This document shows, piece by piece, positions 1 to 64,000 of a stretch of DNA of 64,000 nt (the stretch's first letter is position 1; every line of letters starts with the position of its first letter). Source of the DNA: Beroe forskalii (taxonomy: Eukaryota > Ctenophora > Nuda > Beroida > Beroidae); NCBI GenBank assembly GCA_011033025.1, contig WFMF01000164.1, forward strand, positions 1-64,000. The letters are read 5' to 3'. Made by a program: the position numbers and the translations under genes. Under the pieces are notes generated by a model. The model did no database searches, was not told the DNA's origin, and was given only the letters and a program-made list of their open reading frames with translations.

Positions 1-1353
1 GCATTTTTTTTTTTTGGCCCCCCCCCCCCAAAAAAACACGAAAAAACCCCGAAACAACCCCGAATCAAGCCAAAATTTTACTAAAAAACTGGAACGGCTT
101 GAAACAGCCGAAACGAAGCTGAAACAGGCGAAACAAGCCGAAACAAGTGGAAAACAAAAACTTCTTTGACTTTCAAGGTTGTTTCGGTTGATAAACTGTT
201 TAAAGGTTGTTTAAACTTGTTCCTTGTTTCGGGCTGTTTCCATTTGTTTCGGCTCGTTTCTTGTTTCGACTTGTTTCCGGAAGGTTTTTGGGTTGGTTAG
301 AAAAAGGATGGTTCGCTTGTTTCAAACTTGCTGGGGTGGTTTCATAGTTCTGCTTTTTAGTATCTCTGAAATTCAATCGGATCCAAATGTTAGTTATGAG
401 TTTAAAATTTTATGAAGGAGCAGAGAGAAGCATAGTTGAAGACCAGTCGTGTGTGCCTTTAACCTGTGACTTTTGTTCCGTTTTGATTGCAAAGTTGTTA
501 ATTCTGGCTGATTCTCCTTTTGTTGTCAGGCAATTTCGTTTGTTCACATTGGTCTGAGGAAAGCTGTTTTTGTATATGCTTCACCTATATTCACTGAATT
601 GGTACACTTTGTAAACCTTAGATTTGCAGAAACCACAGTTGCTACTATTATCTTATTATCACCCCAGCAAAACCAATCAGCATCCACCGATTTTTGCCAC
701 AGTTTTATGAAACAATCCATCGAAATATCTTTCCCAAATTCCCATTCTCCATCTCGGGATCTTGAATTTAAATTTAAAACGTAAAATTTTTAAAAAATTT
801 GCAAACAGCTTTTAAAAAAGAATTGTAAAAAAAATCACTGCATGCGTCATAACTCCCGTGCAAAAAAAGGGTTTCCATAAACGGCACCTTTTTTTTCCCC
901 CTTTGCATTGTTTGATATTTTCTTGGGCTCAAAATTTAGGTGGGAAAAAAGACAGCATAAACACGCTCTTTGAAAAATAATTTAAAATTATTTATTTGTC
1001 CGAGGGTCAATTAACTTGGGGCTTCCCGTTTCAAACTTCTAATGCCACAACAAAAGAAGAATTTCTATCAAATGATCCGAAATAAAGCGCGGGGAAAATT
1101 TTTGACCCCAACATTTCCCCGTACCAAAAATTGAGTCCCATGCCTGATTTAGTGATTCGTCATTGTTTCAAGACTTTTTAATTTCTCCGTTGCTTTTACC
1201 GCATCAAAAAATTACAATCAGTTCAAAAGTTATGAACAACAATGCAATTGAAAAGCCATTACACAGAAATGATCGTATGCGCAAATCTTAGTTGCACATG
1301 TTGCCATAGCAACGCGCGCAATTCTTACAAAACTGCACGTGGGCATGCAAAAG
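1..1353. other. Gene-free low-complexity region
   Basis: The first 250 bases are rich in GAAAC/GAAACAAGCC-type short repeats with long T, C and A runs. The rest is AT-rich and has no convincing coding frame. Short open frames here lack family resemblance and start at non-ATG codons. Many homopolymer runs (for example around 870-960 and 1080-1130) look like low-accuracy consensus. Confidence 0.6.
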
Positions 1354-3420
1354 TAACTAACTTGGTAACTTGGTAGAGTTTATCCGAGAGTCAAAAAGGT
1401 CATCAGAGGTCCGACCACCGCGCTGGTGAGTAGTCTACCAGAGAGTTTGACCAATTGCAGCTGTAGCCAGCGACCGGTGGGTTGTCCGGGGTCAAAGCAA
1501 CATAATTCGACAAATTGATTTTTAAACTTAATCAAATGTTTCAGCTGCTTTAACTGGTGCCCGGTATAGTGTTCCACAAGTTTTGGTCCTTGGACTGCAA
1601 ATGATCTGTCATATAGCGTCTGATTACTTACTGTGCCTCGACTTAGACAAGAAGGCATGAGGCTATTGTACCTGCCTCGATGTCTTGAATTCGATTCCCA
1701 CAGCAATTTGGTACAACTTTATGGAGAATCTTCCACATCATCAGAATAACCTTTTCCTCGGGGTCCCTTTTAATTCTGTTTCCCCAAAAGGAACAAAATA
1801 CAACTTAAAAATTTTGAAAACCCCTTCAAAAGGGGATGTACCTTTTAGGTTCCACGGGGACCCAGCAGTCTTTTCCCCAAATATTTAACATTGCATAAAT
1901 ACTTTAAAAGTTTTTGAAAAACTGAAAAACCCGATAGCGTGCCCCAGTTTTTGGGACACGGGGGATATTCGGCCCAAACCCAAATAAAACTTGATCCCTC
2001 CCAAGATCTCAAACGCCTCCACAGGGTAAAGAGATTCATTTTTGGGAACCTTGTGTAAAAAGTTTCGGGTGAAAAAGGGGGGAGTTCGGGGGGAATGAGC
2101 TTTTTTAGGGAAGTGATTCAAGAGCTAAATTTCTGCTCATGAAGTTCCCAGGTTATTTTCAGGGGACCAGTTGAAACCCCTGTTCAAGTCTTCCTGGAAG
2201 CAGCATACAGTCGTCATAGCAGCCAATCTGTTTGGGAAACCGATTTCGTCTGCAAAAGCTGACCTGGATGCAAGCACAACACGCTCCAAATCATTTATAA
2301 ACAGAATAAAATAAGAGCGGCCCAAGGACACTTCCTGAGGAACACCAAGCTGAGCACTTTGGCGATGACGGAGTGGACACTGGACACCATTGAGAACCCA
2401 CCACTTGGTCACGGTCCGTGAGAAATGACTGGATCCACGTAATTAGCTTTTCGTGAAAGCCATATCTCCTAGCTTCTTGATGAGAAAATATCCAGATCCA
2501 CTTTATCAAATGCTTTTCGCATAATCGAGATATATTGAGTCTGTATCTAGACCCTGAGTAAATCAGCTGAATATGTCGTCAAAGTGGTCAAGCATTTGAG
2601 TCAGGCAGCTTCTGTTAGATCTGAAACCGTGTTGCTTATCTGTCAGTAGATTGTTCGATTCCAGATGGTGAATCATGTGTTTTTCTGACTACTCTCTCAT
2701 AGACTTTTACAACATGTGAAGTTAAGGTAACAGGTCTGTAGTTAGGCAGCTTCACATCGGCTACCTTTCTTAAATAACGAGTGATGAACCCCTGTCTTGT
2801 AGAACTTTGGCACAACGCCAGATGACATGGACTCCGACCACAGAAGATAGATTGGCAACTGAGGCTCGTTGCACATTTCTTTTTTAGAGAATGGCCGGGA
2901 TACCATCGGGTCCAGGGGCAGAGTCAAGCACTTCAGCTATAAGCCTTTTATGCTCTCCAGTGTTAGTTCCATTTCTGTATCACTACTGGTGAGTGGTGGT
3001 ACAGTAAAGGAAGGAGCGACTTTTTCTGTACAGTTAGGATCACTGAAAACAGAACAAAACTGTTGCTGAAGAATGTTAGCCATCTCCTTTTCTGTCAGTC
3101 ACCAGTTCCTTTGTCAGCATTCAAGAGTATTGAGTACTGTGCTTAACTTTTGGAGAAGGATTTAGCGAGGGAAACTAGAAAACTGTCTTGATTCTTTCTA
3201 CTGCTCGTCTTTCTCCTTGATCAAGGTGGTGGATGATAGCCTCCTTTGCGCGTCGTAGGGACACCAACCCGATCTCATCTTCAAGTTCCTTTGATTCGGG
3301 CGCGGCACTTTGCATGCAGAGAGCCGACCTCTGAGCTTCGACTTTCTGCGTCTCAAGGAATTGTAGAGCTTAGGACGACCAGTTGGCGGTCGTTTGCGAG
3401 GGACATTCTCCAGGCACATA

Positions 3421-4206
3421 TCAGTAGTTTTTGATTGAATTTGGCAGGAAATTCCTCGAATGAGCATGTTTCTCGCAATTCTGTCCAATCCACATCATCG
3501 AATAGCTCGTTGAGTAGGACAAAGTCAAAGCTTGGTTGAAATCCAGAGACCTGAAGTTCATTTCATCGAGATAAGCTGCCTGCGCATCGTCCATGGCACC
3601 GGGATTGAAGGACAGAAGAACATTCACCATTTCATGATCCGATAGCTCTGTAGATTCAGCTTTGACATCTGAAATAAGTCTGTCGTTATTACAGAGAACA
3701 AGGTCCAAGATGTTGCTCCCTCTGGTGGGTACTGTTACCATTTGACTGAGCAGGAATGTAGACATGAAGTTCAGCAGACACTGAGCTGAAAATTTCGACT
3801 CAGACGTTCCTCCGCTCAAGACATTTAGGGAGTCCCAGTCAATCTGAGGCAGGTTGAAGTCGCCTGTAATGAAAATGTCATAGTCAGTACTTGGGAGACT
3901 TTCAATAGTGCACTTCAGGTGCTCTATCAGGTTAGAGAAGCTGGAGAAGCTTGCATCAGGCGGTCTGTATACCACTGCCACCAATAGCTTCGCAGAAGGG
4001 TACACATTACAGACAGCCTGGCAGGAACCATCATCGTAGCACTCCGACAAAGAGATGGGGAGCGAAGAAAGTGAGTAAAGTAGAACTCCACCGCCGTTCC
4101 TTTTATCGCGGTCACTCCGAGATACACAGTAGCCTGGGATCTGCAGTTGAGCGTCACTGATGTAAGATTTCAGCCACGACTCCGTGATGGCAATAAACGG
4201 AAACAT
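3421..4206 (-). pseudogene. LINE-A ORF2 endonuclease fragment
   Basis: This is the apurinic/apyrimidinic-type endonuclease domain that nicks target DNA for target-primed reverse transcription. Visible motifs are ITESWL near the start, VVYRPPD, TGDFNLPQIDWDSL and ELSDHE, in the order expected for the exonuclease-endonuclease-phosphatase fold. It is nearly identical to the same region of the copy at 39908. The frame is lost just after the domain. Reverse-transcriptase pieces follow on the minus strand (about 2140-3100 and 1380-1706) in shifted frames. Confidence 0.85.
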
Positions 4207-4997
4207 CTTCCCCGAGAGCCGATTCTCCTCAACATGCCCAATAAGGTCATTGAGAGCCCATCTGCCGACACTCCTGCGCGAGATGGGTTGAGGCTCCTAG
4301 CATTTAGTAGTAGGAGTGATGAGAGAAGGGGATGTGGTGGGAGGAAGCCTGGACACTCTAGCGGCATCATGGGAGGGGTGGTGGGGCTTGGTAAGCCATG
4401 GGTGGTGGCTGGTAAGCCATAACTGGCGGAGGAGCTGGAACTGCACCTTGTTCCACTCTCTTCTCCAACGAGTCCAACTTGGCCGCCATCCCTACAACCA
4501 AGTCTCGCAACTCTAAAAAATCACTGGAATTAGAGTTGCTGCTGGCACCCTTCTGCTTTGTGGCTCTTCCCTTTTCAGCTTGTGGGTTAGCTTTGGAGTC
4601 ACTTCCTCGCTTCTTCCTGGCAGAACTGGGATGAAACTTGGAGCAGTTTTTTTAGCACAAGAACCATTCTGTACCACAGCTTTGCAGATTTCAGGATGGA
4701 AGTAAGGGCAGTTGTTTCCTTTCTTACACCCTTTGCTGTCAGAAGATCCCGCTGATCTGTACTTATAACAAATTCTGGGAGAATGAGAATAGGGACAGCT
4801 TCTACCCTCAATCATCTTCTTCCCGCTGATACCATGAGGGCAGTTCCATTTAAGGTACCTCTGACAAGCCGGAGTGTCTGTCTGAGACGAGCTGGGGAGG
4901 ATTCTCTGGTACTTGAGAAGAGGGGTTTCTGCAGGGGGGTTCCATGCATCGGCAGAATATCCTGGGTGGATGATAGCCCACCGACATAGTGGAGAGA

Positions 4998-5567
4998 TCA
5001 GGCACTGTCTGAACTGTGACTTTCAGACGGTAACGCCCCTGAAGTGTGGCGTGATCTCTGTTTCCTGGGCTCTATCGGGTCAATAACACCATGGCATTCG
5101 TCACAGAGCCAAACAAATCCGCCGGGTGCATCGAGTGCTGATAGAGTCTGATGAAGGGTTCTGTTCCTCTCGCACTGATGAGCCCCTCTGAAACACTTGA
5201 AGCAGTGAAACAAGGGCACGATCTCAGGATTATAATCGATCACGTAGTCACAACCGCAGTCACCACACTTCGCAGGCATCAGTGCCATCAATCCGAGATA
5301 TATGCGAGTGACAAGAGTCGACTTAGTGAACAATTTGTAACCCTGATCGTCTGAGAGAGCAATGCCAAGGAACGTAGCACAACTTTCGAGCAACGCAACG
5401 TTGAACTGATTGAGACGCTGAATGTTACCTGAGTGATTAGTCTGAAAACAATCAAAGTTTGAAATAACTGGTCTTATAGAAATGTCAGCCTTATCTATCA
5501 GTTTTCCAATGATAACCTTAATGTTTTCACTGTCATTTTTGTGACAATTTTTTGTCAAATTCACCAT
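4998..5567 (-). pseudogene. LINE-A ORF1 N-terminal fragment with PHD-like finger
   Basis: The start is the first real ATG in frame (5567); the frame is also open upstream, but only with non-ATG codons. The fragment covers the N-terminal region and a Cys/His cluster (CGDCGC, then HCFKCFRGAHQC, then WLCDECH) that fits a PHD-type C4HC3 zinc finger. The frame stops at 4998, whereas the intact copy at 38544-39812 continues into a linker and three CCCH fingers. ORF1 proteins of CR1-like elements bind the element RNA. A separate frame at 4513-4815 carries the CCCH part, so a frameshift or stop has split this ORF. Confidence 0.8.
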
Positions 5568-5685
5568 TGTACAATGTATGCTGTATTGTAGTGTTATACT
5601 ATACGCACAGCAATGCAGCAGCAGCTGATAATATATCGTTATCAAAAGTAGATAAGAGAGCTACCTAAATCGATACAAAATGCAA

Positions 5686-7370
5686 AGTACAATGACAACA
5701 AAGTTACAGAAAACGACACACAAAGTTACGAAAACGCCTACAAATTATTACAGAGACGGGGAAAAACGCGAAACTCCAAATTACATATAAGATTGTAGGT
5801 CAATTAAATGAGTTATAGGTAAATTGTAGGTGAGTTATGGTTGAATTGATAAGAGATAGTGCTTGAGAGGTTAAATTTCAAAATTGATCCGAGATAGTGC
5901 TTTATGGTAAATTTTCAAAATTGATCTCAGATAGTGCTTTATACTGTAGGTAAATTTTCGAAATTGTGTGACCTTATTTTGGTCGTAACCTGAATTATGC
6001 AATCAGAATAAAACAAAAGTTCAGAATAAAACAAAAGTTTATTTCGCATTTCTTTATACACACCTAAATACTGAATATATACAAAATATGATAAAAATTC
6101 TGGTTTCAGGGTAATATTGAAATCAATATGAGATTAGAATATTCTAATAGAGGGATTCTGGTTTCAGGGTGATAGGGAAACTCTAACATTAGAGCATACA
6201 GATGATAGGGTTCTGATATCAGGGTGTAGGGGAATTGTATAACATTAGGACATTAGAAAATTCTAACAAAGTGATCAGGGGTAAAATTTCTTTGATTTTG
6301 ACTTAGCCCACGCCTTTAGATGACCTCCTACCCAGTGAGGGTAGGCTTAAAAGTGCTGGCGAAACGCAAGGTCGCAAGGCTGGAGGCTTATTGCTTCCTT
6401 TAAGTGTACCAGCACTTGAAGCTAGGATAATCTTTTGTTTCTAGTATATCATTATAAGAATATTTTATTGTGTTTTGTATAATGTAGGCGAAGTCAATTT
6501 TCTTAAAATGGATGAGTTTCAAACTTTTTCAACATACTTAATGTTAAACTCATTAAGTTACATAATATCAACTTATTAAATAGGCAAATTATTATGTCAA
6601 CAAACAAAACATGTTATGAATTTGGCTGAATGTTTCAATGTAACAAGAGACTGGGCATGGGGTTTTCATTTCATTGTGATTACAGATAACTTGATTATGA
6701 GTAACTGCTGCAAATTCTCAAATTAAACGCAGTGCACGAGAAATAAGCGGTTTGACGTCATCAACTCACTACATCATGATATGATAATGACATCATCTTT
6801 CCTACCTACTTTTCATGCACAGGGTATAGTCTTTTAGTTTATGGAGGCTTCGAGATAAAGTTTAGTACTGATGATACTGCAGAGTGTTCCAGGTCCCATG
6901 CTGCCAATCACATGGATCACCTTCGTTTTGGATTTTGAGAATTTTTTCTTTGATTTGTGATTTAGTAGGACCTATTTTGAATGAGAAATCATAAATTTTG
7001 ATGAGTTCTCGGACAACATTCCATACGAGGCTACCTATATAGAAAAAGCTATTAGATGGGGTAGGAGTTAACAGTCTGAGACAGTAGATTTGAAACTTTG
7101 AAAAAATTTCTAGTCTGGGACAGTGATTTTATAGGTAAATTTTGATGATAGGTAAAAGGAGGGCAGGGTTGAAGAGGAAGGCAAAAGGAGGGCATGAGAG
7201 GGTGCCCTCCCAAAAGGAAGGCAGTTTGGCTGCTATGATCTGGCAGTATGGTAATTGGCTGGTTATGTATTCATTGATTATGAAACCAATTCACTAAGTA
7301 AGTAGTTGATAAGATATAATTGTTTTTCAAAATATAAAATATTATTTGAAATTGCTGTTACTGTACTATA
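5686..7370. other. AT-rich spacer with short local repeats
   Basis: No gene is recognised. Around 5850-5960 a short phrase containing GATAGTGCTT recurs three times, and around 6100-6220 TTCTGGTTTCAGGGT recurs twice with variants. A compact GC-richer block at 6306-6421 has nested inverted repeats. A short open frame near 6848-6949 resembles the small exon at 10655 and 26367. Confidence 0.5.
6306..6421 (+). other. Candidate structured RNA-like element
   Basis: This GC-richer island in AT-rich DNA has a perfect 7-bp hairpin (CCTACCC, loop AGTGA, GGGTAGG). It also has an enclosing pair AAGTGCTGG ... CCAGCACTT separated by about 55 bases, and an internal GCAAGGTCGCAAGGC repeat. It matches no RNA family I can name. 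A SINE fragment is an alternative. Confidence 0.3.
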
Positions 7371-7680
7371 TCTCTAATATAATTTCGCAACCAATGTATT
7401 TTGTACATATTAACGTCTTTTGTCCTTCAGTTGACACATTTTGGAGCACCCACGTGAAGAATGGATATAGGTGCGCACGTTGCTATGGTTAAATATTGCC
7501 CATTCGCATTCATTTCTGTTCAATGCTGTTTTGAATACGTTGATCCGTAACTTTTGATCTGATTGGAATTTTTTGATGCGGCAAAATGTACCTATTAAGT
7601 TGATTTGAAAATTTGCAAACGAGGTGCTGCGCAGCAGCGCTGAGTGAGCTGCGTATTAGCAGGCCCAACGGGCCTGCTAG
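7371..7680 (+). mobile_element. Helitron-like non-autonomous element, unit 1
   Basis: The unit begins with TCTCTAATATAAT after an A. It ends in a GC-rich hairpin (GCAGGCCC, AAC, GGGCCTGC) followed directly by CTAG. A 5' TC and a 3' hairpin plus CTRR are the hallmarks of Helitrons. It has no coding capacity. The next unit starts at the very next base. Confidence 0.6.
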
Positions 7681-8024
7681 TCTCTTATATAATTTCACAA
7701 CCTCTGTAATATTATAATTATTATTATTAATTTGTACGTCCGTCACGTTTTTTATTATTATTATTATTATTATTATTTTGTACGTCTGTCACGTTTTTTG
7801 TCCTTTTGTAGACACCTTTAGGCATGCGCGTTGCTATGGTTACATATTATGCGCATTCATTCCTGTTTAATGCTGTTTTGAATATATGTTGATCCGTAAC
7901 TTTTGATCTGATTGGAATTGTTTGATGCGGTAAAGGGTATTGAGTTGATTTGAATTTTGTGAACGAGGTGCTGCGTAGTAGCACCAAGTGAGCTGTGTAT
8001 TAGCAGGCCCAATGGGCCTGCTAG
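7681..8024 (+). mobile_element. Helitron-like non-autonomous element, unit 2
   Basis: This second head-to-tail copy starts with TCTCTTATATAAT immediately after the CTAG of unit 1. It ends with the same hairpin (loop AAT) and CTAG at 8024. It is about 34 bp longer than unit 1, partly because of a (TTA)n expansion near 7750-7780. Internal landmarks shared with unit 1 include TTGATCCGTAACTTTTGATC and TTTGATGCGG. Confidence 0.6.
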
Positions 8025-8283
8025 TCTCTAATATAATTTTGCAACCTCTGTAAATTCATTTTTCGTCCTTTTGTGGACTGTCACGTTTTTAGTCCTTTTG
8101 TGGACACATTTCAGGCCGTGCGCGTGCAGTATGGATATAGGCACAAGCGTTGCAATGGTTGCATATTGTGGGCGCGTTCATTTCTGTTTAATAATGTTTT
8201 GAATACATTGCTTCGTAACTTTTGAATGGATTGGAATTTTTTGATGCGGTAAAAGTATTCAGTTGATCTGAATTGCATAGGTT
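8025..8283 (+). mobile_element. Helitron-like element, unit 3 (3'-truncated)
   Basis: This third copy begins TCTCTAATATAAT and keeps the internal landmarks (CGTAACTTTTGAATGG, TTTGATGCGGTAAA). It is lost before the terminal hairpin and CTAG, with similarity ending near 8283. Confidence 0.5.
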
Positions 8284-8524
8284 GAAATTTGCTTTCATTA
8301 ATGGTAATTGAGTTGTTAGGATATCCTGACCTAATTTATATTTTTTATATGTTCTGTTTTTTAAATTATTATATCACTATACTATGTTCATAATATGCCT
8401 ATTGATTATCTAATCTGAACCTTGATTGTTCTAAGATTAAGAGAAATTTATGGTCAATTATTGGTATAATGTGCTACAAAATATAAATTTTATTGTTTTA
8501 TTAAATTTTATTGTTTTATTATTG

Positions 8525-9080
8525 TGGCTTCCTGGGATGCACTACTTGATCCTGGAAAAAAATCCTTGAACCTGGCAAAGACTCCTCTATTTTAAGACAG
8601 ACTCCTGCATCTTGTGGGCTGGGAGGCTGCACCCCTTCATCCCAGGGTGCATTTCTTGATCCTATGACTGACTCCTTGATCCTGGAAAAGTTTCCTTGGT
8701 CCTGGGAAAGACTCCTTCATCTGAACGACTCCTTCATCTCAGGATACACCCAATGATCCTATGACTGAGTCATTGTTCTTAGGATTGACTTCTTGATCTC
8801 TGAAGATTCTCCTCAATCCTGGTCTGGGATATTCTTCTTGATCCTGGGTACACTCATCTTTTTGGGATGCACTCCTTGACCCTGGAAAGATTTTTTGAGC
8901 CTTGGGAAGAATCCTGTATCCTGGGTCAGACTCCTTCAACCAGGCTGCACTTTTTCATCCCAGGGTGAATTCCTTGATCCTAGGAGAGTCTTCTTGATGC
9001 TGAGAAAGTCTCCTTGATCCTGGAAAAGACTCTTTGTCCTGAAAAACTATCCTTGATCCTGGTAGAGTTTTCTATATTCT
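8525..9080. repeat. Minisatellite, ~20-25 bp degenerate unit (copy 1)
   Basis: The unit is of the form CTCCTTGATCCTGGAAAAGA, diverged and repeated with variable spacing. The same array with the same flanks recurs at 25085-25735, so it was copied as part of a larger block. Confidence 0.75.
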
Positions 9081-10440
9081 TTTCAATCCTTTTCATTCAA
9101 TTTCAATCATTTTTAGCCAAGAACGTTTTGGCATTTTTTTCAAAAATTACCCAATTAGCTGATTGGTCAATGGTCAATTGACCTAGAGAAAAAGTTGTTG
9201 AGATGTACCCTGGTGTAGAACAGAAGTATCTACAACCTTCAGAAGCCAAAATAAAAGGATCTCATATCAGTGCTCAGGGGCTAATATGGGCTTGGTCCTC
9301 CTGAGTTATGCCCAAAATATTTTTTGGGCTCCTTGCATTTTTTGATAGTGTAGACCAACAGGAAGGCCTGTGAGAAGTGTCGGATATTTATCAGCATTTA
9401 CATCATAATTTTGCATAAGTGACCAGGCTAAAATATTGATGTTAGTGTACTCCTGAGTGGCTGAAGCCATTCTACTATCAATCACAAACATTACTGAACC
9501 CAGATCAATACCAAGATTTAAGCTGTTTAACAAGGCAAAGATCTGCTAGAAATAGCTATGTTGGAATACCCAGTAACAGGGCATAAATGATCAATGAAAA
9601 TAATTGGCCACAGCCATTTTGTCATTCTGCAGCCAAACGTCCTCAGTAACTAGGTATCTACTTAAGCTATTAATGGATTATGGAAAAAATATTGTCAAGG
9701 GGAGACATAATAAAGACATGACTGATGTTCTTAGTATCCTAGTATTGAAATACACATTCATAAAGCTCTTACAACTCTGCTATATAGATTTTCATTCTTG
9801 TCTGGACTTGCTACTAATGAAAATATTATGCCCTCCTCAAACTTTTTGTACAGTAGTCATGAGCAAAAACAGTTCTATGGTCTTATGAGGCAGCCTGATT
9901 TTCTGAGCAAGAAAGCCTAGTACTTCAGTGAGTGATGAAAGAAATTTAATGCACAGTGCATGATTTCATTTGTGTCAGCCTTACATTGGCATAAGCTGAC
10001 AATATGGCTTTTATTCAATCTATCAGTCCACATGCTTTTAAAAACTTTTTTAGATTCAATAAATTTCTGGATTGTCTTATAATCATGTTAGAACAGGTGA
10101 CTTCATATTCGAAAATTAATATCATTAGATGAAAATAATAATCGAACATTGGAAATGTCATTGCAAGTGAAGCAAAAATTGAATTATGCTCAATATCTTC
10201 AAATCAGAGCTTCTGATGCACTTTTTAATGGTTTTTGGGTGACAAATGTGATGATTCTCATCCTTTTTGTATCACAAAAAAATGAAAAAATCATGGACTT
10301 GTCAGGAATTTTTATTGATTCTTTTCCAAAAAAATTGTTTCATGGCTCAAAAACGAACTTCTAACCAAACTTACTGTAGGACCACAAGAAGAATTTTTAT
10401 AGCAAAAAGTCCAAAATATGCACTACGACCTTGTCCTACA
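9081..10440. other. Spacer with unrecognised open-frame fragments
   Basis: 9081-9370 matches 25736-26090 in the second block. 9371-10440 has no counterpart there. Short open frames on both strands (about 9306-9533 minus and 9604-9888 plus) may be remnants of a coding sequence, but no motif is recognisable. Confidence 0.4.
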
Positions 10441-10654
10441 GACTCAGGACTGACACCCTTCACCCTGCCTTGACACCACTCAATCACTCACATTTAAACA
10501 CCTCTCCATTCTTCACTCTCAGCCGACAACGATAATCAAAAGATTTTCGAAAGCTTTTGACTTCAACTCTCTCGTTTCAGTTATATACTTATATCATTTA
10601 AACTTCAATCTCTTGAATAAGCTTTGAATTTCTAATCAATAATTTTTATTCAGT

Positions 10655-10699
10655 ATGTCCAGTTTGGAGCTAAAGTTTAGTGTCTCAAGTGATACTGAT
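10655..10699 (+). CDS. Putative short first exon (15 codons), copy 1
   Basis: ATG opens a 15-codon frame (MSSLELKFSVSSDTD) that ends exactly at a GTAAGT donor. The identical 45 bases and donor occur at 26367-26411, although the surrounding DNA has diverged. The upstream region resembles a promoter and 5' leader, but here the TATA-like motif seen in copy 2 is degenerate (ATTTAAA near 10491). No following exon was found. The product is unknown. Confidence 0.35.
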
Positions 10700-11303
10700 G
10701 TAAGTATTTTTTTCATCCTTTAGATCTTGTGGTCCAGATTTTATCATGGTTTATCTATATATAATGCGTATAAGGGATCGTTCACATATTATGTAATCAC
10801 CTAGTAGACAATAAAAAAATAGCTTAATTTTACTTTGGATATTACAATATGATTCCTCCTAGTGCTGTGATTAAAGTCCATATCACCACTTTTAACCGCA
10901 TAAATTTACATGTGCTGTGGAACCTACACAATTTCCAATTGCTTTTGTCATACCATATCATTCTTTTTGGTGTAAAAAAATTCTGCATCACCAATCTCAT
11001 TCAACATGGATCATCATAATGATTCAAAGTTTTCGATGGCGTCGATTCATGTTAATGAAACATGATATAAGCAATAATTCGTTTAAATTAATTGGCCAAT
11101 CGTTAAATTAAGTGATTTGAAATGAAAATTTTTACCTACCTCACAATACACAATCAAGGCCAAAGTTTCTGGTGCCAATTATGCAATAAGGTGATCTGAT
11201 TTTGAAATTTACTTAAAGCCTACTACACGGGCCCTATCCCAAAGTTTAGGATACTTTGAGAATTTTGTCAATATTAACTTTGGTTCTCCCACAAAGTGAT
11301 ATA
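10700..11303. other. AT-rich spacer
   Basis: I see no gene. A stretch near 11088-11120 (TTAATTGGCCAATC ... AAGTGATTT) matches 26510-26545. That supports this DNA belonging to the duplicated block. Confidence 0.4.
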
Positions 11304-12225
11304 CCGGGTTTACCACGAAATAGTGGACAAAAGTAAACGTTGATAACTCAGCTTTTGTTGGGAGTTTCTACATGAAATTTTGGAAGTCATAGATATAGGC
11401 TGAAAGTTTCTGCACTACAAATTTGAAGTGTATAGCTCAAAAAATGTCCTAGTTATTAACGAAAAACCGGTTTTCCGGTCATATCTCCGCCCCTGGGACT
11501 CAAAAATTTTAGCTACTCCTTGGACATATTGGTCAGATGTTGCCCGTAATATCCTGAAAGTTTCATTAGGATTGCTCAAAAAACCTAGGAGATATGCGAA
11601 TTTTTGTATCGCAAAAAAAGTGTGTATACGCAAGCTTTAACACACTCTGCAGATAAAATGTAAACAAACACGGTGCTTATCTCTATATTTGGACATGTAA
11701 AACTATGCAAGCTTACATAAAGTACCCTTTAATTGTGCTTTATCATGTACACTTTTTGCGACACAAAAATTCGCATATCTCCTAGGTTTTTTGAGCAATC
11801 CTGATGAAACTTTCAGGATATTACAGGCAACATCTGACCAATATGTCCAAGGAGTAGCTAACATTTTTGAGTCCCAGGAGCGGAGAAATGCCCGAAAAAA
11901 ACCGGTTTTTCGTTGATAACTCGGACATTTTTTTAAGCTAGACACTTTGTGGTGCGAAAACTTATAGCCTATACCTATGACATTCCAAAGTTTCATCAAA
12001 AAACTCCAAACACAAGCCCAGTTATTGACTCTTAGAAACTGAAATATGGCCGAAAAACCGTTTTTTTGTTGATAACTCGGACATTTGTTGAGCTGGACAC
12101 TTCAAATTTTTTGTGCAAAAACTTTCAGCCTATATCTATGACTTTCCAAAATTTTATCTAGAAATTATCAACAGAAGCTGAGTTATTAACGTTTACTTTT
12201 GTGCACTATTTCGTGGTACACCTTG
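11304..12225. mobile_element. Foldback DNA element 1, probable TA/TATA target duplication
   Basis: The two ends are inverted copies sharing TACCACGAAATAG, and the arms are several hundred bases long. Shared blocks include CCTAGGAGATATGCGAATTT on one arm and its complement on the other, around a short centre near 11700. Both sides are flanked by TATA, as expected for a TA-targeting transposon. There is no coding capacity, so it is a non-autonomous foldback or MITE. It interrupts a sequence that is continuous in the second block. Confidence 0.7.
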
Positions 12226-12509
12226 TATAATAACTGTGGTTGTATCGAGAGAAGACAATAACTCTAATTATAATTTTCGGGTTCGCCGATTTTAATAAAA
12301 TTTTCAGGGTTCCTAAATCACGTGGTGGAATAACCCGTGCAAATTTTCGTCATCAACTACCAAAGATAGCATGTTGAAATCCCGACTCGAAAATCGTGAT
12401 TTTTGCAAATCGCTGTATTATTATATAGTGGGCGCTGGCAAACGAGTTTTTCAATAATTGAGAAACAATTCCACTACCTTTTATATCAGGAGGCATTATA
12501 TCAGCATTG

Positions 12510-15500
12510 TTGATATAATGCTGCCCACTGCAAGGAGGGGTGGGGGGACAGAAACCCCCTAACTTTAGGTGGATATAATGCTGCCCACTGTAAGAAGGAG
12601 GAGCAGCAACCCCCTAACTTTGGGTGGATATAATGCTGCCAACTGTAAGAAGGAGGGGGCAGCAACCCCCTAACTTTGGGTGGATATAATGCTGCCCACA
12701 GTAAGAAGGAAGGGGCAGCAACCCCCTAACTTTGGGTGTATATAATGCTGCCCACTGTAAGAAGGAGGGAGCAGCAACCCCCTAACTTTGGGTGGGTATA
12801 ATGCTGCTCACTGTAAGAAGGAGGGGGCAGCAACCCCCTAACTTTGGGTGGATATAATGCTGCCAACTGTAAGAAGGAGGGGGCAGCAACCCCCTAACTT
12901 TGGGTGGATATAATGCTGCCCACTGTAAGAAGGAGGGGGCAGCAACCCCCTAACTTTGGGTAGATATAATGCTGCCCACTGTAAGAAGGAGGGGGCAGCA
13001 ACCCCCTGACTTTAAGTGGATATAATACTGCCCACTGTACGAAGGAGGGGACAGCAACCCCCTAACTTAAGGTGGATGTAATGCTACCCACTGTAAGAAG
13101 GAGGGGGCAACAACCCATAACTTTGGGTGTATATAATGCTGCCCACTGTAAGAAGGAGGGGGGCAGCAACCCCCTTACTTTGGATGGGTATAATGCTGCA
13201 CACAGTAAGAAGGAGGGGGGCAGCAACCCCCTAACTTTGGGTGGATATAATGCTACCCACTGTAAGAAGGAGGGGGCAGCAACCCCCTAACTTTGGGTGA
13301 TATAATGCTGCCCACTGTAAGAAGGAGGGGGCAGCAACCCCCTAACTTTATGTGGGTATAATGCTGTCCACTGTAAGAAGGAAGGGGGAGCGACCCCCTA
13401 AATTTGGGTGGATATAATGCTGCCCACTGTAAGAAGGAGGGGGCAGCAACCCCCTAACTTTGGGTGGATATAATGCTGCCCACTGTAAGAAGGAGGGGGT
13501 AGCAACCCCCTAACTTTGGATGGATATACTGCTGCCCATTGTAAGAAGGAGGGGCAGCAACCCCCTAACTTTGGTCGGATATAATGCTGCCCACTGTAAG
13601 AAAGAGGGGCAGCAACCCCCTAACTTTGGGTGGATATAATGCTGCCCTCAGTAAGAAGGAAGGGGCAGCAACCCCCTAACTTTGGGTGGATATAATGCTG
13701 CCCACTGTAAGAAGGAGGGGGCAGCAACCCCCTAACTTTGGGTGGATATAATGCTGTCCACTGTAAGAAGGAGGAGGGCAGCAACCCCCTAACTTTGGGT
13801 GGATATAATGCTGTCCACAGTAAGAAGGAGGGGCAACCCCCTAACTTTATGTGGGTATAATGCTGTCCACTGTAAGAAGGAAGGGGGAGCGACCCCCTAA
13901 ATTTGGGTGGATATAATACTGCCCACAGTAAGAAGGAGGGGGCAGCAACCCCCTAACTTTGGGTGGATATAATGCTGTCCACAGTAAGAAGGAGGGGCAA
14001 CCCCCTAACTTTGGGTGGATATAATGCTGCCCACAGTAAGAAGGAGAGGGCAGCAACCCCCTAACTTTGGGTGGATATAATGCTGCCCACTGTAAGAAGG
14101 AGGGGGCAGCAACCCCCTAACTTTAGGTGGATATAATGCTGCCCACAGTAAGAAGGAGGGGCAGCAACCCCCTAACTTTGGGTGGATATAATGCTGCCCA
14201 CTGTAAGAAGGAGGGGGCAGCAACCCCTTAACTTTGGGTGGATATAATGCTGCCCACAGTAAGAAGGAGGGGCAGCAACCCCCTAACTTTGGGTGGATAT
14301 AATGCTGCCCACTGTATGAAGGAGGGGGCAGCAACCCCTTAACTTTGGGTGGATATAATGCTGCCCACTGTAAGAAGGATGGGGGCAGCAACCCCCTAAC
14401 TTTGGGTGGATATAATGCTGCCCACTGTAAGAAGGATGGGGGCAGCAACCCCCTAACTTTGGGTGGATATACTGCTGCCCACTGTAAGAAGGAGGGGGCA
14501 GCAACCCCCTAACTTTGGGTGGATATAATGCTGCCCACTGTAAGAAGGAGGGGGCAGCAACCCCCTAACTTTAGGTGGATATAATGCTACCCACAGTAAG
14601 AAGAAAGGGGCAGCAACCCCTAACTTTGGGTGGATATAATGCTGCCCACAGTAAGAAGAAAGGGGCAACAACCCCCTAACTTTGGGTGGATATAATGCTG
14701 CCCACAGTAAGAAGGATGGGGCAGCAACCCTCTAACTTTAGGTGGGTATAATGCTGCTCATTGTAAGAAAGAAGGGCAGCAACCCCCTAACTTTGGGTGT
14801 ATATAATGCTGCATACTGTAAGAAGGAGGGGCAGCAACCCCCTAACTTTGGGTGGATATAATGCTGCCCACTGTAAGAAGGAGGGGGTAGCAACCTCCTA
14901 ACTTTGGATTGATATAATGCTGTCCACTGTAAGGAGGGGGCAGCAACCCCCTAACTTTGGGTGGATATAATGCTGTCCACTGTAAGGAGGGGGCAGCAAC
15001 CCCCTAACTTTGGGTGGATATAATGCTGCCCACAGTAAGAAGGAGGGGGCAGCAACCCCCTAACTTTGGCTGGATATAATGCTGCCCACTGTAAGGAGGG
15101 GGCAGCAACCCCCTCACTTTGGGTGGATATACTGCTGCCCACAGTAAGAAGGAGGGGGCAGCAACCCCCTAACTTTGGATCGATATAATGCTACCCACTG
15201 TAAGAAGGAGGGGGTAGCAACCTCCTAACTTTTGGTGGATATAATGCTGCCCACTGTAAGAAGGAGGGGGTAGCAACCCCCTAACTTTGGATCGATATAA
15301 TGCTACCCACTGTAAGAAGGAGGTAAGACGGACTTTTGGGTGGATATACTGCTGCCTACTGTAAGAAGGAGGGGGCAGCAACCCCCTAACTTTAGGTGGA
15401 TATAATGCTGCCACTGTAAGAAGGAGGGGGCAGCAACCCCCTAACTTTGGGTGGATATAATGCTGCCTACTGTAAGAAGGAGGGGCAGCAACCCCTAACT

Positions 15501-17580
15501 TTGGGTGGATATAATGCTGCCCATTGTAAGAAGGAGGGGGCAGCAACCCCCTAACTTTGGATCGATATAATGCTACCCACTGTAAGAAGGGGGTGGCAAC
15601 CTCCCAATGCTGCCCACTGTAAGAAGGAGGGGGTAGCAACCCCCTAACTTTGGATCGATATAATGCTACCCACTGTAAGAAGGAGGAGGTAGCAACCCCC
15701 TAACTTTAGGTGGATATAATGCTACTTAGGGTGGATATAATGCTGCCCTGTAAGAAGGAGGGGGCATAACCCTCTGATATAATGCTGCCCCTAAGAAGGA
15801 GGAGCAAAGGCAAACCCTCAACTTTGGGTGGATATAATGCTGCCCACTGTAAGAAGGAGAGCCCCTAACTTTGGTGGATATAATGCTGTCCACAGTAAGA
15901 ACCCCTAACTTTGGGTGGATATAATGCTGCCCACAGTAAGAAGGAGGGGGCAGCAACCCCCTTACTTTGGATGGATATAATGCTGCCCACTGTAAGAAGG
16001 AGGAGGCAGCAACCCCCTAACTTAGGGTGGATATAATGCTGCCCACTGTAAGAAGGAAGGGGCAGCAACCCCCTAACTTTGGATGGATATACTGCTGTCC
16101 ACTGTAAGAAGGAGGGGGCAGCAACCCCCTAACTTTGGGTGGATATAATGCTGCCCTCTGTAAGAAGGAGGGGGGCAGCAACCCCCTTACTTTGGGTGGG
16201 TATAATGCTGCCCACAGTAAGATGGAGGGGGAGCAACCCCTTAACTTTGGGTGGATATAATGCTGCCACTGTAAGAAGGTAAGGGCAGCAACCCCTTACT
16301 TTTGGGATGGATATAATGCTGCCCACTGTAAGAAGGGGGCAGCAACCCCTAACTTTGGGTGGATATAATGCTGCCACTGTAAGAAGGAGGGGGCAGCAAC
16401 CCCCTTTGGATATAATTTGTATGGATATAATGCTGGATACCCACAGTAAGAAGGAGGGGCAGCAACCCCTAACTTTGGGTGGATATAATGCTGCCCACAG
16501 TAAGAAGGAGGGGTGGGCATAATGCCCCAACTAAGAAGGATGGGGCATTGGGTGGATATAATGCTGCCCACTGTAAGAAGGAGGGGGCAGCAACCCCTAA
16601 CTTGGGTCGGATATGGCCGCACTGTAAGAAGGAGGGGCAGCAACCCCCTAACTTTTGGGTGGATATAATGCTGCCCACTGGTAAGAAGGAGGGGGGCAGC
16701 AACACCCCTAACTTTGGGTGGATATAATGTAGAAGGAGGGGCCCACTGTAAGAAGGAGGGGCAGCAACCCCCTAACTTTGGGTGGATATAATGCTGCCCA
16801 CTGGTAGAAGGAGGGGCAGCAACCCCCTAACTTTGGGTGGATATAATGCTGCCCACTGTAAGAAGGAGGGGCAGCAACCCCTAACTTTGGGTGGATATAA
16901 TGCTGCCCACTGTAAGAAGGAGGGGGCAGCAACCCCCTAACTTTGGGTGGATATAATGCTGCCCACTGTAAGAAGGAGGGGCAACCCCCCTAACTTTGGG
17001 TGGATATAATGCTGCCCACTGTAAGAAGGAGGGGCAGCAACCCCCTAACTGGTGGATATTAATGGGCCCACTGTAATGCAACCCCTAACTTTGGGTGGAT
17101 ATAATGCTGCCTGTAGAAGGAGGGGGCAGCAACCCCCTAACTTTGGGTGGATATAATGCTGCCCACTGTAAGAAGGAGGGGGCAGCAACCTCTAACTTGG
17201 TGGATGGATATGCCCACTGTAAGAAGGAGGGGCAGCAACCCCCTAACTTTGGGTGGATATAATGCTGCCCACTGTAAGAAGGAGGGCGGCAACCCCTAAC
17301 TTTTGGGTGGATATCTATAATGCTGCACACTGTAAGAAGGAGGGGCAGCAACCTCTAACTTTGGTGGATATAATGCTGCCCACTGTAAGAAGGAGGGGCA
17401 GCAACCCCTAACTTTTGGGTGGATATAATGCTGCCCACTGTAAGAAGGAGGAGGGGCAGCAACCCCTAACTTTGGGTAGATATAATGCTGCCCACTGTAA
17501 GAAGGAGGCGTAACCCCCTAACTTTGGGTGATATAATGCCCCAGTAGAGGGGGGAGCAACCCACTTATGGAATGCGCCAC
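12510..17580. repeat. 56-bp satellite array 1 (about 90 copies)
   Basis: Tandem units of about 56 bp each contain GGATATAATGCTGCCC, ACTGTAAGAAGGAGGGGG and CAGCAACCCCCTAACTTT. Because 56 is not a multiple of 3, open frames crossing it cycle through all frames and are not genes. Units are regular up to about 15580. From there to 17580 they are increasingly broken by small indels, partial units and fusions. The array ends about 20 bp beyond the stop codon of the minus-strand SGNH gene. Confidence 0.95.
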
Positions 17581-17602
17581 TGTAAATGCCGCTACGAAAG
17601 TT

Positions 17603-20309
17603 TCAGGTAGATGTCTTCAAATTATCAGGCAGAACATCCTCAGAGTAGGAAAGTCCATCCAAAAGAGAAAACAGAGATCCCTCGATGTGATTCTTCTGCC
17701 AGAAGTAAATTATTGAATCCTTTATGATCTTCCTCATTAGTTCTAGTCCTTCAAAGTTTAGATGTAATAGGTCTTTAGGGGTAACATGGCGCTTCAATCT
17801 GAAGAATGTAGATACAGGGATAGTGGTAGCTTTAAAGGAGGTTACTACGCTGTCAATAGCTGTGTTGTAGTCATCGATTCTGTGACGGTGGTTCAAACTT
17901 TGGGCATCATTACGAGGAAGAAGGTGGCAACAGAAAAGGACGGCACAGGGAAATTTTTCAGAAGCAACCGATAACAACTGAAAGTACAGTTCGCGAAAAC
18001 GTGCTCCGTTATAACAACGCATGATATCGTTTGTACCGACGCATATGACTACGGCTGCGATGGAACTGTCTGCGCGATGTTTCTGTACGCGGCGAGTCAT
18101 AGCGCTTATCCCCTCCCCACCAACACACTCACATGCTACCTCCTTGAAACTGTCTGTGAAGTCCGTTCTCTGGACGTTGTTCTGTCTCAGAGGGCTGCAC
18201 AGGTGCTTCAGTATGCTGTCTCCGATGACGAGAGCCTAAAACATGTATATATCGTTTTCAATACAATGGTTAGACCAACGTACTCACTTTATTTTAAATT
18301 CAGATCAATGTGGGACAAATGATCCGTATGAATTTGATAATCATGCAGAAAATAACCTTGATATGCGTGTACTGGTAGGGCATGACCACGGGACCTGGAT
18401 TCTCCTCCACGTCTCCACACAAGAGGAGGAGGCTCTGGAGTATCAGGCGGCTGATGTAATCCGTGGTAGGTTCCAGTAACACAGTGTTCCATGTTGTGCT
18501 GACGAAATGATGCATACCTGTATATAATAGCTTCATTATTCATGGCGAACAATAATGATTAGATACTAATTAAGTACTTTAAAGAGATGTGGTTCGAGTT
18601 ATTGGCAAAGAAATGTCACATTGAATAACGGATTGGCATTGAAACAATGTTGTCGCATACCTTCACTGAAGTGACGTAGCGCAAAGATGATGTTGCTGTT
18701 GCTGCCGCTTCGGAAGATAGATTCCAGCACGTCTTCTACGACATCGAGGAACCAGTAGGTCGCTGATGAAATGTATCATTTTAATTGAGCAATTAAGAAT
18801 TAGATGATTGAAATAAGATGGAATTGAGATCAAGTGAAGGCCATTTCGCTGTGAGTTTTACGACATATTAGTAGAAGGAACAATAAAAACCTCGCTATGC
18901 GATTACAGGATATCCATTGAATGTTGGTATGAGGGCAGTATATACTTTATACTTCGAGTTCATGGCAAAGAAAGGGCCGCATTCAATAATTAAATGGCGT
19001 GTCATACCTTGGCCTTCGCTGAAGTGGCATAGCACATGGATGATGTTGCTGTTGCTGCCGCTTCGGAAGACAGATTCCAGCACGTCTTCTACGACATCGA
19101 GGAACCAGTAGGTCGCTGAGTTCGTGATAAAATGTATCAATTTAATAGAGAATTGTATGATTGTAATAACCTTGAATTGAGATAAAGTGATGACCATTTT
19201 GCTGAGAGCATTACTCGATAGGAATAAAAGGAGCAATAACTACCTCGATATGCGATACATGATATCCATCGAATGTTGTTAGGGCAGCAAATTGCTAACT
19301 CTATGATTGTTGCAGCTATCCCTTCCAACGTATGGTGTAATCCTGTAAGCAGGTTATCATAATTGAGGTTGGTTTAAAAAGGAGACTCCAAAAGCAGGAT
19401 GGTTAGTGGAATAGGAGACCGATCAGCCTATTTATTTCAATAGATTATCGAAACAGATGGCCAACTCCTCCGGGCCTTCGGCCCGGAGGAGTTGTTATGT
19501 GAATAATTGAACAGACGGCTCGATACGGAACATACGGCTGACTCCTCCGGGCCTTCGGCCCGGAGGAGTCACTTTTCCGTCAAATGATAGTAATACCCAC
19601 CTTCCAGGAAAACAATGCATGTTTGATGGATGTTCTTGTCAGTGCCACAGGTGTAGAGGACCTCCAAACCGTACTCCACCAAGTCAGCCACAGCGATAAT
19701 CAGCTCGTGCACTTGTGGGATGGGCTGGGACCTGACAACACTCTTACCTGGTGCCTGGAACAGCGTCATCATGAAGTGAAGATCCCACTCCATGATGACG
19801 TCAGCCGGTGTTGCTGAGTTCAAGCAGACAGGTAGGATCAGGGCGAGTAACAACTTAGCGTGGCGATGTTGTATTACGCGAGTCACCCTGATCACTACCT
19901 GCCTCCTAGAAACTCCGTAAGCACTGTGCTGGAACCTGGGACTGGAATGAAAGAACAAGTACCATATGGTGATATTTTCGTTAATGTATTGAGTCAAGTT
20001 ACACAACATATCTGATAGAATTAGATAATAATGCATCATTTCCTCAGAACAAATATCATTCAGAAAACCATTTAGCATCTCACAAATCAACTGGAAATGT
20101 ATATCAAGACCATGACAGAAATACAATATGAATGACTTGACACTGTACGAAACAATTCCAATACACACATCCAAAATTGAAAGAAAGGAGTCAAAAATAT
20201 CGTAGCAACTGTGGCTAAAATCGTAGTTTCCCGTAATTCCGCTGTCAGGAGGTGCCAAGTCCATTGAACAGCCCAGTATTAGAAGCAGTATTAGCACACG
20301 GTATCTCAT
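17603..20309 (-). CDS. Unrecognised five-exon gene with 2A-like motif and SGNH/GDSL hydrolase domain
   Basis: Proposed exons (minus strand): 20309-19601, 19115-19008, 18762-18661, 18517-18357 and 18235-17603. All junctions are GT-AG, and phases agree throughout (1,1,1,0), giving 1713 nt or 570 residues. The start is a real ATG followed by a signal-peptide-like core (residues 3-13). Exons 2 and 3 are tandem duplicates, and the end of exon 1 resembles them. Exon 4 carries LLLLCGDVEENPGP, a 2A ribosome-skipping motif with the break expected between G348 and P349. Exon 5 is a full SGNH hydrolase: GDS (Ser367), VGTND (Asn429) and a D-x-x-H pair (Asp515, His518). Skipping would release a 222-residue hydrolase without its own signal peptide. 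2A motifs and SGNH domains both occur in CR1-type retroelement ORF1s, so domestication or decay of such an element is the alternative. The splice frame argues for a host gene. The last donor (GTTATT) is weak. Confidence 0.62.
18390..18413 (-). other. 2A-like ribosome-skipping motif (DVEENPGP)
   Basis: The eight codons GAC GTG GAG GAG AAT CCA GGT CCC encode the full D-V-E-x-N-P-G-P signature, preceded by the usual leucine-rich stretch. In known 2A sequences the peptide bond between the final Gly and Pro is not formed, and translation resumes at Pro. Activity here is inferred. Confidence 0.8.
18661..19115 (-). repeat. Tandem exon duplication in the 2A/SGNH gene
   Basis: Exon B (19008-19115, 108 nt) and exon A (18661-18762, 102 nt) share about 90 percent of their bases by eye, and their flanking introns are also similar, with starts 353 bp apart. 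Both are multiples of three and phase 1 at both ends. They could be included together, skipped, or used as alternatives without breaking frame. The shared peptide core is TYWFLDVVEDVLES. Confidence 0.7.
19462..19494. repeat. 33-nt GC-rich palindrome, copy 1
   Basis: This near-perfect inverted repeat is built on ACTCCTCCGGGC / GCCCGGAGGAGT around a TTC loop. It lies in the intron between exons 1 and 2 of the minus-strand gene, 77 bp from an identical core. It would form a very stable hairpin in DNA or pre-mRNA. Confidence 0.8.
19539..19571. repeat. 33-nt GC-rich palindrome, copy 2
   Basis: The 29-nt core is identical to the palindrome at 19462, and the flanks differ. Two copies in one AT-rich intron suggest a small mobile hairpin or a paired structural element. 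Confidence 0.8.
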
Positions 20310-20514
20310 CGTTGAACTTGGATCTAACTTACAAAATGGTTTGGGCGATCAAACGTAATGCAGCGGAATCACGGGAGAAATGATAAATGCGAGAGTTTTA
20401 GGAAGTGGACTCGAGAGGTTTCCTTGGCAACGAGCTAAATGTACTAGCAGATGCGCGAGTGTAATCATATAGAGTACAATGTGCGCGCAGTGAGTGTAGC
20501 AAAATGTGACATGC

Positions 20515-20565
20515 ATACGACGACGACGACGACGACCAAGTTTGGTCGCGCGCGCGCAGCACCAC
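20515..20565. repeat. (ACG)n / (CG)n microsatellite
   Basis: A run of ACG triplets is followed shortly by GTCGCGCGCGCGC, upstream of both the minus-strand 2A/SGNH gene and the plus-strand LINE-B. Confidence 0.7.
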
Positions 20566-20673
20566 CTATTTCAGATTTAACAGTACGCGTAAAGGTAGTA
20601 TACACACAACCCCCACGAAACACGATCTCTGCTAACCTTTTCTCAATGCCTTTTTGTATTCACAAAAACGCGA

Positions 20674-21183
20674 TTGGGAACAGGAAAAAATATAAGAGGG
20701 GTGATTTGTGATGTGAACATTTCATTGGCAGAGTCAGCTATCCTTCAAGAGTTCAGTGACCAATATGGGTGGACAGACATCAAACTGAGACGTTTTGTGG
20801 ATAGGCAAGGTATTGTGAGGCCCACAGTACTGATCAATTTCAACAACTCAGGACAATTAGAAGAAGCCATCCGCAGAGGAGTCTTTCTTGACAATGTTTA
20901 TTGTGATATCAAGATTTTTGAGCCCAAGGCATCTGTTACTCAATGTTACAAATGCTATGGATTTGATCACACAGCTATTTGGTGCCCCAAGAGGCAACAG
21001 GTATGTCCACATTGCTCACAATCACACAAACCTAGTGAATGCCTAATCAAGCAAGAAAATGATACAGAACAGCTAAAATGCCCCAATTGCAAAGATAATA
21101 GACAGCATTCTGCCACTGACAGCTCATGCCCCAAATACAATGAAAAGCTCACTTACCTCCAAAGCCTTCAACATGGTCAGTAA
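20674..21183 (+). CDS. LINE-B ORF1, zinc-knuckle gag-like protein (5' incomplete)
   Basis: This encodes a gag-like RNA-binding protein of an I/Jockey-type LINE. The frame opens at a non-ATG codon and no good ATG precedes it, so the N-terminus is probably missing and the element 5'-truncated. Visible parts are the RGVICDVNIS region, a PTVLINF segment typical of these ORF1s, and three Cys/His knuckles. These are CYKCYGFDHTAIWC (CX2CX4HX4C), CPHCSQSHKPSEC, and CPNCKDNRQHSATDSSC. The last 44 nt overlap the start of ORF2 in another frame, a common arrangement in this group. Confidence 0.75.
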   Translation: MGTGKNIRGVICDVNISLAESAILQEFSDQYGWTDIKLRRFVDRQGIVRPTVLINFNNSGQLEEAIRRGVFLDNVYCDIKIFEPKASVTQCYKCYGFDHTAIWCPKRQQVCPHCSQSHKPSECLIKQENDTEQLKCPNCKDNRQHSATDSSCPKYNEKLTYLQSLQHGQ

Positions 21184-24100
21184 TCAGTATAACCATGTCC
21201 CTATTTGTCAGTTAAACCTTAATGGCCTCAGCACACACTCAGAAACTGCTCTCTCACATTTTATACATGATCGTAACATTGATATATTAGCACTACAAGA
21301 AATAGGTTCTAATAAAGAACCAGATGTGAATATATTTACCAACATGTCTACTTTCTCTTCCATGGCAGACAGAGGGGTGTCTATCTCTATATCAAATTGT
21401 TATCACCCTCAGAGAATGCAGATTCTAGAAAATGAAAATGTGGGAGTTGTTTATGCAACAGCTACAATTGGTAATGAATCCTTGGTTATTGGCTCTTGCT
21501 ATTGCTCACCTGATCCAAAATCAACAGATGGTCTTACAAAAGTATTACAAAATATCCAAAATGCATGGAAATTCTGCCAAAAGACAGGAATAAATGGTTT
21601 GATTGTTCTTGGTGATATAAACGCCAGAAGTCAGCAATGGGGTGATAAAACACAAAACCCCAGAGGTAAACTTCTTGCAGAATTTGTACAGAAAAATTCC
21701 TGTTCAGTGTCAGCTCCTCCAGGAAATACTTTTGTTTCCTTGAATTCCAAGGGTGTGGCTGGTGGTAGTGTGATTGACTTATGTCTGGCTTATGGGAGTG
21801 CAGTAGCAGCTCTGGGGGATTCATGGATAGATGAAAGTGATGTTCATGAGCTCTTCACAGGGGCTCCTATAAGAGGTCACCTACCAGTGATACAACATTT
21901 TATGTGCCCTTCAAAATTAGGAGAAGCCTTGGAGGGTGCTAGGAAAGTCTTTAACTTTGATTGTGCTGATTGGTCTAGCTGGTCCTCCCATGTAGATACC
22001 AAGCTAAAAGATTTTCTATCAAATAATGAGGTGGAAGGTACATATCTTGATCCAGTTCAGCTATACCAGTTCTTCTTGAGAACAGTTCTTGAGGCATCAG
22101 ACATGTATGTACCATCAAAACAGATTTGCAGACACTCCAAGCCATATTGGAGTGATTATTTGTCTGAACTTTCAAATAAACTGAGAGAAGCGAAAGATGT
22201 GTATCAGTTCAAATTTACCACATCTAACAAAGTGCAATATGACAAAGCTAAAGATGAATTCAAAACAGCTCTCATCAAAGAGAAGAATGAGTGGATTCAC
22301 AAAAAACTAGAAAAGTTGAATGTCAAAGAAAGTTTGCTGTTCTGGAAACAATATCGTAGAATATTCCTATCTGATGATGAAAATTTCATTGGCAATCTCC
22401 TTGACAATGACAGTAATTCTTTGTATGTTGATAATTCAAAAAAAGAAAAGCTTCTCTACCAAACTTTCTTCAGTGGCAAGCATCTCAATGGTAAGCAGTT
22501 TGATGAGAACCACTTCTCAAAAATAAGCAGACAGCTGAATCAACTAAAGAGGGAAGACTTCTGGGTAAAAGAAGAACAAAATGATATTGAACATCTCAAT
22601 GAAGATATAACAGTTACAGATGTGACAACTGCTATCAAATCTCAAAAGACTACTGGTAAGTCTCAAGATGGAGATAAGATACATCCAAAGATGCTCAAGA
22701 ACCTTTCTTTTGATTCTTGCCAGTTCCTTGTAAAGATATTCAACTTATCCTTGGATACTGGTGTCTGGCCATGGACTGAATCCTATGTAACTTTTATCAA
22801 AAAAACAGGTAAAAAGACATATTTAGATCCTTGTTCATATCGTCCCCTCTCAATAAGTAGTTACATTGGGAAAATCTTGGAAAGGATTTTAGAACAGCGC
22901 CTCAAAGTTCACTGCAAGCTAGAAAACATCATTGATGATGCACAAGAAGGCTTTTTATCTGGTAAGAATACCACCAGATATTTATACAAAATGCTTTCAT
23001 CTTTGCATGAGGTCAAACGCAGAAAAATGACTGCCTTCATTCTTCTTATTGATTTTGAAAAGGCCTTCGATAGTGTTTCTATACCATGTCTTATCTTCAA
23101 ACTCTTCAACTACGGGATTAAAGGAAAACTGCTTCGCTTAGTCCATTCTTTCCTCTCAACAAGATCTGTCAAGTTGAAAGTTAATGGTTATATAGGACCA
23201 AAGAGAATATGTGAACTAATTGGTTTGCCACAAGGTGCTGTCCTTTCACCTTTACTGTTTATAATTTACATAGCAGACCTTCTTGGATCCAAGAACTTGC
23301 CACCAGATTTAGCTAATTTTACAGAATGTTACAAATATGCGGATGATGGGAGTGTGTCAGTGGTTGGAGATTCTATTCCTGAGTGTCAGTTGAATATGCA
23401 GAAAGTTTGTGACTACATTCAGGGTTGGTGTAGAAAATGGAGACTGGTAGTAAACTGTGATCCCAATAAGACAGAGATCATTATTCTCAAAAACAGAAAT
23501 TCAGACATTGACAGAAGTGTTGTTCCACCAGTTTATATTGGAGATAAACAGCTCTGTTATGTAGCCAAAAGCAAAGTTCTTGGTGTCACTTTAGATGAGG
23601 ACTTAAGTTTTATTCAACATGCTAACATGACCCTTAGAAACTGTTGGTTCAAAATATCAAATAATAGTTCCAGAAAACGTGGACTGAATATGGCTACTCT
23701 GGTCATTCTGTTCAAGACTGTGGTACTTACAAAGCTCTTGTATGCTGCCCCGATTTGGTTATACAAAAGAATGGATACTTATAAAGATTTCTTTGCAAGA
23801 ACTACCCTGAAAATGTTAGGAGCTCAATTTTATCCTCCTAAACAACTAGCAAAAGCTCTACTGGGTCTACCACCTCTTGAACTCATTCTATAGATCATCA
23901 ATGTGAAATTTGTTCTAAAAGCTCTATCACAGCAAGATTCTCTCTCATCAAGAATCATGCAAATTGAAGAAACTCCTTCACATGAGTTCTTTTCTCAGGT
24001 TCATTCCACAAAATTGTTCCTACATTGGAAATTTCAATCTCTGCCCAAAACAAATGACAACTTACTCCCATCTTCTCTCAGGGAGATAAGCTTGACAGAA

Positions 24101-24670
24101 ATAGCACCCCATAACTTCATGTATAATGAAGCCCTGATGAAGACTTATCTATGTGTCCTTTGGGATGAAAGGTTGAAAGCAGATATAGAGGGACTTATAA
24201 ATCATGATCCTTATTGTATTGAACAAAAAAACAGCCCAGAGGAACTTGCAGGTATTGTTGATACATGGAAAGTACTTGAGAACCCTCTTGTATTGAGGAT
24301 TAATTCTCGTTTTCAGAGTACTAACTTAATGGATTTTATTCATGGGCGTTGTCTTATGTTCCAAAATTTTGCATTCTCTGTCCTCAAATATGACAAATCA
24401 AAACATGTCCCCATGTGTCTGGAATGCTCTGAGCTACCTGATTCAGTATATCACAAACTATTCGAATGTCAAATGTACAGTGATGAAGTAGAAGCCCTTA
24501 GAAACAGTTTGACTACTCTCAAGGAAATGGAAATAAATTTTCATCTCAAAGTTATTTTCTGTGAGGACATGAGCCTAAGAAAGAAGTTCTTCAGCCTCGT
24601 TCAACTTATCTGTGAAGAGTCAGTTTTCAAGGATGACTATTTGATTAGAAGTGATGAATCAGATACTTGA
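21140..24670 (+). pseudogene. LINE-B ORF2, endonuclease-reverse transcriptase with one in-frame stop
   Basis: The ATG at 21140 opens a frame of 917 codons to a TAG at 23891-23893. The same frame then continues to 24670, so a single premature stop separates it from a 1176-codon ORF. Domains in order: APE-type endonuclease (QLNLNGLSTHSE, LALQEIGS, VLGDINARSQQWGD, RGHLPVIQ); reverse transcriptase with YRPLSISS, LIDFEKAFDSV, LPQGAVLSPLLF and the catalytic YADDGS; then a C-terminal CX2C-X8-HX4C knuckle (CLECSELPDSVYHKLFEC) in the part after the stop. That order and knuckle fit the I/Jockey superfamily; the exact clade is not clear. The otherwise clean frame suggests recent insertion. The stop could also be a sequencing error. 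Confidence 0.85.
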
Positions 24671-25084
24671 ACTACTAATGGACTTTATATGAACTTTTTA
24701 TGTCCAAAATGTTCAATGACATTGGTTTTTGTATAAATTGGGATTATTTTTAACTTTAACCTTATTTCTATCCTGTATAATTTGGGAATGTTAGTTTTTA
24801 TCTTTTTTCTACTGTATTTCATTAGGATGTTTTCATCCTCTTTTGCTCATTTTGAGCATGTGTTTTTAACCTTAATTTTATAGCTCTTTTTGTTTCTAAC
24901 TATCAGTCAGCGCTGATTTTATTTTGGATGTTTTCATCCGTTTCTATGCATGCTTTTTAACCTTAATTTATTACTTAATTTTAATATTGTTGGTCCATGC
25001 ATTTCTGGTAACCAGTTTAGCACTGTTTTGATATAGTTCATTGTGCTCGCAAGAAGGAGCATGTTTCCTGTAGATTTATTAATT

Positions 25085-25735
25085 AAAATTCTTGATCCTA
25101 GAAGAGTTTCCTTGATCCTGTCAAAAACTTCATGACCCTGGAAGAGACACCTTGATCCTGGGATACACTTATCCATCCTAGCTTCCTGAGATGTACTCCT
25201 TGATCCTGGAATAGAATCCTTGAACCTGGCAAAGACTCCTCTATCTTGTGACAGACTCCTTCATCTTGTAGGCTAGGAGGCTGCACCCCTTCATCCAAGG
25301 GTGCATTTCTTGATTTTATGACTGACTCCTTGATCCTGGAAGAGTTTCCTAAGTCCTGGGAAAGACTCCTTCATCTGAAAGACTCCTTCATCTCAGGATA
25401 CACCCATTGATTCTAGGACTGGGCATTGTTCTTAGGATAGACTTCTTGATCCTAGAAGAGTCTCCTCAATCCTGGACTGGGGTATTCTTCTTGGTCCTGG
25501 GTACACTCATCTTTCCTGGGATGCACTCCTTGACCCTGCAAAGATTTTTTGAGCCTTGTGAAGAATCCTGTATTTTGGGTTAGACTCCTTCAACCAAGCT
25601 GCACTTCTTCATCCCAGGGTGAATTCCTTGATCATAGGAGACTCTTCTTGATGCTGAGAGACTCCTTGATCCTGGAAAGGACTCCTTGATCCTGGAAAAG
25701 TATCCTTGATCCTAGTAGAGTTTTCGATATCCTTT
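25085..25735. repeat. Minisatellite, ~20-25 bp degenerate unit (copy 2)
   Basis: This is a diverged copy of the CTCCTTGATCCTGG-type array at 8525-9080, in the same order and orientation. Confidence 0.75.
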
Positions 25736-26199
25736 TCAATCCTTTTCACTCAATTTCAATCATTTTAAGCAAAAAAAAAGTTTTGGCAATTTCTCAAAAA
25801 TTACCCAAGTTATTGCCTACAATAAGAGGCTGGCTCTGCCAAAGTAGATTCATTTATTTACCTAATTAATATTTTAATCTCATTGGTCAATGGTCAATTA
25901 ACTAAGAGAAAAAGTTGTTGAGATGTACCCTGGTGTAGAACAGAGGTCTTTACAACCTTCAGAAGCCAAAATGAAAGGATCTCATATCAGTGCCCAGGCG
26001 CTAAAATGATCCTGGTCCTCCTGAGCTATCCCCAAAATATTTTTTGGGCTCCTTGCATCTTTTGATAGTGTAGACTAACAGGAAGGCCTGAATTGAGCAT
26101 GCAGACACAATTCTTGTTTTTATTGTTGTCTACTTGATTTTCTCATCACAGCTGCCACCCACCTGACACCCTTCACCCTGCCTTGGCACCACTCAATCA

Positions 26200-26212
26200 T
26201 TCATATATAAAT
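26200..26212 (+). promoter_or_regulatory. Candidate TATA box
   Basis: TATATAAATA lies about 160 bp upstream of the ATG at 26367, with a pyrimidine-rich start-like CATTCTTCACTCT about 15-25 bp downstream. The copy at 10490 has ATTTAAACA instead. Confidence 0.4.
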
Positions 26213-26366
26213 ACCTCTACATTCTTCACTCTTAGCTGACAAAAATAATCAAAGGATTTTCAAAAGCTTCTGATTTCAACTCTCTCGTTTCAGTTATATA
26301 CTTATATTGTTTAAACTTAATCTCTTGAATAAGCTTTGCATTTCTAATCAATATTTTCTATTGAGT

Positions 26367-26411
26367 ATGTCCAGTTTGGAGCTAAAGTTTAGTGTCTCAA
26401 GTGATACTGAT
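26367..26411 (+). CDS. Putative short first exon (15 codons), copy 2
   Basis: The 45 bases from ATG to the GTAAGT donor are identical to 10655-10699. A TATA-like motif sits upstream, making a plausible promoter, leader and first coding exon. No downstream exon is identifiable before the satellite array at 26937, so the gene may be broken or its next exon distant. The protein family is not recognised. Confidence 0.4.
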
Positions 26412-26936
26412 GTAAGTATTTTTTCCTCCTTTAGATCTTGTGGTTCAGACTTTATCATGGCTTATCTCTAATATAATTTCGTATTCTCTGTATATTGTAT
26501 GTTTAATTGTTTAATTGGCCAATCATCTCAGTAAGTGATTTATTTATATAGTGGGTGCTGGCAAACGAGTTTTTCAATACTTGAGAAAGGAATAAACGAT
26601 TCCACTACCACTTTTAATATTCCATGCTGGTAGTATGGCTTAGAGTGTCTAGCCAGCAGTCCGGCCCTTCAGGCTGGCACTGTTGGACAATTTGGCTGCC
26701 ATCGGTCAGATGCATCCCTGCAAAATTACAGTTCCAAACATGCATTGTAACTGTTTCTATCATATTGGTGAGAATTTGCTTGAGTAAATTCATAGTGAAA
26801 TGTTTATAGTTTGACCTGGTCTATGTCAGACTGGTAACAGGTCACTTGTAAGAGCAGCTATGGGACCTGCAGATTGTAAATATCCCAGTTGCCAGGCTAT
26901 CTGAGTCTTGGTTTCTCTCCAAGTACTCTGCATTGG

Positions 26937-29795
26937 TGGATATAATGCTGCCCACTGTAAGAAGGAGGGGGCAGCAACCCCCTAACTTTGGGTGGATATA
27001 ATGCTGCCACTGTAAGAAGGAGGGGGCAGCAACCCCCTAACTTTGGGTGGGTATAATGCTGCCCACAGTAAGAAGGAGGGGGCAGCAACCCCCTAACTTT
27101 GGGTGGATATAATGCTGCCCACTGTAAGGAGGGGGCAGCAACCCCCTAACTTTGGGTGGATATAATGCTGCCCACTGTAAGAAGGAGGGGGCAGCAACCC
27201 CTAACTTTGGGTGGATATAATGCTGCCCACTGTAAGAAGGAGGGGGCAGCAACCCCCTAACTTTGGGTGGATATAATGCTGCCCACAGTAAGAAGGAGGG
27301 GGCAGCAACCCCCTAACTTAAGGCGGATATAATGCTGCCCACTGTAAGAAGGAGGGGCAGCAACCCCCTAACTTTGGGTGGATATAATGCTGCCAACTGT
27401 AAGAAGGAGGGGGCAGCAACCCCCTAACTTTGGGTGGATATACTGCTGCTCACAGTAAGAAGGAGGGGGCAGCAACCCCCTAACTTTAGGTGGATATACT
27501 GCTGCCCACTGTAAGAAGGAGGCAGCAACCCCTAACTTTGGGTGGATATAATGCTGCCCACTGTAAGAAGGAGGGGGCAGCAACCCCCTAACTTTGGGTG
27601 GATATAATGCTACCCACTGTAAGAAGGAGGGGGCAGCAACCCCCTAACTTTTGGTGGATATAATGCTGCCCACTGTAAGAAGGAGGGGGTAGCAACCCCC
27701 TAACTTTGGGTGGATATAATGCTGCACACAGTAAGAAGGAGGAGGGCAGCAACCCCCTAACTTTGGGTGGATATAATGCTGCCCAGTGTAAGAAGGAGGG
27801 GGGCAGCAACCCCCTAACTTTGGGTGGATATAATGCTGCCCACTGTAAGAAGGAGGGGCAGCAACCCCCTAACTTTGGGTGGATATAATGCTGCCCACTG
27901 TAAGAAGGAGGGGGCAGCAACCCCCTAACTTCGGGTGGATATAATGCTGCACACAGTAAGAAGGAGGAGGGCAGCAACCCCCTAACTTTGGGTGGATATA
28001 ATGCTGCCCACTGTGAGAAGTGGGGGGGCAGCAACCCCTAACTTTAGGTGGATATAATGCTGCCCACAGTAAGAAGGAGGGGGCAGCAACCCCCTTACTT
28101 TGGGTGTATATAATGCTGTCCACTGTAAGAAGGAGGCAGCAACCCCCTAACTTTAGGTGGATATAATGCTGCCCACAGTAAGAAGGAGGGGGCAGCAACC
28201 CCCTTACTTTGGGTGTATATAATGCTGTCCACTGTAAGAAGGAGGCAGCAACCCCCTAACTTTGGGTGGATATACTGCTGTTCACTGTAAGGAGAGGGCA
28301 GCAACCCCCTTACTTTGGGTGTATATAATGCTGTCCACTGTAAGAAGGAGGTAGCAACCCCCTAACTTTATGTGGGTATAATGCTGCCCACTGTAAGAAG
28401 GAGGGGGCAACAACCCCCTAACTTTAGGTGGATATAATGCTGCCCACTGTTAGAAAGAGGGGGTAGCAACCCCCTAACTTTGGGTTGATATAATGCTGCC
28501 CACTGTAAGAAGGAGGGGGGTAGCAACCCCCTAACTTTGGGTTGATATAATGCTGCCCACTGTAAGAAGGAGGGGGTAGCAACCCCATTACTTTGGGTGG
28601 ATATAATGCCGCCCACTGTAAGAAGGAGGAGGGCAGCAACCCCCTAAGTTTAGGTGGATATAATGTTGCCCACAGTTAGAAGGAGGGGGCAGCAACCCCC
28701 TAACTTTAAGCGGAAATAATGCTGCCCACAGTAAGAAGGAGGGGGCAGCAACCCCCTAACTTTGGGTGGATATAACGCTGCCCACTGTTAAAAGGAAGGG
28801 GCAGCAACCCCCTAACTTTGGGTGGGTATAATGCTGCCCACAGTAAGAAAGAGGGGGCAGCAACCCCCTAACTTTGGGTGGATATAATGCTGCCCACTGT
28901 AAGAAGGAGAGGGCAGCAACCCCCTAACTTTGGGTGGATATAATGCTTCCCACAGTAAGAAGGAGGGGGCAGCAACCCCTAACTTTGGGTGGATATAATG
29001 CTGCCTACTGTAAGAAAGAAGGGTAGCAACCCCCTAACTTTGGGAGGATATAATGCTTCCCTCTGTAAGAAGGAGGGGGTAGCAACCCCCTAACTTTGGG
29101 TGGATATAATGCTGCCCACAGTAAGAAGGAGGGGTAGCAACCCCCTAACTTTAGGTGGATATAATGCTGCCTACTGTAAGAAAGAAGGGTAGCAACCCCC
29201 TAACTTTGGGAGGATATAATGCTGCCCACTGTAAGAAGGAGGGGGCAGCAACCCCCTAACTTTGGGTGGGTATAATGCTACCCACTGTAAGAAGGAGGGA
29301 GCAGCAACCCCCTAACTTTGGGTGGATATAATGCTGCCCACTGTAAGAAGGAGGGGGCAGCAACCCCCTAACTTTAGGCGGATATAATGCTGTCCACTGT
29401 AAATAGGAGGGGGCAGCAACCCCCTAACTTTGAGTGGATATAATGCTGCCCACTGTAAGGAGGGGGCAGCAACCCCCTAACTTTGGGTGGATATAATGTT
29501 GCCCACAGTAAGAAGGAGGGGGGCAGCAACCCCTAACTTTGGGTGGATATAATGCTGCCCACAGTAAGAAGGAGGGGGCAGCAACCCCCTGACTTTGGGT
29601 GGATATAATGCTGCCCACAGTAAGAAGGAGGGGGCAGCAACCCCCTAACTTTGGGCGGATATAATGCTGTCCACTGTAAATAGGAGGGGGCAGCAACCCC
29701 CTAACTTTGAGTGGATATAATGCTGCCCACTGTAAGGAGGGGGCAGCAACCCCCTTACTTTAGGTGGATATAATGCTGCCCACTGTAAGAAGTTT
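26937..29795. repeat. 56-bp satellite array 2 (about 50 copies)
   Basis: It has the same unit and orientation as array 1, but is cleaner throughout. It begins after GCATTGGTGGATATAATG and ends at 29795, where the last unit breaks off after ACTGTAAGAAG. Several neighbouring units repeat as higher-order blocks, for example near 28040-28215 and around 29380 and 29660. Confidence 0.95.
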
Positions 29796-30433
29796 GAGTG
29801 GGTTTTCCCCCTAAGAAGGCCCGGAGCTTGTCAGGGCAGTCGAAGGCTGTATCTATGGTTTGAGTCATTACAAGTTACCGTGTCTGACTTTACTGCAGCT
29901 GCCTGACATGTTCAGTGTTCACGTTGCCAGTCTCCTTACACTTAGAACAGGTTTTATCCTGAATAACTGAGCAATCAGTGTTGTTGGGGCTATGATAAAC
30001 ACGAGGTTCACTGTACCTCTCAGATACCCTGTGTTTCTTCAAACAGGTCCCTGGTCCCACCTATGTTTCATATAGCTGAGTTCTGAGTCTTATCGTTGTA
30101 TTGACTTCTGAGGCAGTGTGCAGCTTGTCAACTCCTGCTTGATATCTCCTAATCTCAGTGATGTAATGCAAGAAAATGTAATTAGTGGAAACTTGGTGTT
30201 TCATACTCATCATTGACAGTGGCAATATTTTCTGTCACAGTAAAGTTTGCCATTTTCGTGTGTGTTTGCGTAACGCGCGAAGACATTTCTGCGATTTGAT
30301 ATTTTCCCCTTTCGCGCAAAAGACGCGCAGTATAATTTAATTGTGTATATTATTAAAATTATTTTCAGTGTCAATATAATTAACTTTAATTCCGTATCAT
30401 GCTTGAGCTCTCCAACCACCCTTTTATCCGCAG
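29796..30433. other. Spacer upstream of the first recognised FAM193 exon
   Basis: No certain gene is seen. On the minus strand around 29930-29990 a peptide with CSKCKETG suggests a decayed zinc-knuckle or gag remnant, too short to classify. The 5' exons and promoter of the FAM193 gene were not found. Confidence 0.35.
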
Positions 30434-33400
30434 GTTTTGGAGGACAGCAACGCTTTGGCCCCCGGAAAATGTCTCTTGTGCCAGAGATTGCAGCCGAAAT
30501 CAGCTAAAAACAGTAAGCTGCCTGTCACTTACCTCAGATGTTTCTTGCTCCTCACTTTACCTCTGATGTTTCTTACTCCTCACTTTACCTCTGATATTTC
30601 TTACTCCCCACTTTACCTCGGATGTTTCTTACTCCTCACTTTACATCTGATGTTTCTTACTCCTCACTTTACCTCTGATGTTTCTTACTCTTTACTTTAC
30701 CTGATGTTTCTTACTCCTCACTTTACCTCTAATGTTTCTTACTCCTCACTTTACATCTGATATTTCTTACTCATCACTTTACCTCTGATGTTTCTTACTC
30801 CTCACTTTACATCTGATGTTTCTTACTCCTCACTTTACCTCTGATGTTTCTTACTCCTCACTTTACCTCTGATGTTTCCTCTGACTATAATCACTTTACC
30901 TCTAATGTTTCTTACTCCTCACTTTATCGGATGTTTCTTACTCATCACTTAGATACACTCTCACTTTACCTGATGACTTTACAAAGCTGGTTTACCTCTG
31001 ATGTTTCTTACCCTCACTTTACCCTGGCTTACTCCTCACTTTACCTCTGATAGACCTTTACCTCTGGGAAATGGGGGTGTTTCTAATCCAACAACTGCCC
31101 AACGGTTTCGTTAGTGTATTAAATGATAATATTCATTAAAATGCTTAAGTCAGTGTGAAATACATGAAGCTCACAGTGCTATGTCCCCAGATGATGATCC
31201 AGACAGCAAGTTTTTCTGGGTTTGCTGCGAATGCAGACAGATAGACAGCACAGACCTACTTCTGGTGAGTTTAGCTCCCTCCTATTGGCTGTGAGGCACC
31301 GAGGTCTCCTCCTATTGGCTGTTAGGCGCCGAGGCCGCCTCCTATTGGCTGTTAGGTGCCGAGGCCTGCTCCTATTGGCTGTTAGGCGCCGAGGCCGCCT
31401 CCTATTGGCTGTTAGGTTCCGAGGCCTGCTCCTATTGGCTGTAAGGCACCGAGGTCTCCTCCTATTGGCTGTTGAGCGCCCTATTGGCTTTAGGCGCCGA
31501 GGCCTGCTCCTGCCCCAGGCCTGCTAATACAAATGAAATATGTAAGGCACTAATAACTAGCTGCGTTTTCAGGGCAATGACCTCAAGCTAGGAAACATCT
31601 ATGACATCCTGGGAGAAACTAAGGGGATGGCCAACACGTACAAATCTGACATAGACTCTCAGGCAGCCCAGGTAAGCAGGGTGAATTACCCATTCTCTCT
31701 GTTCAATGCTTTAACGCTCACTTTAACATGTGTTGGTAATAACCATAATAATGGTTAGTTAATGCACCCGCCTCTTTCACACACACACCCTTCCTTTTGT
31801 GGTGATGAACTTCGTCGAATCTATCTATCGAAAGCTCCAGTCTACTCTCAGAAAGTGTCACAATTCATTGTCACATCATTAGAATCCATGCTGTGTAGAT
31901 GTAACCTTCCTCCATGCTACGTATCATTGCAGCTGATGTGGGTCGAGCTGAGACATACGGTGCGGTGCATCTACAGAAAGGCAGGGACTGAGCTGGCAAT
32001 AGATCACATGTTACTTGACATAGAGAAGATGCAGTCCCTTGTTCACAAGTTAGTTCTACTACCATCCCCTCCCATCTTCCTACCCCATCTTAACCCCCTG
32101 CCTACCCTCTACCTACCCCCTCCTAACCTCTACCTACCCCCTCCTCTTACCACCCCTACCCTCCTCTTACCCCACCCCTCCTAACCCCCACCCCTCCTAA
32201 CCCCCACCCCTCCTAACCCCCCTCCTCAGGTTGTGTGAGCGAGGCCCCCAGCAGCCTCTACCCACCAGCTGGAGACCCCTACCCTCTCCTGACCCCTCCT
32301 TCCCCCACCCCCCCCTCCTAACCCCCTCTTACCCCTTAACCCCCTACCCCTCCTACCCCCACCCCTCCTAACCCCTCCCACACCCTCCTCTTACCCCATC
32401 CTAACCCCCTCCTAACCCCTCCTCTTACCCCATCTTAACCCTTGTGTGAGCCTAGGCCCCACCAGCCCTCCTCCAGCTGGAGACCCCTCCCCTCCTCAGG
32501 TTGTGCCCCCAGCAGCCCCCACCACGCCTAACCCCTTCCCCACCCCCTCCCACCCCCCCCCTAACCCCTCCTAACCCCTCCTCAGGTTGTGTGAGCGAGG
32601 CCCCCAGCAGCTCTACCACCAGCTGGAGACCCCCTACCCCTCCTATCCCCCACCCCCTAACCCCCCTCCTAACCCCCTCCCCTCCCCCCTTACCCCACCC
32701 CCCTAACCCCCACCCCTAACCCCCTTCCAAACCCCCCCCCTCCTACCCCCTCTAAACCCCTCCTACTCCCTCCTCAGGTTGTGTGAGCGAGGCCCCCAGC
32801 AGCTCTACCACCAGCTGGAAACCCAGGGTCGTGAGTACGTGGAGGAAGTTAAGTTCCACCTCCTGGAGCACCTGCTGTGTCACCCCTCCTCAGTAGGCAT
32901 CCCCCAACACGCCAGGGAGTTCGCACAGACCCTCCTCGACGAGTACGAACAGGTAGTGAGGAGAGGGGAGAGATAGGGAAGGTAGTGAGAGGGAGAAGGG
33001 GTAGTGTGGCATGTTGTGAAGATGGGTATCCGTTAATCGTTGATCGTTAATTGTGTTACATAGATTTACATTTTCGCTGCCAAGTGCCGTGTTACGGCTC
33101 CTGACCTCAGCATTTAACCGCAGTTGCTGTGCGCCACGATCACTCTGCAGTCCTTCCTCAACGAGCTGGAAGACGAGCACATGGCCAAGTTCGGAATCAC
33201 CTGGCTGCTAGTCAACCAGCACCTCTTCCACCAAGTCGTGTACTCGGACCCGATCATACAGAAGAGTCTGCCAGGTATTCTTGTCACTTGTCAGGGTTTA
33301 TTACAGGGTGTACACAGGGTTACTACAGGATATACACAGGATGTACACAGGAGGTATTACAGGGTGTACACAGTATGTACTACAGGATGTACTACAGGAT

Positions 33401-36400
33401 GTACAGTGTACACAGGATGTATTACAGCATGTACACAACATATATACATTGTATGGTGTTCACAGGATGTACTATGTATAGTGTACTCTGTCAGGATATA
33501 CAATGTATATACAGTGCACTGTAGTCTAAATGTACACTCACTTATCAGTATTCAATGTAATATATGTATCTCAGGAGGAAATGTTTTGAATTAGATTCTT
33601 CTCTAGAAACTATAATTTTAGGGAAAATATACCCACATTGAGTTGGTGTAATGGTATTCATTCTGGCTTGTGATCTACAGATCCCGGGTTCGATGCCCTG
33701 CCATTCCTACTCTCATCAGAAAATCTTATTTTATGGAAAGTTTCCATAGATTCAGAGCTTATGATTTGTCCTCCAATCGCACTTTGTCCTTGGCACAGCA
33801 GATCCTCGCTATTGTACCATTAGGCCATTGCGCCATTAGTCTGCGGTTACTTATGTCATTATCTGCAGCCTATCATGAGTTGTCATTAGGAGAGCTGTAT
33901 ACAAACACTAGCCTTTCAATGTGTTCTGACAACTCAGGTTATAAGTCAGGTATTTTATTTGATGGGTTTCAAACAGCTCTATAGCAATGAAAAGCAAATA
34001 TTTGGTCAAGGATGTGATCCCTTCAATAATCAGCAATTTTATAAATAACTTTTTATCACGGTACTTTATCTCAAATTTGATCGTATAAAATGGTTAGTGG
34101 TTAGTATGCGCCCAGAAAAACAAATAAACCTTACGAGACATTTTTAAAAATCACGATATTTGGAGATTTTTCGAGAAAAAAAATCCCCGTATTTTGTGTT
34201 CCCCACGAAATCTCAATATAACGTTATCATCATACGTTAGCATATTCTCAAAGATACCCCAAAAACTTCGTACCCCAAAATTTCGTACTCCCAAATTTCG
34301 ATCCCCATTGAATTTATCTCGTGAGGTATTGATATTTCCCACCCGGGGGCTGCATTATTTTTCAGTGCGGATTATTCGCATTATTATCGGCTATTTGTCA
34401 GTAATTCGATCTAAACCGGAGCACAAGGCCCTGTTTCAGGAGTGTGTATTCAGCTGAAGTACGGGGACCTCCAGCACAACACCGCCTCCAAGTTCGAGAG
34501 TTACAGCTCCGTCTTCTACAGGTTCGTAGGAGGGTCTGTGAAAAGGTCAATCAGAGGGTCTGTAGGAGGGTCTGTAGGGAGTCTGTAGGAGGGTCTGTTG
34601 GAGGGTCTGTAGGAGGGTCTGTAGGAGGGTCTGTTGGAGGGTCAGTGAAAAGGTCTATCAGAGGGTCTGTAGGAGGGTCTGAAGGAGGGTCTGTAGAGTG
34701 TAGGAGGGTCCGTAGGAGGGTCCGTTGGAGGGTCTGTAGGAGGGTCTGTTGGAGGGTCTGTAGGAGGGTCTGTAGGAGGGTCTGTTGGAGGGTCTGTAGG
34801 AGGGTCTGTAGGAGGGTCTGTAGGAGGGTCTGTAGGAGGGTCTGTTGGAGGGTCTGTAGGAGGGTCTGTAGGAGGGTCTGTTGGAGGGTCTGTAGGAGGG
34901 TCTGTAGGAGGGTCTGTAGGAGGGTCTGTAGGAGGGTCTGTAGGAGGGTCTGTAGGAGGGGTCTGTAGGAGGGTCTGTTGGAGGGTCTGTAGGAGGGTCT
35001 GTAGGAGGGTCTGTAGGAGGGTCTGTAGGAGGGTCTGTTGGAGGGTCTGTAGGAGGGTCTGTAGGAGGGTGTGAAAAGGTCTGTGAGAGGGTTGGCACGA
35101 CAATTCATGTTGCGCGCTCTGCGGATTTAGCTGTTTTGTATTTATGCTTCTATGCATTGAAGTGTATGAGCATTGTTAACAGATATTTGCAATTATATAA
35201 GTCGTGACAACTATCAGATGCAATGATTGCACGCCATTACACTTTACACACTTCACATCATACATTGTACAATGTACACTTCACATTGCACAATACACAT
35301 GCAGAAAGCACACTTCTGATATGTCTCTTATCATCAGTTAAATGCGGTTTAATAAGGTCCTTTCTCTAAATTCCCAAGTCGCCTTCTCCAATGTCCAAGT
35401 ATCCTATATCCATAGTCCAGATAACCCCCAAGTGGCTGTGGTTTAGCTACATTCACCATTCTGTTCTCTCGAACTCTCGATGCTAGTATAAGGGCACCCA
35501 TGAAAAGTAGGCGCTGTGTAACAGCGTTATTACCACAGCTTACAATTGTAAAATAGTGACTACAAGAGGTCTATTCCTCATCTAGAGTTGTGTAACTCTA
35601 CCTTAGTGAATTGTTAGCAGCTACCTGACATCTGATACAGAATTCATCGGAACAATTCAAATAGTAACTAGTAATTGCTAGAGTGTGTAGCAAATCATGT
35701 ACAGAAAATGGTGGGTATGGTGTACAAAGGCCATGGAGCATGTGTTTTTGTACTGTACTTGAATTTGGGGAGGTGGTATTGTGTTTGTTGTTATTCTGGT
35801 GTGTGTGCAACTCATAACCATCTTGTCGTGAGTCTGTCCCTCCTCCCTTCACTGACTGTTTATGAGCATATGTATGTGTGTATGTCTGTATAAATGTGTG
35901 TCTATGTATGCATCTGTCAGTGTATGCATCTATGTATGTGCAATGTATCTCTGTATGTATGTATCTATGTTAGGGTGTAACAGAATTTCCCGACTTTGAC
36001 AACTCAAAATGCCTGGGCTAATTTCATACAGCCTAGGGCATAAGAAAACCAAAAATCAAAAAATTTTTGGAAAAAAATATTTTTCGGAACTCGCCAGGAG
36101 GCAAAAACTTTTTTGCCTGTTAATCATAAAGGCAAATTGCCTAGGTACTATAACTTGGAAAGTACTTGTCTATGTCTCTTGTCGTCGTGTTCATCGTTTT
36201 TTACAGGTAAGAAAATGGGGGTATAGGTCAAAGAATTTTGCTTCTATCTCATTCAGGGCTGAGATATGGCCGATTTTCCATATATGGTAAATGACCATAT
36301 AGATGGCATAACTAACGCCTAATAACTTTTTAACCGAAAGAGATACGAACGAAATTTTTGCTTTTTTGTATACTAAGTCATACCCAAAGAACACGGTTTG

Positions 36401-39400
36401 GTGATCAGAATTGTTTTTAAGTCATCAGAAGTGGCCGAATGGCAATATATGGCAATTGTGACGTCATCAAAATTGCCATATATTGCCATTCGGCCACTTC
36501 TGATGACTTAAAAACAATTCTGATCACCAAACCGTGTTCTTTGAGTATGACTTAGTATACAAAAAAAGCAAAATTTCGTTGCTATCTCTTTTTAAAAAGT
36601 TAATATTGTTGAAGTATGCCCATATATGGTCATTTACCATATGGGCATATGAAAATCGGCCATATCTCAGCCCCTGAATGAGATAGAAGCATTATTCTTG
36701 ACCTATACCCCCATTTTCTTACCTGTAGAAAACGATGAACACGACTAAAAGAGACATAGACAAGTAGTTTCCAAGTTATAGTACCTGGGCAATTTGCCTT
36801 TATGATTAACAGGCAAAAGTTTTTGCCTCCTGGCGAGTCCCAAAAATATTTTTTCCAAAAATTTTGATTTGCTTTCATGCCCTAGGCTGTATGAAAGTGC
36901 CCCAGGCATATTGAGTTGCTAAAGTCGGGAAATTCTGTTACACCCTAATCTATGTATGTCTGTGTGTATGTATGTATGTATCTATGCATGTCTGTATGTA
37001 TGTGTGTCTGTATAAGTGTATACATGTGTATGTGTTCGGAGCAACAGAGAGTGGCACGAGCATTAGTGACACTTGATACACACAAATGCACAACATGCGA
37101 CCTGTTAGAGCCCTGTTGTTTGTCCGGTGCTTTGCTGAAACTGTCCTCTTCCTGTTTCGTACCGTCCTTTTCCTGTTCAGTACCGTCCTCTTCCTAGTCA
37201 GTACCGTCCTTTTCCTAGTCAGTACCGTCCTCTTCCTGTTCAGTGCCGTCCTTTTCCTGTTCAGTGCCGTCCTTTTCAGACTCAAGGCATTCGAGGAGGA
37301 GATGGTGCGAGTAGAGCAGCAGTGGATAAAGGCCATTGTGTCCCTGGCCAGCTTCGTCAACAGCGAAAAGGTTCGTTTTTGCTATTGGTTTTGTCAACAT
37401 ATCGATTTGAAATTTTTCAGTACTTTCACTACAATTTGCATCGAAAGTTGGCCCCATTACATGTTGACGTGAAAACAGTAAATTTGTGCGTCTTTATCAA
37501 GCTCTCAATCGAGTGATCTGCACTCATAGATTGCTGTTCCAAGGCTCTCCTAGGGATCTGGCAATCCTCAAATACCAACCAACACGCCCTCACAACTCCT
37601 AAAATTGGTAGCCAGTGAGGTTTCGCCAAGATGGTCATCCTTGTAGAGGCCCTCAACAGCCTTGGCTCCTGCAGTTGATTAAGACGTTTTTCATTATACC
37701 AAAACACAGCCTGCAAACAACAGTACTGTTGATGATAAGTTTCATTGTACCTAAGATGCGCACTCACAATGCTAGCTCTCGAGGGCTCTGACAATGTTAC
37801 CTAAGCTTAGGTAAGATGCACCCTGACAATGTAACCTCAGGTGCCATCCTGACAATGTTACCTCAGGTGCCATCCTGACAATGTTACCTCAGGTGCCACC
37901 CTGACAATGTAACCTCAGGTGCCACCCTGACAATGTAACCTCAGGTGCCACCCTGACAATGTAACCTCAGGTGAACAGCAGAGAAAAGGACTGCGAGGAG
38001 TGGGAGTTCCTCAGCCGGCAGCACATGCTCCACTACAGAGACAGGAGCGCCAAACGGAACGTGTTTTCCTGCACTGCTACCAAACGGTACGTGTTTTCTT
38101 GGCACTACATAGGCGGATAGGATGACGTCATTATCATATCCCAATGTAGTGAGTTGATGACCGTGAACCGCCTACTTCTGTTTCCATTTTAAAATCACGG
38201 CCATCCCTGATCATCCCCAATCATTTCGGACCCATCTTAGAATGTTCATCTGACACCAGATACGCCTCAGGAACGTTATAAAAGATGAGGAGAACAGTCC
38301 AATTGACAACAGCGAAGAGAACGTACCGTCTTCTTTGAAAGGGAAATTCTTCTTCGCTTCACAAACAGTTATGAAGAGGTTTAGATTGCTTCTCTACAAT
38401 CGATGTTCGATGAAATGATACCATTTTGCATTTTGTATCGATTTAGGTAGCCCTCTTATCTACTTTTGATAACGATATATAATCAGCTGCTGCTGCATTG
38501 CTGTGCGTATAGTATAACACTACAATACAGCATACATTGTACAATGGTGAATTTGACAAAAAATTGTCACAAAAATGACAGTGAAAACATTAAGGTTATC
38601 ATTGGAAAACTGATAGATAAGGCTGACATTTCTATAAGACCAGTTATTTCAAACTTTGATTGTTTTCAGACTAATCGCTCAGGTAACATTCAGCGTCTCA
38701 ATCAGTTCAACGTTGCGTTGCTCGAAAGTTGTGCTACGTTCCTTGGCATTGCTCTCTCAGACGATCAGGGTTACAAATTGTTCACTAAGTCGACTCTTGT
38801 CACTCGCATATATCTCGGATTGATGGCACTGATGCCTGCGAAGTGTGGTGACTGCGGCTGTGACTACGTCATTGATCATGAGCCTGAGACTGCGCCCTTG
38901 TTTCACTGCTTCAAGTGTTTCAGAGGGGCTCATCAGTGCGAGAGGAACAGAACCCTTCATCAGACTCTATCAGCACTCGATGCACCCGGTGGATTTGTTT
39001 GGCTCTGTGACGAATGCCATGGTGTTATTGACCCGATAGAGCCCAGGAAACAGAGATCACGCCACACTTCAGGGGTGTTACCGTCTGAAAGTCACAGTTC
39101 AGACAGTATGCCTGATCTCTCCACTATGTCGGGTGGGCTATCATCCACCCAGGATATTCTGCCGATGCATGGAACCCCTGCAGAAACCCCCTCTTCTCAA
39201 GTACCAGAGAATCCTCCCAGCTCGTCTCAGACAGACACTCCGGCTTGTCAGAGGTACCTTAAATGGAACTGCCCTCATGGTATCAGCGGGAAGAAGATGA
39301 TTGAGGGTAGAAGCTGTCCCTATTCTCATTCTCCCAGAATTTGTTATAAGTACAGATCAGCGGGATCTTCTGACAGCAAAGGGTGTAAGAAAGGAAACAA

Positions 39401-42400
39401 CTGCCCCTACTTCCATCCTGAAATCTGCAAAGCTGTGGTACAGAATGGTTCATGTGCTAAAAAAGACTGCTCCAAGTTTCATCCCAGTTCTGCCAGGAAG
39501 AAGCGAGGAAGTGACTCCAAAGCTAACCCACAAGCTGAAAAGGGAAGAGCCACAAAGCAGAAGAATGTCAGCAGCAACTCTAATTCCAGTGATTTTTTAG
39601 AGTTGCGAGACTTGGTTGTAGGGATGGCGGCCAAGTTGGACTCGTTGGAGAAGAGAGTGGAACAAGGTGCAGTTCCAGCTCCTCCGCCAGTTATGGCTTA
39701 CCAGCCACCACCCATGGCTTACCAAGCCCCACCACCCCCTCCCATGATGCCGCTAGGAGTGTCCAGGCTTCCTCCCCACCACATCCCCTTCTCTCATCAC
39801 TCCTACTACTAAATGCTAGGAGCCTCAACCCATCTGCGCAGAGTGTCGGCAGATGGAAGCTCAATGACCTCATTGGGCATGTTGAGGAGAATCGACTCTC
39901 GGGGAAGATGTTTCCGTTTATTGCCATTACGGAGTCGTGGCTGAAATCTTACATCAGTGACGCTCAACTGCAGATCCCAGGCTACTGTGTATCTCGGAGT
40001 GACCGCGATAAAAGGAACGGCGGCGGAGTTCTACTTTACTCACTTTCTTCGCTCCCCATCTCTTTGTCGGAGTGCTACGATGACGGTTTCTGCCAGGCTG
40101 TCTGTAATGTGTACCCTTCTGCAAAGCTATTGGTGGCAGTGGTATACAGACCGCCTGATGCAAGCTTCTCAAGCTTCTCTAACCTGATAGAGCACCTGAA
40201 GTGCACTATTGAAAGTCTCCCAAGTACTGACTATGACATTTTCATTACAGGCGACTTCAACCTGCCTCAGATTGACTGGGACTCCCTAAATGTCTTGAGC
40301 GGAGGAACGTCTGAGTCGAAGTTTTCAGCTCAGTGTCTGCTGAACTTCATGTCTACATTCCTGCTCAGTCAAATGGTAACAGTACCCACCAGAGGGAGCA
40401 ACATCTTGGACCTTGTTCTCTGTAATAACGACAGACTTATTTCAGATGTCAAAGCTGAATCTACAGAGCTATCGGATCATGAAATGGTGAATGTTCTTCT
40501 GTCCTTCAATCCCGGTGCCATGGACGATGCGCAGGCAGCTTATCTCGATGAAATGAACTTCAGGTCTCTGGATTTCAACCAAGCTGACTTTGTCCTACTC
40601 AACGAGCTATTCGATGATGTGGATTGGACAGAATTGCGAGAAACATGCTCATTCGAGGAATTTCCTGCTAAATTCAATCAAAAACTACTCGATATGTGCC
40701 TGGAGAATGTCCCTCGCAAACGACCGCCGACTGGTCGACCTAAGCTCTACAATTCCTTGAGACGCAGAAAGTCGAAGCTCAGAGGTCGGCTCTCTGCAGC
40801 AAAGTGCTCGGGTGACGCGGCCCGAATCAAGGAACTTGAAGATGAGATCGGGTTGGTGTCCTACGACATAAAGGAGGCTATCATCCACCACCTTGATCAA
40901 GGAGAAAGACGAGCAGTAGAAAGAATCAAGACTAACCCGAAGTTTTTCTACTCCCTACGCTAAATCCTTCTCCAAAGTTAAGCACAGTATCAACACTCTC
41001 TTGAATGCTGACAAGGAACTGGTGACTGACAGAAAGGAGATGGCTAACATTCTTCAGCAACAGTTTTGTTCTGTTTTCAGTGATCCTAACTGTACAGAAA
41101 AGTCAGCTCCTTCCTTTACTGTACCACCACTCACCAGTAGTGATACAGAAATGGAACTAACACTGGAGAGCATAAAGGAAGCTATAGCTGAAATTAAGCT
41201 TGACTCTGCCCCTGGACCCGATGGTATCCCGGCCATTCTCCTAAAGAAATGTGCAACAAGCCTCAGTTTGCCAATCTATCTTCTGTGGTCGGAGTCCATG
41301 TCATCTGGCGTTGTGCCAAAGTTCTATAAGACAGGGTTCATCACTCCGTTATTTAAGAAAGGTAGCCGATGTGAAGCTGCTAACTACAGACCTGTTACCT
41401 TAACTTCACATGTTGTAAAAGTCTACGAGAGAGTAGTCAGAAAACACATGATTCACCATCTGGAATCGAACAATCTACTGACAGATAAGCAACACGGTTT
41501 CAGATCTAACAGAAGCTGCCTGACTCAAATGCTCGACCACTTTGACGACATATTCGAAGGATTTACTCAGGGTCAAGATACAGACTCAATATATCTCGAT
41601 TATGCGAAAGCATTTGATAAAGTGGATCTGGATATTCTCATCAAGAAGCTAAGGAGATATGGCTTTCACGAAAAGCTAATTACGTGGATCCAGTCATTTC
41701 TCACGGACCGTGACCAAGTGGTGGTTCTCAATGGTGTCCACTCCGTCATCGCCAAAGTGCTCAGCGGTGTTCCTCAGGGAAGTGTCCTTGGGCCGCTCTT
41801 ATTCATTCTGTTTATAAATGATCTGGAGCGTGTTGTGCTTGCATCCAGGGTCAGCTTTTTTGCAGACGACACTCGAGTTTCCAAACAGATTGGCTGCTAT
41901 GACGACTGTATGCTGCTTCAGGAAGACTTGAACAGAATTCTCAACTGGTCACGTGAAAATAACATGGAACTTCATGAGCAGAAATTTGAGCTCTTGAATC
42001 ACTTCCATAACAGGAAAAGCTCATTCCTCGAACTCCCCTTCTTCACTGAAGCTTTGACTTACAAGGTTTCAAACGATGAATCTCTTTACCCTGTGGAGAA
42101 CGTTAGAGATCTTGGTGTTCAGGTATCAAGTGATTTGAGTTGGTCTAGACATATCGCAACCACCGTGTCAAAAGCTAGGAGCACGCTATCATGGGTTTTC
42201 AGTGTCTTCAAAACTCGAGACAGTATGGTCATGACTACCATGTATAAGTCACTGGTGAGGAGTACACTAGAGTACTGCTGTCCCCTGTGGAACCCTAGCA
42301 AGGTCACTGAGATCCAGCTTATAGAAGGGGTACAAAGAACTTTCACCAGTCGTGTAGTTGGTCTACGTCATCTCAACTATTGGGAAAGACTAGCTAAGCT

Positions 42401-45400
42401 AAAGCTGATGTCACTGCAACGCAGAAGAGAAAGGTACATCATTCTGATGATGTGGAAGATTCTCCATAAAGTTGTACCAAATTGCTGTGGAATCGAATTC
42501 AAGGAGACATCGAGGCAAGGTACAATAGCCCTCATACCTTCTTTGTCTAAGTCGAGCACAGTAAGTAATCAGACGCTATATGACAGATCATTTGCAGTCC
42601 AAGGACCAAAACTGTGGAACACTATACCGGGCGCAGTTAAAGCAGCTGAAACATTTGATTCGTTTAAAATCAATTTGTCGAATTATGTTGCTTTGATACC
42701 GGACAACCCACCGGTCGCTGGCTACAGCTGCAATTGGTCAAACTCTCTGGTAGACTACTCACCAGCGCGGTGGTCGGACCTCTGATGACCTTTTCGACTC
42801 TCGGATAAACTCTACCAAGTTACCAAGTTAGTTAAAACGATTGTTTCAAACGAAGCCACTTTTGGGTAGAGATTGCAGCTCGATTAGAGCAGGTAATCAA
42901 ACCTTCCCTCAGCCAAGACGACTCTGAGCCCAGCACGAAAGAGGAGCCGTCAGAGACTCTCCCGCAGTCCTTGATCGGGCACAAGAAACTATTCATAAAA
43001 CACACCATCCCGGCCCCGCCAACCTACCCCAAAACCCAGCTCAAAGCCACAACTGAGGTTCTGAAGAGCGTCAAAGTGGACAAACTTGCGTCCGGTGAGT
43101 TGGGCGGTGAGGTTAACGATACTAGGTTACCGAGTACTGAGTAGGTCTTAATAACTGTTGCTTTTCAATGTCATAGTTATGGGTCATAAGTTTTTGTACC
43201 AAACATATTTTGAAGTGTCTAGCCTTGACTTACCTTAGGAGGTCTATTTATAAAGGGTGTAATTTGGGGATTTTTCGAAAAAATCCCCATATTTTCAATC
43301 TACCAAAATTTTGCCCGCCACAATTTTACTCCCCGATTTAATTCAACCCGCTTTCGAAATTTCTTGAACTATCTGTACTAAAACAGTACAATTTCGTTTC
43401 AGAGATGAGTTTTCAGATAGTTACAGATAATTTAGTCAAAGTCAAATGGTTAAAACAATTGAAATTCAAAAATTTAGAACAGTAATTAATGAAGCAGAGG
43501 CTCAGGAAGACGATCAAGAATTCGATTTGTAATATTAGAATTAATCTATTTTCCATTGTTTTCCCAAAAATCTTTCATTTGTCAGCAAAAGTTAGAAAAA
43601 TCACCCAATTTTATTTGGTGGGTGAAATTTGGGGATTTTTGAAAAAAATCCCCATATTTTCAACCTACCAAAATTTCAAACACCGCAATTTCGATCCATA
43701 TAAATAGACCTCCTAAGGTAATCCTTAAAGAACCTTGAAGTGTCTAGCTTTGACTTGACCCTCAGAACCTTGAAGTTTCTAGCTTTGACTTGACCCTCAG
43801 AACCTTGAAGTGTCTAGTTTTGGCCCTCAGAATATGCACCATCACTGCACATGTAACTCCAGGTTCCATTGAGATCAAAGCGTCGCGGGTAGAGGAGGAA
43901 GGCGCGTGCGCGTGCGACTGCGCGGCTTGCACCACTCTCATGGACTCCATAGCAGCGAATGAAGAGACTGATGAGGAATCACCGCCTCCACCAGTGGACG
44001 AGACAGCGCCCCTAGACATGACCCGGAACTGGGTCACCACCCTCTACGACATTAAGGAGTCTGGTGAGCGAGGCTAGCTGTGTTCCACCCGTGTAATTCT
44101 TGTTTCTCACTTTCAATGGATGGGTGATTCTTTCACCCCTTCCCCTTTCACAAAGGAGTCAAGGTGTGACAGCACCCCCCCCCTTTCCTCCTCTTTACCC
44201 CCCTACTTCCTCAGGGTGTCACAGCACCCCCATTCCTCCTTTACCCTTCTCCCTCAGGAGTCAGGGTGTTACATCACCCCCCCCCCCATTTCCTCTTCTT
44301 TCACCCCCCTACTTCCTCAGGGTGTCACAGCACCCCCATTTCCTCCTTCACTCTTCTCCCTCATGGTGTTACATCACCCCCCATTTCCTCTTCTTTCACC
44401 CCTTTCCCTCAGGGTGTGACAGCACCCCCATTCCTCCTCCTTAACCCTTCTCCCTCAGGGTGTTACATCACCCCCATTTCCTCTTCTTTCACCCCTTTCC
44501 CTCAGGGTGTTACATCACCCCCCCCCATTTCCTCTTCTTTACCCCCCTACTCCCTCAGGGTGTTACATCACCCCCCCCCATTTGCTCTTCTTTCACCCCT
44601 TTCCCTCGGGGTGTGACAGCACCCCTTCTCCCTCACTCCCTCAGGATCAGGGTGTGACAGCAGCACGCAAACCATTTCCTCCTCTTTACCCCCTGCTTCC
44701 TCAGGGTGTCACAGCACCCCCATTCCTCCTTCACCCCTTTCCCTCAGGGTGTCACAGCACCCCCATTTCCTCCTTCACCCTTCTCCCTCAGGGTGTGACA
44801 GCACCCCCTTCTCCCTCACTCCCTCAGGATCAGGGTGTGACAGCAGCACGCAAACCATTTCCTCCTCTTTCACCCCTCTTCTTTAGCACCCCCCATTCCC
44901 TCCTTTTTCACCCTTCTTTCCCTCAGGGTGCGACAGCAGCACGCAGACCATTGACGATGGTGAGGAGAGAGCCCCCTCAGAGCGCCGTCTCTCCACTAGC
45001 TCGGTCTCCTCCAAGGACTCCGACAAACCCAAGTACTGCGCGTGCTGCTACTGCGAGCTGGTGGGCCACCCCAACCCCAGCTCCGCACAGAACTCGCACA
45101 ACTACGAGATACTGCGGGAGAAGCTGCGCAAGAAGCTCGAGTACAAGCGGAACCCGGAGAAAGCGCGGCGCGAGCTGTGCGCGGAGCACCAGAGCAACTT
45201 CAACCTGAAGGTGGAGCAGCCGCCCCCGCCGGAGGCGCCGGGAAGGACTGTGCCGGACGGGCAGGCTAAGCCTACCAATAACGGGGACGATCGGAGTTTG
45301 GAGGAACTCGTCTCTTTCATTGAGGGTAACGACGGGAAGGAAACGAAGCGCAGAAAGCGCCGGAGCAAGCCCAAGGATAGGGGCGAGGAGAGTAAGAAGG

Positions 45401-47910
45401 AGAACAGTTCAATTTGCGGGGCTGCGCCCCCTTCAGGGGAATCAGCAGACAAGGGGGCTAACGCACCCGGGGCTAACTCGGGGTCAAACAGTGAGAACAA
45501 AAACAGGAAGAGTTCTGACGAATCAAAGGTGTCTACCCCGTCACCGGGGAACGATAAAACCGCGATCAGTCCTCGTGATAACACGTCAGAGGGGGCGTGT
45601 GACCCGCTTGTGGGGGAGCAACCCCCGACCTTCTCCTTCCACCTAGACAAGTACGAGAGTTTGAGCAAGGAGCAGCGAGCCTTGCTCCTCTGTGGGCACA
45701 GGATAGAGGAGCACCCCATGTACAAGCGACAGATACAGGGCATCGAGGCCATGAACATGCCCAAGGAGATGACAGACCGCTCAAACCGGAACAACATGCC
45801 CAATGGGCGGCTCATGCCGGCATTCTCTTTCCTCAAGGACATGGACAAGGTAAAGCATGGGGGGTTTGATTTGAGAATGTATTTGATTTGCTGTTGTGTA
45901 TTGTCGCTTACCCCTCATTTCTGTTACCAGTCTGTCATGCTATATATCTCTAACTAACTCCCCTTGTTCTGCAATCTGTCACTCAATACCCTTCCCTCCC
46001 CCTCAGGAAGCCGATCTGCCGGCCCCACCTCAAGACAAAACAGACTCGGAGAAGTCCCGGGAAGCCCTCATCGTGGAGACTTTGAAGAAGGAGCGACCCA
46101 AACCCGAGCCGGTGGTGAAACCCAAGCTAAACGTCATGGAGTGCTACCGCCCCAAAGCAAAGGGGGGCGAAGCCCCTGCCACCCCCAACCAGCCGTACGG
46201 GCCTCCCCCGCCCCCAAACCACAGCGCTAAGTTAAGTGTAAAGCAGGCGGAGCTGAAGAAAGCCGTCCTCTCCAAAGTAGAGATGCACCGGAACCAGAGT
46301 AACGCCGCCAAGGCGGCGCCCCAGAAGTCACCCGGTCCTAAGAAGAAGTCCGGGAGCAAGCAAGTGGGTCCTGGAACAGACCAGCCCTTCACACTGCCTA
46401 CCAACCTGAAGCAGTTCAAGGGGACCCCCACTAAACTGGTGGTATCTCACAAGGGGATAGAGGTGGTACCCCTCCACAAGGAGGGGGAGGAGGGGGCGCC
46501 GCCCCCCTCCGCTAAGAAGCAGCCCCTGAAAGAGGACAAGTCAGGGGACGAACCTGCAGCAAAACGTCCTGCGGAGCACAAGACAGTGATGAGCAAGCCT
46601 AAGGAGGAGGAGACCGGGGGAAAGAAGAAGAAGTTCAAGAAGAAGAAGAAGCGAAATGAGAGCCTGGGTAAGTTAGAGAAGCATTCTTATCTTTAATAAC
46701 TGCAAGTAATGCTTTCAATAATTGTCACTATTGAAGGACTGATAATTGTCACATAACTGATTATTCCTCATTACAGATGACATCTTCCTTCCGAAGTGCC
46801 AAGCCGATGTAAGTTTTTTTTCCGGTTTCAATTTGATGCACGTTTAATATGTGCAACCATAGTTCTATGATAACCTGATTACACAATCTTCCTGTAATAA
46901 GGCAATGACTTCTGACATCTTGGACCGATGATTTTCTAATAAGCTTACTATTGAATAAATACCCTGACACCTGGCAGGAATCCACCCCTAACCCCAGCCC
47001 TTCACCCCCCTCCTGGCATTCCTCCTGATATTAATATCCTGATATTTCTCCAACCCCCTCTCCCAAGTCCCACTTATACTACCATCCTGATTCCTGATGT
47101 TCCTCCCTCCCCCCTTGAGTATTACGTTTCTCCAACCCCACCCCTTCCCCGTGCATATGAAGTTTCTCCAACCCCCCCATAAGTATGACGTTTCCCCAAC
47201 CCCCCAATAAATATGACTTTTCTCCACCCCTCATGTGTATGACGTTCCTCCAACTTCCCCCCCCCCCATGAGCACGTTTCTCCAACCCCCGCCCCATAAG
47301 TATGAAGTTTCTCCGACCCCCCCCAAAAATGAGCATGACGTTTCTCCACCCCCCCCCCATGCGTATTACGCTTCCCCCATGAATATTACGTTTCCCCAAC
47401 CCCCCAATCCCATGAGTATGACGTTTCTCCAACCACCCCATGAGTATGACGTTTCTCATACCCCATAAACCCCCAACCCCCCATGAATATGACGTTTCTC
47501 TCCCCCCCTCCACCATGAGTATTACGTTTCTCCAACCCCCCACCATGAGTATTACGTTTTTCCCACCGCAGGAGATGGATTATCTGGAGGAATCTGAGAG
47601 GGAGCTGGAAGCTTTCAAGAGGTGAGATTGTCAAATATTGTTTACTGAGTAGTTGGAGCATTGTATTTTGGTAACGAAACCTCAAGTAACTGTTATTGCA
47701 CCATAATAATCTCATTTCCAGATGATTTTGGTTTTTCAAAGTTCGCTTGGGACCCGCTTATAAGATCTCCTTGTCAGTGACAACAACTGTAACAGTTACT
47801 TTTTATTAGATCACACTTATCCCAGGTTTTGCATGGACACTCAACCTCTCAAGACGAGGCAGAAAGTTCAGCTGAACTGGAAGAGTGTGAGCGCGAAGAA
47901 ACCCGTCTGA
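30434..47910 (+). CDS. FAM193: FAM193-family protein (5' end not found)
   Basis: Exons read from frame and GT-AG sites: 30434-30512, 31191-31264, 31573-31671, 31852-32048, 32778-32952, 33124-33274, 34440-34521, 37280-37370, 37971-38086, 38271-38378, about 42870-43094, 43863-44063, 44927-45849, 46007-46667, 46777-46808, 47572-47621 and 47826-47910 (stop). Together they give about 1115 residues, near the usual size for the family. Diagnostic parts are the Cys cluster YCACCYCELVGHPNPS followed by HNYEILREKLRKKLEY in exon 13, and the conserved tail DDIFLPK, then EMDYLEESERELEAFKR, then FCMDTQPLKTRQKVQLNW. FAM193 proteins are poorly characterised in animals. Phases agree at every junction except across the LINE-bearing intron (38379 to about 42870), where an extra exon or another donor is needed. 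Most introns contain private minisatellites. The gene is convergent with the GGT gene, 491 bp away. Confidence 0.85.
30522..31060. repeat. Intronic minisatellite, ~27-28 bp unit
   Basis: About 18 copies of CTTTACCTCTGATGTTTCTT plus ACTCCTCA fill FAM193 intron 1, starting about 10 bp after the donor at 30513. The last copies are disrupted. Confidence 0.9.
31276..31513. repeat. Intronic minisatellite, 30-bp unit with ATTGG boxes
   Basis: About eight copies of a unit containing CTCCTATTGGCTGTTAGGCG start about 11 bp after the exon 2 donor (31265). Each unit contains ATTGG, the complement of a CCAAT box. Confidence 0.9.
32060..32777. repeat. C-rich intronic repeat with decoy copies of the next exon
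   Basis: TCCTAACCCC-type units alternate with partial copies of the acceptor and start of the exon at 32778. Copies begin near 32229, 32442, 32499 and 32587, with up to about 45 bases matching (CCTCAGGTTGTGTGAGCGAG and onward). The final copy is the real exon. Confidence 0.85.
33288..33505. repeat. Intronic minisatellite of ACAGGATGTAC-type units
   Basis: Irregular 12-23 bp units (TACACAGGATGTAC, TACTACAGGATGTAC) start about 14 bp after the donor at 33275. Confidence 0.8.
33641..33712 (+). other. tRNA-like sequence / possible tRNA-derived SINE head
   Basis: An A-box-like TGGTGTAATGG and a B-box-like GGTTCGATGCC lie about 40 bases apart, the layout of a pol III internal promoter. The anticodon stem pairs poorly, so a functional tRNA is unlikely. 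A SINE or tRNA relic in a FAM193 intron is more plausible. Confidence 0.4.
33713..34439. other. Remainder of FAM193 intron 6
   Basis: AT-rich with no gene. 34160-34320 resembles parts of the MITE at 43233-43718 (AAAAATCCCC phrases and inverted pieces) and may be a diverged relative. Confidence 0.35.
34524..35085. repeat. Intronic minisatellite, 12-bp unit (GTAGGAGGGTCT)
   Basis: About 45 units begin within 3 bp of the donor at 34522 and include the donor-proximal sequence GTAGGAGGGTCT itself. Variants with GTTGGAGGGTCT alternate, making 24- to 36-bp higher-order repeats. Because the unit is a multiple of three, every frame stays open, which explains long spurious ORFs on both strands. Confidence 0.95.
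35973..36945. mobile_element. Foldback DNA element 2 (TA target duplication)
   Basis: The ends are GGGTGTAACAGAATTTCCCG and its complement, flanked by TA on both sides. The two arms of about 480 bp are inverted copies meeting at a short centre near 36460 (GTGACGTCATC). It is non-coding and inserted within a GTAT-rich microsatellite in FAM193 intron 7. Confidence 0.85.
37140..37279. repeat. Intronic minisatellite, 21-bp unit ending in the splice acceptor
   Basis: Units of CCTGTTCAGTACCGTCCTTT(T) run directly into the acceptor CCTTTTCAG of the exon at 37280. Each unit carries a pyrimidine run and a CAG, so each is a potential decoy acceptor. Confidence 0.85.
37795..37970. repeat. Intronic minisatellite, ~26-bp unit ending in the splice acceptor
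   Basis: About six or seven copies of a unit containing TGACAATGTAACCTCAGGTG occur. The last one supplies the true acceptor and first exon bases (CCTCAG, then GTG at 37971). Confidence 0.9.
38544..39812 (+). CDS. LINE-A ORF1 protein, PHD-like finger plus three CCCH fingers
   Basis: The start is the first ATG of the open frame (MVNLTKN), since the frame is open upstream only through non-ATG codons. Counting from this start: residues about 101-158 form a PHD-like Cys4-His-Cys3 cluster (CGDCGC, HCFKCFRGAHQC, WLCDECH). A Ser/Pro-rich linker follows, then about 235-313 hold three CCCH fingers (ending SCPYSH, NCPYFH, DCSKFH). A Pro-rich tail with PPPVMAYQPPP ends the protein. In CR1-like elements ORF1 binds the RNA and helps form the retrotransposition particle. 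A PHD finger is known in CR1-like ORF1; the CCCH array is less usual. The end meets the start of ORF2. Confidence 0.85.
   Translation: MVNLTKNCHKNDSENIKVIIGKLIDKADISIRPVISNFDCFQTNRSGNIQRLNQFNVALLESCATFLGIALSDDQGYKLFTKSTLVTRIYLGLMALMPAKCGDCGCDYVIDHEPETAPLFHCFKCFRGAHQCERNRTLHQTLSALDAPGGFVWLCDECHGVIDPIEPRKQRSRHTSGVLPSESHSSDSMPDLSTMSGGLSSTQDILPMHGTPAETPSSQVPENPPSSSQTDTPACQRYLKWNCPHGISGKKMIEGRSCPYSHSPRICYKYRSAGSSDSKGCKKGNNCPYFHPEICKAVVQNGSCAKKDCSKFHPSSARKKRGSDSKANPQAEKGRATKQKNVSSNSNSSDFLELRDLVVGMAAKLDSLEKRVEQGAVPAPPPVMAYQPPPMAYQAPPPPPMMPLGVSRLPPHHIPFSHHSYY
39812..42785 (+). pseudogene. LINE-A ORF2, endonuclease and reverse transcriptase, one frameshift
   Basis: The frame becomes recognisable at NARSLNPS (39812), touching the end of ORF1. 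The first methionine is at 39908. APE endonuclease motifs are ITESWL, RNGGGVLLYS, TGDFNLPQIDW and ELSDHE. Around 40958 a one-base insertion ends the frame at 40963, and it resumes at about 41001. The reverse transcriptase follows: SAPGPDGIP, NYRPVTLTSHV, LDYAKAFDKVD, GVPQGSVLGPLLF and the catalytic FADDT, then the thumb and C-terminus to 42785. No C-terminal zinc knuckle or RNase H is seen, as usual for CR1/L2. A single consensus error could explain the frameshift. Confidence 0.87.
43233..43718. mobile_element. MITE with TA target duplication
   Basis: The terminal inverted repeats are CCTTAGGAGGTCTATTTAT and its complement, flanked by TA. The interior is AT-rich with two copies of a GGGGATTTTT ... 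AATCCCCATATTTTC phrase. It sits in a FAM193 intron within a small tandem repeat (next entry). Confidence 0.8.
43735..43862. repeat. Intronic tandem repeat, ~36-bp unit
   Basis: Three copies of a unit containing AACCTTGAAGTGTCTAGCTT, ending in ACCCTCAG, precede the exon at 43863. A fourth partial copy lies left of the MITE near 43210. Confidence 0.75.
44150..44926. repeat. Intronic minisatellite carrying decoy splice acceptors
   Basis: Roughly 18 units of about 40-45 bp have the form CCCTCAGGGTGTGACAGCAC followed by a pyrimidine-rich stretch. Two units (near 44651 and 44834) extend into AGCAGCACGCAAACCATT, matching the first 30 bases or so of the true exon at 44927. Each repeats a polypyrimidine tract plus CAG. 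Confidence 0.9.
46990..47571. repeat. Intronic minisatellite, ~26-bp unit ending in the splice acceptor
   Basis: Units such as CCCCATGAGTATGACGTTTC plus TCCAACCC fill the intron before the exon at 47572. The final unit merges into the acceptor TTTTTCCCACCGCAG. Confidence 0.9.
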
Positions 47911-48401
47911 GTCCGGCCCGGTTACCCTTAGAGTGGAACTTGAACAATACTTCCAGTCACTTGTTTACGTAATGCTGGCGTGTGAACTTAAATCCGATAA
48001 AATTTTGTATTATTTTCTAGTTTTTAGAATTTTATCAAATGGGCTAATTCTGTTTGTTAATATTGTGTTAATTTGTGTTACGAATATCACGAGTTTAATG
48101 ATTCCAATGAATGGCGATATAAAATAGAGATACTGGAAAACTCCGACGAATACGAAACAGGGACACGATAGATTGGTATGCTTTCAAGCGAACTTGAAAC
48201 GTCAATTATAATATTTACATTGCAAATTTAAAAGACAATCCCAAATAAAATTCTGAATATTTAACTTCACGCACCCTCCAATTGAAATTTGAATTAAAAA
48301 CACCTCTGGAGTCCACATTCATTGCCATCTCAACCCTTTTGCTGCTGTTAAATGTGAAACACCGTCTCTTAAAACTGTCTAATATCTCCTTCCTATGTCT
48401 C

Positions 48402-51400
48402 TCAATGTCGCTCTATGTCGCTGAGGTGTTGCACCCTCCCGCTCCCCTCCTTCCTGGGGTCCCCCTCTACTTCGAAGCCGTGTAGTCTGGAGATGGTGTT
48501 GACTGAGCTGGGTACCTCCCCCTTAGGGTACGCCTCCATCTGGTACCCCATCCTCTCCAAACCCTCCACGATGTGACGTGGTAACCAGGACTCGTAGTTC
48601 ACCACGTTGTTCAGCTGATCGTGTACTCTGGCTGCATGTGCGTTGTCTCCCAGCCCCATGTCCCAATCCACTGCCCTGATTAGTGAGAGGGTGGTGCTGG
48701 TGATTATCCGGGAGCCCCCCTCAGCACCAGACACAAACACCACCTCTCCCGCCTCGTCCAGGGCTATCATAGGACTGGCAGAGGACTGAGCTCGCTTCCT
48801 GGGCGCTATGAAGTTCTCAGGAGCTGCAGGGAATCCGAACTCGTTGATAACTCCGGGGATGGAGAAGTCGTTCATCTCGTTGTTGAGCACTATTCCGTCC
48901 TCTGTCATGACACAGGAGCCGAAGTAAGTGTTGACTGAGGACATGACGGAGACAGCGTCCCCCTCCGGTCCCACCACTGAGACGTGGGTCGTGTGGGTGT
49001 TGTCGCGGGTCTGGTAGATGGGTCCTCCCTCCATGTAGTCCTGAGGGCTGGAGTAGGGGGTGATCTGGCCCTGTCTGTTCTCCTTCAGGTGTTTGGAGAG
49101 GATATCCCGCGCCCAGGAGCCGTCTTTAATCTTCCTAATCACCCACCGGCTCTGTTTGGAAAAGTCCTTGTCCCCAGTGTAGCCCCTCATCGCGTAGCCG
49201 AACCTGAACGCTTCCAAGATCTTGTTGTAGGAGGCGGTGTCGTTGCGGGAGATGTCGAAGTTATCAAGGAGCTGGAGGATTAGGGATATCACGTGACCAG
49301 AGGAGGGGGAGGGCGTGGTCAGTACGTTCAGGGACCGGTAATCCACACTCATGGGGTCCTCAACCTTCACTCGGTACTTCTTCAGGTCTCCCAACGTCAG
49401 GATACCATCCCGGGCGTCCTGGGATGAGACACGTTAGGTATAGGCAGTGTCAGTACTGAGTTTCTAGGAAACTAGGAACCTTGACATTATAACTTTGCAT
49501 TTTGTCGACAGTGCAGCGCATAATGGCAGTTGCATTGCATGCAGTAGCGATATTGATAATTTTTACAAATAATACAGCCTATAGGTACTATTCAACTCAC
49601 TGAAGCCTTAACGATGTTGCTGGCTATATTCTTCTTGTAGAACGCATTAGGTCCCTTCTTAGCGATGGCCTCGTAGGTGTCTGCCAGCCTCTCGTTCCTG
49701 AACATGTCGCCCTCTCTGAGATGAGAGTTGGCGTTGTTCCGGTTGTTGAAGAAGATGCTCCTTGCCACCTTGTCCTTCACCAGCTCGTTCTTCACCACTT
49801 TGAGGGCCAGCTCCATGTGCCCTGTCACTCTGATGCCTTCTCTCAGCATGGCGATAGTAGGAGCGAATAGCTCCTCCCAGTTCAGTCTGCCGTACTTCTG
49901 ATGTGCTTGGAAGTGTCCAGCAATCTCTCCCGGGACACTCACTGCCTTGCCCCCGTACACAGATTCCCTGGGGTTGTCTACGAACATGTCCTTGTAAGCT
50001 GCCTGGGGAGCCTGGTTCCTGAAGTTGATGGCTGTGTTTTCCTCTCCACTGTGTATCAGCATGAAGCCTCCTCCCCCTATGCCGTTAGACTGCGGCTGCA
50101 CTGCGCCCAGACACAGCAGAGTTGAGATGGCGGCGTCCACCGAACTGCCACCCATAGCCATGGTGTTCATGCCTATCTTAGTGCAGGCGTCATGGTCTGA
50201 AGCCACCGCCACTTTAGTGTCCTCTCTCTGGGGCTCCCACTCAGGACAGTGTCTGTAGCCGCAGTGAGTGTACGCCTTCTTCTCAGCCTCCATACACCGC
50301 CCCCTCTCATACCTCTCCCTCTCAGTCCTGGGCTCACATCCCACCACGTCTTGGGGAACGTAGCCTGCGGGGGGTGAAGTGTTACTATGGGCAACATGGT
50401 AACAGGGTGAGATGTTACCATGGCAACAGCTACCATGCCAACACATCCCACCACGTCCTGGGGAACGTAGCCTGCGGGGGGTGAAGTGTTACTAAGGGCA
50501 ACATGGTAACAGGGTGAGATGTTACCATGGCAACAGCTACCATGCCAACACATCCCACCACGTCTTGGGGAATGTAGCCTGCGGGGGGTGAAGTGTTACT
50601 AAGGGCAACATGGTAACAGGGTGAGATGTTACCATGGCAACAGCTACCATGCCAACACACCCCACCACGTCCTGGGGAACGTAGCCTGCGGGGGGTGAAG
50701 TGTTACTAAGGGCAACATGGTAACAGGGTGAGATGTTACCATGGCAACAGCTACCATGCCAACACATCCCACCACGTCCTGGGGAACGTAGCCTGCGGGG
50801 GTGAAGTGTTACTAAGGGCAACATGGTAACAGGGTGAGATGTTACCATGGCAACAGCTACCATGCCAACACATCCCACCACGTCCTGGGGAACGTAGCCT
50901 GCGGGGGTGAAGTGTTACTAAGGGCAACATGGTAACAGGGTGAGATGTTACCATGGCAACAGCTACCATGCCAACACATCCCACCACGTCCTGGGGAACG
51001 TAGCCTGCGGGGGTGAAGTGTTACTATGGGCAACATGGTAACAGGGTGAGATGTTACCATGGCAACAGCTACCATGCCAACACATCCCACCACGTCCTGG
51101 GGAACGTAGCCTGCGGGGGGTGAAGTGTTACTAAGGGCAACATGGTAACAGGGTGAGATGTTACCATGGCAACAGCTACCATGCCAAAACATCCCACCAC
51201 GTCTTGGAGAACGTAGCCTGCGGGGGGTGAAGTGTTACTAAGGGTAACATGGTAACAGGGTGAGATGTTACCATGGCAACAGCTACCATGCCAAAACATC
51301 CCACCACGTCCTGAGGAACGTAGCCTGCGGGGGGTGAAGTGTTACTATGGGCAACATGGTAACAGGGTGAGATGTTACGATGGCAACAGCTACCATGCCA

Positions 51401-54400
51401 AAACATCCCACCACGTCCTGAGGAACGTAGCCTGCGGGGGGTGAAGTGTTACTATGGACAACATGGTAACAAGGTGAGATGTTACCATGGCAACAGCTAC
51501 CATGCCAACACATCCCACCACGTCCTGGGGGACGTAGCCTGCGGGGGGTGAAGTGTTACTAAGGGCAACATGGTAACAGGGTGAGATGTTACCATGGCAA
51601 CAGCTACCATGCCAACACATCCCACCACGTCCTGGGGAACGTAGCCTGCGGGGGTGAAGTGTTACTAAGGGCAACATGGTAACAGGGTGAGATGTTACCA
51701 TGGCAACAGCTACCATGCCAAAACATCCCACCACGTCTTGGGGAACGTAGCCTGCGGGGGGGTGAAGTGTTACTATGGGCAACATGGTAACAGGGTGAGA
51801 TGTTACCATGGCAACAGCTACCATGCCAACACATCCCACCACGTCCTGGGGAACGTAGCCTGCGGGGGTGAAGTGTTACTAAGGGCAACATGGTAACAGG
51901 GTGAGATGTTACCATGGCAACAGCTACCATGCCAACACATCCCACCACGTCCTAAGGAACGTAGCCTGCGGGGGTGAAGTGTTACTATGGGTAACAGGGT
52001 GAGATGTTACCATGGCAACAGCTACCATGCCAACACATCCCACAACGTCCTGGGGAACGTAGCCTGCGGGGGGTGAAGTGTTACTAAGGGCAACATGGTA
52101 ACAGGGTGAAATGTTACCATGACAACAGCTACCATGCCAACACATCCCACCACGTCTTGGGGAACGTAGCCTGCGGGAGGTGAAGTGTTACTAAGGGTAG
52201 GTAACAGGGTGAGATGTTACCATGGCAACAGCTACCATGGCAACACATCCCACCACGTCCTGGGGAACGTAGCCTGCGGGGGGTGAAGTGTTACTATGGG
52301 CAATATGGTAACAGGGTGAGATGTTACCATGGCAACAACTACCATGCCAACACATCCCACCACGTCCTGGGGAACGTAGCCTGCGGGAGGTGAAGTGTTA
52401 CTAAGGGTAACATGGTAACAGGGTGAGATGTTACCATGGCAACAGCTACCATGCCAACACATCCCACCACGTCCTGGGGAACGTAGCCTGCGGGGGGTGA
52501 AGTGTTACTAAGGGCAACATGGTAACAGGGTGAGATGTTACCATGGCAACAGCTACCATGCCAACACATCCCACCACGTCCTGGGGAACGTAGCCTGCGG
52601 GGGTGAAGTGTTACTATGGGTAACAGGGTGAGATGTTACCATGGCAACAGCTACCATGCCAACACATCCCACCACGTCCTGGGGAACGTAGCCTGCGGGG
52701 GTGAAGTGTTACTAAGGGCAACATGGTAACAGGGTGAGATGTTACCATGGCAACAGCTACCATGCCAACATCCCCACCACGTCCTGGGAACGTAGCCTGC
52801 GGGGGTGAAGTGTTACTAAGGGCAACATGGTAACAGGGTGAGATGTTACCATGGCAACAGCTACCATGCCAACACATCCCACCACGTCCTGGGGAACGTA
52901 GCCTGCGGGGGGTGAAGTGTTACTAAGGGCAACATGGTAACAGGGTGAGATGTTACCATGGCAACAGCTACCATGCCAACACATCCCACCACGTCCTGGG
53001 GAACGTAGCCTGCGGGGGTGAAGTGTTACTATGGGCAACATGGTAACAGGGTGAGATATTTACCATGGCAACAGCTACCATGCCAACACATCCCACCACG
53101 TCCTGGGGAACGTAGCCTGCGGGGGGGTGAAGTGTTACTAAGGGCAACATGGTAACAGGGTGAGATGTTACCATGGCAACAGCTACCATGCCAACACATC
53201 CCACCACGTCCTGGGGAACGTAGCCTGCGGGGGGTGAAGTGTTACTAAGGGCAACATGGTAACAGGGTGAGATGTTACCATGGCAACACATCCCACCACG
53301 TCCTGTGGAACGTAGCCTGCGGGGGTGAAGTGTTACTAAGGGCAACATGGTAACAGGGTGAGATGTTACCATGGCAACAGCTACCATGCCAACACCCCCC
53401 ACCACGTCCTGGGGAACCTGCAGGGGTGAGCCTGCGGGGGTGAAGGGTGTTACTATGGGGCAACATGGTAACAGGGTGAGATGTTACCATGGCAACAGCT
53501 ACCATGCCAACACATCCCACCACGTCCTGAGGAACGTAGCCTGCGGGGGGTGAAGTGTTACTAAGGGCAACATGGTAACAGGGTGAGATGTTACCATGGC
53601 AACAGCTACCATGCCAACACATCCCACCACGTCCTGGGGAACGTAGCCTGCGGGGGGTGAAGTGTTACTAAGGGCAACATGGTAACAGGGTGAGATGTTA
53701 CCATGGCAACAGCTACCATGCCAACACATCCCACCACGTCCTGGGGAACGTAGCCTGCGGGGGTGAAGTGTTACTAAGGGCAACATGGTAACAGGGTGAG
53801 ATGTTACCATGGCAACAGCTACCATGCCAACACATCCCACCACGTCCTGGGGAACGTAGCCTGCGGGGGGTGAAGTGTTACTAAGGGCAACATGGTAACA
53901 GGGTGAGATGTTACCATGGCAACAGCTACCATGCCAACACATCCCACCACGTCCTGGGGAACGTAGCCTGCGGGGGGTGAAGTGTTACTAAGGGCAACAT
54001 GGTAACAGGGTGAGATGTTACCATGGCAACAGCTACCATGCCAACACATCCCACCACGTCCTGGGGAACGTAGCCTGCGGGGGGGGTGAAGTGTTACTAT
54101 GGGCAACATGGTAACAGGGTGAGATGTTACCATGGCAACAGCTACCATGCCAACACATCCCACCACGTCCTGGGGAACGTAGCCTGCGGGGGGTGAAGTG
54201 TTACTAAGGGCAACATGGTAACAGGGTGAGATGTTACCATGGCAACAGCTACCATGCCAACACATCCCACCACGTCCTGGGGAACGTAGCCTGCGGGGGG
54301 TGAAGTGTTACTAAGGGCAACATGGTAACAGGGTGAGATGTTACCATGGCAACAGCTACCATGCCAACACATCCCACCACGTCCTGGGGAACGTAGCCTG

Positions 54401-55663
54401 CGGGGGTGAAGTGTTACTAAGGGCAACATGGTAACAGGGTGAGATGTTACCATGGCAACAGCTACCATGCCAACACATCCCACCACGTCCTGGGGAACGT
54501 AGCCTGCGGGGGGTGAAGTGTTACTAAGGGCAACATGGTAACAGGGTGACACCACGTCCTGGGGAACGTAGCCTGCGGGGGTGAAGTGTTACCAAGGGCA
54601 ACATGGTAACAGGGTGAGATGTTACCATGGCAACAGCTACCATGCCAACACATCCCACCACGTCCTGGGGAACGTAGCCTGCGGGGGTGAAGTGTTACTA
54701 AGGGCAACATGGTAACAGGGTGAGATGTTACCATGGCAACAGCTACCATGCCAACACATCCCACCACGTCCTGGGGAACGTAGCCTGCGGGGGTGAAGTG
54801 TTACTATGGGCAACATGGTAACAGGGTGAGATGTTACCATGGCAACAGCTACCATGCCAACACATCCCACCACGTCCTGGGGAACGTAGCCTGCGGGGGG
54901 TGAAGTGTTACTAAGGGCAACATGGTAACAGGGTGAGATGTTACCATGGCAACAGCTACCATGCCAACACATCCCACCACGTCCTGGGAACGTAGCCTGC
55001 GGGGGTGAAGTGTTACTAAGGGCAACATGGTAACAGGGTGAGATGTTACCATGGCAACAGCTACCATGCCAACACATCCCACCACGTCCTGGGGAACGTA
55101 GCCTGCGGGGGGGGTGTTACTAAAGGGCAACATGTGGTAACAGGGTGAGACAACAGCTACCCCACCACATAAACGTAGGCGGGGGTGAAGTGTTACTAAG
55201 GGCAACATGGTAACAGGGGTGAGATGTTACCATGGCAACAGCTACCATGCCAACACATCCCACCACGTCCTGAGGAACGTAGCCTGCGGGGGGTGAAGTG
55301 TTACTAAGGGCAACATGGTAACAGGGTGAGATGTTGCCATGGCAACAGCTACCATGCCAACACATCCCACCACGTCTTGGGGAACGTAGCCTGCGGGGGA
55401 AGGGGTCTTAAGGACAAAAACTACTTTGATAACTTTGTCCAAAGGACTGGTTAAAATTTAAAAAGGCCGGTTTAAAATGGGCCCAGTTAAATTAAAGCGG
55501 TGATAAGAATTGCCATTATATTTGAAAGTGAATGATAAACAATCTCACCATTGTTTACGCAGTGTTTGAAGAGCTTCTTGGCACTTTGACAAGACAGGAC
55601 GTTCTGTGTCGTGGAGTGTAGACACAGAACTACCACCAGTGCAGACAGCTGCCAAAACCTCAT
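48402..55663 (-). CDS. GGT: Gamma-glutamyltransferase (gamma-glutamyl transpeptidase)
   Basis: Three coding exons on the minus strand: 55663-55549, 50364-49601 and 49418-48402, with phases 1 and 0, giving 631 residues (family usually about 570). The ATG at 55663 starts a hydrophobic signal-anchor (MRFWQLSALVVVLCLHS), matching the type II membrane topology of animal GGTs. These enzymes cleave glutathione outside the cell and transfer the glutamyl group. Family motifs: MGGSSVDAAISTLLCLG, NGIGGGGFMLIH, VSVPGEIAG, ADTYEAIAKKG, EAFRFGYAMRG, the autocleavage and catalytic site TTHVSV (nucleophile Thr about residue 436), GIVLNNEMNDFS and the oxyanion stretch AEGGSRIITST. A Cys-rich insert of about 50 residues after the anchor (GCEPRTERERYERGRCMEAE) is unusual. 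All catalytic parts are present. Intron 1 is 5.2 kb and almost wholly minisatellite. Confidence 0.92.
50365..55400. repeat. ~107-bp minisatellite filling GGT intron 1, with acceptor copies
   Basis: About 47 tandem units occupy the intron. Read on the minus strand, each has GCTACGTTCCCCAGGACGTG (the first bases of GGT exon 2), then a segment absent from the exon (GGCATGGTAGCTGTTGCCAT), then CTTAGTAACACTTCACCCCC and GCAG. The end of each unit is therefore a complete branch-point-like, pyrimidine and AG acceptor. The unit next to exon 2 supplies the true acceptor. Units differ mostly by single bases and G-run length. Confidence 0.95.
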
Positions 55664-56434
55664 TCTCAAAAGGGGGAGCGTTATGTCAGACAATTGGTTT
55701 TAGAGGAGTAGTCTTTAGGATTAGACTTCTATAGATCTGGCACTCATTAAAATAGAATTGACTATTATGAGCAAAACTAAGAATGAAAATTTGAAAAGGA
55801 GCCACGACTAACGTTTGTCTAAAATGAGATCCGCTAAAAAGCACTGTTTAAACGAAAACCAACATTTTTATAGGACCGTTTCACGTGCCCCGTTTCGATA
55901 ACGAACGTCTCTGAACGCAAAATTATTATATTAAACCAATTCTTCTTCACTTCCTCCCTGGTCGTCAGAGGTAAAGAAATTTTTGCAAAAAGCTGCAAAT
56001 TTGAAGATTATTCAAATTTAATTATAGCATTATCTTATGGTGCTAATAATAAATGTTTTTTTCTTCTTTAAAAGATGAAAGTAAAATAAACAAATTAAGC
56101 AATTTAAAATTTAAGTCTGTCTAAATTGAGATTTCCTGATTTTACTCCACTTATCTGAAATCACATAAATCAAGTACACGAATGTTGAAGTCGTTATGAA
56201 TATGCAATTGCAATGGCAGTGCAATTAATGCAAAACCGAAATTTAAGCACAGGTTCAGCACGTTTTATAATCTAATCAAATTGCCGGACTTAGAAATAGA
56301 AAAATACTGGATGTTTTTTCCAACCTTGCTGCTGTGATCTTATGAGTTTATTAAATCAAATAAAACCTCCGCCTGTACCTATAAAATATTTATTCCAAAA
56401 AGGTTTTGGTTGTGATGGTCCGCGGCGGTTATAA
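55664..56434. other. AT-rich region upstream of the GGT start
   Basis: It lies 5' of the GGT ATG and would contain its leader and promoter. I see no clear TATA or CpG-rich block and no gene. Confidence 0.4.
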
Positions 56435-56900
56435 GGGGCCATCCAGAAATGAGCTCATCATTTGGGTATGTATGTATGTTTTGGAAATGATGAGGTAGTG
56501 ATGAGGTAGTATGTATGTAGGTTTGCAAAATGATGAGCTCATCACATTCACATAGAGGCAAAATTTTCCCAATTTTGACATCAACCATTCGTTGTAAAAT
56601 TGGACCATATCCGATACACTGAATCAGGGCTAGAAGAAGACTCTTTAATTCAACATTAACAACATCTAAGTTAGATGATCTAACTTAAATTGCAGTAGTA
56701 CTAGTAACGTCACCTCAGCTTTTAATATTGAATGAGTTACGTAACATAAAATTAAATCTTCAAAATATGATGAGATGAAGTTGGGGTATGTATGTATCTT
56801 GGGCCCCCTATCTTTCCCAAATGATGTGGTAGTGATGAGGTAGTATGTATGTATGTTCAAAAAAGGCCAATTTTTGATGAGCTCATTTCTGGATGGCCCC
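56435..56900. mobile_element. MITE with TAA target duplication
   Basis: The terminal inverted repeats are GGGGCCATCCAGAAATGAGC and its complement, flanked by TAA on both sides. Three-base TWA duplications and G-rich ends fit the PIF/Harbinger group, which is inference. The subterminal ATGTATGTATG and GATGAGGTAGT phrases also repeat inside. Confidence 0.8.
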
Positions 56901-56953
56901 TAAGGCGTATTTTACTGTAAAACCCATGATATGAGAAAGAACGCGACGGTTAA

Positions 56954-57748
56954 GGGGGGCCGGGGGGGGGTTCAACCCAAATTTTTTGGATACAAGTTTC
57001 TGAGATAATGGTTGACCCATAAGGACCACCCCTGGGGCCAACTTTTTGGCTGGGTTTGGTACCCCCAGACCCACTGGCGCCGCCGTGGCGCCGTGCCCAA
57101 AAATGGGCATATTTTTTCAAAAGGGACTTGGGCGGGATCTGAGGCTTTTTTTGAAGCAATTCTGAAATTTTCATGTAAAAATATTGAAAAACGGCTGAGA
57201 CATTGAAAAAAATGTAATTGTAAAGTCGATTATCGCAAAACCGCAAACCGAGAAAATGGCGATTTTGTGGTTTTTTAGAAGTTTTTTGGACCTCAAATCG
57301 CCATTTTAGCAGCAATCAACCCCATACTTGCAGAGAATACGTAACTTAACGTTATTTATCGAATAAATTTGGTTTCATTCAAAAATATTGATATTTGATC
57401 AAGTTATGGGACAAAATAGGCTTTACTAACGCGCGTATGCCCATATATGGGCATACGTTTTCAGCCATAACTCGGCCATTTTTTGAGATATCGACTTCAA
57501 ATTTTTTATGGTAACTCAGGGGACCATTATCTATCGATTGCACACCTCAGATCCCGCCCAAATCGCTTTTGAAAAAATATGCCCATTCTGGGCCCATTTT
57601 TGGGCACGGCGCCACGGCAGCGCCAGTGGGTCTGGGGGTACCAAACCCAGCCAAAAAGTTGGCCCCAGGGGTGGTCCTTATGGGTAAACCATTATCTCAG
57701 AAACTTGTTTCCAAAAAAATTGGGTTGAACCCCCCTCCCCCCCCCCCC
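56954..57748. mobile_element. MITE with TTAA target duplication
   Basis: Inverted arms of about 200 bp (GGGTTGAACCC-region, CTGGGTTTGGTACCCCCAGA, TGGCGCCGTGCCCAAAAATG) are flanked by TTAA on each side. TTAA targeting points to piggyBac or Kolobok relatives. The interior is AT-rich and non-coding. It lies 54 bp from the previous MITE. Confidence 0.82.
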
Positions 57749-58260
57749 TTAAAACTGCTGCAGCGTCACTTCAAAATGTACAGCATTCATGTTACTATAA
57801 TGCTTTGAAAATTGCTGTTGAGGCAGTAGCTATGATCACTTATCCAAGTCTTAAAGCTTAACAACTAACAAGTCATGTTTTAGTATATGGTTTTAGTATA
57901 TGGTTACCAAGCAGTGGCTGACCTACTGAGCGGGATATGTATGATGTCCTCCTCAGTCTTCAGTCTTCAGAGAAGCGGTACATCGGAGGACTCCAACAAG
58001 ACTCCTCATCATCATGAACTTATACTGCACTTCATCAGGTAGATCTCTCAAGTTGAGGTAGAACTCTCTGATAGATTATGTACTTATGTAATATTTTCTG
58101 CTATTATTTGGTGGTGATCCTATACTTCGAATCCAATTAAGCCATGAAATTTGCTTTTCTGTTAAGATAAATAATAATTTGCCCTTCTTCAGTTTGCCCT
58201 CCGAGTACCTACAGAGTACACACAATCATATGACACTGACACGTAACATTGCCGTCATGC
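57749..58260. other. Spacer, nothing recognised
   Basis: Mixed-composition DNA without a supported gene. A short duplicated phrase GTTTTAGTATATGG occurs twice in tandem near 57880-57903. Confidence 0.4.
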
Positions 58261-58299
58261 TTACCTTTCAAAAGCATTTTTCTTCCCGGTAGTGGCCCA

Positions 58300-58880
58300 A
58301 AATTTTCCCACTAAATCCACTTTTTCCGTTTTCTGTGGCCCGCTCGCTTCGCTCGCAAAAAGTACCCATGTGCCCGCATCCAGAAAATTTTGAATTTCCT
58401 CTAAGACCCATTTTTATGATTTCTGTGGCCTGCTCGCTTTGCTTTCAAAAAGACAACATATAGATGGTAGTCCAAAGTCCTAACTGATCTTTCTGAGCAC
58501 CGCAGGCGAAATGTTTGAAAGTTTCACATTGAAGACTGTCTAGGACCAATTAAGCCACATGATGAATCACAACAGCCCGCTGCAGGCGAAAATTTTCGGT
58601 GTTTCGGGTCCATATCTGCCAGAATCTGCCTGCCAGAAAATTATTGGGTTTTGCATCTGAATCTGTCTCTAAAATCAATTCGGTATTTCTTAATTTGATT
58701 ACAACAGTCCGCCGCATGAGAAAATCTTCACTTTTTCACACCTGTGGCTGTGTCTAAGACCAATTTATCAACAAAATTTGATCACAAATTTACAACAGCC
58801 CTCTGCCCGCCGCAGGCGAAAATTTTTAGGGTTTCTTGCATCTGAATTTGCCACTAAATTCACTTCGGTATTGATAATTT
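58300..58880. repeat. Degenerate ~120-bp repeats with CCGCAGGCGAAAATTT
   Basis: Four to five diverged units carry CGCAGGCGAAA, a GGGTTT...GCATCTGAATCTG phrase and ACTTCGGTATT. There is no coding potential. Confidence 0.6.
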
Positions 58881-58893
58881 GATAATTTGCAGC

Positions 58894-58929
58894 AGTCAGC
58901 AGACTGTTTAATTTAACAGTCTGCTGACT
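58894..58929. repeat. Perfect 15-bp palindrome with 6-nt loop
   Basis: AGTCAGCAGACTGTT and its exact complement flank TAATTT. The right arm runs into an 18-bp sequence repeated at 59413. Confidence 0.8.
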
Positions 58930-59430
58930 AAGTTAATCATACGTGTTCGTTTTCGTATCTCTCCATACCTTAGCCAATTTAATCCTATTCCACCAATTTT
59001 CTATTATTTCTCATCTTACTACTCGTAACTAGCGTTTTGTTCTCTCCATACCTCCATACCTTAGCCAATTTAAACCTATTCCACCACTTTTCTATTATTT
59101 CTCATCTTACTACTCGTATCTAGCGTTTTGTTCTCTTTTTTCATATTTTAGCACTGATTATCTACCTCAATTCCATTTATCATTATTTAATACTCTTCTT
59201 CCAGCTTCATACTAAAATCGACCGTTTTCCCCTTCCGCCCACCAAAATTTTAAAGGCCGCAAATTTGGTAAAAAAAACTCACCCTCTCAAAAAAATATTA
59301 GCTCAACACGTCTGAGCGTCGGCAGAATTGAGCCGCGCACTTTGATTACTATCCGAAATACAACGACATTCTTTATATAGGAGCAATTCGATTACACGTG
59401 TGCGGCATATTACTGACTAAGTTAATCATA
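58924..59430. repeat. Segment bounded by an 18-bp direct repeat
   Basis: CTGACTAAGTTAATCATA occurs at 58924-58941 and 59413-59430. The enclosed 471 bp start with CGTGTTCGTTTTCG, contain two near-copies of a roughly 100-bp unit (CCATACCTTAGCCAATTTAA and onward), and are otherwise non-coding. The layout suggests an inserted sequence with a target-site duplication. Confidence 0.55.
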
Positions 59431-59572
59431 ATAATAATAATAATAATGTTTTGGCAGCTTAGCCAACTCAACTCTTACATAAAAACTCTAAATCTACCCC
59501 AATTCCAAATCATACTGTGGATTGTTATTCAGTTTGGTGATAAACAAACAAATCAGTGGACCTCTCATACTT

Positions 59573-60438
59573 CTATTTAGAGTCTGAGTTCGAACTGACC
59601 AACGCAGTACGACGACGTCGTCCAAATGAACCATTGCTAACAACCTCACCCTTACGAATGACCCATTTAATAGATGGTTCGTTTTTGATCTTTTCCTTCA
59701 ATTTTTCGACGAGTTCTGCTCTTGCTTTTCGTTCAGCAAATGTCCGATCCGGTGCGATGTAAACTTTGGAGTACTCTTCAGAGCGTTTCAGATGCTTCGA
59801 CCTTTCTAGCACCTTGGTTGCAATGAACTCACTCTGGAACTGAACTCGTAGTGTACAGGTTGATACGTCTTGTCCTATTTCGTCATCATGATGGAAATCG
59901 TTCGATTTCCTCAATAGTTCCACATAATTAGGTTTTATGGAAAACTCTAATCTATTCTCCATTTGTTTCAGTACACCGTCAAGTTCACTTCTGTAGTCGA
60001 AGATATCATTCTCGAGATCAACGTGAATTCCTCGTATACCATAGAATACGAGGTTACATCTTCTGTTGGACGCTTTCATCTCGGAAACCATTTGCTTAGC
60101 CAATGTTTCAGGTTGATTGCTTACTCCGTTGTTATAAGTTTCTGCTGACTTCTGTAGTATATCGGCATATGTTGAAACTTTTCAGCCTCTTCATACACTT
60201 TTGCCTGATTCTCAATGTCTGCCTTGAGTTCCAATAATTTCTTTCCATTTTCTTTGACTTCTTCCAGGATGCTGTTCATCATTGTAGTTTGGGAGGACAT
60301 TCCTTCTTCAATGCTAGAGTTCAGAGTATCAATTTGATGTCTTTCCATTTTCATGTTTTCTGTTTCTTTCTTGTGGTTCTTGAGATATTTCTGGGCCTCA
60401 TAAAGGCAGGTGAAAAGATCAAATGTCAACTCTGACAT
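59573..60438 (-). pseudogene. Solo ORF1-type protein: coiled coil plus L1-ORF1-like domain, frameshifted
   Basis: ATG at 60438 opens a Lys/Glu-rich coiled-coil region of about 90 residues. Near 60165-60180 a one-base shift moves the frame, and coding continues to 59573. The second part has RRCNLVFYGIRG, CTLRVQFQSEF, VLERSKHLKRSEEY, VYIAPDRTFAERKARAEL and KWVIRKGEVVSNG. This matches the pattern of L1-type and related ORF1 nucleic-acid-binding proteins (RRM-like plus C-terminal domain). No endonuclease or reverse transcriptase follows on the minus strand; after the stop come the short repeats at 58924-59430. It may be an ORF1 remnant of a truncated LINE or a captured single gene. The frameshift may be a consensus error. 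Confidence 0.65.
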
Positions 60439-60677
60439 GGGCCCTTTGTTGAACTTTTTTCAATATCTTTCGGTTTTACTCCGCCACTTCTCAAGCGTGA
60501 AAATCTGGAACAAAGCTCTTCCATTCGTACCACCAGGAATCCAGTTTACTCGTCATAGTTGTTCACAAGTCGCACAAACCACAAGGTGGTAGGTGGAGAG
60601 GTGGTGTCGCCTTACTGGTACTGTTAAAAGTCGGAGAGCGAAATTCGAAACAAACGATAAGTAGGAATAAGAGAAGT

Positions 60678-60881
60678 GTTCGTTTTCGTATCTCTCCATA
60701 CCTTAGCCAATTTAATCCTATTCCACCAATTTTCTATTATTTCTCATCTTACTACTCGTAACTAGCGTTTTGTTCTCCATACCTCCATACCTTAGCCAAT
60801 TTAAACCTATTCCACCACTTTTCTATTATTTCTCATCTTACTACTCGTATCTAGCGTTTTGTTCTCTTTTTCATATTTTAG
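60678..60881. repeat. Second copy of the 58944-59155 segment
   Basis: This is a near-identical copy running from GTGTTCGTTTTCGTATCTC to TTTTTCATATTTTAG. It ends exactly where the truncated LINE-A copy 3 begins. Confidence 0.85.
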
Positions 60882-62460
60882 GCAACAAGCCTCAGTTTGC
60901 CAATCTATCTTCTGTGGTCGAGTCCATGTCATCTGGCGTTGTGCCAAAGTTCTACAAGACAGGGTTCATCACTCCGTTATTTAAGAAAGGTAGCCGATGT
61001 GAAGCTGCTAACTACAGACCTGTTACCTTAACTTCACATGTTGTAAAGTCTACGAGAGTAGTCAGAAAACACATGATTCACCATCTGGAACGAACAATCT
61101 ACTGACAGATAAGCAACACGGTTTCAGATCTAACAGAAGCTGCCTGACTCAAATGCTCGACCACTTTGACGACATATTCGAAGGATTTACTCAGGGTCAA
61201 GATACAGACTCAATATATCTCGATTATGCGAAAGCATTTGATAAAGTGGATCTGGATATTCTCATCAAGAAGCTAAGGAGATATGGCTTTCACGTAAAAA
61301 GCTAATTACGTGGATCCAGTCATTTCTCACGGACCGTGACCAAGTGGTGGTTCTCAATGGTGTCCACTCCGTCATCGCCAAAGTGCTCAGCGGTGTTCCT
61401 CAGGGAAGTGTCCTTGGGCCGCTCTTATTCATTTTGTTTATAAATGATTTGGAGCGTGTCGTGCTTGCATCCAGGGTCAGCTTTTTTGCAGACGACACTC
61501 GAGTTTCCAAACAGATTGGCTGCTATGACGACTGTATGCTGCTTCAGGAAGACTTGAACAGAATTCTCAACTGGTCACGTGAAAATAACATGGAACTTCA
61601 TGAGCAGAAATTTGAGCTCTTGAATCACTTCCATAACAGGAAAAGCTCATTCCTCGAACTCCCTTCTTCACTGAAGCTTTTGACTTACAAGGTTTCAAAC
61701 GATGAATCTCTTTACCCTGTGGAGAACGTTAGAGATCTTGGTGTTCAGGTATCAAGTGATTTGAGTTGGTCTAGACATATCGCAACCACCGTGTCAAAAG
61801 CTAGAGCACGCTTTCATGGGTTTTCAGTGTCTTCAAAACTCGAGACAGTATGGTCATGACTACCATGTATAAGTCACTGGTGAGGAGTACACTAGAGTAC
61901 TGCTGTCCCCTGTGGAACCCTAGCAAGGTCACTGAGATCCAGCTTTTAGAAGGGGTACAAAGAACTTTCACCAGTCGTGTAGTTGGTCTACGTCATCTCA
62001 ACTATTGGGAAAGACTAGCTAAGCTAAAGCTGATGTCACTGCAACGCAGAAGAGAAAGGTACATCATTCTGATGATGTGGAAGATTCTCCATAAAGTTGT
62101 ACCAAATTGCTGTGGAATCGAATTCAAGGAGACATCGAGGCAAGGGTACAATAGCCCTCATACCTTCTTTGTCTAAGTCGAGCACAGTAAGTAATCAGAC
62201 GCTATATGACAGATCATTTGCAGTCCAAGGACCAAAACTGTGGAACACTATACCGGGCGCAGTTAAAGCAGCTGAAACATTTGATTCGTTTAAAATCAAT
62301 TTGTCGAATTATGTTGCTTTGATACCGGACAACCCACCGGTCGCTGGCTACAGCTGCAATTGGTCAAACTCTCTGGTAGACTACTCACCAGCGCGGTGGT
62401 CGGACCTCTGATGACCTTTTCGACTCTCGGATAAACTCTACCAAGTTACCAAGTTAGTTA
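60882..62460 (+). mobile_element. LINE-A copy 3, 5'-truncated
   Basis: It begins at GCAACAAGCCTCAG within the reverse-transcriptase domain and runs to the same 3' end (ACCAAGTTAGTTA) as copies 1 and 2. RT motifs remain (LDYAKAFDKV region, GVPQGSVLGPLLF, FADDT at about 61490). Several 1-2 base indels (near 61048, 61090, 61295, 61665, 61805 and 62146) split the frame. The 5' truncation is typical of LINE insertion. Confidence 0.92.
61344..61859 (+). pseudogene. LINE-A reverse transcriptase fragment (palm)
   Basis: This is the longest surviving frame of copy 3. It contains VVLNGVHSV, GVPQGSVLGPLLFILFINDL and FADDTRVSKQ, followed by the thumb region LGVQVSSDLSWSRHI. The frame is lost at both ends through small indels compared with copy 2. 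Confidence 0.85.
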
Positions 62461-62495
62461 CCTTCAACTCTATTCTTTCATGAAATTTCTTCCAG

Positions 62496-62583
62496 GGATG
62501 TTGGTACCAAAGCAACAGAAGCTGAAAAGAGGCTGGAGACTTGGGTATGACAGGAGAGCCTTCTGCTGCCGCATTCATCTCAG
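62496..62583 (+). CDS. Candidate duplicated exon, copy 1 (probably broken)
   Basis: An acceptor-like TTTCTTCCAG precedes it and CTCAG/GTTTAT follows. The peptide end LGYDRRAFCCRIHLR is shared with copy 2 at 63919. Small indels shift the first half of the frame relative to copy 2. It lies immediately after the end of LINE-A copy 3. The family is unknown. Confidence 0.4.
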
Positions 62584-63882
62584 GTTTATATACACTATAC
62601 CCTAAAGCTTTTCACTTATAATTATTTCTTACGTGATTATGGTATCTCGTCACACTGCGGTAGAGTGATAATGAGAGTGATAATGAGATCCAGAGAGTGA
62701 TAATGGTATCTCGTCACACTGCGGTGGATCTCGTGCTATCTCACAACATGCATTATAGGTTCTCCCATAACCGCGCTGCTCCAAACATGATGCAACAAGT
62801 TCTCGCATAACCGCACTTTATCAGTCCACATCATGTTACGTATCTCGTCAATGTTAGTATATATAGGGGGGTCCAAGCAAAGTATCTCATTCGCAATATG
62901 TCTATTGTCTACTCTACATACCTTCTACCTTCACACCTTCTACAGACGGAATACCTACTCTACGCCCTACGGACAACCTTCTGACAGAATACCTACGGAA
63001 TACCTACACACCTTCTACAGACGGAATACCTACGCAACAGAAACTTGGAGGGTGGAGGGAGGGAGAGAGAGAGCCAATTTCGTCGTAAAATTTCACGTTC
63101 CACGAAATTTTGCACGTATCAATTTTATGACGCACGTATCAATTTTATAACGCACTTTTCGATTTCAAATAAATAATTAAAATAGCCATGCGCTCCTCGT
63201 CCTTGTGGCGAGTTGAGGTGGTTTTCCGTGGTTAACATGCGGTCAGAACGTGGACTTTAAATAGGAAAGATGTAAGGGAGGTCCCCCTCCCTTAGTGGAG
63301 GTGGCCAGAGTCCGGACGGCTATTATTTTTTTAATATCTTTTATACACCTTAAAAGTAGGTTTCCCACGCGCGAAGCAGCGAAGGAGGAGTGGAGGAGCA
63401 GTGGAGCAGTGTGCGAGGGAGCGGAGAATGATCCGAGGTACGCGGTGGAGTATTGCGAGAATGATGAGTAAATTGAATTGATTGATTCTTTAGTTCTTTG
63501 AATAATCGTGTACTTATATAGAATGATGAGTAGTACTATGTAAACATGTAATAGTACAGTAGTATGGCAATATGATATAGCAGTTATGGTATTAAAATGA
63601 GTAGTAAAGAAGATAGTGTTTGATGATTTCCACTGATATTTTGCGGTCAGTCCGTCTGGCTAAGCTGACATGTGTGTGTCAGATGAGGTGGTGATTGAGA
63701 AACTACAACCCAGATTTTATTCAAAGTAGTTTTGTTGCACTCGGAATACAATTTGCGAATAATATGTCTATAACAGATATTATGGAAGTGAACTATGAAG
63801 CCAAAATAACGAAAGCTAAATCTTGGGTAAACATATGGAATAGGAGGGATCTCACTTATGAATTTATGAATTTATTTCGTTC
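62584..63882. other. Spacer with short repeats
   Basis: 62640-62730 repeats GGTATCTCGTCACACTGCGG and GAGTGATAATGA phrases. 62915-63035 repeats CTTCTACAGACGGAATACCT. 63095-63155 repeats CGCACGTATCAATTTTAT. No gene is recognised. Confidence 0.45.
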
Positions 63883-63918
63883 ACCTTCAACTCTATTCTT
63901 TCATGAAATTTCTTCCAG

Positions 63919-64000
63919 GGGATGTTGCTGGTACCAAAGCAACAGAAGCTGAAAAGAGGCTGAGACTTGGGTATGACAGGAGAGCCTTCTGCTGCCGCAT
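63919..64000 (+). CDS. Candidate exon, copy 2 (cut by window end)
   Basis: The acceptor TTTCTTCCAG and the preceding 35 bases match copy 1. One open frame (DVAGTKATEAEKRLRLGYD, then RRAFCCR) runs to the window edge. It looks more intact than copy 1 and may be an internal exon of a gene that continues beyond the window. Confidence 0.4.

Follow-up and report, generated by a model that had tools for sequence, protein, structure and literature searches.

The gene at positions 17603–20309 of the window, i.e., the whole 64,000-nucleotide stretch of Beroe forskalii contig WFMF01000164.1 (C208) that was analysed, is very likely the 5′ portion of a 3′-truncated copy of a Helitron-like rolling-circle transposon, and the family gene would be spliced and encode a polyprotein with a 2A peptide, whose N-terminal protein and second protein would be parted by predicted ribosome skipping. 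Relatives of this gene in the same genome carry a Helitron Rep and a PIF1 helicase downstream, which identifies the window gene as the probable 5′ part of the gene of a Helitron-like element and upholds the mobile-element origin proposed in the initial annotation. A tblastn search of the window detected no remnant of AlkB, Rep or helicase, and the Helitron membership of this copy thus rests on its homology to the other copies.

Exons and ends of the window copy

The window copy lies on the minus strand of C208, with exons from 20309 to 17603 and GT-AG at all internal borders, and joining exons 1 to 5 (e1–e5) yields one uninterrupted frame of 569 codons plus a stop (570 codons had been counted initially). 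Its features are as follows:

20310–20698, minus strand: 5′ boundary to start codon, beginning ...TTTTTTCCTGTTCCC...
20309–19601, minus strand: exon 1 (e1), with the start codon, a signal-peptide-like start MRYRVLILLLILGCS, hydrophobic stretches and, at its end, the first ~35-aa module
19342–19244, minus strand: exon 2 (e2), 99 nt, phase 1-1, weakly module-like; C297 has an exon 2 too
19115–19008, minus strand: exon 3 (e3), a ~35-aa module (DVVEDVLESVFRSGSNSNII)
18762–18661, minus strand: exon 3b (e3b), an in-phase near-identical duplicate of exon 3 that could be alternative or added
18517–18357, minus strand: exon 4 (e4), holding the 2A peptide
18390–18431, minus strand: 2A core LLLLCGDVEENPG/P within e4, the predicted ribosome-skipping site (pattern match at 18391–18413)
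18235–17603, minus strand: exon 5 (e5), SGNH hydrolase domain; relatives run on towards AlkB and Rep, and the stop is not common to C281 and C297
17580–17602, minus strand: last bases homologous to C281 and C297, which continue towards AlkB
12512–17565, no strand assigned: 56-bp minisatellite array abutting the truncated 3′ end

The five exons, their GT-AG borders and the open frame stand as initially annotated, except that a sixth exon, e3b, had been overlooked. This exon is part of a ~353-bp tandem duplication, with 93% identity over the 107-nt stretch covering the exon and 77% over a mostly intronic stretch of 113 nt, and the reading frame remains open whichever of e3 and e3b is included, or if both are. 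Indeed, exons 2, 3 and 3b are in phase 1 at both ends (five exon combinations were translated), so that any of them can be kept or skipped while the frame is preserved. A ~35-residue module is resembled by the end of exon 1, by exon 3, by exon 3b and more weakly by exon 2 in an alignment of 13 hand-chosen sequences from the window, C297, C847 and C225. An extra intron of ~37 nt within e1 (CAG/GTAAGAG) was considered and found unneeded, since translation can read through it without a stop and C847 and C225 have similar residues there.

At the 5′ end, homology between copies starts at 20698 (C1058) or 20691 (C297 and C225) and runs into exon 1 for C1058 and C297, the C225 match covering 20691–20609 only; the copies share the start ...TTTTTTCC..., and their flanks differ. 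At the 3′ end, homology stops at ~17580, where the window has reached its stop and then the minisatellite, and C281 and C297 go on. The stop is not a natural C-terminus, as C281 and C297 remain homologous beyond it. A 3′ terminus of the element was looked for and not found. The minisatellite was found on C208 only (at least 75 matches, 75 of 75), at 12512–17565 and 26939–29792, and its presence on both sides suggests that the Helitron piece and a neighbouring LINE may be nested in one local array.

Paralogues and their downstream domains

Searching the 216-Mb genome (1134 contigs) with the 569-aa window protein returned 23 matches, located on C208 itself, C1058 (exon 1, 87% identity), C297 (exons 1–4 and parts of exon 5), C847 (exon 1 at 48% and SGNH at 72% identity), C225 (46% and 59%, respectively), C281 (the SGNH end), C653 (exon 4) and, as a weak piece, C715. 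The paralogues retain exons 1, 4 and 5, bounded at the same positions, with 44–73% amino-acid identity. Indeed, the e1 donor, the e4 acceptor and donor and the e5 acceptor occupy the same places in the window, C297, C847 and C225; conservation of the exon 2 borders was seen in C297 only and not in C847 or C225, whose interval from exon 1 to exon 4 contains other stretches that look like modules. The recurrence of the same borders at such identities indicates that the exon structure is more than chance, and splicing of the window gene in vivo, as predicted from these borders, is supported by their conservation in the paralogues.

The most complete account of what follows exon 5 comes from C847, where a 2026-aa open frame starts with exon 5. 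Within its first 1941 aa (L029), Pfam placed in order PF13472 (E 2.4e-7), PF13532 (3.6e-19), PF20209 (5.9e-17) and PF14214 (9.6e-17), which gives the domain order SGNH, AlkB-type 2OG-Fe(II) oxygenase, Pro-rich/charged repeats, DUF6570 and Helitron_like_N. A GSPHIHFML stretch, which we take to be an HUH-like motif, follows Helitron_like_N near the Rep–helicase junction, and the next frame, past a frame interruption, encodes a PIF1 helicase (2.6e-25). C225 joins SGNH and AlkB (PF13532) in a single 1169-aa frame, with no Helitron_like_N match on the contig. In C297, e1–e4 and a broken SGNH are followed on the same strand by DUF6570, Helitron_like_N (4e-24) and PIF1 (3.7e-26). In C1058, part of Helitron_like_N is matched weakly (E 1.7e-4) ~0.2 kb after e1, and the 17.5 kb fetched contained no match to exon 2 or to exon 5. 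Genome-wide, three of the 20 Helitron_like_N matches (C847:370929, C297 and C1058) lie downstream of exon 1 of this family. None of the copies examined is open throughout, given the interruptions between Rep and helicase in C847 and within SGNH in C297 and the lack of a Helitron_like_N match on C225.

The HUH Rep and the PIF1 helicase expected of Helitron-like elements were thus both found in C847 and C297. The C-terminal AP endonuclease typical of Helentrons was not found by Pfam in the helicase frames of these two copies, though it could lie on a split-off exon, and for the frames scanned in C847, C225 and C297 Pfam listed no reverse transcriptase family. In addition, a second Helitron group (C1099 and C432) has a same-strand SGNH match upstream, that of C432 being below the Pfam cut-off.

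The 2A peptide and the predicted products

The canonical 2A motif previously reported, GDVEENPGP, is encoded in e4 as the octapeptide D-V/I-E-x-N-P-G-P within an L-rich context. A degenerate 2A DNA pattern gave one match in the window and none in 100 dinucleotide shuffles, so the match is not ascribed to chance. The canonical DNA pattern matched six times in the 216-Mb genome, against zero for the reversed control pattern, and five of the six matches belong to this Helitron-like family (window, C225, C297, C653 and C847); the sixth, on C436, falls within a short frame for which no relation to SGNH was seen. The protein search returned the same five exon 4 copies, both ways of finding them favouring conserved copies.

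The 2A core LLLLCGDVEENPGP is identical in all five copies found, and every nucleotide difference within it is silent: 8 between the window and C847, 7 between the window and C225 and 4 between C847 and C225. Summed over all pairs, these copies show 49 silent changes and no replacement, a figure that contains few independent comparisons since the cores of the window, C297 and C653 are identical in DNA. Between the window and C847, 7 of the 28 residues before the core are shared, and 14 of 14 within it. Silent-only change of this kind looks like the pattern expected from selection for the peptide itself. Note that exon 4 of C653 has a change of frame upstream of 2A. The identity of the core in five of five copies despite 4–8 silent differences suggests that, as long as the transposon is active, 2A very probably parts an N-terminal protein of the secretory route from a protein carrying SGNH, AlkB, Rep and helicase.

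The N-terminal product would start with a signal peptide, as had been noted: the start of exon 1, MRYRVLILLLILGCS, is nearly unchanged in the homologues P0001–P0003, which are ~46% identical overall, and residues 4–14 of the upstream product are strongly hydrophobic, with further hydrophobic windows at 35–53 and 154–172. The SGNH assignment of the second product was likewise borne out, as the window domain matches PF13472 (E 4.1e-10, Pfam) and contains the GDS, GTND and DxxH blocks; in four of four aligned sequences, the blocks GDS, GG, GTND and DxLH are conserved. Against the protein database, the full window protein had no match at E ≤ 0.001 among 7865 candidates; e1 alone had three among 213 and e5 alone one among 106. 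A PDB sequence search gave a single weak match (3p94, E 0.26), and two viral-contig scans found no relative of the window protein.

In the polyprotein order that we propose, a signal peptide and an N-terminal region, made partly of ~35-residue exon modules, would be followed by 2A and the SGNH hydrolase, and then by the AlkB-type 2OG-Fe(II) dioxygenase, the Pro-rich/charged repeats, DUF6570, the HUH Rep and the PIF1 helicase. In an intact element, the N-terminal protein (347 residues) would be made first and directed to the ER; at the end of 2A the ribosome would leave the Gly-Pro bond unformed, release this protein and resume translation. The second protein would begin with PVVMPYQYT, with no signal evident, and would stay in the cytosol or nucleus, the compartment in which the Rep–helicase would act. 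For the window, the predicted products are 347 and 222 residues (the upstream one 345 or 381 with alternative exons) instead of the 348 and 222 first given, and the 222-residue hydrolase would correspond in the full element to a very long polyprotein, of which the window copy appears to retain only the N-terminal module, 2A and the SGNH domain.

This architecture suggests why 2A would be kept: the Rep–helicase must reach DNA, and it therefore needs to part from the signal-bearing protein before the second protein is carried into the ER. Clean separation is not assured, since 2A has been reported to be inhibited when certain upstream proteins are translocated into the ER (PMC2978324). Moreover, a minor fused form could arise here through leaky skipping, by analogy with what is reported for the sea-urchin NLR 2As (PMC4981915).

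As to the roles of the products, a secretory protein that is under constraint raises the question of whether Helitrons are active at the cell surface. It might be an envelope- or receptor-like secreted or membrane protein of the transposon, 2A then allowing one message to yield both a protein bound for the outside of the cell and a replicase for the nucleus and, with a membrane-active SGNH esterase, serving cell-to-cell or between-species transfer of Helitrons. We regard this reading as improbable; if true, it would make the Helitron a virus-like mobile element. AlkB acts on alkylated nucleic acid, and our guess is that the AlkB part might do so here. The SGNH part might, as a further guess, act on lipids, as has been proposed for the ZfL2-1 esterase (PMC3905857).

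Alternative explanations and known systems

Substitutions were counted by the simple NG86 method. Exon 1 gave dN/dS values of 0.25 against C1058 and 0.31 against C297, and exon 5 gave 0.09 against C847 at a dS of 1.8, which is near saturation; the one less constrained value, 0.42 for the first 64 codons of e5 between the window and C297, is based on only 10 changes (4 silent and 6 replacement). Within the exon 1 trio, lineage-specific silent:replacement changes were 12.5:12.5 in the window, 11.5:12.5 in C1058 and 11:12 in C297 (151:557 sites), so that the window counts are no different from those of the other two. The mobility genes are lost in the window. Since C1058, without an exon 2 or exon 5 match in the 17.5 kb fetched, has nearly the same counts, the exon 1 pattern is best explained by selection that acted on the element while it was active, before it inserted. 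As counted here, the substitutions lend no special support to domestication.

These counts weigh on the possibility that the host has retained the truncated window gene for two proteins, a secreted N-terminal protein and an SGNH esterase. Six exons that are all open with all internal GT-AG borders intact would agree with such retention, as would the equal silent and replacement counts of e1 over so many more replacement sites and an e3b kept at 93% beside a mostly intronic stretch at 77%. However, C1058 is much alike in its counts, which fits an active element, and the window gene ends at a local minisatellite with a stop not common to C281 and C297. A DNA transposon can carry introns without hindrance, so their presence is no sign of domestication. 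Overall, the domesticated ORF1 of the initial annotation finds no positive support in a truncated copy that counts like C1058, and we consider retention by the host quite unlikely. The CR1-LINE side of that proposal, ORF1 of a CR1-like LINE, is very improbable, as partners downstream in the relatives are Rep and PIF1, Pfam lists no reverse transcriptase for C847, C225 and C297, and the gene has conserved introns. It is true that the genome has AlkB-then-SGNH frames beside endonuclease- or RT-like frames (L003 and L004, judged by eye), and that the SGNHs of the window, C847 and C225 match three of four LINE-type SGNHs at E 8e-7 to 6e-4 (C847 with two of them), against only E 0.6–2.3 for a stand-alone SGNH frame. 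However, the fourth LINE-type SGNH tested (C1002) did no better (E 3–4), and the two LINE-type ORF1s examined (C1 and C193) have the order AlkB–SGNH, the reverse of this family, which suggests that modules are shared between element types.

Capture by Helitrons of a host gene with signal peptide, 2A and SGNH, as proposed for texim of fish, would be in line with the uptake of genes by Helitrons and with the intron-bearing texim SGNH genes adjoining Helitrons (PMC4021074). It appears unlikely for this family, in which SGNH is in frame with AlkB in C847 and C225 and on to Rep in C847, e5 evolves under constraint, and e1 matches are confined to the family's loci, barring the weak piece on C715. 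Together with the upstream SGNH of the second Helitron group (C1099, and C432 below the Pfam cut-off), the in-frame arrangement favours SGNH as an integral or repeatedly acquired Helitron module. With the Helitron polyprotein reading, the idea that Helitron-adjacent SGNH genes are captured host genes gains an alternative that can be tested.

Skipping at 2A is common in RNA viruses and rare in cellular genes, and there are reports of it for APE-type retrotransposons. Odon is said to have described in 2013 how 2A separates parts of the transposon polyprotein in APE-type non-LTR retrotransposons. The present case differs in being a rolling-circle DNA transposon with a spliced gene, in which 2A follows a long secretory protein. 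The literature searched, which left aside Repbase and most subscription papers, contained no co-occurrence of ‘helitron’ and ‘2A-like’, and broader searches returned, among the matches listed, no report of 2A skipping in a rolling-circle DNA transposon. Two candidate reports were set aside: in PMC10641963, ‘2A-like’ is part of the gene name GTF2IRD2/2A-like, and in PMC6647327, ‘2A peptide’ denotes a cloning construct.

Fish texim (PMC4021074) shares with our family an SGNH, multiple introns and Helitron coding sequence just 3′ of the gene or in its last intron; in contrast, its SGNH was interpreted as a captured host gene, whereas the SGNH of our family shares a frame with AlkB and Rep after a 2A and signal module, and the main text of the texim study mentions no 2A-like sequence, NPGP, ribosome skipping, AlkB or polyprotein. 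Helentrons and Helitron-like elements likewise combine Rep and a PIF1-type helicase with accessory domains, which include OTU, AP endonuclease, RPA and a VTD deubiquitinase (PMC4067079, PMC9741609 and PMC6431247). Our family differs from them in having SGNH, AlkB, a secretory N-terminus and 2A as accessories, and no AP endonuclease was listed for the helicase frames of C847 and C297. The range of domains known to accompany Helitron Rep is thereby extended by an AlkB-type dioxygenase. The N-terminal 2A of sea-urchin NLRs (PMC4981915) also couples 2A with secretory targeting and splits products between the ER route and the cytosol, with the difference that there the 2A, 26 aa long, serves as the signal, whereas here the signal stands at residue 1 and 2A ends at residue 347. 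Finally, the SGNH esterase of ZfL2-1/CR1 ORF1p is transposon-encoded as well, with a proposed membrane or lipid role (PMC3905857), but it belongs to a LINE ORF1 with another domain order and other partners.

Surroundings of the Helitron piece

The following features were found in the window around the 3'-truncated Helitron-like copy (the Helitron piece) or further away from it.

12512-17565 and 26939-29792: 56-bp minisatellite
20700-24670 (+): non-LTR retrotransposon, in which endonuclease and reverse transcriptase domains were detected
3421-5660 (-) and 38451-42785 (+): pair of retroelement copies, judged by eye to have near-identical frames
48402-50488 (-): gamma-glutamyltranspeptidase gene, with a PF01019 match

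The LINE and the Helitron piece next to it are flanked on both sides by the minisatellite, and the genome search returned at least 75 matches to this repeat, all of which (75/75) lie on the contig of the window. This arrangement therefore suggests that the two elements are nested insertions within a single local minisatellite array. The non-LTR retrotransposon adjoins the 5' boundary of the Helitron piece, and the second of the two retroelement copies (38451-42785) carries an RVT_1 match. The PF01019 match (E 7.8e-76) falls in frame 48402-49430 (-), and frame 49592-50488 (-) appears, by eye, to be the other part of the same gene.

Repeats and complementarity within the predicted gene

Intron 1 contains two identical 29-nt near-palindromes of hairpin-like form (19464-19492 and 19541-19569), one of which has a 32-nt perfect match on C297, the contig carrying a paralogue of the Helitron piece. 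In addition, 22-nt stretches at 18494-18515 (start of exon 4) and 20031-20052 (exon 1) are complementary at 91%. Judged from sequence, these stretches could pair in the pre-mRNA, and the complementarity may also be due to chance.

Related frames elsewhere in the genome

Outside the window, SGNH matches also occur in the following elements.

L003 and L004: LINE-type elements, each with AlkB then SGNH in a single frame, next to which lie frames that by eye resemble endonuclease or RT
L042/L043 (contig C1099) and L044-L046 (contig C432): second group of Helitrons, whose Rep frames are 2871 and 2814 codons long

The AlkB-SGNH frame of L004 includes a degenerate LLNPGP, and the AlkB-type domain PF13532 has at least 150 matches in the genome (189 candidates, 150 scored). 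A lone DVETNPGP was noticed in a short open stretch on another contig (C436:15713; position 4714 of locus L047), possibly as a relic or by chance. NPGP was sought in the C1099 and C432 Helitron loci and none was found; in these Helitrons, an SGNH match lies 4-5 kb 5' of DUF6570 on the same strand, and PIF1 and a Ulp1-type protease were detected in that of C1099.
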